Source of the DNA: Tangfeifania diversioriginum
Lineage (GTDB): Bacteria > Bacteroidota > Bacteroidia > Bacteroidales > Prolixibacteraceae
Assembly (NCBI GenBank): GCA_945873105.1
Contig: CAMCBW010000044.1
Coordinates: forward strand, 1 to 41,462
DNA length: 41,462 bases
Direction: 5' to 3'
Shown piece after piece: positions 1-41,462 of the stretch (positions within the stretch are counted from its first letter, which is position 1; every line of letters begins with the position of its first letter). The notes below the pieces were generated by a model. That model saw nothing but the letters and a program-made list of their open reading frames with translations, searched no databases and was not told the origin of the DNA. Position numbers and translations under genes: made by a program.

Positions 1-483
1 GACTATACCATTATTGATAACATTAAAGGTCAGGGGCAGTACGTTGGCGTTTACATGGCCTGGGGAGTAAACAACAATGGCTGGTGGGGCGAAGGTGAAA
101 TCAAATTTTTTATCGATGGCGACACCAAATTTCCTACAATTTGCGGAACAGGAGCCGAAGATTATTTCTGCGGTTCTTACAATTTCGACAGGGATGGTCA
201 GTACAAGGAATTTTGCACCCCATATGCCGGACTTCACCAAGTTATCCGACCCGATGGAGCCTATAAATCTCAGCAACGCTTCGGCCTTTACCGCTGGCAC
301 ATTATGGATCCGGTACGTTTTCAGAAAGATTTAAAGATTACCATTCAGGATTTAGGTTGGAGACAGGGAGGCCGTTACTTGCCACAGCAATCAGATATTT
401 CGTCGGTATGTTTCTGGTACCAGTCCGATCCACACGGTCAATTTCCAAAGCTACCGGCCTGGCAGGTGCTGGAGGTAAATTAA
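1..483 (+). CDS. GH172/DUF2961 family glycoside hydrolase, C-terminal part
   Basis: The reading frame is open from base 1, so the start lies outside the window; 160 codons are visible before the TAA at 481-483. The motifs WWGEGEIKFFIDGD and GTGAEDYF are hallmarks of DUF2961, now CAZy family GH172, whose characterised members act on fructofuranosyl or arabinofuranosyl linkages. The conserved glutamates of the GEGE and GAED motifs correspond to the region holding the two catalytic acids of that family. Substrate cannot be told from this fragment. Its neighbours are other carbohydrate enzymes and decayed DNA, so it probably closes a polysaccharide-degradation cluster to the left. Family assignment is confident; specificity is not. 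Confidence 0.85.
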   Translation, partial: DYTIIDNIKGQGQYVGVYMAWGVNNNGWWGEGEIKFFIDGDTKFPTICGTGAEDYFCGSYNFDRDGQYKEFCTPYAGLHQVIRPDGAYKSQQRFGLYRWHIMDPVRFQKDLKITIQDLGWRQGGRYLPQQSDISSVCFWYQSDPHGQFPKLPAWQVLEVN

Positions 484-514
484 TCTTTACAGTAAAAATT
501 CAACTATTCTGAAA

Positions 515-589
515 ATGGGAACAACAGACAGAAGAAAATTTATACTAACAACCGCCCTCCCATGCTCCTTGGAATATGCAAAAAAATAA
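515..589 (+). pseudogene. Truncated Tat-signal gene start (24 codons)
   Basis: An ATG 31 bases after the previous stop opens a 24-codon frame that begins MGTTDRRKFILTTAL and stops at 587-589. DRRKFIL matches the twin-arginine signal consensus, so this looks like the 5' end of an exported protein whose body has been lost. Nothing in the following 250 bases continues it in any frame that I can recognise. It was probably co-transcribed with the GH172 gene before truncation. What the full protein was cannot be said. Confidence 0.5.
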
Positions 590-847
590 TTGCACTCACT
601 GATCACGATTTGTCCCGAGTACTCGAGGCACCTTTTAACCAGGGATTTCTAATCCCATAAAACAACGATAGTTGATCGGAAATTTGGTTTGCCCCTTTGC
701 CCGCTTGGTAAGGGGTAGGCAGCATCGACCTACATTTTGACCAGCGAGTATTTTCCCGGCAATCCAATAGTGCATCTTCTCATTTTGCCGGTTTTAGAAT
801 TTCCTAACTTTACAAAATTACAGGCACGGAGTTGATTCCGAATAGAG

Positions 848-1015
848 CTAAATCGCTTGCAAAATAGCGTGATCTTTGCCCTTAAGGAAAATCACCTGTC
901 CATTTTTTAAGTATTGAGGATTCTGCGAAAGAGTGTGACGAATTCCGGTTCGCGGTTTATGGTCGTCGAAACGGTATTCACCACTTTCATTCACCAAATG
1001 TTTGGGATTTATTGG
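848..1015 (-). pseudogene. Possible C-terminal gene tail, unidentified
   Basis: On the minus strand a 55-codon frame without a good start ends at a TAG (848-850). Its translation, containing RTGIRHTLSQNPQYLKNG and ending DHAILQAI, looks more protein-like than chance, but I recognise no family. It may be the tail of a gene destroyed by the rearrangements that left the repeat array next to it. It could equally be an accidental open frame. Confidence 0.22.
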
Positions 1016-1037
1016 TCATCCTTCAATTGGAGAAACA

Positions 1038-1287
1038 GCTGTTTCATTTTCTTTAACCGCTGTTTCATTTTGACCCTGTTCTGTTATATGTTGACCCCGG
1101 TCACGACCTCTATGACCCCGGTCTGTTTCATTTTAACCCTGATCTGTTATGGTTGGACCCCGGTCTGTTTCATTTTTATCCCGGTAACGCCCTTTTCGAC
1201 CCCGATCTGTTACATCCCGACCCCTGTCTGTTTTAATTTGACCCTGATCTGTTATGTTTTGACCCCGGTCTGTTTCATTTTAACCCC
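1038..1287. repeat. Degenerate 21-bp tandem array (about 12 units)
   Basis: About twelve imperfect copies of a 20-22 bp unit follow one another. Two versions partly alternate: CTGTTTCATTTTRACCCYG and ATCTGTTATGTTTTGACCCC, so part of the array has a 42-bp higher-order period. Clear starts are near 1038, 1059, 1120, 1141, 1163, 1204, 1226, 1247 and 1268; units near 1079, 1102 and 1184 are more diverged. There are no unique spacers, so it is not CRISPR. TG...TTTTGACCC units in series recall the multiple terminal repeats of IS21-family elements, but no transposase is recognisable here, so that link is a guess. A single related unit occurs at 3641. Confidence 0.75.
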
Positions 1288-1300
1288 AATTAAAAATCAA

Positions 1301-1335
1301 CCCCGGCAGTAATTGCACAGCCCTGTCTGCCGGGG
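1301..1335 (-). terminator. Stem-loop after the minus-strand gene tail
   Basis: CCCCGGCAG (1301-1309) and CTGCCGGGG (1327-1335) form a perfect 9-bp stem with a 17-base loop. It lies 9 bases beyond the stop of the minus-strand remnant at 1345, where a terminator would be expected. On that strand the stem is followed by TTGATTTTTAATT, a loose T-rich tract. Confidence 0.5.
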
Positions 1336-1344
1336 CTGGTCAAA

Positions 1345-1524
1345 TTATTGAGCGGCTAAAGGCACATCCGGTTGAGTGGATCTTCCCTGCGGAGCATACA
1401 AAAGACCCAGGTCGTCGACGATGCTCTTTGTACCCGGAACATTGAGTGAAGCGGCGATTTTCGACATCTTGTAGGTAACCCGTGCAAACTGGTTATTTTC
1501 TCGTTTGGAAATTTTAAATTTTGG
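1345..1524 (-). pseudogene. C-terminal gene tail, unidentified
   Basis: A 59-codon minus-strand frame without a usable start ends at TAA (1345-1347), directly before the stem-loop at 1301-1335. Its second half contains YKMSKIAASLNVPG and ends PDVPLAAQ, and reads as plausible protein. A stop is met upstream at 1525-1527. I read it as the surviving tail of a larger gene, perhaps belonging to the element that carried the adjacent tandem array. I do not recognise the family. Confidence 0.35.
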
Positions 1525-1689
1525 CTACTACTTTCAAAAAATATGAATTTTTAGTTATTGGATAAGCTTAGATATAAATAAATATTCAAATATCCTCGTC
1601 AAATATTGATTTACAGCTAATTATTTTTTCTGGTTTGAATGTTTAGTAGCGCTGACATCCTATGGTGAAAGGGCTTATTTTTTTCACGA

Positions 1690-1737
1690 TGCCAACATTA
1701 TCTTTATATTTGCCTGTATCGAACAAAACGAATTGGT
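1690..1737 (+). repeat. Duplicated block, copy 1, upstream of the 1838 gene
   Basis: TGCCAACATTATCTTTA (1690-1706) and TATCGAACAAAACGAATTGG (1717-1736) recur at 3709-3750 with one mismatch and a 6-base length difference between the two parts. Both copies lie 75-100 bases before a start codon. The block includes TATCTTTA and TATATTTG, both fitting the Bacteroidota -7 consensus TAnnTTTG, so it could be a shared promoter. Alternatively it is a duplicated gene tail: in both copies the same frame reads ANIIF...IE(Q/E)NELV before a stop, and the indel is a multiple of three. Confidence 0.6.
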
Positions 1738-1837
1738 TATGACAAAGTAATATTCATTCCGTTGAATTACAGAAAATAACCTTTGTGAATGGTATTTTAC
1801 AACTTGCTCCTAAAGATATTAGCACAAAGCATAACAT

Positions 1838-3361
1838 ATGAAGAATCGACCTAAAGGACATGTATTTATAGTTTCAATTATTGTTTTTTTCCTAATGGCG
1901 TTTGCCTCGTTCGATCAACTTGGCGCTGCCAATCCGGTTAAAAAGGACAATTCTGGTTTTCTTAAGATTGTTGAGGATTATGCCAATGCAATGATTAAGC
2001 AGGGACGTGACCACTACGGGAAAGAACATTCCCCCTTATTTGCCTCGGCCTTGAACCGCGAAACCATGAAGCTGGGTACCAAAGTAGAATTTGGGAGCAT
2101 CGAAGGGGTACGCGAAACCGACAGGGCGCTAGGGGGAGCCAACCCGCTATCCGATAAGGATTTGTTACAGATTTTGTATAAACTGACCGACCTCACTGGG
2201 GATAAAAAATATGCAAAAGCGGCAGATGATGCGTTGGGATTTTTTTTCTCCCACTGCCAAAGTCGGGCGACGGGGCTTATGTGTTGGGGTGAACACCTTT
2301 ATTGGGATTTTTATAGCGAAGCATGTGCCCACGCTCCTAACTTTGATATCCACGAAACTGAGGTGTGGCCATTCTGGGATCAATGTTACAAGCTGGCTCC
2401 CGATGCATGCTGGAAATTTGCCATTGGAGAATGGGATCACCAAATTTTCGACAAAATGACCGGTGATTTCAGCAGACATGCCAAATGGTCGGAACATGGA
2501 CCGAAATCCGGGTTCGAATTTCCACGGTATGCAGGACAAATGATTGAACGTTGGGCTGATGCATACAGTAGAAAAGAAAATTTTAACCGTGAGCGAAGGG
2601 ATGAGTTATTGACAGCAATAGAACTCCTTTTTCGAAGGATGGAGGAGAATACGAAGTTGACCAAATCGGGCTATTTGCCGGCAGGCCGTTCCAAAGAAGG
2701 GGACCATATCAATGTTGTATGGCTGACCAGCAATCTTGAACTGGCAAGGTGTCTTGAGAAAGCAGCTCATTTGATGGATACAGAACTGGCCGCACGCATG
2801 AAAAAGTTTGCACTTCAACAGGATATAAATTTCCTGAATGCCCCGCATAAATTTGACTCCATTGGTGGTGGTTTTGCGGTAACCTTGCATGCTGAGACCG
2901 GTAAACCACGCACACGTTCGATGAACAAACCATATAGTACTGAATGGGGTTCCGGCTACGGATATGGACCCCATGCAGGAACTGCCAACCTTTGTTATCA
3001 GCGATACTCCAGCCTCAATGCTGAATATGCTGATTTAGCCCAGAAATACAGAGCCTTAATGCTTGTGGCGGCAAATAAATACCTGGAGTCCAGCCCTGAT
3101 ACTTCACAACTTTTAAAACCAGATGTTTTTTCAAGTGTGATTGAATTGATGCTAAACAGTTATGAGACGACTGGTGCTGAAGTTTACCTTGATCGTGCCA
3201 ACTATTTCGGTCAACTTGGCGTAAAAATCTTTCTTCCTGACGGATACCCTTTACCAAGAGCAACAAACAAACACAACCATTATGAAGCGATGACTGGTGG
3301 GCCTGATTTTATGTATGAATTATTGAAGATCCATTTGGTAACAATGACCGAAGCGAAATGA
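1838..3361 (+). CDS. Secreted protein of unknown function, possibly an alpha-barrel carbohydrate enzyme
   Basis: The 507-residue protein starts with a signal peptide (hydrophobic core about residues 9-30, cleavage likely near GAA). The rest is rich in tryptophan, histidine and aromatic residues, with paired-helix stretches such as LLQILYKLTDLTGDKKYAKAA and a repeat of that pattern further on (VIELMLNSYETTGAEVYLDRA). This helix-pair layout is typical of alpha/alpha-barrel enzymes such as lyases, epimerases and glycosidases. WGEHLYWD near residue 150, a HET motif after it, and EWGSGYGYGPH near 375 are likely active-site segments. I cannot assign a CAZy family. It stands alone between decayed regions, near other glycan enzymes, which suggests a role in extracytoplasmic glycan processing. 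Confidence 0.8.
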   Translation: MKNRPKGHVFIVSIIVFFLMAFASFDQLGAANPVKKDNSGFLKIVEDYANAMIKQGRDHYGKEHSPLFASALNRETMKLGTKVEFGSIEGVRETDRALGGANPLSDKDLLQILYKLTDLTGDKKYAKAADDALGFFFSHCQSRATGLMCWGEHLYWDFYSEACAHAPNFDIHETEVWPFWDQCYKLAPDACWKFAIGEWDHQIFDKMTGDFSRHAKWSEHGPKSGFEFPRYAGQMIERWADAYSRKENFNRERRDELLTAIELLFRRMEENTKLTKSGYLPAGRSKEGDHINVVWLTSNLELARCLEKAAHLMDTELAARMKKFALQQDINFLNAPHKFDSIGGGFAVTLHAETGKPRTRSMNKPYSTEWGSGYGYGPHAGTANLCYQRYSSLNAEYADLAQKYRALMLVAANKYLESSPDTSQLLKPDVFSSVIELMLNSYETTGAEVYLDRANYFGQLGVKIFLPDGYPLPRATNKHNHYEAMTGGPDFMYELLKIHLVTMTEAK

Positions 3362-3443
3362 GCCGCCTGTTGTCTCTGGTCTGTGACCCGTGTCTGGCTT
3401 TGTAAAAGCAAAATGATCAAATAGTATGATAACCCGGTTACCA

Positions 3444-3632
3444 TCATGATTTTGGAATCAAAACATTTGAGATGGCATACAGCGGATAAATATCAATAGC
3501 ATCATAACTGCAAAAGTTTTCCAAAGATGTTCTTATTCCTTTGGTTAGCCTCTTTTCATTCATAAATACACGGAGACTCTGCATCGCACCCTGGGTACCT
3601 GTTGTCTGAATAATCAGATGCAAGAATGGTAA
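3444..3632 (-). pseudogene. C-terminal remnant of an AAA/DUF4143-type ATPase
   Basis: A minus-strand frame of about 62 codons ending at TGA (3444-3446) contains GTQGAMQSLRVFMNEKR, then RTSLENFCSYDAIDIYPLYAIS. This matches, from memory, the C-terminal tail of AAA ATPases with a DUF4143 or related nuclease-like region that are multicopy in Bacteroidota. The P-loop half is missing: the frame runs into the repeat relic at 3641 with no start. It is therefore a dead gene. It is not a fragment of the intact ATPase at 7370, whose C-terminus differs. Confidence 0.5.
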
Positions 3633-3640
3633 AGCACACC

Positions 3641-3693
3641 CTGTTTCATTTTGACCCTGACAATAAATTGGCAGTAAAAAGAAATCAGCCCTG
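3641..3693. repeat. Relic of the element end seen at 1268-1325
   Basis: CTGTTTCATTTTGACCCTG (3641-3659) is one unit of the tandem array at 1038-1287. What follows it also matches: GGCAGTAA (3670-3677) and CAGCCCTG (3686-3693) parallel the same words at 1305-1312 and 1318-1325. The two places therefore share an element end, here with a single repeat unit. It breaks the ATPase remnant on its left. Confidence 0.5.
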
Positions 3694-3708
3694 GCACTCC
3701 ATTCACAT

Positions 3709-3750
3709 TGCCAACATTATCTTTACCTTTATCGAAGAAAACGAATTGGT
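3709..3750 (+). repeat. Duplicated block, copy 2, upstream of the 3826 gene
   Basis: This is the second copy of the block at 1690-1737: TGCCAACATTATCTTTA (3709-3725) followed by TATCGAAGAAAACGAATTGG (3730-3749). TATCTTTA at 3718-3725 fits a -7 element, but no clear -33 element is at the usual distance. The frame reading ANIIFTFIEENELVKYSLRG continues to a TAG at 3782-3784, so a duplicated gene tail is an equal alternative. Confidence 0.6.
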
Positions 3751-3825
3751 AAAATATTCACTTCGTGGACAATACAAAAAATAGCAGTTTGTATTTGCCT
3801 TTTCAAAATTACTGATATTCAACAG

Positions 3826-5100
3826 ATGAATACGCGACGCAACTTTATCCAACAACTCGCCGGTGGTGCAGCCGTGCTCACCATGCCTGCCCTGCTGGGT
3901 TTTGCCGAAGAGAACAAATTTCCGGTTAGGGCGATTACCCAAGGGCCAAAATACCACTGGTTTGGCTATTACGACAAACTTCAGTTCGATCCGACCGGCC
4001 GGTACCTGTTGGGTATGGAGGTGAACTTTGAGCATCGTTCGCCAGTTCCCGACGACGAGATCCGCATCGGCATGATTGATCTTCAGGACAACGATCGCTG
4101 GACCGACCTCGGCGCCAGCCTTTCGTGGGGATGGCAGCAAGGGTGCATGTTGCAGTGGGTTCCCGGTTCAAAATCCGAAATCATCTGGAATGACCGGGAA
4201 GGGGACCATTTTGTGAGCCGTCTGCTGAATGTCAAAACGGGGAAGAAACACACCTTGCCAAAAGCCGTTTATGCACTAAGTCCGGATGGAAAGTGGGCCA
4301 TCGGTACCGAGTTTTCGCGCATTCAAAATTTGAGACCGGGTTACGGATACGCCGGTGTAAACGATTCCTTCGAAGAGGTAAAGGCTCCCAGGGAAATTGG
4401 TTTGTACAAATTGAACCTCCGCTCAGGAGATCATCAAATGTTGTTTTCATTGGCCGACCTGGCTGAGATTCCCCACAACGGCGAATCTGTGGTTGACAAT
4501 TTTCACTGGTTCAACCATCTGCTGGTGAACACCGACGGAACCCGTTTTACCTTTCTGCACCGCTGGCGTCCGCAGCGGACCGACCGGCAAAAAATGGCCA
4601 CCGGAGGATTTGTTACCCGCATGTTTACAGCCTCAGCCTCGGGCGATGACCTCTACTGCATCGATCCATCGGGCTTTACTTCCCACTTTATCTGGGAGGA
4701 TCCCACGCACATCAACGCATTTACCCAGCCAGCAGGGCAACCTCAGGGTTTTTACATCCTGGAAGATAAAACAGGAAAATTCCAGCGCATCGGAGCTGGG
4801 GAAATGCCGGTCAACGGACACCAGACCTACTTACCGCAGGGAAACGGGAAGGAGTGGATCTTGTGCGACAACTACGCCAATTCGCGCAGCCGTAACCAAA
4901 CACCCTATCTTTACCACATCCCCACTGATCGCCGCTTTAACCTGGGCGACTTTCCGCTGCCCGAAGCGTACAAAGGCGAGTGGCGCTGCGATCTGCATCC
5001 GCGATTCAGTCACGATGGCAAGAAGGTGTGCATTGACTCACCCCATGGCGGAAACGGCCGGCAGTTGTATTTGATTGATTTAAGTAGTCAGCGCTTTTAA
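3826..5100 (+). CDS. Tat-exported beta-propeller protein, function unknown
   Basis: The 424-residue protein begins MNTRRNFIQQLAGGAAV, a twin-arginine-type signal with its hydrophobic core at about residues 10-25. The mature part opens with YHWFGYYDK and shows repeated blade-like segments: FDPTGRYLLG, LSPDGKWAIG, DGTRFTFLHRW, FSHDGKKVCID. These are typical of TolB/PD40-like propellers, and the fold resembles oligogalacturonate-lyase-type propellers. Histidines conserved by appearance (NFHWFNH, NGHQTY, DLHPRFSHD) could bind a metal or substrate. It is likely to act on or bind sugars outside the cytoplasm, given the neighbours, but no activity can be named. It shares an upstream block with the gene at 1838. 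Confidence 0.8.
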   Translation: MNTRRNFIQQLAGGAAVLTMPALLGFAEENKFPVRAITQGPKYHWFGYYDKLQFDPTGRYLLGMEVNFEHRSPVPDDEIRIGMIDLQDNDRWTDLGASLSWGWQQGCMLQWVPGSKSEIIWNDREGDHFVSRLLNVKTGKKHTLPKAVYALSPDGKWAIGTEFSRIQNLRPGYGYAGVNDSFEEVKAPREIGLYKLNLRSGDHQMLFSLADLAEIPHNGESVVDNFHWFNHLLVNTDGTRFTFLHRWRPQRTDRQKMATGGFVTRMFTASASGDDLYCIDPSGFTSHFIWEDPTHINAFTQPAGQPQGFYILEDKTGKFQRIGAGEMPVNGHQTYLPQGNGKEWILCDNYANSRSRNQTPYLYHIPTDRRFNLGDFPLPEAYKGEWRCDLHPRFSHDGKKVCIDSPHGGNGRQLYLIDLSSQRF

Positions 5101-5151
5101 GTTATGGAAAAAAATAAATACTGCATTCTTCAAAAATTTGACCCCTCTAAA

Positions 5152-5168
5152 TCTCCCCAAGGGGGAGA
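5152..5168. terminator. Short C/G-rich hairpin
   Basis: TCTCCCC (5152-5158) and GGGGAGA (5162-5168) form a 7-bp stem with a 3-base loop, 52 bases after the propeller gene. This CTCCCC-AAG-GGGGAG hairpin is a common intergenic repeat in Bacteroidota. It could serve as a transcript end, but has no T-tract on the plus strand. Confidence 0.4.
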
Positions 5169-5247
5169 CTTCAGATTCGTGTTCTAAATAATCTTTCCTT
5201 TCACGTTTAAAATTCGTACAGTTATTGTAATTCACAGACCTAAACAG

Positions 5248-5293
5248 TAGAAAATATTCTATTATTTGACTTGTTTCAGTAGAAATATTTCTA
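5248..5293. promoter_or_regulatory. Paired palindromic operators of hicAB
   Basis: TAGAAATATTTCTA (5280-5293) is a perfect 14-bp palindrome. TAGAAAATATTCTA (5248-5261) is a near-identical, slightly imperfect copy. Their centres are 32 bp apart, close to three helical turns, so both would face the same side of the DNA. They overlap and flank the predicted hicA promoter, which fits autorepression by the HTH-carrying HicB antitoxin. Confidence 0.6.
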
Positions 5294-5299
5294 TCTTTA
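5271..5299 (+). promoter_or_regulatory. Candidate hicA promoter
   Basis: TTG (5271-5273), 18 bases, then TATCTTTA (5292-5299), matching the Bacteroidota -33/-7 pattern TTTG-N19-TAnnTTTG. The -7 element lies 21 bases before the hicA start and overlaps the second palindrome. Confidence 0.45.
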
Positions 5300-5320
5300 C
5301 AACCTAATCCGACGAATGGC

Positions 5321-5485
5321 ATGAAATCAAGCGAATTGAACAAGCTTATACTACGGAATGGATGGAAAGTAGTTCGACAGAGTGGAAGCCATGTTATTTA
5401 CGAAAAAAATGGCATCCATTATACTGCGACATTCCATGGAAGCAAGGAAGTTGGAAACCCTCATGCACTATCGTTCACAAAATAG
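5321..5485 (+). CDS. hicA: HicA family toxin, short or frameshifted at the C-terminus
   Basis: A 54-residue frame contains the HicA core: KSSELNKLILRNGW, then VVRQSGSHVIYEK with the catalytic histidine at residue 24, then FHGSKEVG. HicA toxins are small double-stranded-RNA-binding-fold ribonucleases that cleave mRNA. The usual ending after FHGSKEVG is a final helix with an I..K..A..L pattern; here the frame ends NPHALSFTK. A neighbouring frame reads TIVHKIACKLP up to a TGA, which resembles the expected helix, so a one-base frameshift near 5466-5472 may have truncated the toxin. The HicB gene follows after 135 bases, a wider gap than usual. Confidence 0.75.
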   Translation: MKSSELNKLILRNGWKVVRQSGSHVIYEKNGIHYTATFHGSKEVGNPHALSFTK

Positions 5486-5620
5486 CATGTAAATTGCCTT
5501 GAGGGTTCCATACGTACGAACAGATATTCAATTATTTACCAATAGTTTTTACGTGTGAAAGGGTTTGGAAATGAAGATTAAATAAGAGATGGGATTAAAA
5601 TAATTCATAAGCAGAAGTTG

Positions 5621-6025
5621 ATGAAGACAATAGAAGCAATTATAGAAAGGGCAAAAGATGGCACATTTAGTGTGTATTGCATCAATGAGATGTTTAATGG
5701 GATGGGAAATACGGCAGAAGCCGCTAAAGCGGATATGCGCCAACAAATGGTATTTTTTAAAAAGTCAGCTATTGAGGACAATTTTTCTTATCCCGATTTT
5801 CTGGATGGAGATTTTGAGATTGTGTATAGATTTGATACACAAAGTTTGCTGGCGTATTATTCCGGCATTTTGTCTTTATCGGGTTTAGAAAAGATAACAG
5901 GAATACATCAAAAACAATTGTGGAATTATTTGCACGGAAAATCCAAGCCACGCAAAGTGCAAGTAGAAAAAATTGAAAAAGGGTTACAAGCACTGGGCTC
6001 GGAATTAATCGCCATCTCGCTTTAG
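5621..6025 (+). CDS. hicB: HicB family antitoxin with HTH domain
   Basis: The N-terminal half (MKTIEAIIERAKDGTFSVYC to about residue 50) is the partially degraded RNase-H-like HicB fold that binds the toxin. EIVYRFDTQSLLAYYSGILS leads into a C-terminal XRE-type helix-turn-helix (LEKITGIHQKQLWNYLHGKSKPR, about residues 90-120) that would bind the operators upstream of hicA. I prefer the ATG at 5621 over the TTG one codon earlier. The antitoxin looks intact, so it may outlast a damaged toxin. The family assignment is strong because it follows hicA in the usual order. Confidence 0.85.
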   Translation: MKTIEAIIERAKDGTFSVYCINEMFNGMGNTAEAAKADMRQQMVFFKKSAIEDNFSYPDFLDGDFEIVYRFDTQSLLAYYSGILSLSGLEKITGIHQKQLWNYLHGKSKPRKVQVEKIEKGLQALGSELIAISL

Positions 6026-6159
6026 CCCCATTGCTTGCTGCTCCGCTGGATATATACAAATTGACAATTATAGCAACGCTGATTTTTATAGATCAATAGT
6101 TCATCATTAGGTTGGAAAACCGTATGGAATCTTTCAACTAAACCAAAAAAATCACATCC

Positions 6160-7194
6160 ATGTTCTTTCTGTTGGTGTTATTAAATTTTACCTTTTTCCA
6201 GGAGACAAGTCAAATCTATCTTCCGCAAATAAGAACCTTCACCAACCCGGTTTGGGATGGTGCCGATCCATGGATGACAAAGCAAGGAGATAACTATGTC
6301 TGTTGCTATTCGGCCAACAATGCCATCTTTGTCACCCAATCCAAAAAGATGACCAGCCGTGGCGAGGCACGGAAAATCTGGACAGCCCCTTCTTCCGGTT
6401 GGAACCGGTCCTGCGTGTGGGCACCGGAGATCCACTTCATCGGTGGCAGGTGGTATGTCTATTATGCAGCAGGTATATCAGGTCCCCCATTTGTTCACCA
6501 GCGAACCGGTGTTCTGCGGTCAAAGTCGGAAGATGTATTCAGCGAATACGAGGACATGGGCGCCTTGTATACCGGTGACCATCCGGAGGATACCTCCTCC
6601 AATATTTGGGCCATCGACATGACCATCCTTGAACACAATGGGAAGCTATTTGCCATTTGGTCGGGATGGGTTAACCAGGAGAACACGGATGCTACACCCC
6701 AGCATCTCTTTATCTCGGAAATGGAGAATCCCTTTGCCATGAAAGGGAAACGGGTCAAATTGTCATCGCCCGAAGAGACCTGGGAAACCGGAGGTTCCCT
6801 GAACCTGAATGAAGGTCCTGAAATTCTGAAGAACGGGGAGAATACCTTTGTTGTTTATTCCTGCCGCGAATCATGGCTGGTGGACTACCGGCTTGGATTG
6901 CTGCAACTGAACAATCCGGATGGAAATCTGCTCGATCCGGCCAACTGGACCAAGAGGGGACCCGTTTTCCAGGGCAATGCCACTGTTTTTGGGGTGGGAC
7001 ACTGTTCCTTCGTGAAATCCCCTGATCAGACCGAAGACTGGATCATTTACCATTCAAAGAAAGAGACAGCTCCGGGATGGAAACGCGATGTAAGGATGCA
7101 GCAGTTTCTATGGAACAGTGATGGAACACCAAATTTTGGTACTCCTTATCCAGCTGGTCAAAGAATAAATGCTCCTTCCGGTGAATCGGAATAG
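6160..7194 (+). CDS. GH43 family glycosidase (arabinofuranosidase/xylosidase type)
   Basis: The 344-residue protein has the five-bladed-propeller motifs of GH43: GADPW with the likely general base Asp36, WAPEIH near residue 88, AIDMTIL with the pKa-tuning Asp153, NEGPEIL with the likely general acid Glu218, and GVGHCSF with the conserved metal-associated histidine. The first 17 residues are hydrophobic but lack positive charge, a weak signal peptide; no better upstream start is seen. GH43 enzymes mostly remove arabinofuranose or xylose from arabinoxylan or arabinan, which fits the pentose operon further right. No carbohydrate-binding module is attached. The substrate is inferred only from family. 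Confidence 0.88.
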   Translation: MFFLLVLLNFTFFQETSQIYLPQIRTFTNPVWDGADPWMTKQGDNYVCCYSANNAIFVTQSKKMTSRGEARKIWTAPSSGWNRSCVWAPEIHFIGGRWYVYYAAGISGPPFVHQRTGVLRSKSEDVFSEYEDMGALYTGDHPEDTSSNIWAIDMTILEHNGKLFAIWSGWVNQENTDATPQHLFISEMENPFAMKGKRVKLSSPEETWETGGSLNLNEGPEILKNGENTFVVYSCRESWLVDYRLGLLQLNNPDGNLLDPANWTKRGPVFQGNATVFGVGHCSFVKSPDQTEDWIIYHSKKETAPGWKRDVRMQQFLWNSDGTPNFGTPYPAGQRINAPSGESE

Positions 7195-7230
7195 GCAGTT
7201 ATAAGCTTGATAAACAAATTTTTAGTTGGA

Positions 7231-7320
7231 TTATCCGATATTTTTACCTGTGCAGGGGGTAAATTATCCGATATTTTACCCTATGCAGGGGGTAAAATAT
7301 CGGATAATTTACCCCCTGCA
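7231..7320. repeat. 31-bp perfect inverted repeat plus a direct copy
   Basis: Bases 7251-7281 and 7290-7320 are perfect reverse complements of 31 bp, separated by an 8-base loop. The key words are TGCAGGGGGTAAA and TTATCCGATATTTTACCC. A further direct copy of the TTATCCGATATTTT(T)ACC...GGGGGTAAA unit starts at 7231. The structure lies 50 bases before the ATPase gene and 56 bases after the GH43 gene. It could form a very stable RNA hairpin or cruciform and so act as terminator, attenuator or a target of the neighbouring ATPase. Confidence 0.9.
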
Positions 7321-7369
7321 TGATTTTTCTAGTAAAATATATCTATATTTGCTGTAAATTTTAGCGGAT

Positions 7370-8593
7370 ATGATACACAGGAATCTATTCGATGATTTAA
7401 AAAATCATCTTTCGAAGAAGGAATTTTCCATCCTCACCGGCGCACGGCAGACTGGAAAATCAACCTTGCTGAAACAGTTGGAGCGCTATTGCAGGGAGAC
7501 GGAGATTCCGGTAGTTTTTCTCAATCTGGAGAACAAAACCATCCTTGCGGAACTGAATGAAAATCCTTTGAATCTGTTGAAATTTCTTCCGGAATCAGAC
7601 AAAAGAACTGTGGCGCTTGTGGATGAGATCCAGTACTTGGATGATCCTTCCAATTTTCTGAAACTATTGTACGATGAACATGCCGATCATCTCAAAATCG
7701 TGGCAACCGGCAGCAGCGCCTTTTACATCGACAATCAGTTCCGGGATTCCCTTGCAGGCAGGAAAAAAATCTTTCAATTGTACACCTGCACTTTTGATGA
7801 GTACCTGGAATTAAGCGGAAAATCAGATTTGAGGGAAGAAAAAGAGCATCTGCTTCGAAACGCAGACTTCAACAGTACATACATCGATTACCTTCGTGTG
7901 GAATGGGAGTCCTACATGATCTATGGTGGTTATCCCGCGGTAGTCACCGAACCGGATAAACAGGAAAAGATCAACAGACTCAAGGATATCAGGGATTCCT
8001 TCATTAAACGGGATATTTTAGAGTCGGGTGTCCTGAATGAAACAGCGTTTTACAGTCTTTTCAGGATACTGGCAGGTCAGTCAGGGAAAATTGTCAACGT
8101 CAATGAGCTCTCCACCACCTTGCGCGCAAAGAATGACACCATTGATAATTATCTGACCATTTTGCAGAAGTGTTTCCACATTTCATTGGTAAAACCTTTT
8201 TACAGGAACCTGAGAAAAGAGTTGGTCAAAATGCCAAAGGTATTTTTGCTGGATACAGGATTGAGGAACTGTCTGCTGAACAATTTTCAGCCGCTTGCAG
8301 TACGGGCAGACAGGGGAGAATTGTGGGAAAACACGGTTTTCAGAATTCTGGCGGATCAAATAGGCACGGAGGCCATCCGGTACTGGCGCACCAGCGGAGG
8401 CAATGAAATTGATTTCATACTTTCTGAAGGTGATCCTAGTAATGCCATAGAGGTGAAATTTGACCACAATCAGGTGAATGCAAACAAATACAAGCTCTTC
8501 AAAGAGGCTTATCCTGAAATTCCGCTGCAATTCTTGTGGTTGCATCCATTTGGTCAGGATTTTTTCAGGAGAACTTATTTGCCTTTCGAATGA
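7370..8593 (+). CDS. AAA ATPase with DUF4143 nuclease-like C-terminus
   Basis: The 407-residue protein has an AAA_14 domain at residues 1-130: Walker A GARQTGKST at about 24-32, Walker B VALVDEIQ at about 82-89, and the sensor-like VATGSSAF. A DUF4143 winged-helix and nuclease-like region follows, with RTSGGNEIDFIL and AIEVKF near the C-terminus, a PD-(D/E)XK-type arrangement. These ATPases are often multicopy in Bacteroidota and archaea, and their role is unsettled; defence, mobility and toxin-like functions have been suggested. It is a single gene with no obvious partner. The 31-bp inverted repeat just upstream looks associated with it. It lies among decayed elements, so it was probably acquired horizontally. 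Confidence 0.85.
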   Translation: MIHRNLFDDLKNHLSKKEFSILTGARQTGKSTLLKQLERYCRETEIPVVFLNLENKTILAELNENPLNLLKFLPESDKRTVALVDEIQYLDDPSNFLKLLYDEHADHLKIVATGSSAFYIDNQFRDSLAGRKKIFQLYTCTFDEYLELSGKSDLREEKEHLLRNADFNSTYIDYLRVEWESYMIYGGYPAVVTEPDKQEKINRLKDIRDSFIKRDILESGVLNETAFYSLFRILAGQSGKIVNVNELSTTLRAKNDTIDNYLTILQKCFHISLVKPFYRNLRKELVKMPKVFLLDTGLRNCLLNNFQPLAVRADRGELWENTVFRILADQIGTEAIRYWRTSGGNEIDFILSEGDPSNAIEVKFDHNQVNANKYKLFKEAYPEIPLQFLWLHPFGQDFFRRTYLPFE

Positions 8594-8812
8594 TCCCATT
8601 TTGCCAAGCCCAACGTTTCGTGAGTTTGTTAAAAAAACATTATTATTGGAGAAATAATCGTCTGTCGCATTGGTTTTAATCCTAATTTACGCATTGAAAT
8701 TTAGCTTCTCAAAAGATATTTTTTTCACCGGTTTGCCGGGGAAAAAGATGGTGGATTTTTGATTGTTAATTTGTTTGGACCAGGCTGATACTGAAACTAG
8801 AACCCGTACAAT

Positions 8813-11263
8813 ATGAGAAAATATTTGATGCTCTGCATGGTATTGCTGACCATGACCTGGGAAGCCCGTTCCGGAGGAAGGGAAGTTGTCCTTTTGGATC
8901 AGGGATGGTTGTTTCTCCAAAAAGAGGTGAAAAATGGCGAGTCTCCACTGCTAGACGACAGCGAGTGGCAACAGGTAAGGGTGCCCCACGACTGGGCCAT
9001 ATACGGCAATTTCGACATGAACATTGACATGCAGTCGGTTCAGGTAGTGGCAGATGGGGAGAAATCGGCCAAGCTTAGGACCGGGCGCACCGGAGCATTG
9101 CCCTGTTTTGGAATTGGCTGGTATCGGAAAGTATTGCCGGTAAACAAATCGGATGAGGGCAAAAGAGTCTTTGTGGAATTTGATGGGGCCATGAGCCAGG
9201 CAAAAGTCTACCTGAATGGCGAGTACGTAGGGGAGTGGCCCTATGGTTATTCTTCCTTCTCCTTTGAATTGACAAAACAGCTCAAATTCGGGCAGGACAA
9301 TATCCTGGCTGTACGCCTGGAGAACAAACCCGAATCTTCACGCTGGTACCCCGGAGCAGGGATTTACAGGAATGTAAGATTGGTCAAAACCTCTCCGGTT
9401 CATATTCCTCAATGGGGAACCTACATTACAACCCCCGTCCTCACAGAAAAGAGCGGAGAGGTCAATGTCAAAACAGAGGTAGATGGCGACATTGCAGTAG
9501 ATACAGAAGTCAGACTGGTTACCGATATTTACGATCCTTCTGGGGAAAAAGTGGCTACCATCTCAACAGGCAAGAAACAAACCGGAAAACTTTCTTTTGA
9601 ACAGGTGCTGAAAGTGAAGAAACCTCAGCGTTGGAGTGTGGAAACTCCGGTGCGATATACCGCAATTTCCAGGGTATTTGCAGGGAAAGAACAGGTGGAT
9701 GAATGCAAGACACAATTTGGCTTCCGGACCCTCCGGTTCGACAACAATGCAGGGTTTTTTCTGAACGACAAACCGGTTAAATTCAAGGGTGTCTGCATGC
9801 ACCACGACCTTGGTCCCATTGGTGCTGCCGTAAATTACAGGGCTACGGAAAGGCAAATGGAGATCATGAAAGAGATGGGCTGCAATGCCATTCGGACTTC
9901 CCACAATCCGCCGTCACCGGAGTTGCTTCAAATATGCGACAGTCTTGGGCTGCTGGTGCAGGTAGAAGCTTTTGACGAGTGGAAAAGCGGAAAGAATCGC
10001 AATGGGTACCACCTATTTTTTGAGGCATGGTCAGAAAAAGATTTGAGTGCCATGATTCGCAGGGACCGCAACCATCCATCGGTGGTGATGTGGAGCATCG
10101 GCAACGAAATTGGGGAGCAATCCAAGCCGGAAGGGAAGGAGATTGCCAGAACCCTTGCCGCGATTTGCCACAGGTTGGATCCGACACGGCCAGTTTCTGC
10201 GGGTTTGAACAACCACACCAGTGCCATCAAAAATGGAATGACCGACGTCATTGACCTGGTTGGGTTTAACTACAAACCTTATGATTACAAAAAGAAACAC
10301 GAGGAAAATCCCTCTTACAAGATATATGGCAGTGAGACTGCCTCTACAGTGAGCTCACGCGGGGAGTACAAATTTCCTGTCAAGGAAAACAAGGGTCCCT
10401 GGTACCAGGATTACCAGGTTTCCAGCTATGATATGGAATACCCGCCCTGGGCCTCCACCCCCGATACCGAGTTCGAGATGCAGGACGATTGCGATTTCAT
10501 CGCCGGGGAGTTTGTCTGGACCGGCTTTGATTACCTGGGAGAACCGACTCCCTACAATGAAGGAACGCCGGCCAAAAGCTCCTATTTTGGAATTGTTGAC
10601 CTCGGTGGCCTCAAAAAAGACCGCTTTTACCTCTACCAAAGCAAATGGAGTGACACACCCGTGCTTCACCTGCTTCCGCACTGGAACTGGCCGGAACGGT
10701 TGGGACAAAATGTGCCGGTCTATTGTTATACCAATTATCCAAGCGCCGAGCTATTTGTGAATGGGGTCTCCATGGGGGTGAAGAAAAAGGAGAAAGAAAA
10801 CAAATATTCCCGCTACCGTTTGATGTGGAAGGATGTGGTATACCAGCCGGGCGAGATCAAGGTGATAGCATACGACAACAACAGCAAACCGGTTGCAGAA
10901 CAAATTGTAAAAACTTCGGATGAACCTTATGCTGTGCGGCTGACAGCTGACCGTAAAAATGTCAGGGCGGATGGCAAAGATCTCTCTTTTGTTACCGTTG
11001 AAATCGTGGATAAAAATGGAAATGTATGTCCAAGGGCCGATAATTTGCTCTTCTTTCAGGTTTCAGGTGCAGGAAAACTAAAGGCAGTTTGCAACGGGAA
11101 TGCCATCGACCAGACCTCTTTTGCTTCCAACTACATGCGCACATTTAACGGCAAAATGGTTGCCGTTGTAGCGTCAGGAACCGAGCCGGGAGAAATTATA
11201 CTCGGTGTTTCAGGAGGAAAATTGTCCTCCAAACAGTTGAAAATTGTTTCAGAAAAAAGATAA
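8813..11263 (+). CDS. GH2 family glycoside hydrolase (beta-galactosidase-like)
   Basis: The 816-residue protein has a signal peptide (MRKYLMLCMVLLTMTWEA) and the GH2 layout: sugar-binding jelly roll with WQQVRVPHDWA, WYRK and VYLNGEYVGEWPYGY; an immunoglobulin-like domain at about 200-300; a TIM barrel beginning KFKGVCMHHDLG; then C-terminal beta domains with ELFVNG and a bacterial-Ig-like tail. The acid/base is Glu432 in SIGNE, and the nucleophile is probably Glu508 in YGSETAS, a form seen in secreted Bacteroidota GH2 enzymes rather than in LacZ. Substrates in this group include beta-galactosides and glucuronides. Its stop is 46 bases before the next GH2 gene, so the two are likely co-transcribed. 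Confidence 0.9.
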   Translation: MRKYLMLCMVLLTMTWEARSGGREVVLLDQGWLFLQKEVKNGESPLLDDSEWQQVRVPHDWAIYGNFDMNIDMQSVQVVADGEKSAKLRTGRTGALPCFGIGWYRKVLPVNKSDEGKRVFVEFDGAMSQAKVYLNGEYVGEWPYGYSSFSFELTKQLKFGQDNILAVRLENKPESSRWYPGAGIYRNVRLVKTSPVHIPQWGTYITTPVLTEKSGEVNVKTEVDGDIAVDTEVRLVTDIYDPSGEKVATISTGKKQTGKLSFEQVLKVKKPQRWSVETPVRYTAISRVFAGKEQVDECKTQFGFRTLRFDNNAGFFLNDKPVKFKGVCMHHDLGPIGAAVNYRATERQMEIMKEMGCNAIRTSHNPPSPELLQICDSLGLLVQVEAFDEWKSGKNRNGYHLFFEAWSEKDLSAMIRRDRNHPSVVMWSIGNEIGEQSKPEGKEIARTLAAICHRLDPTRPVSAGLNNHTSAIKNGMTDVIDLVGFNYKPYDYKKKHEENPSYKIYGSETASTVSSRGEYKFPVKENKGPWYQDYQVSSYDMEYPPWASTPDTEFEMQDDCDFIAGEFVWTGFDYLGEPTPYNEGTPAKSSYFGIVDLGGLKKDRFYLYQSKWSDTPVLHLLPHWNWPERLGQNVPVYCYTNYPSAELFVNGVSMGVKKKEKENKYSRYRLMWKDVVYQPGEIKVIAYDNNSKPVAEQIVKTSDEPYAVRLTADRKNVRADGKDLSFVTVEIVDKNGNVCPRADNLLFFQVSGAGKLKAVCNGNAIDQTSFASNYMRTFNGKMVAVVASGTEPGEIILGVSGGKLSSKQLKIVSEKR

Positions 11264-11306
11264 TTCTCAAATATTGTCAGATCAGAAAACACCCAAACAA
11301 AAATAA

Positions 11307-14435
<3,129 letters not shown>

Positions 14436-14444
14436 TAAAAAAGA

Positions 14445-14478
14445 ACTTCCGCGATTTACCCTTGGTAGTCGCGGAAGT
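14445..14478. terminator. Bidirectional terminator between convergent genes
   Basis: ACTTCCGCGA (14445-14454) and TCGCGGAAGT (14469-14478) form a perfect 10-bp stem with a 14-base loop. It has an A-rich left flank (AATAAAAAAGA) and CTTTGTTT on the right, so it can end both the GH2 pair and the minus-strand lipoprotein gene. Confidence 0.85.
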
Positions 14479-14513
14479 CTTTGTTTAATGGAATTGAATG
14501 TGGGTGATTTAGC

Positions 14514-15572
14514 CTATCTTTTGTAGAAAATGTCATAACCGATCCAGTCTACCACATAGGCTGCAAAATAGATCTCATGCAGGGCCGTGAAGAGCGTGGT
14601 CAGGTTGTCTACAGAGTTGCTGATCAAAGTGGATACTGTAGAGACAGTGCCATCCTCAAACGTAATTTGTATCTCCCTGTGGTGACAGATGGAAGGTTCA
14701 GTTGTTGCTACGTTGTCAACGATGGCTACCACTGCCTTCGGCTGAAGCACGCTTTTCAGGTAAACCTGGTACGTTCTGTCAGCCTTGCGAACCAGTTTCA
14801 CATCCCCGATGGTCAGTGTATACTGACTCTCCCTGCCAAACCTGGCCGTATCGTTCCTGACCGTCTGCAACTCCTCCGTGTAAAGAGTGGTTGCATTTTT
14901 CAGCAGGGTAAAACCTGAACGGGTCGTATCTCCGGAGGCATATTGGTATTTGGCCGTGTAACCGTTGCTGAAGGTAAACTGCGAACTGTATGCTTTCCCG
15001 GTGGTTGGATCGACGACAGATTTGATGTTCAGGTTGCCTGCTGCTACCTTGTCAATGGTGATGGCTGCAGCATGGATGTATTCGTAGTCGCGGTAGCTGT
15101 TGTAATTGTTGTAATAATCTGTTACAGCGATGGAGAAATTGTTGGTAAGTGCTGAATCTGCAGCCAGATAGATCCTTAGATCACGAGGGTTTTTCAATTT
15201 GGCCAATGGCATATTTACCACCATTTTGCTCGCATCTGTGCTCTTGGTGAAAAAGCGAATCAGGGGATAATTCCTGCTTTCGACTGTTTTTAAGGCTTTG
15301 TAATCGTAAACGCCTTTGACGAGTTCCAATGGAATGTTTGCCGCATAAGTGGTGGCAGATTTTAGCGAGGAGCTGTTGTCGATCCCAAGCAGCTGAAACG
15401 CTTGCGTAGCAGCAATGTCAGTCATGGCATTGTTTAAGTTCTGAGTTCCCAATGCCAAAGCCTCCTTCAGGGCTGTTGGGGATGAACCAGTTTCGGTCTC
15501 GGTTTTGGAGCAGCTTACGATCAGCAGGCCCATCAAAACGAATAAGGATAATTTCAAAGTTGCGTTCTTCAT
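14514..15572 (-). CDS. Lipoprotein of unknown function
   Basis: The 352-residue protein has a lipoprotein signal with lipobox LIVSC (Cys at about residue 21) followed by SKTETETGSS. The rest has no motif I recognise. It contains an N-terminal alanine-rich helical stretch (about 30-70) and then beta-rich segments with many tyrosines and threonines. It follows the STAS gene by 149 bases on the same strand and has a possible promoter of its own. It could belong to the signalling operon or be independent. Surface or periplasmic anchoring is the only role supported. Confidence 0.8.
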   Translation of the reverse strand: MKNATLKLSLFVLMGLLIVSCSKTETETGSSPTALKEALALGTQNLNNAMTDIAATQAFQLLGIDNSSSLKSATTYAANIPLELVKGVYDYKALKTVESRNYPLIRFFTKSTDASKMVVNMPLAKLKNPRDLRIYLAADSALTNNFSIAVTDYYNNYNSYRDYEYIHAAAITIDKVAAGNLNIKSVVDPTTGKAYSSQFTFSNGYTAKYQYASGDTTRSGFTLLKNATTLYTEELQTVRNDTARFGRESQYTLTIGDVKLVRKADRTYQVYLKSVLQPKAVVAIVDNVATTEPSICHHREIQITFEDGTVSTVSTLISNSVDNLTTLFTALHEIYFAAYVVDWIGYDIFYKR

Positions 15573-15628
15573 TTTTCTAGCTTTTAATTGTGAATTAAAA
15601 TGGCATTAAATACCTTCTATCTAATGTC

Positions 15629-15636
15629 CAAAACTA
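15629..15636 (-). promoter_or_regulatory. Possible -7 element for the lipoprotein gene
   Basis: Read on the minus strand this is TAGTTTTG, fitting TAnnTTTG, 56 bases before the lipoprotein start. A TTTT lies at the expected -33 position, which is weak. Confidence 0.3.
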
Positions 15637-15721
15637 ATTCCACAACCTCCAATTTAAAAACTGAATCAGCATAGAGTATCAAATTTTCATCTGAAGGCCA
15701 ATTCCTTTCAACGAAAAGCTG

Positions 15722-16051
15722 CTATCCGTTGATGGCAGACTCTTTGTCAGGATAGATTGAAAAAATCGAAGAAAACCCGGATATGTCAAAAATCTCCTGG
15801 ATTTCAGCACGCAGGCAGCACAATTCAAATTTCCCTTTGGTGGCCAGCATTTTTTTCTGAATGATCAGGAATACCCTTAGACCTGAACTGCTGATGTAAT
15901 TTAACCCTGAACAGTTCAGAATAATTCGGGCGCTACCGCTTTCAACTACCCCCATCATGGATTTCTCAAATTCGTTGGCATTGGTTGTGTCAACACGGCC
16001 TTCCACGCTTACCATGGTGTATCCTGTTGCTGTGGTGATTTCTACGTTCAT
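15722..16051 (-). CDS. STAS-domain anti-sigma-factor antagonist
   Basis: The 109-residue protein is a single STAS domain of SpoIIAA/RsbV length. VSVEGRVDTTNANEFEK is the first conserved block, and LNCSGLNYISSSGLRVF holds the phospho-acceptor: Ser55 aligns with Ser58 of SpoIIAA. In partner switching, the unphosphorylated form binds the HATPase kinase and frees that kinase's target; the kinase rephosphorylates it and the SpoIIE phosphatase resets it. Its start overlaps the kinase stop by 4 bases, so the two are translationally coupled. It is the last gene of the ten-gene unit. Confidence 0.9.
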   Translation of the reverse strand: MNVEITTATGYTMVSVEGRVDTTNANEFEKSMMGVVESGSARIILNCSGLNYISSSGLRVFLIIQKKMLATKGKFELCCLRAEIQEIFDISGFSSIFSIYPDKESAING

Positions 16052-16485
16052 TGGTTGATGATTTTTTTTAAGGTTAAAATATTGCGGTTCTCATTTCTTT
16101 GGTATTCTATGGTATTCATGATTTTTTTCATGAGAAGGATTCCCAATCCGCCGATGGGACGCTCATCTGCGGATAAGGTAATATCGGCATCGGTTTTTAG
16201 CGTTGGATCGTAAGCGCATCCATCGTCTGTCAGGACGAATGTGACTGATTCGTCTGTTTTTTCAAAGCGGATGTCTATTTCATGTTGAATTTCGTCATTG
16301 TAACCATATTGTATGGTATTGGTCAATGCCTCTTCCAGCACCAGGTTCAATGAAAGGATCAGGGACATGGGCAATTCCAACTCTTCACCCAATTGTTCCA
16401 GCCATTCTGAAACACGGGTTAGTTCATCAATTTGATTGACAATACTAAATTCTTTGACGTAAGATAGATTATTCATTGTAGGCAA
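16048..16485 (-). CDS. RsbW/SpoIIAB-like anti-sigma serine kinase (HATPase_c_2)
   Basis: The 145-residue protein has the compact GHKL ATPase fold: N box LVLEEALTNTIQYGY with the catalytic glutamate and Mg-binding asparagine at about residues 50-60, DDGCAYDP as G1 box, and GGLGILLMKKIMN as G2/lid. It should phosphorylate the STAS serine and bind an output protein. The start overlaps the SpoIIE gene by 17 bases; a second ATG three codons inside is possible. No sigma factor is encoded nearby, so the output may be another protein, perhaps the STAS fusion at 23234. Confidence 0.9.
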   Translation of the reverse strand: MPTMNNLSYVKEFSIVNQIDELTRVSEWLEQLGEELELPMSLILSLNLVLEEALTNTIQYGYNDEIQHEIDIRFEKTDESVTFVLTDDGCAYDPTLKTDADITLSADERPIGGLGILLMKKIMNTIEYQRNENRNILTLKKIINQ

Positions 16486-18409
16486 TTGTCATCATGGTAA
16501 TGTCATCCGATTGAAAATATCCATTTACATGGAAAGCAACATCCTGTTCCATGCATTGAATCAATTCGCGGGGCGATGCCTCAAGGTTTGCCTGAATGAC
16601 TTTCAGGATATTCTCCTCTCCATAAAGTACGTTGCCAGCGTTTTCTGCCTCACTTACGCCGTCTGTGTAGAGGAAGAGTTTGTCTCCAGGTTCAAGCCTC
16701 AGTGAGGCTTCTCCATATTCAAAATCTTCAAACAGCCCTACCGGGATGAATTTAGTCTTTTCCAGCATGAATACCTCTCCATTGTTTCTGATCATGAAGG
16801 GGGGATTGTGACCAGCATTGCAATAGCTGAGTTCACCGGTTTTCAGATCCAGCACTCCCAGGAAAAAGGTCACAAACATGCTCGATTCGTTGTTGGAGGA
16901 GAGCGACTTGTTCAGACTGCTGACAATGGAGGATGGCATAAATTCCTTGTCGGAGATGGAACGAACCAGGGTACGGGTAACCGCCATGTACAAGGAGGCA
17001 GGTACCCCTTTCCCCGAGACATCTCCTATGGCAAAGCAAAATTTGTCCCCATCAATGACAAAAAAATCATAGAGGTCTCCACCCACCTCTTTGGCCGATT
17101 TTAGTACTGCAAATACATCTATTTGAGGAAGTTCAGGGAAAGGCGGAAAGATGTGCGGAATCATTGCCATCTGAATTTCACGGGCAATTCTCAGTTCACT
17201 TTCAATCTTCTCTTTCGCAACCGTGGTATCTTTGAGGGTGATGATGTATTCCGAAAGCTCCTTTTGCATGTAGGTGAAAGAGTCACAAAGTTCCTCCATC
17301 TCATCGTTGGTTTTGATGGTGGGAAGGGGAATGTTAAAATTGCCCGCTGCGATAATTCTGGCCGATCCTGCAAGCTGCTTGAGCGGTTTTGTTATATCAT
17401 TGATAATCCTCACAATAAAAACTGAGAGCAAGGTCAGTCCGATAACTACCAGCAACAGCAGTATCAGATTGATCTTTTGAAGGGAGGCCAGCATTTCATC
17501 TTCCGGATAGATGACCCCAATCGACCAGTGACTCGATGGTAAACTCTTGTAGTTGATCCAAAGTTTTCCAGAATGATATTTGCTTTTAAAATCCGCAGAA
17601 GTAAAATTGCTTTTACCCTGGATCATCTGCCGGCCAACTTCACGCATCCCTGGCTGTCCGTTTTCCTTGGCAATCGTGAAAATGCTGTGATTCATCACAT
17701 AATCCTTTTTTGGATGGGTGATGATCACTCCGTTTCGTGAAAGCAGGAAGGCATAGCCAGTGTCCAGGATTTTTACAGAGGACATAATTTCGGTGAGCCA
17801 TTCCAGGGAGAGATCGATGGTAACCACACCGGAGAAGACCCTCTTCCCCTCCCGGAAAGTGTAAAAGGGCACCGAGAAAGTGGTCATCAAAACATTGCCA
17901 CCTCCCTCGTCAAAATAGGGTTCTGACCAATAGGGGGCATTGGTCATCTTTGGGATCTGGTACCAATCCATAAATTCGTACTCATAGTTTTCGTTTCCCA
18001 ACATGGTAGCAGAAATAGTATTTCCCTGACGGAACAGGTAGGGGGCAAAATACTGTTTGTCGGCGAAGTAGTTGGGCTCATAGGCAATCACAGATCCAAA
18101 AATATTGGTGTTGGCAGCCAGTACTGACCTTAGAAACGGGATCAACGAATCTCTTGTCAGGAAGGCTGATTCCAGCATCCTGGCGATGATTTCAGGTATT
18201 TTTTCTGCAGGACTCAATATCTGTTCAATCCGGTTTGCCGTGTTATCGGCCAGAAAGACAGCATTCTCCTGGGTTGTTTGCTGGATGGTGCTCCGGGTAA
18301 AATAGTAGTAGATGGAAAATGTCACCAAAAAAAGCCCGGTGCAGAAAAGCAATACATTCCGTATGATGCGGGATGCAAGTGTTTTCCTTTTTAATATGCC
18401 TTTTTTCAC
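16469..18409 (-). CDS. Membrane dCache-HAMP-SpoIIE phosphatase
   Basis: The 646-residue protein has a membrane helix at about 15-38, a periplasmic double-Cache sensor at about 40-310 (MDWYQIPK, PYWSEPYFDEGGG, VVTIDLSLEWL), a second membrane helix at about 313-337, a HAMP region to about 390, a short coiled coil, then a PP2C/SpoIIE phosphatase at about 425-645. Metal-binding motifs are intact: EVGGDLYDFF, GDVSGKGVPA, LYTDGVSEA and SDDITMM. It should dephosphorylate STAS proteins in response to a periplasmic ligand. The arginine of the amino-acid-binding dCache motif is not seen before MDWY, so the ligand is probably something else. It overlaps the kinase gene. Confidence 0.93.
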   Translation of the reverse strand: MKKGILKRKTLASRIIRNVLLFCTGLFLVTFSIYYYFTRSTIQQTTQENAVFLADNTANRIEQILSPAEKIPEIIARMLESAFLTRDSLIPFLRSVLAANTNIFGSVIAYEPNYFADKQYFAPYLFRQGNTISATMLGNENYEYEFMDWYQIPKMTNAPYWSEPYFDEGGGNVLMTTFSVPFYTFREGKRVFSGVVTIDLSLEWLTEIMSSVKILDTGYAFLLSRNGVIITHPKKDYVMNHSIFTIAKENGQPGMREVGRQMIQGKSNFTSADFKSKYHSGKLWINYKSLPSSHWSIGVIYPEDEMLASLQKINLILLLLVVIGLTLLSVFIVRIINDITKPLKQLAGSARIIAAGNFNIPLPTIKTNDEMEELCDSFTYMQKELSEYIITLKDTTVAKEKIESELRIAREIQMAMIPHIFPPFPELPQIDVFAVLKSAKEVGGDLYDFFVIDGDKFCFAIGDVSGKGVPASLYMAVTRTLVRSISDKEFMPSSIVSSLNKSLSSNNESSMFVTFFLGVLDLKTGELSYCNAGHNPPFMIRNNGEVFMLEKTKFIPVGLFEDFEYGEASLRLEPGDKLFLYTDGVSEAENAGNVLYGEENILKVIQANLEASPRELIQCMEQDVAFHVNGYFQSDDITMMTIAYNE

Positions 18410-18449
18410 GCTGAATATTTTTGTTAGATTAATCTATTTTAGAGAGGGT

Positions 18450-19430
18450 TTATTTCAAAGGGGAATAGTAGAATTCTCCGAAGGAAAACCTGGGTTTGGT
18501 GCCATTCAGTTTTGCAGAGACAGCTACTGCCTTGTCAAAGTCAGTTTCTTGCAATACCCCGTATTCTCCCCCTTTGTTCCCGGGATGGATCAATTCCAGT
18601 ACTTTGTCCAGCATCCACTCCTGGTGTACTTTGTTGGCAGGCAGATGGGCCAATTGCATTTGTTTGGTTACCAAATCTATCGCATATTTTTTGTCATTGG
18701 CAGCATATTCCCATCCCTTCAGGGTAGCCTTTAAAAAACTGTTGATTTCGGCTTTTTTGCTTGCAAAGGTCTTTGTAAGACAATAAAGTCCATCTTCCGG
18801 GATATCAAATCCGTAATCAGCTACCGGAAAGACATTTAGTTCATCCTCATTGATGCCGCAATTGATGATCTGATCATATTCGTTGTAAGACATAACCGTC
18901 ATTGCATCGATGCCCCCCATGGTGAAAAGGTTTACCGTTGATAGCACCGGAATCCACTCCACCTCAATTTTCTTCTCCGCCATCAGTGCTTTGGGTACTT
19001 CATCAAATCCGCTCTTCCAGATTCCAATTTTTTTCCCCTGCAATTGACCGAGCGATGAGATACCGCTGCTTTTTTTTGTAATAAAGAGAATGGCAGAGTG
19101 TTGCGAGATTTGTCCTACGTTGATCAATTCCAAACCCTTCTCTTTGTGGGCCATGGCAGTAATCAGAAACAGGGAGATCAGATCGGCCTTTCCACTGGCC
19201 AGCAAGGAGGTGGCTTGTAAATTTGCGGAGGGATGAATTAGCTCCACGTCCAGTCCTGCCTCCCGGTAGAAACCCTTTTCCAGGGCAATGTAATAGCCCG
19301 CAAATTGTGCCTGGGGGAGCCATTGCGGTGAAAAGACCAGTTTGCGAAGCTGACCCTCTGCCAGCAGGGTACCAAATAGCAGGAGCAGGGCCAGTACAAG
19401 CTTGTGAAGGTTGAATTTCAAATTATTCAT
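18450..19430 (-). CDS. NMT1/THI5-like periplasmic binding protein
   Basis: The 326-residue protein has a cleavable signal peptide (LVLALLLLFGTLLAEGQ) and then the NMT1/SsuA-type opening QWLPQAQFAGYYIALEKGFY and AGLDVELI, with SLGQLQGKKIGIW in the middle. This family binds pyrimidine thiamine precursors, sulfonates, nitrate or related small molecules for ABC importers. No matching permease of its own family lies here; the permease at 22281 is of the TrpY/BPD_transp_2 type, which pairs with the other binding proteins. Its gene ends 40 bases before the phosphatase gene, so it may present a ligand to the dCache sensor rather than to a transporter. Confidence 0.85.
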   Translation of the reverse strand: MNNLKFNLHKLVLALLLLFGTLLAEGQLRKLVFSPQWLPQAQFAGYYIALEKGFYREAGLDVELIHPSANLQATSLLASGKADLISLFLITAMAHKEKGLELINVGQISQHSAILFITKKSSGISSLGQLQGKKIGIWKSGFDEVPKALMAEKKIEVEWIPVLSTVNLFTMGGIDAMTVMSYNEYDQIINCGINEDELNVFPVADYGFDIPEDGLYCLTKTFASKKAEINSFLKATLKGWEYAANDKKYAIDLVTKQMQLAHLPANKVHQEWMLDKVLELIHPGNKGGEYGVLQETDFDKAVAVSAKLNGTKPRFSFGEFYYSPLK

Positions 19431-19547
19431 CGGGGATGTATGTTTTTAAAACAATATTTTTTTCAAAAATAATAAGGTACTCCTAAAAAAGGGAATGGAT
19501 GGATAAAGGTTGACTAAAAAATCCTGTCATTGTTTTCAGGTTAAAAA

Positions 19548-20324
19548 TCAAAAGGATATGGCAGCAACAAGCCAGCTGTTTTTTAGGGCCGGATTGGTAA
19601 TCAGACTAATACTTAAGGGTATGGCAAACCGGTCAGTAATGGCAATTGATTTTTTAAGCGTACACCCGATGTTGACAAACCCCGCGTTTTCCGCGTAATA
19701 GTCTCCCTTTGCCTGATATCCTGCGAAGGCCAACAATTCAACATCTTTCAACTGATGCTCGAATTGAAGTTCAAGATAGATACTTTTTGATTCATCTGCG
19801 CCATAAAAGAAGCAGCTTGTGAGAAAATTAAAGGGTAATGCCTCTCCGCCGGAAAGGAGCAGCTGTGCTTCCAACAAATGAGCCGTGGTATGCTTCCGGT
19901 AATCAAAAAAATTTGCCTGGATGGTATCGTTGAAACTCCAGTAGTCCCAAACAGAAAGATTCACAAATCCAAAGCTTTTGGAAAGATAGAAATCGGTTTC
20001 AGCTTCGCCAACGCCACTTAGTTTGTAGGCTCCCCAGGCACCCAGGGTAAAATCTTTCCAGGAAGCCGACAGTGCAGGCTGTACACTGGGGGAATGTCCA
20101 ATGTCTGTCCCACGCCAGATGTAGCGGCTGACCAGATCAACATTTGCTTCAATGGAGACATCCTGGGTCGATTCTGCTTGTCCCGAAGCGAATCCGGAGA
20201 AGAGCAATAGTCCCAAAAGGAGACTCAGCTGAACCAGGGGGAATAATTTGAATCTGCTTCCTGATTCTACAGGTTGCTTGAATGTAAATAATTGTATTGA
20301 TGTAATATATGGATTTATTCTCAT
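19548..20324 (-). CDS. TorF-like small outer-membrane beta-barrel protein
   Basis: The 258-residue protein has a long n-region, a hydrophobic core (LSLLLGLLLFSGFASGQ, about 33-50) and then alternating beta strands, beginning IEANVDLVSRYIWRGTDIGHSPSVQPA and ending with a terminal phenylalanine, as outer-membrane barrels do. The RYIWRG opening is typical of the TorF/gcw_chp family of putative porins. No other methionine offers a shorter start. It could let the ligand of the binding proteins across the outer membrane. It sits between two binding-protein genes, 117 bases from one and 23 from the other. Confidence 0.75.
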   Translation of the reverse strand: MRINPYITSIQLFTFKQPVESGSRFKLFPLVQLSLLLGLLLFSGFASGQAESTQDVSIEANVDLVSRYIWRGTDIGHSPSVQPALSASWKDFTLGAWGAYKLSGVGEAETDFYLSKSFGFVNLSVWDYWSFNDTIQANFFDYRKHTTAHLLEAQLLLSGGEALPFNFLTSCFFYGADESKSIYLELQFEHQLKDVELLAFAGYQAKGDYYAENAGFVNIGCTLKKSIAITDRFAIPLSISLITNPALKNSWLVAAISF

Positions 20325-20347
20325 CTGTATAGTTGTTTAAAAGATGT

Positions 20348-21364
20348 TCAGTGGATGACAGAATCGGTTCTTGCCAAAAGCTCCTCAGAAAGGTTCCAGG
20401 TTCCTTTAACCACTTTTCTCACGCCGTCATTGACGTAAAGTTTTTCAGGAACAACGTTGGTTATTTCAATCTTGTTGGTGGGATAGCCATTCAGTAACGC
20501 ATTCACCATTTTTCCGGTGGATTGCCCCACCTCATAGTAATTGGCCCCAAGATTGGCCAGTGCCCCTCTAAAGGCATGCTTTGGATTGTTGGTGAAAACG
20601 GGAATTTTGTTTTTGTTGGCAGCGCCAATGTACATTTCAATGGCAGACTCCACCACATTGTCACCACCGATCCAAAGGGCTTCTACTCCTTTGGCGCTTA
20701 CCGCCAAAGCCGCTTCGTATACCTGGGAGACAGTTTCCACGCTAACTTCCACCAATTCGATGCCAAGTTCCTTGCAGATCTTTCGTGCCTTTCCAACGCA
20801 GGCTTCAGAGCAGGTTTCGCTCGTGCACCAGACTACTCCCATCTTTTTGAGATCGGGGTTCATCTGGCGGGCGATTCTAAAAACACTCTCAACCGGCTGA
20901 AAGGTTCCGATTCCAACCAGGTGCGGCGGATGTTGGTTGGCAGCCGATCCCGTAATGCCGACACCCGCAGCAACCGGATCTGTGACCGCACAAAAGACAT
21001 GCAGCAACTCCCCGTGTTTGTTCGCATTGGCCATGATCTGCAAGCCGGGCGTGCTGATGGATACCACCATATTAAATTTTTCACTGATGATATTTCTGGC
21101 GATCATGTTGGCTGTTGGCATGTCTCCTTCCGGACAATAACGCTCTATTTTAACCAATCCTTTCCGGAAGGCTTCTGAGGTCTTGATCTCTGCCAGCAAT
21201 CCATTTTCAGTATCTTCCAAAATCTGGTTGGAATTGAATCTGAATATGGCAATCCTTGTTTTCTCGACATTGCGATAGCCCTCTTTGCGGTTTTGCAAAT
21301 CTGAGAGCAGTAAGATGGCACTCACTGCCAACAAAAAAAAGAGGGGTCTGAAAAGGCTATTCAT
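20348..21364 (-). CDS. TrpX-type ABC substrate-binding protein, membrane-anchored
   Basis: The 338-residue protein belongs to the ABC_sub_bind (PF04392, TrpX-like) family: FNMVVSISTPGLQIM, VTDPVAAGVG, ESVFRIARQMNPDLKKMGVVW and VEALWIGGDNVV. The N-terminus is an uncleaved-looking membrane segment, FFLLAVSAILLLSDLQNR, with no lipobox, so the protein is probably tethered to the inner membrane. The words LL(V)SDLQNR recur at the start of the tandem binding protein at 24476. TrpX relatives bind tryptophan or similar small molecules in Gram-positives; the ligand here is unknown. It follows the ATPase gene by 102 bases. Confidence 0.88.
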   Translation of the reverse strand: MNSLFRPLFFLLAVSAILLLSDLQNRKEGYRNVEKTRIAIFRFNSNQILEDTENGLLAEIKTSEAFRKGLVKIERYCPEGDMPTANMIARNIISEKFNMVVSISTPGLQIMANANKHGELLHVFCAVTDPVAAGVGITGSAANQHPPHLVGIGTFQPVESVFRIARQMNPDLKKMGVVWCTSETCSEACVGKARKICKELGIELVEVSVETVSQVYEAALAVSAKGVEALWIGGDNVVESAIEMYIGAANKNKIPVFTNNPKHAFRGALANLGANYYEVGQSTGKMVNALLNGYPTNKIEITNVVPEKLYVNDGVRKVVKGTWNLSEELLARTDSVIH

Positions 21365-21466
21365 GGGATGTCATTAGTTTTTCAATGGCCATTTGAATGT
21401 TCAGGAGCAGCAGCTCAACCTGGTGATAAACATTTCAGGAGCTTGCGTTCCAATGGAGCAGGTCAT

Positions 21467-22279
21467 TTAAACATAGTTTTTCATCAACAGTTCAACAACG
21501 CCGGCGTCGATTTGATCCTTTCTCCGCAAGTCATCAAAGAGGGATAGAAGGTCGGCAATTTTCAATCTTCTTTTCTCTTCGCCCCGAAAATCATATTTGA
21601 TTTTCCCCTGGTGCATCATGATGATCCTGTCACCCAAATGAACTGCCTGTTGCATGGAATGGGTGACCATCAGGGTGGTCAACTTCCCTGCCGTGACAAT
21701 TTTCTCGGTCAGTTCAATTACTTTGCTGGCGGTCTTGGGATCCAGAGCCGCAGTATGCTCATCCAGCAACAGCAGTTCTGGTTTTACCCAACTCGACATC
21801 AGGAGGGTAAGGGCTTGCCTCTGACCTCCTGAGAGTTTTCCGATGGGGGAATCAAGCCGCTCTTCCAATCCCATGTTCAGGGTTTTGACCCTGGATTTCA
21901 GTTCTTGCAGCACAGTGGAAGTCAGACCCCATCCCAGTCCTCGTTTCTTGCCTCGCTTGGCAGCCAGGGCGAGATTTTCACCGATGGTCATGTTGGGAGC
22001 CGTACCGCTGAAGGGGTTTTGAAAGACCCGCCCGACATGACACGCTCTTTTGTATTCAGGCCAACGGGTGATGTCTTTGCCATTCAGTTCAATCGTGCCG
22101 GAATCCGTGTAAAAAGTTCCGGCTACGGCATTTAATAGCGTTGATTTTCCGGACCCGTTGGTACCAAGTACACAGATAAAGCTGCCCTCCTCGATGGTGA
22201 GGCTCACCTCCTGTAATGCGTTTACTTCGTTGATCGTACCGGCATTAAAGGTCTTGTTCAGATTGGATAGTACGAGCAT
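21467..22279 (-). CDS. ABC transporter ATP-binding protein (TrpZ-like)
   Basis: The 270-residue protein has Walker A GTNGSGKST (about residue 39), Q-loop FQNP, signature LSGGQRQ and Walker B LLLLDEHTAALDP, then the switch histidine in VTHSM. The HTAALDP form and QNPFSGTAPNMTIGENLALA are typical of ATPases paired with TrpY-type permeases. Its gene starts 1 base after the permease stop, so the two are one translation unit. It energises uptake of the ligand of the TrpX-type binding proteins. Confidence 0.93.
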   Translation of the reverse strand: MLVLSNLNKTFNAGTINEVNALQEVSLTIEEGSFICVLGTNGSGKSTLLNAVAGTFYTDSGTIELNGKDITRWPEYKRACHVGRVFQNPFSGTAPNMTIGENLALAAKRGKKRGLGWGLTSTVLQELKSRVKTLNMGLEERLDSPIGKLSGGQRQALTLLMSSWVKPELLLLDEHTAALDPKTASKVIELTEKIVTAGKLTTLMVTHSMQQAVHLGDRIIMMHQGKIKYDFRGEEKRRLKIADLLSLFDDLRRKDQIDAGVVELLMKNYV

Positions 22280-22280
22280 A

Positions 22281-23216
22281 TTATTTGGTTCTGATAAGTT
22301 TGACTTTCTTCGTTTTCTTCATGAATCCGGGTAACACCAGTGCCAGAAATACAAAAGCAGCGGTGATCAATTTCAGATCGTTTGGATTCATTCCCCAGCG
22401 CAAGGCGATGGCCACCAAAAGCCTGAACAACACTGCTCCAATAACTGCACCGGCAATAACAAATCCAAGACTGTTGTCCCGGATCAGCGCCTCTCCGATA
22501 ATAACGCTGGCCAATCCCCACACCATCATGCCAATTCCCATTTGCACGTCAGCAAATCCCTGAAATTGGGCCAGCATCGATCCTGCCAGGGCAATAAACC
22601 CATTGGAGAGTGCAACCCCAAAGATGATCATCACCTTGGTGTTTACGCCCAATGCCCGAATCATCTGGTCGTTGTCGCCGGTAGCCCTCATGGCTGTTCC
22701 GATATTTGTACGGAAGTACCAGAGCAGCAATAATCCAAAAAAGACGATGATCAGCAGACAGAAAAACAGCGTCCAGAGATCTTTGGCAGGAACACTCCAG
22801 CCAATCAGATTCACAAGGGTATCCTTGCCGGAAACCGTTTCTGAAAATGATTCAAACCAGGTGAAAAGTGTACGCTGGGAGAGCAGTGGAACATTGCTTT
22901 TGCCCATGACATGCAGGTTTACCGAATAGAGCGCCGTCATTACCAGAATTCCCGAGAGCAAAGGATTTATTTTAAACCTTGTATGGATGAGTCCCGTTGC
23001 GGCTCCTGCAGCAAATCCGCCAACAAAGGCAACTGCAGTCGCAGTAATTGGATTTGCACCGGATACGATCAACGCTGCAGAAAGTGCTGCCCCAAAGGTA
23101 AAAGATCCCTCTGCCGTTATATCCGGAAAATCAAAGATCCTGAAGCTAATGAAGATGCCAAGCGCCAGCAGTGCCAGGATAAGACCAATGGTGATGGATC
23201 CAACTAATAGTGTCAT
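22281..23216 (-). CDS. ABC transporter permease (TrpY-like, BPD_transp_2)
   Basis: The 311-residue protein is very hydrophobic, with about eight or nine membrane segments, and matches the TrpY/branched-chain-type permease family. Markers are FDFPDITAEGSFTFGAALSA near the N-terminus, TRFKINPLLSGILVMTALYSVNL, NTKVMIIFGVALSNGFIALAG, and GLASVIIGEAL. It starts 17 bases downstream of the STAS fusion gene and abuts the ATPase gene. It is the only permease in the unit, so all three TrpX-type domains likely feed it. Confidence 0.92.
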   Translation of the reverse strand: MTLLVGSITIGLILALLALGIFISFRIFDFPDITAEGSFTFGAALSAALIVSGANPITATAVAFVGGFAAGAATGLIHTRFKINPLLSGILVMTALYSVNLHVMGKSNVPLLSQRTLFTWFESFSETVSGKDTLVNLIGWSVPAKDLWTLFFCLLIIVFFGLLLLWYFRTNIGTAMRATGDNDQMIRALGVNTKVMIIFGVALSNGFIALAGSMLAQFQGFADVQMGIGMMVWGLASVIIGEALIRDNSLGFVIAGAVIGAVLFRLLVAIALRWGMNPNDLKLITAAFVFLALVLPGFMKKTKKVKLIRTK

Positions 23217-23233
23217 ATCTATTCTTTTTATAA

Positions 23234-24454
23234 TTAACTAAGTTTCCCAATCCAGGCAACCCCCTGTTTAAAACTGCTATCTCCCAATCCGACGATTTCA
23301 CGGGAATCGTTGACCAAATGCATCACATCCTGGACAATGCTGCTGTCAAAAATGTGCAGGATCAGTTCTTCTGCCGAGTTTGCCTTTTTGGGTAGCGATT
23401 GAAAGGGAAAGATGGCGGTATGAATGTGTACATAGAAATCGGATCCCGGTTTATCCGGCCTTAAATAGGACTTCAACCTTTCATCCGGATTAAGATAGCA
23501 AAAACCGAGCGAGAGCGTCAGCATTTTGGCGTAGGCTGGTTCGGTGGTGAAATTGATATGGTCGCGGATACCCGGAAATTCAAAGAGCAACTTTCCATCC
23601 ACTGGTGGTGCTGTGAGACTTACTCCTATCAATCCTTCACTTTCGGCAATTGCAAAAAAAACAAATCGCTGAAATCCGGTAGTTTTTGCAAAACCTGCTA
23701 TGATATCTTTCATCGAAATCGAAGTCGAAACTCCCGTAGGATCGAAGGTAATTCTGTTGGAGAAGGAACCCTCTGCCTGCAGGGAGCACAATGCATTGAT
23801 TTCGGGATTCAGATTCCCTGATTTAAGGGCATAATCGGGTATTTTTGATCCATCGGTCGGTTTGTAGACCAGCGCGTTTCCCAGGGAGAGGTACTCACCA
23901 TATCTGTCTTTACAATCGGCAAAGCCATCCCCTATCGCACCAATCCCCAGTCCATACCTGTTGACTGCACCCTTGATTTTGTGATTATCTGCCGGAAGGT
24001 ATCCCGAAGTAAGGCTGAGATCCGGGTTTCCAATGAACAGAGTTGTCATGGATTCCTCTGAAAGAACTTCATTTTCAAATCGGTAGGTCGCTACTTCTGT
24101 GAATTGCGCTACCACATTCCCGGTATCTATGGGTTCGGCCTCCCTTTCAGTTAGCATGGTGCTCATGCCCACCATGTCGAGAACCTCTGCAACAGCAGCC
24201 GACAGGTCTGCCAGACAAAAAAGACCCCCTATTTTCTTTATTTTTTTGTATTGATTTACCAATATCCGGATGCCTGCAGAGCTTAGGTACTGAACTCCAT
24301 GCATGTTCAATACAATGCGGTGGGATCCCTCCCTGACCAGGTCATTCAGGTAGTCGTCCAGGTGTCCGGCCCAGTTGGCATCCAGTCTGCCCTCCAGAAA
24401 CAGATGCTGTTCGTGACCTGAAATCTCTTTCCGGATGTCCAATTTGTTTTCCAT
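23234..24454 (-). CDS. STAS domain fused to an unrecognised C-terminal region
   Basis: Residues 1-110 are a STAS domain: LFLEGRLDANWAGHLDDYL and LNMHGVQYLSSAGIRILVN, with Ser59 at the phospho-acceptor position. Residues about 115-406 match no family I know. This part contains short motifs GLGIGAIGDGFAD, SLGNALVYKPTDG and YVHIHTAIFPFQSLPKK, no membrane helix and no signal peptide, so it is cytosolic. The gene lies between the first binding-protein gene and the permease. As a second STAS protein of the unit it could be the output or a second substrate of the kinase/phosphatase pair, possibly acting on the transporter. That is inference. Confidence 0.85.
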   Translation of the reverse strand: MENKLDIRKEISGHEQHLFLEGRLDANWAGHLDDYLNDLVREGSHRIVLNMHGVQYLSSAGIRILVNQYKKIKKIGGLFCLADLSAAVAEVLDMVGMSTMLTEREAEPIDTGNVVAQFTEVATYRFENEVLSEESMTTLFIGNPDLSLTSGYLPADNHKIKGAVNRYGLGIGAIGDGFADCKDRYGEYLSLGNALVYKPTDGSKIPDYALKSGNLNPEINALCSLQAEGSFSNRITFDPTGVSTSISMKDIIAGFAKTTGFQRFVFFAIAESEGLIGVSLTAPPVDGKLLFEFPGIRDHINFTTEPAYAKMLTLSLGFCYLNPDERLKSYLRPDKPGSDFYVHIHTAIFPFQSLPKKANSAEELILHIFDSSIVQDVMHLVNDSREIVGLGDSSFKQGVAWIGKLS

Positions 24455-24475
24455 TCGGTGTGGTTTTTTGTATGG

Positions 24476-26413
24476 CTATTTGTCTGTTTGTTGTATGGGG
24501 AAATTTGCGTGGATCGATTCAGGAACAACGATCCCATAAAGTTTCGCATTTTTGTTGCTAATCAAAAAGTCGGTCTTTTGGACATATTTGTATGGAATGG
24601 TTGAGGGGTCAATCCCCGAAAGAACTTTCATGGCCATCTCTCCTGATTCATAACCTGCCTGTTCGTAATCCCTTGCACAAACCGCAACGGCCCCCTGAGC
24701 TATCAGGTTCGTGGCAAAACCATACAGGGGTATTTTGCTGTTGATGGAAACTTTCAAGACTGCCGAGCTGCAACTTCCTACCAGATTGTCTGAAATTTGG
24801 CAAAAAGCCTCGATCCTTTGTGAAACAAGGGAGTTGGCTGCATCCAGCACATCCGTGGCGGAACTTGCCGGAACAGCAATCAATTGCAATCCCTCTTTTT
24901 TTGCAGCCTCCTCAAGATGATCCTTGTAGGAGACTGAATTGATTTCAGCAGGTGTGAAGACAGTCCCAATTTTTTTGATTCCAGGATGCAGGTGCTTTAC
25001 CATTTTAACCATACCCTCAAAATCGCTCATGGTGGAGATGCCGCAAACATTGGGGAGATGATCCTCAAACGATTTCCCCAAGCCGGCAATTTGGGGATCG
25101 CCCACATTGGTAAAGACAATCTTGTATCCGGGTAATTTTTTCACCAGCATTTGGGTGGTAGGGGTGGAGAGTGCAAAAACCAAATCCCATTTTTCGCTGC
25201 CAATAGAGCCTGAAATGCTGTTTAAGGTGGCCATATCCCCCTGTGCATTCAATACTTTGAGGGTAAAGTCAGGGCCTTCCGTAAGTTTGTTGTCCGCAAA
25301 GCATTTGCGGATCCCTTTTTCACAATCTTCCGAATTTGGACTGTCAATGTAGTGAACGAGTGCAATTTTGTATTGCTTGTCGGTAGGAACAATTGCCGTG
25401 GAGGCAAGATATTTCACAGGGATGGTAATTCCAAGCTCTTTTGCCCTGTTTAGATCTACTTTAATCTCTTCATTTCCGAAATTTTCCAGTGGAATGGTAT
25501 CGGGAGAAGCCCCATTCAGCATTCGCGCAACCAGATTCCCCGTATGGTAGCCTATGCCGGTCCAACCTGGGCCAATGGCTGCCAGGGCTCCTTTTTCAAC
25601 CAGGGGTGCATCATTCACAACCACTGGAATTGCATTCTTGCGGCAAAGTCCTGAGATGGCATCAAATGCCTGGGTGGCAGTATTGTCCCCCGAAATGTAC
25701 ATCACGTCAATTCCTTTGCTGATGATTACCTGCGCCGCCTGGTATACCTCTGAGGTATTGACCACGGGCAGTGCAACCAGTTCAAATTTCAAATTATTGG
25801 CAACTTTGTTTAAGAGGTTCAGGACGCTGCGTGAATTTGCCTCTGCATTGTTGTAGATTGTTCCAATTTTGGTCGTTCCGGGAATAGCTTCCAGGATAAA
25901 CTGAACAGTTTTCTCGACAGGAGGAAATGAGCCGATTCCGGTAATTCCCCTGGCATGGTCATTGTAACTCTTTCCAACCCCTGCTGCAATTGGATCAGAA
26001 CAGTAGGTGAAGGCAACCGGATGTTTTTTGACCGTTGAAAGGGCGGCTGTTATACAGGGGGTAGAGGTCGCCAGTATCAGATCCAAATCGAGGTTGTCCA
26101 TGTTTAGCAAAATTGGCGAAATGTTCCCGATCTCCCCATTGGAGTGGGCTTCCTTGACGATCAGATTCTTACCCAATACGAAATTCAATTCTGCCATTCG
26201 CTTCCATAATCCGGTCAATAGTTGGTCATGTGATGCATCGGGCGCAAAATAACAGAGGCCCAAGGTGTATTGTTTTCCAGCCATGGCTCGGTTGGACAAT
26301 TGGCCGGGATTGGAGGGCATGACCTTAACTTTGTTGCGGTTTTGAAGATCGGAAACAAGCAAGATTACCGATACAATGATTAAGGCCATTATCCCTTTGA
26401 GTATAGGTCTCAT
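24476..26413 (-). CDS. Tandem TrpX-type substrate-binding protein (two domains)
   Basis: The 645-residue protein is about twice the family length and contains two ABC_sub_bind domains, at about 48-340 and 350-640. Landmarks recur: LILATSTPCITAAL with FTYCSDPIAAGVGKSYNDH in the first, FALSTPTTQMLVK with FTNVGDPQIAGLGKSFEDH in the second. The N-terminus is a membrane anchor, IVSVILLVSDLQNR, lacking a lipobox. The two domains have diverged, so they may bind different ligands or work as a tethered pair. It is the first gene of the unit, after a 495-base intergenic region. Confidence 0.9.
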   Translation of the reverse strand: MRPILKGIMALIIVSVILLVSDLQNRNKVKVMPSNPGQLSNRAMAGKQYTLGLCYFAPDASHDQLLTGLWKRMAELNFVLGKNLIVKEAHSNGEIGNISPILLNMDNLDLDLILATSTPCITAALSTVKKHPVAFTYCSDPIAAGVGKSYNDHARGITGIGSFPPVEKTVQFILEAIPGTTKIGTIYNNAEANSRSVLNLLNKVANNLKFELVALPVVNTSEVYQAAQVIISKGIDVMYISGDNTATQAFDAISGLCRKNAIPVVVNDAPLVEKGALAAIGPGWTGIGYHTGNLVARMLNGASPDTIPLENFGNEEIKVDLNRAKELGITIPVKYLASTAIVPTDKQYKIALVHYIDSPNSEDCEKGIRKCFADNKLTEGPDFTLKVLNAQGDMATLNSISGSIGSEKWDLVFALSTPTTQMLVKKLPGYKIVFTNVGDPQIAGLGKSFEDHLPNVCGISTMSDFEGMVKMVKHLHPGIKKIGTVFTPAEINSVSYKDHLEEAAKKEGLQLIAVPASSATDVLDAANSLVSQRIEAFCQISDNLVGSCSSAVLKVSINSKIPLYGFATNLIAQGAVAVCARDYEQAGYESGEMAMKVLSGIDPSTIPYKYVQKTDFLISNKNAKLYGIVVPESIHANFPIQQTDK

Positions 26414-26796
26414 GATCTACTTTTTAAGTTTGGCAGCAGATTGTTGCATTGTTTGAATGTCAAATTCCGGTTCTTTCCAGTGAAGGGCCATTAGCTTTGG
26501 CTATGGAAATCGAAATTTTGGCACAAATACAATGTGAAATTAAAAAAGTGACAACTTAGGGTGTAACTGTTTTGAAAACTAAATATTTCAGGTTTGTAGT
26601 AAAAATAGAAACTTATTTTCAATTTGAATCAAAAATGGAATAAAAATTGGTTTGGTTTGATGGGTAATAGCTATCCAGCAGAGGACTTGAAGGCATGAAA
26701 CGAAAATGTTGTTTCATAACACCCAAGGGTAGGATAATAATTTAGCAACAGGGAGTTCCATACTACCTTTAAAAATCAAATTGTTATAGTACGAAA
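26414..26796. other. Intergenic region upstream of the ten-gene unit
   Basis: This AT-rich stretch must carry the promoter of the signalling/transport unit. I see no confident -33/-7 pair on the minus strand; TAGTTTTC-like words near 26574-26581 are the best partial match. No small ORF or RNA structure stands out. Confidence 0.4.
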
Positions 26797-26822
26797 AGAG
26801 GCTGCCTTTGCTGACAGCCTCT
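26797..26822 (-). terminator. Terminator of the xylose operon
   Basis: AGAGGCTG (26797-26804) and CAGCCTCT (26815-26822) form an 8-bp stem with a 10-base loop, 87 bases after the symporter stop. On the minus strand the stem is followed by TTTCG; on the plus strand by TTTAAACCTCTTTTT. Confidence 0.7.
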
Positions 26823-26908
26823 TTAAACCTCTTTTTAGCCTCCTTCCCGGGTTGAGCAGAAGACTTACCACCGATCGGTCAGTGATGCCCTGGCTGGAAT
26901 CCTCTGCA

Positions 26909-28291
26909 CTATTTTTTCAGCCAGATCCCTTCCATCTCTTCCAATGTTTTTCCCTTGGTTTCAGGAACCATCTTCCAGACAAAAACAAATGAAAGCAGGC
27001 TCATAGCGCCATAGAACCAATAGGTTACACCACCGCTAAACTCCATCATGGCCGGATAGGTTGAGGAGATGAAATAGTTGGCGGCCCATTGGGAGGCCAC
27101 CGCAATGGCAATGGCCCTTCCGCGGATCTTGTTGGGGAAAATCTCCGAGATCAATACCCAGCAAATAGGCCCCCAGGACATCATAAACGATGCAGTGTAG
27201 ATGATGATGAAGATCAGGGTACTGATTCCTATTACTTTCATAAAGGCCAGTGCACCAATGGCAAACATTCCCAGCGCCATTCCGATTGACCCAATCATCA
27301 GCAGGATTTTACGTCCATATTTGTCTACTGTCACAATGGCAATCACCGTAAAAATCACGTTGATCAACCCCATCACAACCGTCTGGAGCATGGATGCATC
27401 CTTGGCTGCCCCCATGCTCTCAAAAATGCGGGGTGCATAGTACAAGGCCACGTTGATTCCAACAAATTGTTGAAATACCGAGAGCAATATCCCAATGATG
27501 ATCACCGCTTTCCCATAGGCGAACAGCTTCTCGGAAGAGGCCTCTACCGATAACTTGATCTCTTTCAGGATGGATTTGGCTTTCTCTATTCCATTGATTT
27601 TCGTTAAAATAGTGAGTGCCTGTTCATCCTTGTTGTTCAGTGCCAGGTACCTGGGTGTTTCGGGTACAAAAAAGAGCAGGATGCCGAAAATTCCCGCAGG
27701 AATGGCTTCAGAGATAAACATCCAACGCCAACCGGTGGTGTTGATCCATTCAATGGTCTGACCATGGGCAATTCCATAGTTGACAAAATAGACCACCAAC
27801 ATCCCAAAGATAATGGCAAACTGGTTGAATGACACCAATCTTCCCCTGATTTCAGCCGGAGCGATCTCTCCAATGTACATCGGACAGACAGCAGAGGCAA
27901 TACCTACTCCGATCCCACCAATTACCCGGTAGAAATTGAACATGAACAAAAGTCCCATCGTGGGTTCCCCTTTGGTAAAAAAGAAAGCTTCTGGCCATCC
28001 TGAGCCAAGGGCTGATATGAAGAAAAGTACGGCAGAAAGCATCAGGGAATTTTTGCGTCCAAGTTTGGAAGCGGCTACTCCTGAGACCATTCCTCCAATG
28101 ATACAGCCGATCAGGGCACTGGAAATCGTGGCACCATGTGCCAGCGTTCCCAGTCCCAAACTGTTGATCAGGTACATTTGTATGGATTTCTCTGCCCCCG
28201 ATATGACGGCCGTGTCGTATCCGAACAGAAGTCCACCCAAGGTAGCTACCAACGTGATTGCCACTACATACAATGAATTGTACTGCTTCAT
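26909..28291 (-). CDS. xylE: MFS sugar:proton symporter (XylE-like)
   Basis: The 460-residue protein has twelve membrane segments and the sugar-porter signatures: GGLLFGYDTAVISG in helix 1, SKLGRKN in the first cytoplasmic loop, PMYIGEIAPAEIRGRLVSFNQ in helix 4-5, PETPRYL, QQFVGINVALYYAP in helix 7, VDKYGRK, and the terminal VPETKGKTLEEME. It would import D-xylose with protons. Its start is 4 bases after the xylose isomerase stop, so it is the last gene of the pentose operon. Arabinose transport is a possible alternative. Confidence 0.93.
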   Translation of the reverse strand: MKQYNSLYVVAITLVATLGGLLFGYDTAVISGAEKSIQMYLINSLGLGTLAHGATISSALIGCIIGGMVSGVAASKLGRKNSLMLSAVLFFISALGSGWPEAFFFTKGEPTMGLLFMFNFYRVIGGIGVGIASAVCPMYIGEIAPAEIRGRLVSFNQFAIIFGMLVVYFVNYGIAHGQTIEWINTTGWRWMFISEAIPAGIFGILLFFVPETPRYLALNNKDEQALTILTKINGIEKAKSILKEIKLSVEASSEKLFAYGKAVIIIGILLSVFQQFVGINVALYYAPRIFESMGAAKDASMLQTVVMGLINVIFTVIAIVTVDKYGRKILLMIGSIGMALGMFAIGALAFMKVIGISTLIFIIIYTASFMMSWGPICWVLISEIFPNKIRGRAIAIAVASQWAANYFISSTYPAMMEFSGGVTYWFYGAMSLLSFVFVWKMVPETKGKTLEEMEGIWLKK

Positions 28292-28295
28292 AAAA

Positions 28296-29621
28296 TTAAA
28301 TGTAACCGTTGATCAGTTGTTCGAGCATCTCCTGTTTGCCACTGATCTGTTTTGGTTCACCAACCTCTTTGGCAATGTTGTACAGATCCGTCAAGTTTAG
28401 CTTACCTGCTTCATATTCTGCACCTTTGCCTGAATCGTAGGAGGCATAGCGATTTGCTTTCAGTTTCAGGTAGTCTGAATCTTTCAGCAGTTTATCCGCG
28501 ATCACCAATGAACGGGCAAAAACATCCATTCCGCCGATGTGGGCCAGGAAGATGTCCTCCAGATCGGTGGAGTTGCGACGGGTTTTGGCATCAAAGTTGA
28601 TACCCCCGGTGGTGAAACCCCCAGCCTGGATGATCTCAATCATTGCCTCTGTAATCTCGTAAATATTGGTTGGGAATTCGTCGGTATCCCATCCGTTCTG
28701 GTAGTCTCCCTTGTTGGCATCAATGGAGCCGAACATGCCATTGTCGCGGGCAAACCGGAGCTCATGCGCGAAGGTGTGTCCTGCCAGGGTGGCATGGTTG
28801 ACCTCTATGTTCATCTTGAAATCGTTTTCAAGTCCGTGAGCCCTCAGGAAGCCGATCACGGTCTGGGTATCGAAATCATACTGGTGTTTCATTGGTTCCA
28901 TTGGTTTGGGTTCAATGAGGAAAGTTCCTTTGAAACCAAGATTCCGGGCATGGTCGCGTGCAGTGGCAAGAAATTTGCCCATGTGTTCCAGTTCACGCTT
29001 GGTATCGGTATTGTGCAGGCTCATGTATCCTTCGCGTCCTCCCCAGAAAACATAGTTGGTTCCTCCAAGGGCGATGGTAGCTTCCATCGCATTCTTGACC
29101 TGAACTGCCGCATTTGCCAAAACATTGAAATCAGGATTGGTGGAAGCACCGTTCATGTAACGTGCATTGGAGAATACATTGGCAGTTCCCCAAAGCAATT
29201 TTGCACCGGTGGCATCCTGACGCTCTTTGGCGAAATCGATCATGTTGGCCAGCCTCTGCTCAATTTCGAAAACAGTACCATCGCCCACCACATCTGTATC
29301 GTGGAAACAGTAAAATGGAGCACCTATTTTGCTGATAAATTCAAAGGCTGCATCCATGCGCTCTTTTGCTGCAGTCATCTTGTCGGAAGCGCCAACCCAG
29401 GGGAAAATCTGGGTTCCCGGACCGAACGGGTCGCCCCCATCTCCGCAGAAAGTATGCCAGTAGGCTACTGCAAAACGAAGATACTCTTTCATGGTTTTAC
29501 CAAGAATCTGCTGGTTGGCATCATAATATTTGAATGCCATCGGATTTTTGGACTTTGGTCCTTCGTACTGAATTTGATCAATACCAGGGAAATACTCTTT
29601 GTTTCCTTTAAAAGCTGTCAT
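28296..29621 (-). CDS. xylA: Xylose isomerase
   Basis: The 441-residue protein has full length for the group II enzymes of Bacteroidota. [13 protein letters not shown] carries the catalytic histidine, [16 protein letters not shown] and [18 protein letters not shown] carry metal ligands, and [20 protein letters not shown] plus [13 protein letters not shown] complete the two metal sites. It interconverts D-xylose and D-xylulose in the cytoplasm. It sits between the GH3 gene and the symporter gene. Confidence 0.97.
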
Positions 29622-29638
29622 GATGTTTAAAATTTAAA

Positions 29639-31831
29639 TTATTTGATCGTAAATGTTCCTTTTAAAAATTCTGGTGCCCCCAATTCAAGACTTCGTTGGC
29701 CAGGAGAGGATCCGCCAATGGTTAGCAGGATTTCGCCCTTTTCTACCACACTTTTACCACTTTCATCCACCGAACTCATCAACTCTGGAGTGACCACAAA
29801 GGTGATCTCCTGACTTGCACCCGGAGCAAGATGTATCTTCTTGATTCCTTTCAGGGATTGGTTCGGCACCCTAAAAGATGATTGCAAGTCTTTGATATAC
29901 AGTTGGGCTACTTCTTCTCCCTCAATTTTGCCTGTGTTGGTGATTTTGCAGGATGCAGTAACCGTTTCTCCGTTTTTAATCTTAAGCGCCGAAATTTTCA
30001 GGTCACTGTATGCGAATTTGGCGTAGGATAGGCCAAAGCCAAATGGGAAAAGGGGTTCCGTTTCCATGTAGCGGTAGGTGCGTCCAGCCATGTTGTAATT
30101 TTCAAAGGCAGGAAGGTCATTGATGGATTTTGGGAAGGTAATTGGCAGTCTGCCACTGGGATTGGCATCCCCGAAGAGTACATCCGCAACTGCATTGCCT
30201 CCCTGCTCACCAGGGTACCAGACAAACAGGATGGCATCGGCCAAAGCTTCCATTTCAGGAGAGGTAATGGCACTACCACCGGTAAGTACCACGACAACTT
30301 TCTTTTTGCCCGCAGCTTTTTTAAGCTTCCTAAGGTAATTCAGCTGACTTTGGGGCAATCGGGTATCCAGACGGTCACCTTTGTCGGAAGAGGCAATCGA
30401 TTCACCCTCTTCGCCTTCATCCAAACCGGAAATCCCCAATACTGCAATCGTTACCTCAGCATCTTTGGCCATGCCTGTAGACCAGTCCATTGGGTTTTTG
30501 TTCTCACGGTCAGGCAGGATTCCGTAGCGGTAGCCGATTTTGGAACCAGGGGCAATTTTGCCCGCAATTCCTTCCAAGATGGTTGACATATCATCGGAAA
30601 TACCATAATAATTGCCAATCAAAACATCAATATTCCCAGCCATGGGACCAGTTACAAAAATGGATGGACAATCTTTTGCAATGGGCAAAACGCCATTGTT
30701 TTTCAGCAATACCATCGATTTTTGGGCAACTTTTCTTGCCAAATTCTTGTGCTGCTGACTGTGCACAACTTCTGATCCGATCTTGTTGTATGGATTGGCA
30801 TCGACTGGATCGAACATGCCCAGTTTAAACCGGGTTTTCAGTAGTCCATGCAATACCTTGTCTACCTCTTTCTCTGTGATTAGCCCCTGTTTCACCGCTG
30901 ATGGAATCGCCTTGTAGGTGTCGCCACAGTTGAGGTTTACCTGGTTCTGGATGGCCAGGGCCACTGTTTGCTCGGGGGTAGCAGTGAAATGGTGATCACC
31001 GTGGATGTTTGCCAGGGCTCCGCAATCGGATACCACATGGCCCTTGAAACCCCAGTCGTTTCGCAGAATCCTGGTAAGTAGACGGTTGCTTCCGCAACAT
31101 GGTTCATTGTCAGTACGGTTGTAGGCACACATTACCGACTCTACATTGGCATCCACCAGGGCTTTGAAAGCTGGAAGATAAGTTTCGTACAAATCTTTGT
31201 CGGAAACCACCGCATTGAATTCGTGCCGGAGCCCTTCGGGTCCGGAATGGACGGCATAGTGCTTGGCACAGGCAGCCGTTTTCAGGTAGGTAGGGTGGTT
31301 TCCCTGCATCCCTTTGACAAAGGCAGTACCAACCGTACTGGTCAGAAAAGGATCTTCTCCATAGGTCTCATGGCCGCGACCCCACCTGGGATCCCTGAAG
31401 ATGTTGACGTTGGGCGACCAAAAGGTGAGTCCCTGGCAGATGGTATGAAATCCCCGCTTTACTGCATCATTGTACATTGCCCGGCCTTCGTCGGAAATAG
31501 CAGTCGATACTTCCAGAATTAAGTCAGGGTCGAAGGTGGCTGCCATGCCAATGGCCTGGGGAAATATGGTAGCCTTTCCTGCCCTCGCCACTCCGTGCAG
31601 CGCTTCACTCCACCAGCCATATTTCGGGATATTCAGTTGTGGTAGATCCCTGGCTGCATCCACCATCTGACTGGCTTTCTCTTCCAGGGTCATCCGGCCT
31701 ATCAGGTCATCTATCCGCTGGTCCAACGGAATAGTTGGATTCAGGTAGGGCAGCATGGGTTGCTGGGCCTTGAGTTCGGTAACTATAGAAAACAGCAGCC
31801 CAACAAAGAGGTATGATATTCTAAATCGCAT
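29639..31831 (-). CDS. GH3 beta-xylosidase
   Basis: The 730-residue protein has a signal peptide (MRFRISYLFVGLLFSIVTELKAQ) and the three GH3 domains: TIM barrel to about 350, alpha/beta sandwich to about 590, and a fibronectin-III-like tail. YGWWSEALHGVAR and NIFRDPRWGRGHETYGEDP are typical of the beta-xylosidase branch, and the nucleophile is Asp269 in HVVSDCGA. It would release xylose from xylo-oligosaccharides in the periplasm or outside. Its start is directly next to the xylulokinase stop, so it is embedded in the xylose operon, which supports the xylose rather than glucose reading. Confidence 0.9.
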   Translation of the reverse strand: MRFRISYLFVGLLFSIVTELKAQQPMLPYLNPTIPLDQRIDDLIGRMTLEEKASQMVDAARDLPQLNIPKYGWWSEALHGVARAGKATIFPQAIGMAATFDPDLILEVSTAISDEGRAMYNDAVKRGFHTICQGLTFWSPNVNIFRDPRWGRGHETYGEDPFLTSTVGTAFVKGMQGNHPTYLKTAACAKHYAVHSGPEGLRHEFNAVVSDKDLYETYLPAFKALVDANVESVMCAYNRTDNEPCCGSNRLLTRILRNDWGFKGHVVSDCGALANIHGDHHFTATPEQTVALAIQNQVNLNCGDTYKAIPSAVKQGLITEKEVDKVLHGLLKTRFKLGMFDPVDANPYNKIGSEVVHSQQHKNLARKVAQKSMVLLKNNGVLPIAKDCPSIFVTGPMAGNIDVLIGNYYGISDDMSTILEGIAGKIAPGSKIGYRYGILPDRENKNPMDWSTGMAKDAEVTIAVLGISGLDEGEEGESIASSDKGDRLDTRLPQSQLNYLRKLKKAAGKKKVVVVLTGGSAITSPEMEALADAILFVWYPGEQGGNAVADVLFGDANPSGRLPITFPKSINDLPAFENYNMAGRTYRYMETEPLFPFGFGLSYAKFAYSDLKISALKIKNGETVTASCKITNTGKIEGEEVAQLYIKDLQSSFRVPNQSLKGIKKIHLAPGASQEITFVVTPELMSSVDESGKSVVEKGEILLTIGGSSPGQRSLELGAPEFLKGTFTIK

Positions 31832-33316
31832 TTATAAATTTTTGTTTAGTAGTGTTTTCCAAGTATGATAAGCCTCATCATAGGCTGATTTTTGAGTAAT
31901 ATCCGGGGCAATGGTATCCAGTTTCTGCAAGGTGGCAAATGCCTCTTTTGCCGATGTGTAATAGCCAGACCCAATTCCGGCACCGCGGGCAGCACCGATG
32001 GATCCATCGGTGTCATACAGTTCAATGGTAGCTCCCGAAACGCCTGCCAGTGTCTCCCGGAAGAGCGGGCTTAGAAACATATTGGCCTTTCCTGCACGAA
32101 TTACACTGGCGTGGATACCAATGGTCTCCATGATCTCCATCCCATATTTGAACGAAAAGACGATTCCTTCTTGTGCTGCCCTGAAAAGATGGGCATCGGT
32201 ATGGGTATTGAATCCCAATCCCGAAATCTGGGCTCCGATATTCTTGTTTTGAAGTACCCGTTCTGATCCGTTTCCGAATGGGAGGATGGACAATCCCTCC
32301 GATCCGATGGCTACTGTGGCCGCTCTCTGGTTCATTGCCTCGTAGGAGAATGCCTTGTTGCCGACATATTTGTTCAGCCAGGAGTTGAGAATGCCGGTTC
32401 CGTTGATGCAGAGCAATACGCCCAAACGGGTGGCCGCCTCCGAATGGTTTACATGGGCAAAAGTATTCACCCTGGACAGCGGGTCATATTTTACCTCTCC
32501 GCTGACTCCATATACGACACCGGAAGTACCTGCCGTGGTGGCAAGTTCGCCAGGGTTCAACACATTCAGTGACAGGGCATTGTTAGGCTGGTCTCCGGCA
32601 CGGTAGCTGATCTTTGTTCCCGCTGCCAACCCAAGTTCGGCAGCTGCTTCGGCATTGACTACTGATTGTATCGAAAATGTCGGAACGATATTGGGGATGA
32701 AAGAGTGATCGAATCCATAATAATCCAGCAGTGCAGTGGCGACCTTGTTCCCTTTGAAGTCCCACAGGATTCCTTCGGAGAGGCCACTAGCGGTTGTGCT
32801 AATTTCTCCCGACATCTTCATGGCAATGTAATCCCCAGGCAACATGATCTTATCGATCCGGTTGTAGAGCTCTGGTTCATTCTCTTTGACCCATTTCAGC
32901 TTGGAGGCAGTAAAATTGCCCGGTGAATTCAATAAACTCGACAGACATGCCTGCTCGCCCAGGTCGGTGAAGGCCTTGTTCCCATAAACGGCAGCCCTTG
33001 AATCACACCAGATGATGGAGGGTCGCAATACCTGTTGATTTTTGTCAACCACCACCAAACCATGCATTTGGTAGGAGATTCCAATGGCTTCGATGGTTTT
33101 TGGTGCAACTTTGGAAACACTTAAAACTTCACTGATCGCAAGTTTAAGATTGGCCCACCACAGTTCAGGTGCCTGTTCGGCCCATCCCGCCCTTAAGGCA
33201 GTAATCTTCATCTCCTGTTTTGGATAAAAGGCGGATGCGGTGCATTTTCCGGTTGCACCATCTACAATCGATGCCTTTACAGATGAACTACCGATGTCAA
33301 TTCCAAGTAAATACAT
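31832..33316 (-). CDS. xylB: Xylulokinase
   Basis: The 494-residue protein is an FGGY-family kinase: LGIDIGSSSVKASIVD at the N-terminus, AIGISYQMHGLVVVD with the substrate-binding MHG motif, IIWCDSRA, the phosphate-binding TAGTSGVVYG, and GAARGAGIGSGYY near the end. MHG is the xylulokinase mark within FGGY. It phosphorylates D-xylulose for entry into the pentose phosphate pathway. It follows the regulator gene by 50 bases. Confidence 0.95.
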   Translation of the reverse strand: MYLLGIDIGSSSVKASIVDGATGKCTASAFYPKQEMKITALRAGWAEQAPELWWANLKLAISEVLSVSKVAPKTIEAIGISYQMHGLVVVDKNQQVLRPSIIWCDSRAAVYGNKAFTDLGEQACLSSLLNSPGNFTASKLKWVKENEPELYNRIDKIMLPGDYIAMKMSGEISTTASGLSEGILWDFKGNKVATALLDYYGFDHSFIPNIVPTFSIQSVVNAEAAAELGLAAGTKISYRAGDQPNNALSLNVLNPGELATTAGTSGVVYGVSGEVKYDPLSRVNTFAHVNHSEAATRLGVLLCINGTGILNSWLNKYVGNKAFSYEAMNQRAATVAIGSEGLSILPFGNGSERVLQNKNIGAQISGLGFNTHTDAHLFRAAQEGIVFSFKYGMEIMETIGIHASVIRAGKANMFLSPLFRETLAGVSGATIELYDTDGSIGAARGAGIGSGYYTSAKEAFATLQKLDTIAPDITQKSAYDEAYHTWKTLLNKNL

Positions 33317-33366
33317 ATTAGGATCCTATTTGGTTATAAAATGTCTGTTCTGCTGTATGATGATTT

Positions 33367-34362
33367 TTAAAGTGATTCGCGGATGATTAATTGAGTGGGT
33401 ACCAGGAAATCCAAATTTTCGTTGGCCACTGTAAATTCTGCCGCCTTCTTTCCCATGAGCTTGAAATCCGTGGATATTACTGTAATACCCCCTGAAATGA
33501 ACTGCTTCATGGGTGTGTCGTTGTAAGATAAGATGCCAAAGTCCTCCCTGAGACGGAATTTTTTTCGGTTGGCCTGTTCCAGAATTGCAGCCAGATCAAT
33601 GTCCTCAAAGACCATGTAGACCTTTCCAATTTTGATGTCCAACTCTTCGAGACTGTATAAAATGCTGAAATTTAAACTGTGATCGGAACAAAATCGGCTT
33701 ACATTGTCAACAGATTCGATTGGGTGAAAGGTGTATTGCGGATAGACGCATACAATCTCGTCATATTTTCTGAGCAAATGATAACCTGAGGTCAGGCAAT
33801 CGTAGACCACTTGTCCAAAATCCTGGTACACCCTTGCTACGCCTGGTTTGGAATGAATGGTCCAGTCAATCAGCAGTAACTTCTCCGGGTCGATTTCATC
33901 AATGATCCCGGGGATCTCCGGATGATTGAAATTCATGATGATATAGGAGTTGAACTTGCCATTGCTGCTGTGGATGATGGACTTGAAAAGCTCAAAGTTG
34001 TAATGGTGGAAATTGATATCCACCATGGTATCCTTGGGGAGATTTTGCTTAAAGGCATTGTACAATACCTCTTTGTATGCCTTGAACGTGTCCAGGAAAA
34101 GAAATACCTTCTTTTGGGAGCGTGTGACAAAATAGCCTTTGTTGGGGATGGCTTCCACGATGTCTCTCCGTTTTAGTTCACCATAGCTTTTAAAAACAGT
34201 ATCCCGCGAAAGACCGGACTCCTTCATCAACTCGTTGACCGATGGCAAAGGATCTCCTTCTGAAAGCATCTTTAAGTTGATGGAGCGGATGAGGGCATCA
34301 ACAAGTTGCTGTACTTTGGATACGCCGGAATTCAAATTCGGTTTGAAGCTGAATTTTTGCAT
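33367..34362 (-). CDS. GntR-family pentose regulator with sugar-binding domain
   Basis: The 331-residue protein has a GntR winged helix at residues 15-80 (LSEGDPLPSVNELMKESGLSRDTVFKSYGELKRRDIVEAIPNK in short pieces) and a LacI/periplasmic-binding-like domain from about 88 to the end, with a closing GGITVISTDFKLMGKKAAEF. This is the AraR-like layout. It is the first gene of the minus-strand xylose operon and divergent from the GH51 gene, so it likely controls both in response to a pentose and itself as well, through the repeats at 34382-34418. Confidence 0.9.
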   Translation of the reverse strand: MQKFSFKPNLNSGVSKVQQLVDALIRSINLKMLSEGDPLPSVNELMKESGLSRDTVFKSYGELKRRDIVEAIPNKGYFVTRSQKKVFLFLDTFKAYKEVLYNAFKQNLPKDTMVDINFHHYNFELFKSIIHSSNGKFNSYIIMNFNHPEIPGIIDEIDPEKLLLIDWTIHSKPGVARVYQDFGQVVYDCLTSGYHLLRKYDEIVCVYPQYTFHPIESVDNVSRFCSDHSLNFSILYSLEELDIKIGKVYMVFEDIDLAAILEQANRKKFRLREDFGILSYNDTPMKQFISGGITVISTDFKLMGKKAAEFTVANENLDFLVPTQLIIRESL

Positions 34363-34381
34363 GGTATAGAAAGTGGGTTAT

Positions 34382-34418
34382 CTGTTCTGATCCGTTCTGC
34401 AAATATAGGATAGAACAG
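34382..34418 (-). promoter_or_regulatory. Promoter and likely operator of the pentose operon
   Basis: Read on the minus strand, TATATTTG (34400-34407) is a perfect -7 match, 38 bases before the regulator start. It is bracketed by CTGTTCT (34382-34388) and its inverse AGAACAG (34412-34418), with another GTTCTG at 34394-34399. These arms are good candidates for the GntR regulator's own operator. Confidence 0.5.
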
Positions 34419-34587
34419 CCAAATAATGGTGGATGAAAATATGTTTTACAGCATCTCATCAGACAGGATTCTGCCATCATTGGATCTTTGCCTGTATGTT
34501 TTATAACAGTATAATAAAAGTATTCTTTACTATTAATGTACCTGAAAACATGTTATTTTTACTTTGTAGTTATTAAACCTGAATACC

Positions 34588-36123
34588 ATGAGAAATTTTT
34601 CTGCTATCACAGTACTCACAGCGCTGGTTTTGGTGGCTTTTACCCTTTCCGGGAGTGCCCAAAACAGGGTGGTCGTTCGTGCCGACCAACCAGGAGCCAA
34701 AATTGACAAGGCCATTTATGGCCACTTTGCCGAGCACCTTGGCCATTGTATCTATGGCGGAATCTATGTCGGGGAGAATTCTGACATCCCCAATGTAAAG
34801 GGATTTCGCTCGGATGTGACAGGGGCTCTGAAGGATTTAAGTGTTCCTTTGATCCGCTGGCCGGGGGGGTGTTTTGCAGATACCTACCATTGGATGGATG
34901 GCATTGGCCCGAAAGAGCAAAGGCCCTCTATCATTAACGTACACTGGGGTGGCGTAACGGAAAACAACAGTTTTGGGACCCATGAATTTCTTGATTTCTG
35001 TGAGCTGGTTGGTGCTGATGCCTATGTCAACCTGAATGTTGGCAGCGGTACAGTACGTGAAGCGGCCGAATGGATTGAATACGTCACTTCAACCAACGAG
35101 AGTCCGATGACCAGCCTTCGCAAGAAAAACGGCCGTGAAAAGCCCTGGAATGTGAAATACTGGGCAGTCGGAAATGAGACCTGGGGTTGTGGGGGTAATA
35201 TGCGTCCGGAATACTATGCCGACCTCTACCGCAATTATGCTACCTTCATGCGTGCCCCTGGGATGTACAAGATTGCCAGCGGCGCCAATGTGGAGGACTA
35301 CAAATGGACGGAGGTGATGATGCGGGAGGCAACCAGGTGGATGAATGGATTATCTGTCCACTATTATACAGTTCCGGGGACGTGGCAAAGCAAGGGCTCT
35401 GCTACCGATTTCAATGAACTTGCCTGGTTCAATACGCTTCAGAAGACATTGAAAATGGATACCCTGGTGACCAAACACTCCGCCATCATGGACAAATACG
35501 ATCCAAAGAAGAGAGTTGGCTTGTTGGTCGACGAGTGGGGAAGTTGGTACAACGTGGAGCCCGGCACCAATCCTGGCTTTCTCTACCAGCAGAACACCCT
35601 TCGGGATGCACTGATTGCGGGCATCAACCTGAACATTTTCAACAACCATGCCGACAGGGTTAGGATGAGCAACATCGCCCAGATGATCAATGTGTTGCAG
35701 GCTGTGATTCTGACCAAAGAGAAAGAGATGGTATTAACACCGACCTACTATGTCTTTAAACTGTACAAGGTCCACCAGGATGGCACCATGCTTCCGATTG
35801 AGGTAAAATGCAACCAGTATACCCTGGAGGGAAAATCTTTGGATGCAGTAAATGCATCTGCTTCCTTGAAGAACGGCATAGTCAGTATTACCCTTTGCAA
35901 CCTCGATCCGAACAATACCCAACAGATAAGTTTTGAGATTGCCGGACTAACCCCGTCAAAAGTATCCGGAAAAGTTGTAACCGCTTCGAAAATAAATGCT
36001 TACAACGACTTTGGGAAAAAAGCGGAGGTGATGGAGGCTGATTACAAAAATGTTAAAATTAGCAATGGAAAGGTGGATGCTGTTTTGCCTTCCAAATCAG
36101 TAGTCCTGATCCAGTTGCAGTAA
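34588..36123 (+). CDS. GH51 alpha-L-arabinofuranosidase
   Basis: The 511-residue protein has a signal peptide (ITVLTALVLVAFTLSGSAQ) and the GH51 barrel: IYGHFAEHLGHCIYGG, LIRWPGGCFADTYHW, acid/base Glu197 in AVGNETWGCGG, and nucleophile Glu316 in LLVDEWGSWY, followed by a C-terminal beta-sandwich. It removes arabinofuranosyl side chains from arabinoxylan or arabinan, freeing xylo-oligosaccharides for the GH3 enzyme. It is transcribed away from the xylose operon across a 225-base divergent control region, and ends at the stem-loop 36133-36166. Confidence 0.95.
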   Translation: MRNFSAITVLTALVLVAFTLSGSAQNRVVVRADQPGAKIDKAIYGHFAEHLGHCIYGGIYVGENSDIPNVKGFRSDVTGALKDLSVPLIRWPGGCFADTYHWMDGIGPKEQRPSIINVHWGGVTENNSFGTHEFLDFCELVGADAYVNLNVGSGTVREAAEWIEYVTSTNESPMTSLRKKNGREKPWNVKYWAVGNETWGCGGNMRPEYYADLYRNYATFMRAPGMYKIASGANVEDYKWTEVMMREATRWMNGLSVHYYTVPGTWQSKGSATDFNELAWFNTLQKTLKMDTLVTKHSAIMDKYDPKKRVGLLVDEWGSWYNVEPGTNPGFLYQQNTLRDALIAGINLNIFNNHADRVRMSNIAQMINVLQAVILTKEKEMVLTPTYYVFKLYKVHQDGTMLPIEVKCNQYTLEGKSLDAVNASASLKNGIVSITLCNLDPNNTQQISFEIAGLTPSKVSGKVVTASKINAYNDFGKKAEVMEADYKNVKISNGKVDAVLPSKSVVLIQLQ

Positions 36124-36132
36124 GACCGAAAA

Positions 36133-36166
36133 AGCAGCCAGGAGGACGGGAGTCTGCCTGGCTGCT
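36133..36166. terminator. Bidirectional terminator
   Basis: AGCAGCCAGG (36133-36142) and CCTGGCTGCT (36157-36166) form a perfect 10-bp stem with a 14-base loop. It lies between the stops of the convergent GH51 and Rieske genes. Confidence 0.85.
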
Positions 36167-36176
36167 CCTTCAATGT

Positions 36177-36620
36177 TCATGCAAAAATCCTTAGATTGGT
36201 ACCTGTCAACTGGGTGTTGTACTTTTTTAAAGCCGAAGTTGCCGGACCATTTAGAACCGAACCATCCAGACCAAAGTTGGAACTGTGGTTGGAACAATGA
36301 AATCGGTTGGCACTGCTTTCAAATCCAACAGTAGTTCCCGCATGTGTACAAGCCGAGGCGAGTGCCACAAAATTGCCGGAGGAGGTTCTGGCGATGATGA
36401 TACCACTTTTGACAACCGAACCCCCGTTGCTGTTCAAAGCCGCATAGGTTGGTGTTGACAGGTCTAGGGTAAAATCGATGGATCCATTGTTATTATTGTT
36501 TGTATTTCCTCCCGTATCCGGATCAGAGGCACTGTCTTTGCTACAGGAGCTTACCACGGGTGCCATAAAAATCATTCCGGCAGAAATCCCAAGGGTGGAA
36601 AAAAATTCGTGTCTTTTCAT
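36177..36620 (-). CDS. Rieske [2Fe-2S] lipoprotein
   Basis: The 147-residue protein has a Tat-like or Sec signal (MKRHEFFSTLGISAGMIFMAP) ending in a lipobox-like VSSC, an Asp/Asn-rich linker (residues 28-48, including a run of five asparagines), and a Rieske domain with ACTHAGTTV and HCSNHSSNF, giving the C-x-H and C-x-x-H ligands of a 2Fe-2S cluster. It should be a small extracytoplasmic electron-transfer protein. No partner oxygenase or cytochrome is next to it. It stands alone between two other transcription units. Confidence 0.9.
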   Translation of the reverse strand: MKRHEFFSTLGISAGMIFMAPVVSSCSKDSASDPDTGGNTNNNNNGSIDFTLDLSTPTYAALNSNGGSVVKSGIIIARTSSGNFVALASACTHAGTTVGFESSANRFHCSNHSSNFGLDGSVLNGPATSALKKYNTQLTGTNLRIFA

Positions 36621-36794
36621 ACGTAAATAGTATTAGTAAATTATTGAATATCAAATCGTACTAATGGAACTCGCAAGTGTATATACAGCACCTTTTGTTG
36701 GCTTTGCCCATGCTTGTTTCATACGATAATATTTTAGCGGAAAAATAAACAGGTAAATGATTTTGTTATTTAGAACGTTTACAAATAATTAAAG

Positions 36795-36825
36795 TTTCAA
36801 AAGCGTTGAGTATATTTTAATTTTG
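36795..36825 (+). promoter_or_regulatory. Candidate promoter of the methionine synthase genes
   Basis: TTTC (36795-36798), 19 bases, then TAATTTTG (36818-36825), a good match to TTTG-N19-TAnnTTTG. It lies 105 bases before the start codon. The rest of the 309-base intergenic region (36621-36929) is AT-rich; I see no riboswitch fold in it. Confidence 0.5.
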
Positions 36826-36929
36826 TGATATTGGTCAGCAAGGTTTTTATTTCTGTTAGTAGCTTTTAGAAATTGATCAACATTGCACAATAATATATAC
36901 GCCAAGGTTGCACCCTTAACTCTTATTCA

Positions 36930-37814
36930 ATGAAATTAATTGTCTCAGAACTTCGCAAAGGTCGTATTCTGGTATCCGATGGTGCCTGGGGAACGTTCCT
37001 TCAACAAAAAGGTTTGGTGCCCGGGCAGTGCCCGGAAGAGTGGAATATTTCACGGCCGGAGGACGTTTTGGATATTGCCAAAAGTTACATTGCTGTAGGA
37101 GCCGATATGGTTGAAACCAACAGCTTCGGTGGAAGCCGCTTTAAGCTGGCAAAATATGGTTTCGAAGACAAAGTATTCGAATTCAACAAGGCCGCCGCTG
37201 AAATAAGCAGGAAAGCAGCAGGTCCCGACCGTTTTGTGCTGGGATCTGTAGGTCCTACCGGGAAACTGCTGATGATGGAAGAGGTGACAGAAGAGGAGCT
37301 ATATGATGCTTTCAGGGAGCAATCGATGGCCCTCGAAGCGGGCGGGGTCAATGCCATCATGATCGAAACCATGACCGACCTGGATGAAGCCCGAATCGCA
37401 GTGAAGGCAGCGAAGGAGAATACCAATTGTGAAGTTTTTTGCACCATGACCTTCGAGAAAATCATCGGAGGCGGATTTCGCACCATGATGGGGATTTCTC
37501 CCACCGAGATGGCTGAGATCCTTGTGGAGGCAGGGGCCGACCTGATCGGAACCAACTGTGGAAACGGAATGGAAGACATGATCGGCATGGTGAAGGAGAT
37601 CCGTGTCGCGAATCCTTTGATTCCGGTGCTGGTTCACGCCAATGCAGGAATGCCACAGTTCAAGGATGGCAAGACCACTTTCCCTGAATCACCCGGGGAG
37701 ATGGCCTCCAGGGTCAAAGCTATCATAGCTGCCGGCGCCAACATCGTTGGGGGTTGTTGTGGTACGACACCTGAACACATCCGGAAAATTGGGGAATCGG
37801 TCAAATCTGTATAA
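36930..37814 (+). CDS. Homocysteine S-methyltransferase module of a split methionine synthase
   Basis: The 294-residue protein is the homocysteine-binding domain only. DGAWGTFLQQKG and ETNSFGGSRFKL are the first blocks, and the zinc cysteines are Cys210 (GTNCGNG), Cys276 and Cys277 (VGGCCGTTPEHI). It matches the N-terminal module of MetH, but the protein ends there: folate-, cobalamin- and activation-domains are absent. Together with the next gene it suggests a methionine synthase split over several polypeptides, with the folate/cobalamin part encoded elsewhere. The next start follows after 4 bases. Confidence 0.9.
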   Translation: MKLIVSELRKGRILVSDGAWGTFLQQKGLVPGQCPEEWNISRPEDVLDIAKSYIAVGADMVETNSFGGSRFKLAKYGFEDKVFEFNKAAAEISRKAAGPDRFVLGSVGPTGKLLMMEEVTEEELYDAFREQSMALEAGGVNAIMIETMTDLDEARIAVKAAKENTNCEVFCTMTFEKIIGGGFRTMMGISPTEMAEILVEAGADLIGTNCGNGMEDMIGMVKEIRVANPLIPVLVHANAGMPQFKDGKTTFPESPGEMASRVKAIIAAGANIVGGCCGTTPEHIRKIGESVKSV

Positions 37815-37818
37815 CCAA

Positions 37819-38505
37819 ATGAGGATAAAAGAGATCAGTTTTAATTTTGATGATTTGACAATAGACCTGGAGCGCATCCAAGCATTGCTCGGTTATCCGG
37901 ATATGCCACTTCCGGAACCCTTCGACCAATACCTGGAGGAGGTAATCGGATTTGCCCGACAGGTGAAAGAAATTCGTGCCATTTACCGGAGGATTGAAAA
38001 CATTCAGATAGAACCCGGGAGAGGAATTCTGGTAGCCGATGGATTGACTTTCCAGGTAGGGAGAACCATCTGCAAAGAGTTGAAAAATTCCGAAGAACTG
38101 ATCTTTTATGTCTGTACCGCAGGTAAATCGATAAGCGAAAGGTCCGCTGTTTTGTTGCAGGGGGAGGATCCGGCCAAAGGCTATATTTACGACCAGGTAG
38201 GCGTCTTTATCACCGAAGCAGCAGGAGAACGAATGCTGCAATTGATCCGTGAAGAGTTGCCTGAAGGAATCAAAACAACCAACCGTTACAGTCCGGGCTA
38301 TTGCCACTGGGAGGTAGCTGACCAGCACCAGCTCTTTTCCCTTTTCCCCGAAGCGCCTTGCGGAGTTACCCTTACCCCTTCCGCGCTGATGACTCCTGTG
38401 AAGTCCATCAGTGGTGTGATAGGGATTGGCAAATCTGTGAGCTACCGCGAATATCCCTGCGCACTTTGCCTCAGCTTGAATTGCGTCTACCGCAAAACCT
38501 CCTGA
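37819..38505 (+). CDS. Methionine synthase activation-domain homologue
   Basis: The 228-residue protein resembles the stand-alone cobalamin-dependent methionine synthase activation domain. RYSPGYCHWEVADQHQLF corresponds to the S-adenosylmethionine-binding motif of MetH, and LTPSALMTPVKSISGVIGIG is its usual follow-up. The C-terminus has a cysteine cluster, YPCALCLSLNC, which could bind a metal or cluster. It would reduce and remethylate inactive cob(II)alamin. I chose the ATG at 37819 because it follows the previous stop by 4 bases; a longer frame from 37747 would overlap the previous gene. Confidence 0.88.
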   Translation: MRIKEISFNFDDLTIDLERIQALLGYPDMPLPEPFDQYLEEVIGFARQVKEIRAIYRRIENIQIEPGRGILVADGLTFQVGRTICKELKNSEELIFYVCTAGKSISERSAVLLQGEDPAKGYIYDQVGVFITEAAGERMLQLIREELPEGIKTTNRYSPGYCHWEVADQHQLFSLFPEAPCGVTLTPSALMTPVKSISGVIGIGKSVSYREYPCALCLSLNCVYRKTS

Positions 38506-38512
38506 CTCCCCA

Positions 38513-38620
38513 GTCCCTAAGTCTCCCTGTCCCTAAGTCTCCCTGTCCCTAAGTCCTTAAGTCCCCCAGTCTTAACTTTCCTCGCCCATACCCTCTGCCC
38601 CATGCCCCATGCCCCATGCC
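38513..38620. repeat. Low-complexity tandem repeats
   Basis: GTCCCTAAGTCTCCCT is repeated with a 16-bp period at 38513, 38529 and, with a changed end, 38545. A second run, TGCCCCA with a 7-bp period, covers 38596-38616. Such pyrimidine-rich runs are frequent between Bacteroidota genes. They separate the methionine synthase genes from the aldolase gene. Confidence 0.85.
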
Positions 38621-38675
38621 TCAATTGTTTACTTAATTTTAATATTCAGGCCAATCAAATATCAATTGGATTGCA

Positions 38676-38683
38676 TAACTTTG
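38676..38683 (+). promoter_or_regulatory. -7 element of the aldolase gene
   Basis: TAACTTTG matches TAnnTTTG and lies 26 bases before the aldolase start. No TTTG is found at the usual -33 distance. Confidence 0.45.
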
Positions 38684-38709
38684 TGTCCGTCAAATTAAAT
38701 CATTTCAAT

Positions 38710-39789
38710 ATGAACAGAATAGCTGAGGTTGTAAAGCCGGGCGTGGTTTCCGGAACCGACTTGCAATACATTTTTAAAGTAGCCAAAGCAAATAATTTTG
38801 CGATTCCGGCTGTCAACGTTGTAGGTTCATCATCTGTGAACGCCATCATGGAAGCAGCGGTAATCGCCAATGCTCCCGTAATGATTCAATTCTCCAATGG
38901 AGGTGCAATTTTCAATGCCGGAAAGGGATTGAAGCTGGAAGGTCAGAAGGCTGGTATCCTTGGCGCTGTAGCCGGAGCCAAACACATCCACACATTGGCT
39001 GAAGCTTATGGTGTACGTGTGGTTCTTCACACCGACCATGCTGCAAAAAAATTACTTCCCTGGATCGATGGTCTGCTCGACGAAAGTGAAAAGCACTTCG
39101 CCCAAACTGGCAAGCCACTCTTCAGCTCTCACATGCTCGATCTTTCCGAAGAGCCATTGGAAGAGAATATTACCATCTGCAAACGCTACCTAGAGCGTAT
39201 GAGCAAACTGGGAATGACCCTCGAAATTGAATTGGGTATCACCGGTGGGGAAGAGGATGGTGTGGACAACAGCGGTGTCGACAACAGTCTGCTCTATACC
39301 CAACCTGCAGATGTTTGCTATGCCTACGAAGAACTCAGCAAAATATCATCCAATTTCACCATTGCAGCCTCTTTTGGCAATGTCCACGGAGTATACAAAC
39401 CCGGAAATGTAAAGCTGATGCCGGTCATCCTGAAAAATTCACAGGATTACATCAAAACCAAATTGGGTTTGACAGATGAACATCCCGTCAACTTTGTATT
39501 CCATGGCGGCTCAGGCTCTTCCCACGAAGAGATCCGCGAAGCCATTGGCTATGGAGTGATCAAGATGAACATCGATACCGATACCCAATGGGCTTACTGG
39601 GATGGAATCCGTCAGTTCGAGGCAAAGAACCATGACTACCTTCAAGGCCAGATTGGTAATCCAGAAGGTGCCGACAAACCCAACAAGAAATATTACGATC
39701 CACGAGTATGGGTAAGAAAAGGGGAAGAGGCATTGATCGCCCGTCTTCAGGTAGCTTTCGACGACCTTAACGCCATCAATAGCTTGTAA
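38710..39789 (+). CDS. fbaA: Class II fructose-bisphosphate aldolase
   Basis: From the ATG at 38710 the protein has 359 residues, the length of E. coli FbaA; an upstream start at 38602 would run through the repeat region and is unlikely. VVLHTDHAAKK, ASFGNVHGVYKPG and NFVFHGGSGSS carry the zinc and substrate ligands, and KMNIDTDTQWAY is the phosphate-binding end. The enzyme splits fructose 1,6-bisphosphate to dihydroxyacetone phosphate and glyceraldehyde 3-phosphate. It is a single-gene unit with its own promoter and terminator. Confidence 0.96.
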   Translation: MNRIAEVVKPGVVSGTDLQYIFKVAKANNFAIPAVNVVGSSSVNAIMEAAVIANAPVMIQFSNGGAIFNAGKGLKLEGQKAGILGAVAGAKHIHTLAEAYGVRVVLHTDHAAKKLLPWIDGLLDESEKHFAQTGKPLFSSHMLDLSEEPLEENITICKRYLERMSKLGMTLEIELGITGGEEDGVDNSGVDNSLLYTQPADVCYAYEELSKISSNFTIAASFGNVHGVYKPGNVKLMPVILKNSQDYIKTKLGLTDEHPVNFVFHGGSGSSHEEIREAIGYGVIKMNIDTDTQWAYWDGIRQFEAKNHDYLQGQIGNPEGADKPNKKYYDPRVWVRKGEEALIARLQVAFDDLNAINSL

Positions 39790-39812
39790 TTGGACAATCG
39801 CTTTATAAAAAG

Positions 39813-39843
39813 AACCGTCCGGGTAACCGCGACGGTTTTTTTA
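39813..39843 (+). terminator. Rho-independent terminator of the aldolase gene
   Basis: AACCGTC (39813-39819) and GACGGTT (39831-39837) form a 7-bp stem followed by a run of T to 39843, 24 bases after the stop. Confidence 0.85.
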
Positions 39844-39912
39844 TTTGGTAGATTTGAGCAATATAATTTTCGATTTTGGATTACGCTGTAGCTTAAAAAC
39901 GATGCAATTACC

Positions 39913-41462
39913 ATGAAGTTATTGACGGTCATTGTCACCTTCCTTTTGCTTTCAGGTACACTTTGTGCGCAGAGATCGGCTTCACTGCTGAAAAAAGTGA
40001 CTGCACTCTACGCAGAGGCTTTGGATTGTTCACAACAGGGCAATGCCACCAAATCAGCTGCACTGTTGAAAGAGTTGGTTAAAATAGATCCTACCTACTT
40101 TATGGCTTATTTTGCGCTTGCAGATCTTTCCCACGAAGCCGGAGATTCCGAAATGGAGATCGGCTATTTACGTCAGGGACTTGCCCTTTCAGGAGATGCG
40201 TACCCGGCAGCCTATAAATTTCTTGCCGAAGGACTGTTTAAAAATGGCATATATGCTGAAGCACTGGCTGCAATGGGAAAATTTGTCAAACTAAAAAGTA
40301 CCATCAGCCCGGCTGACCAATTGCTGCTGGAATCCTGTCGGTTTTCTGTTCAGGCGCAGCTTCATCCACTCCCTTTTCAACCGCTCAATCTTGGTGATTC
40401 TATCAATACAGCTGCGGAGGAGTATTGGCCCTCCTTGAATGCAGCAGCCAACGAGTTGGTTTTTACGCGACTTGAAACCAAGTCCTCTGCTGGGAAAAAC
40501 CTCCAGCATCCGCAGGAGGATTTTTACATATCAAGGCGGGATTCTGTAGGTTGGCACAAAGCCGTGGCGATTGGTCCACCAGTCAACACCGCAGAAAATG
40601 AAGGGGCACAGACCCTTTCGGCAGATGGAAAATGGTTGATATTTACCGGATGTGGCAGAAGCGATGGGGTGGGAAGTTGTGACCTCTACATTTCCATCAA
40701 CAGGAATGGGAACTGGTCGATGCCAGTGAACATGGGTGAGCCGGTAAATAGTGGTGCCTGGGAGTCCCAACCCTCCATATCAGCAGATGGTGAGACCCTT
40801 TTCTTCGTCAGCAGCAGAATTGGCGGCAAGGGAAAGATGGACATCTGGAAGGCCTGTAAAACAGGTATCTCCGAGGATGGATTCCCTCTGTTTGGAGCGG
40901 TTTCCAATTTAGCTGAATTGAATACCGCTGGTAACGATCTCTCCCCTTTCCTGCATGCCGATGGGAAGACCATTTTCTATGCTTCGGATGGTAAACCGGG
41001 ACTTGGCGGGAGTGATCTTTTTACCGCAACACTGGAAGGGAATCATTTCAAGGATCCTGTCAACCTGGGCTATCCGCTGAATACCCACAAAAATGAAGAG
41101 GGACTCATCGTTGAGCTCTCCGGGGAGAGGGCATGGTTTTCCTCCGACCGAAACAGTGAACGTGGCAAGGATCTTTTTCATTTTGTGCTCCCAGATTCCC
41201 TGCGCCCGGCACCGGTCTCCTACCTGAAGGGAGTGGTGAAGGATGCGAAAACCGGGTTGAATATCCAGGCGGGAATCGTTTTGTCGGATCTCACTACCGG
41301 AGGAGTTGTCAGGACAATTTCTCCTGCTGAAAATGAAGGTGAGTTTTTGGTTTGTCTGCCCAGCGGTATCAATTATGGCTTGACCATCTCCCGAAAGGGT
41401 TACCTTTTTGCTTCCGAGAATATCTCATTGCTGGATGGTTTTACCCAAACAAGACCTAAGGA
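39913..41462 (+). CDS. TPR-PD40 envelope protein (OmpA/PorE-like), 3' end missing
   Basis: The frame starts at ATG 39913 and is still open at the window end, giving 516 codons. A signal peptide (MKLLTVIVTFLLLSGTLCAQ) is followed by TPR-like helices (about 25-130: LYAEALDCSQQGNATKSAAL, AYFALADLSHEAGD), then a PD40 propeller (about 165-430) with repeats such as TLSADGKWLIFTG, SISADGETLFFVSS, FLHADGKTIFYAS and SDRNSERGKDLF, then a carboxypeptidase-regulatory-like domain beginning YLKGVVKDAKTG. This order is that of PorE-type proteins and other OmpA-family envelope proteins, so an OmpA peptidoglycan-binding domain probably follows outside the window. A type IX secretion role is possible but unproven. 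Confidence 0.88.
   Translation, partial: MKLLTVIVTFLLLSGTLCAQRSASLLKKVTALYAEALDCSQQGNATKSAALLKELVKIDPTYFMAYFALADLSHEAGDSEMEIGYLRQGLALSGDAYPAAYKFLAEGLFKNGIYAEALAAMGKFVKLKSTISPADQLLLESCRFSVQAQLHPLPFQPLNLGDSINTAAEEYWPSLNAAANELVFTRLETKSSAGKNLQHPQEDFYISRRDSVGWHKAVAIGPPVNTAENEGAQTLSADGKWLIFTGCGRSDGVGSCDLYISINRNGNWSMPVNMGEPVNSGAWESQPSISADGETLFFVSSRIGGKGKMDIWKACKTGISEDGFPLFGAVSNLAELNTAGNDLSPFLHADGKTIFYASDGKPGLGGSDLFTATLEGNHFKDPVNLGYPLNTHKNEEGLIVELSGERAWFSSDRNSERGKDLFHFVLPDSLRPAPVSYLKGVVKDAKTGLNIQAGIVLSDLTTGGVVRTISPAENEGEFLVCLPSGINYGLTISRKGYLFASENISLLDGFTQTRPK

Follow-up and report, generated by a model that had tools for sequence, protein, structure and literature searches.

A STAS-protein gene within an ABC importer operon of Tangfeifania diversioriginum and other Bacteroidota, often near partner-switching kinase and phosphatase genes, suggests that uptake may be toggled by protein phosphorylation

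In the lipid ABC transporter MlaFEDB of E. coli, the STAS protein MlaB is bound to the ABC ATPase MlaF, with an acceptor-type residue (Thr52) located at the interface (PMC7367683). The authors of that report referred to the phosphoregulation of MlaB as an open question and stated that the PDB then offered no other example of a STAS-ABC pair (PMC7367683). Partner switches of the RsbU-RsbW-RsbV and SpoIIE-SpoIIAB-SpoIIAA type are composed of a phosphatase, a HATPase_c_2 kinase and a STAS substrate, whose acceptor residue is numbered Ser58 in a report on SpoIIAA (PMC8256260). The SiaABCD system of Pseudomonas aeruginosa is described as comprising a PP2C-like phosphatase, a kinase and a target phosphorylated on Thr68, and as being tied to carbon availability (PMC7647112). 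Among the open-access matches listed (titles and abstract beginnings), no case was found in which partner switching acts directly on a membrane transporter.

The locus described here lies in a stretch of 41,462 nucleotides from T. diversioriginum (assembly GCA_945873105.1, contig CAMCBW010000044.1, positions 1 to 41,462 of the forward strand), which is referred to as the window. Its features are listed in transcription order, with the two-domain STAS protein designated STASx.

24476..26413, minus strand: binding protein with two PF04392 (ABC_sub_bind) domains and a hydrophobic N-terminus, cassette A (Pfam 7e-92, two stretches)
23234..24454, minus strand: STASx, 406 aa, cassette A (Pfam STAS 8.9e-15; AlphaFold2 pLDDT 88.8)
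23234..24103, minus strand: STASx domain with predicted acetolactate decarboxylase fold (domain-only model pLDDT 90.8; Foldseek)
22281..23216, minus strand: ABC permease, BPD_transp_2, cassette A (Pfam 3.8e-31)
21467..22279, minus strand: ABC ATPase, 270 aa, cassette A (ABC_tran, Pfam 2e-28)
20348..21364, minus strand: single-domain PF04392 binding protein, cassette A (Pfam 1.4e-37)
19548..20324, minus strand: outer-membrane barrel, Gcw_chp/TorF-like, accessory (Pfam 3.2e-7)
19464..19471, minus strand: possible Bacteroidota -7 promoter box TATTTTTG, located between the barrel and NMT1 genes, which are 117 nt apart (motif scan)
18450..19430, minus strand: NMT1/THI5-like binding protein, cassette B (Pfam 7.8e-41)
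16469..18409, minus strand: dCache-HAMP-SpoIIE (PP2C-type) phosphatase, cassette B (SpoIIE 9.3e-52, HAMP 1.7e-10, dCache_1 7.4e-17)
16048..16485, minus strand: RsbW/SpoIIAB-like serine kinase, cassette B, gene overlapping that of the phosphatase (HATPase_c_2 1.1e-24)
15722..16051, minus strand: small STAS protein of the anti-sigma-antagonist type, cassette B, with a 4-nt overlap with the kinase gene (STAS 4.8e-21; TIGR00377 77.6 bits, above cut-off)

All ten same-strand genes of an earlier sequence-only reading were recovered at positions 15722-26413, and the families it had named gave Pfam matches above their cut-offs (three PF04392 domains in two proteins, BPD_transp_2, ABC_tran, NMT1, Gcw_chp, SpoIIE, HATPase_c_2 and two STAS). 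The mostly tight or overlapping spacing was likewise borne out, with gaps of 21, 17, 1, 102, 23, 117, 40, -17 and -4 nt in transcription order and two looser joints, one before the single-domain PF04392 protein and one before NMT1. The ten genes form two cassettes, namely cassette A, comprising the importer and STASx, and cassette B, comprising NMT1, the dCache-HAMP-SpoIIE phosphatase, the RsbW-like kinase and the small STAS protein.

As in mlaFEDB, a STAS gene is thus placed within an ABC operon, and this arrangement was present in 26/26 distinct loci. A Mla-type permease and an MCE substrate protein are absent from the window operon, which instead encodes a BPD_transp_2 permease and PF04392 proteins. 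In the combination of binding protein family, permease type and ATPase, the importer resembles TrpXYZ-type systems (NF041285, PF04392). The TrpX equivalog score was not reached, however: the double-domain binding protein scored 311.8 and the single-domain protein 151.5 bits against NCBIfam TrpX (NF041285; cut-off 390), so that 'TrpX' denotes a resemblance only, and TrpXYZ-type importers differ further in lacking the extra STASx gene. Across the 26 loci, 25 ATPases were found, and all of them keep the Walker A motif (with one S/T exchange) and LSGGQ; the frames for the permease and the ATPase of G443 are interrupted in the sequence as read. Two distant relatives that were scanned have two or three binding domains fused to the permease. 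The outer-membrane barrel was rejected as a core component, since it was labelled in the cassette of only 2/26 loci.

STASx consists of an N-terminal STAS domain (about residues 1-105) and a second domain of about 290 aa. Two STAS proteins had been noted in the sequence-only reading and both were found, but the second is this 406-aa two-domain protein, whose additional domain rules out a plain second anti-sigma antagonist. A Foldseek search with the whole STASx model returned RsbV/SpoIIAA and acetolactate decarboxylase, with Mla STAS structures among the lower rows. For the second-domain model, the best 13 PDB rows were acetolactate decarboxylases or a similar protein (E 2.5e-7 to 1.4e-4; best match E 2.5e-7, TM 0.53 for the query and 0.64 for the target), and row 14 was PTD012, with poor superposition (rmsd 10.1). 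The second domain is therefore predicted to adopt the acetolactate decarboxylase fold, and candidate assignments as a FIST-type or PP2C-type domain were discarded on the basis of this search. Pfam gave no credible match for the second domain in 21 members (three weak names, each in 1/21, best E 0.043), PF03306, the acetolactate decarboxylase family, had no match in these 21 members or in the window genome, and a PDB sequence search with the C-terminal profile of STASx returned no match. As a profile comparison of STASx with two acetolactate decarboxylase sequences also found nothing (probability 1.2), the kinship rests on the fold.

The acceptor serine of STASx, Ser59 in the motif SSAG, which aligns with Ser58 of SpoIIAA, and an H-x-H...H set were invariant in 26/26 loci, the window included; the invariant residues of the second domain are H343, H345, H379, E305 and E187. 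PTD012 is reported to bind zinc through three histidines and to be structurally related to acetolactate decarboxylases (PMC12435205). The predicted fold and the H-x-H...H set are shared between STASx and both acetolactate decarboxylase and PTD012/C11orf54, whereas STASx differs from them in its fusion to a STAS domain, in giving no sequence-profile match and in the spacing to the third histidine, which is longer than in either acetolactate decarboxylase sequence used for comparison. STASx was accompanied by importer genes at every locus, lying directly upstream of the permease gene in 25 and next to a binding protein gene at a contig end in G553. A plasmid search with STASx gave four records, all matching the STAS part only.

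In cassette B, a PP2C-type SpoIIE phosphatase, a HATPase_c_2 kinase and a STAS protein are encoded together, as in the Rsb/Spo switches. The window kinase was aligned to RsbW (6m36); the E and N of the N-box were kept in 22/22 kinases and the acceptor serine of the small STAS protein in 21/21 proteins found in the 26 loci. The phosphatase scored 176 bits against PF07228, and its N-terminal part gave matches to solved structures of sensor domains from histidine kinases and chemoreceptors. No catalytic-residue count is given for this protein, because the SpoIIE alignment was mixed (14/20 best hits carry SpoIIE motifs; the 6 others appear to be dCache histidine kinases). Partner-switch parts are also common to cassette B and SiaABCD, and the phosphatase matches the SiaA model over residues 313-642, at 65.7 bits against a cut-off of 700. 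Sia, together with a di-guanylate cyclase, affects biofilm formation, whereas the candidate output in the window is an ABC importer; GGDEF (di-guanylate cyclase) was found neither in the ten operon proteins nor in the other window proteins scanned. A second SpoIIE protein of the genome was rejected as a partner, as its gene is on another contig, with a PAS protein gene beside it and hydrogenase-like, DRTGG, PHP and HATPase genes in the vicinity.

An assignment of NMT1 to the importer was rejected: in 23/24 labelled NMT1 loci the next gene downstream encodes a dCache protein, whether or not an importer is present (exception G564), which argues that NMT1 pairs with the dCache sensor. Seven family genomes gave an NMT1 match but lack STASx; in three of them (G500, G525 and G550) the match is weak and falls within a long frame of a different kind.

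RsbW-like proteins classically bind sigma factors. Cassette B could accordingly be an ordinary partner switch that acts on a sigma factor encoded elsewhere in the genome, with the importer as a passenger, and its ability to stand without an importer fits this explanation. We nevertheless consider it very improbable, given that a passenger would not explain why the cassettes lie near each other in differing orders and that no sigma-factor family was detected among the 30 window proteins scanned with Pfam (30 of 32 window frames, all except frames 1-483 and 5080-5343), in agreement with the initial statement that no sigma factor is encoded nearby. Compared with the Rsb/Spo switches, the window thus lacks a sigma factor among the proteins scanned, and the second of its candidate STAS substrates is assigned to an ABC importer. 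The idea of a chemosensory pathway gained no support, as no chemotaxis gene was present among the same 30 proteins; neighbouring genes in relatives were scanned in part.

Among 140 family genomes, an RsbW-like kinase was found in 17/17 with STASx and in 24/123 without it (Fisher p 4.9e-11; because of relatedness among the genomes, these counts are not independent). Genes of cassette B lay within about 12 kb of STASx in 17 of the 26 distinct loci, and the cassettes were clearly apart in three (G403, G196 and G216), whose contigs extend far enough for a kinase match within 12 kb to be excluded; the sole kinase found in G196 is a distant one (34% identity). The six remaining loci are contig-end cases that could not be judged; G552, G397 and G566, where the kinase match is on another contig and the ends are too near to judge, were not counted as clearly separate. 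Before counting, L063, L065, L066 and L067 (judged from length and gene content to be the same contigs as G443, G560, G453 and G552) and L071, a 104-aa fragment at a contig end, were dropped. A kinase within 15 kb was present in 8/11 genera, for which a binomial estimate gave 6.9e-14 (assuming p = 0.012 per genus and independence, and valid as an order of magnitude only). A short-peptide-pattern scan of named genomes, whose reach is limited to close relatives, gave nine loci, all in Bacteroidota or groups within.

As gene order varied among loci, it is proximity, rather than one inherited operon, that seems to be kept. The proposal of a single fused operon therefore applies to the extent of the linkage in 17/26 loci and does not hold in general, with the transporter and signalling genes separated in part of the relatives (3/26 clearly apart) and with cassette B also occurring without STASx. 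The separation named in the sequence-only reading as a refutation was thus observed in part. A functional coupling of transport to a sigma-free switch, by comparison, is supported by the co-occurrence and the recurrent linkage. Examples of cassette B without STASx are G515 and G518, and G557 carries a kinase-STAS-SpoIIE set without it, indicating that cassette B can have another output. In L070, the genes run NMT1, SpoIIE, RsbW, binding protein, STASx, permease, and no small STAS protein was labelled in the 21-kb stretch, which makes STASx the only local substrate candidate seen. L068 contains a dCache kinase, SpoIIE and STAS, with no RsbW labelled in the stretch read.

Transcription of the ten genes could be split internally by a promoter, but no terminator-like site was found in the intergenic gaps (8/8 operon-strand sites lie inside genes). 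The box TATTTTTG before NMT1, called with the Bacteroidota -7 consensus, makes an internal promoter possible; as a single site it is weak, because 43 such 8-mers occur in the window against 29 expected. Such a promoter would be compatible with mere co-regulation, in which the cassettes react to a common nutrient and lie side by side for the sake of expression with no physical coupling, STASx being an MlaB-like subunit with a structural role that never becomes phosphorylated. The three clearly separated loci (with six left unjudged by contig ends) agree with this explanation, as does MlaB itself, for which the report on its structure gives no experimental evidence of phosphorylation (PMC7367683). 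We regard it as rather unlikely, since a kinase match was obtained in 22/22 STASx genomes searched, linked or unlinked, the SSAG motif is invariant, and in L070 STASx is the only STAS protein seen beside the kinase.

RsbR-type STAS proteins carry sensor domains. By analogy, control might run in the reverse direction, with the importer as the sensor: STASx would inform the kinase of importer activity or of an imported metabolite sensed through the decarboxylase-like domain, and the output would lie elsewhere, for instance in another STAS protein or regulator. The separate, conserved second domain of STASx would suit this role, and the existence of cassette B without STASx means that the output need not be the importer. 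Relatives of genus g185 moreover encode extra STAS proteins between the cassettes (one of 97 aa in G556 and, on the G560 contig, a STAS-TCAD9 protein of 746 aa). On the other hand, the phosphatase already bears a dedicated sensor domain, and the window genome has only three STAS proteins above the Pfam cut-off, two in the locus and a single further one beside housekeeping-type genes, between those for an S1-domain and a metallo-beta-lactamase-fold protein. Reverse control is thus doubtful, although less so than co-regulation.

Coupling of the two cassettes is favoured by the presence of STASx with the importer in all loci, the invariant SSAG, the conserved kinase and ATPase motifs, the kinase co-occurrence, the linkage in several gene orders, L070, the location in this locus of two of the three STAS proteins of the window genome and the precedent of MlaB on MlaF. 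It is opposed by the separation in G403, G196 and G216, by cassette B without STASx, by the 24/123 genomes with a kinase but no STASx, by the absence of a labelled RsbW in L068 and by the interrupted frames in G443. On balance, we give a nearly even chance to an ABC importer under partner-switch control, in which STASx is a cytoplasmic MlaB-like importer subunit or regulator whose phosphorylation is set by partner switching. From the genes, conserved residues, predicted fold, co-occurrence and linkage, we infer the following interactions, phosphorylations, metal site, ligand and direction of control. Ligand-loaded NMT1 would bind to the dCache domain of the membrane-bound phosphatase, whose SpoIIE (PP2C) activity would change as a result. 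Two substrates, the small STAS protein and the STAS domain within STASx, would be phosphorylated by the RsbW-like kinase and dephosphorylated by the phosphatase. STASx may contact the ATPase in a manner resembling the MlaB-MlaF interaction, its acceptor serine lying at the interface. When unphosphorylated, the small STAS protein would sequester the kinase, so that STASx would stay unphosphorylated and on the importer. This scheme fits the earlier suggestion of a switch common to periplasmic ligand sensing and uptake. The decarboxylase-like domain probably either provides a second, cytoplasmic input, through a metabolite at a metal site, or catalyses a step on the compound taken up. It is conceivable, with appreciably less confidence, that the importer is a two-input gate, in which serine phosphorylation of the STAS subunit (periplasmic ligand via NMT1 and dCache) and a metal-dependent decarboxylase-like sensing or enzymatic domain are combined in the same subunit.

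An importer operon with a switch protein, and often with kinase and phosphatase genes adjacent, suggests that uptake may be toggled by protein phosphorylation. The conserved STAS gene, its acceptor serine and the often nearby candidate kinase and phosphatase mean that the question of STAS-ABC phosphoregulation can be tested with a small set of purified proteins. MlaB is a minimal STAS protein that stands alone, whereas STASx is fused to a decarboxylase-like domain, with kinase and phosphatase genes alongside; it adds a decarboxylase-fold domain outside Pfam's descriptions and with it a possible metabolite sensor on a STAS protein. If the proposed coupling is true, partner switching would act directly on a membrane transporter, as opposed to a sigma factor or a second-messenger enzyme.

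All ten genes of the run that the sequence-only reading had described were confirmed, in order, on the minus strand:
26413-15722, minus strand, ten-gene run, listed from 26413 to 15722
double PF04392 binding protein
STASx (23234-24454, minus strand), a STAS protein with a second domain
BPD_transp_2 permease
ATPase
single PF04392 binding protein
Gcw_chp barrel
NMT1 protein
dCache-HAMP-SpoIIE phosphatase
RsbW-like kinase
small STAS protein

The PF04392 proteins, permease and ATPase form, together with STASx, the importer cassette (A), and the NMT1, phosphatase, kinase and small STAS genes the switch cassette (B). The intergenic gaps measure, in order, 21, 17, 1, 102, 23, 117, 40, -17 and -4 nt. 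All terminator-like sites found on the operon strand by a terminator scan of the window (8/8) are intragenic, and a promoter scan placed a -7-type box upstream of the NMT1 gene, which hints weakly at a second promoter. The window spans an entire contig, one of the 99 that make up a 5.36-Mb genome, and genes for sugar use lie in its flanks (26909-36123 and 1838-14435): sugar MFS transporter, xylose-isomerase-like protein, FGGY kinase, GH3, arabinofuranosidase, GH43 and two GH2. The interpretation of the run as an importer fused in one operon with a sigma-free partner-switching phosphorelay was supported in part and sharpened; both STAS proteins counted in it are present, and the 290-aa second domain of STASx had been overlooked.

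STASx (406 aa) comprises a STAS domain and this 290-aa domain, for which Pfam offers no credible match; a scan of 21 members returned three families, each in a single member (best E 0.043). In a full-length model built on 21 relatives (pLDDT 88.8), Foldseek matched the N-terminal part to RsbV/SpoIIAA, with Mla STAS chains ranking lower, and the remainder to acetolactate decarboxylase. When the second domain was modelled alone (pLDDT 90.8), the best 13 matches were acetolactate decarboxylases or a similar protein (E 2.5e-7 to 1.0e-4), followed by PTD012 (E 1.4e-4, poor superposition), which is described as a decarboxylase structurally related to acetolactate decarboxylases that binds zinc via three His residues (PMC12435205). 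The second domain is predicted to adopt an acetolactate-decarboxylase fold. H343, H345, H379, E305 and the G186-E187 pair are kept in 26/26 aligned loci. A sequence-profile comparison of the domain with acetolactate decarboxylases gave no connection, and the claim is therefore limited to the fold and the likely metal site, decarboxylase activity not being claimed.

STASx is a likely substrate of the RsbW-like kinase because its acceptor Ser is invariant in the alignment (26/26 loci), because of the gene order in two relatives and because of the STAS and kinase gene content of the window's genome. The acceptor aligns with Ser58 of SpoIIAA (numbering from PMC8256260). At locus L070, the genes for binding protein, STASx and permease come immediately after the kinase gene, and none of the frames labelled within the 21-kb stretch is a small STAS; in genome G562, STASx comes after small STAS in one run. 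Three STAS proteins of the window's genome exceed the Pfam cut-off, two of them at this locus; the third (L175:7393-7731) lies between genes for an S1-domain and a metallo-beta-lactamase-fold protein. HATPase_c_2 exceeds the cut-off in four places, with 87 bits for the kinase encoded here and 38 for the next. The second of the two SpoIIE copies belongs to a separate module, in a different setting (L174, contig C10, about 38-42.5 kb): a PAS protein gene adjoins it, and Fe-hydrogenase-like, DRTGG, PHP and HATPase genes lie nearby. Longer proteins with an N-terminal STAS domain and TCAD9 and APH-like matches (L065:14171-16411 and L176:17576-19837, Pfam at these two loci) are possible further substrates; frames of 740-768 aa with a STAS match also occur in G397, G403, G404, G433 and G465.

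Close relatives of STASx lie on contigs labelled Bacteroidota, one of them Prolixibacteraceae. A second-domain profile search was positive in 17/140 family genomes and in 4/395 genomes sampled across the phylum, the window's genome being common to both; adding G465 and G476, which the relatives search had found, gave 22 STASx genomes. Named metagenome-assembled genomes contributed nine further loci; after removal of one fragment and of four that duplicate contigs already among the 22, 26 distinct loci remained. Importer genes accompany STASx in all of these (26/26), and STASx lies upstream of the permease gene in 25; in G553, it sits next to a binding protein where the contig ends. Pfam scans of two distant relatives showed the permease fused to three (L083:6033-9776) and two (L085:5794-8631) PF04392 domains, respectively. 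At L070 (12188-16075), three opposite-strand genes, including one for a sulfatase, separate permease from ATPase, and in G443 (L072:11113-12862) both frames are broken as read (permease 233 aa, ATPase in pieces), reflecting assembly error or decay.

None of the 22 STASx genomes from the profile and relatives searches lacked a kinase match at E up to 1e-5 (22/22). Within the family, the kinase (E up to 1e-8; 41/140 genomes) was present in 17/17 genomes with STASx versus 24/123 without (Fisher p 4.9e-11, inflated by relatedness), and NMT1 (E up to 1e-20) in 11/17 versus 7/123 (p 4.3e-8, likewise inflated). The switch is not tied to the importer, because cassette B occurs without STASx in G515 (on one contig) and G518, as do kinase, STAS and SpoIIE in G557.

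Cassette B genes lie on the STASx contig, within about 12 kb, in 17/26 loci. The importer comes first in the window, G443, L064 (whose contig ends within the phosphatase gene) and L068 (phosphatase and STAS present, no kinase in the stretch read), and first with other genes intervening in G453, G560, G556 and G558; the switch comes first in G433, G476, G406, G562, L070, G267, G425 and G404, and the two are on opposite strands in G465. Between small STAS and binding protein, genus g186 carries a YhcG-type nuclease in G433 (L078:14080-15156) and a CstA-like piece in G444 (L152:1674-2519). Cassette B genes are on other contigs in 6/26 loci: in G403, G196 (whose sole kinase match is distant in sequence) and G216, contigs are long enough to rule out a kinase match within 12 kb of STASx, while in G552, G397 and G566 contig ends are too near for the distance to be judged. 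In G553, G444 and L069, STASx is on short contigs (3.2 to 7.4 kb); in G444, another contig (L152) carries kinase and STAS genes along with one for a PF04392 protein. The proposed importer-switch coupling is thus favoured by recurrent linkage (17/26 loci) and co-occurrence, and opposed by the separation in G403, G196 and G216.

In a variant of cassette B, the one-piece dCache-HAMP-SpoIIE protein is replaced by a dCache histidine kinase plus a separate SpoIIE protein that carries a receiver domain:
L068:15325-19180, downstream of NMT1, dCache-HAMP-GAF histidine kinase and REC-SpoIIE protein (Pfam)
Similar frame labels were seen in L080, L085, L150, L153 and L156; in L085, the receiver is a separate protein.

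The proposed control of the importer is modelled on MlaB-MlaF, its direction and the ligands being inferred. There, a STAS protein is reported to sit on the ABC ATPase with an acceptor-type residue at the interface; a phosphomimic weakens binding, and the results obtained with an Ala substitution fit poorly with simple phosphoregulation (PMC7367683). Among the matches listed in the open-access literature (titles and abstract beginnings), neither partner-switch control of an ABC importer nor a STAS domain fused to an acetolactate-decarboxylase-like domain was found. On strong genomic evidence, importer and putative switch make up an accessory system that is uncommon in Bacteroidota but recurs there.
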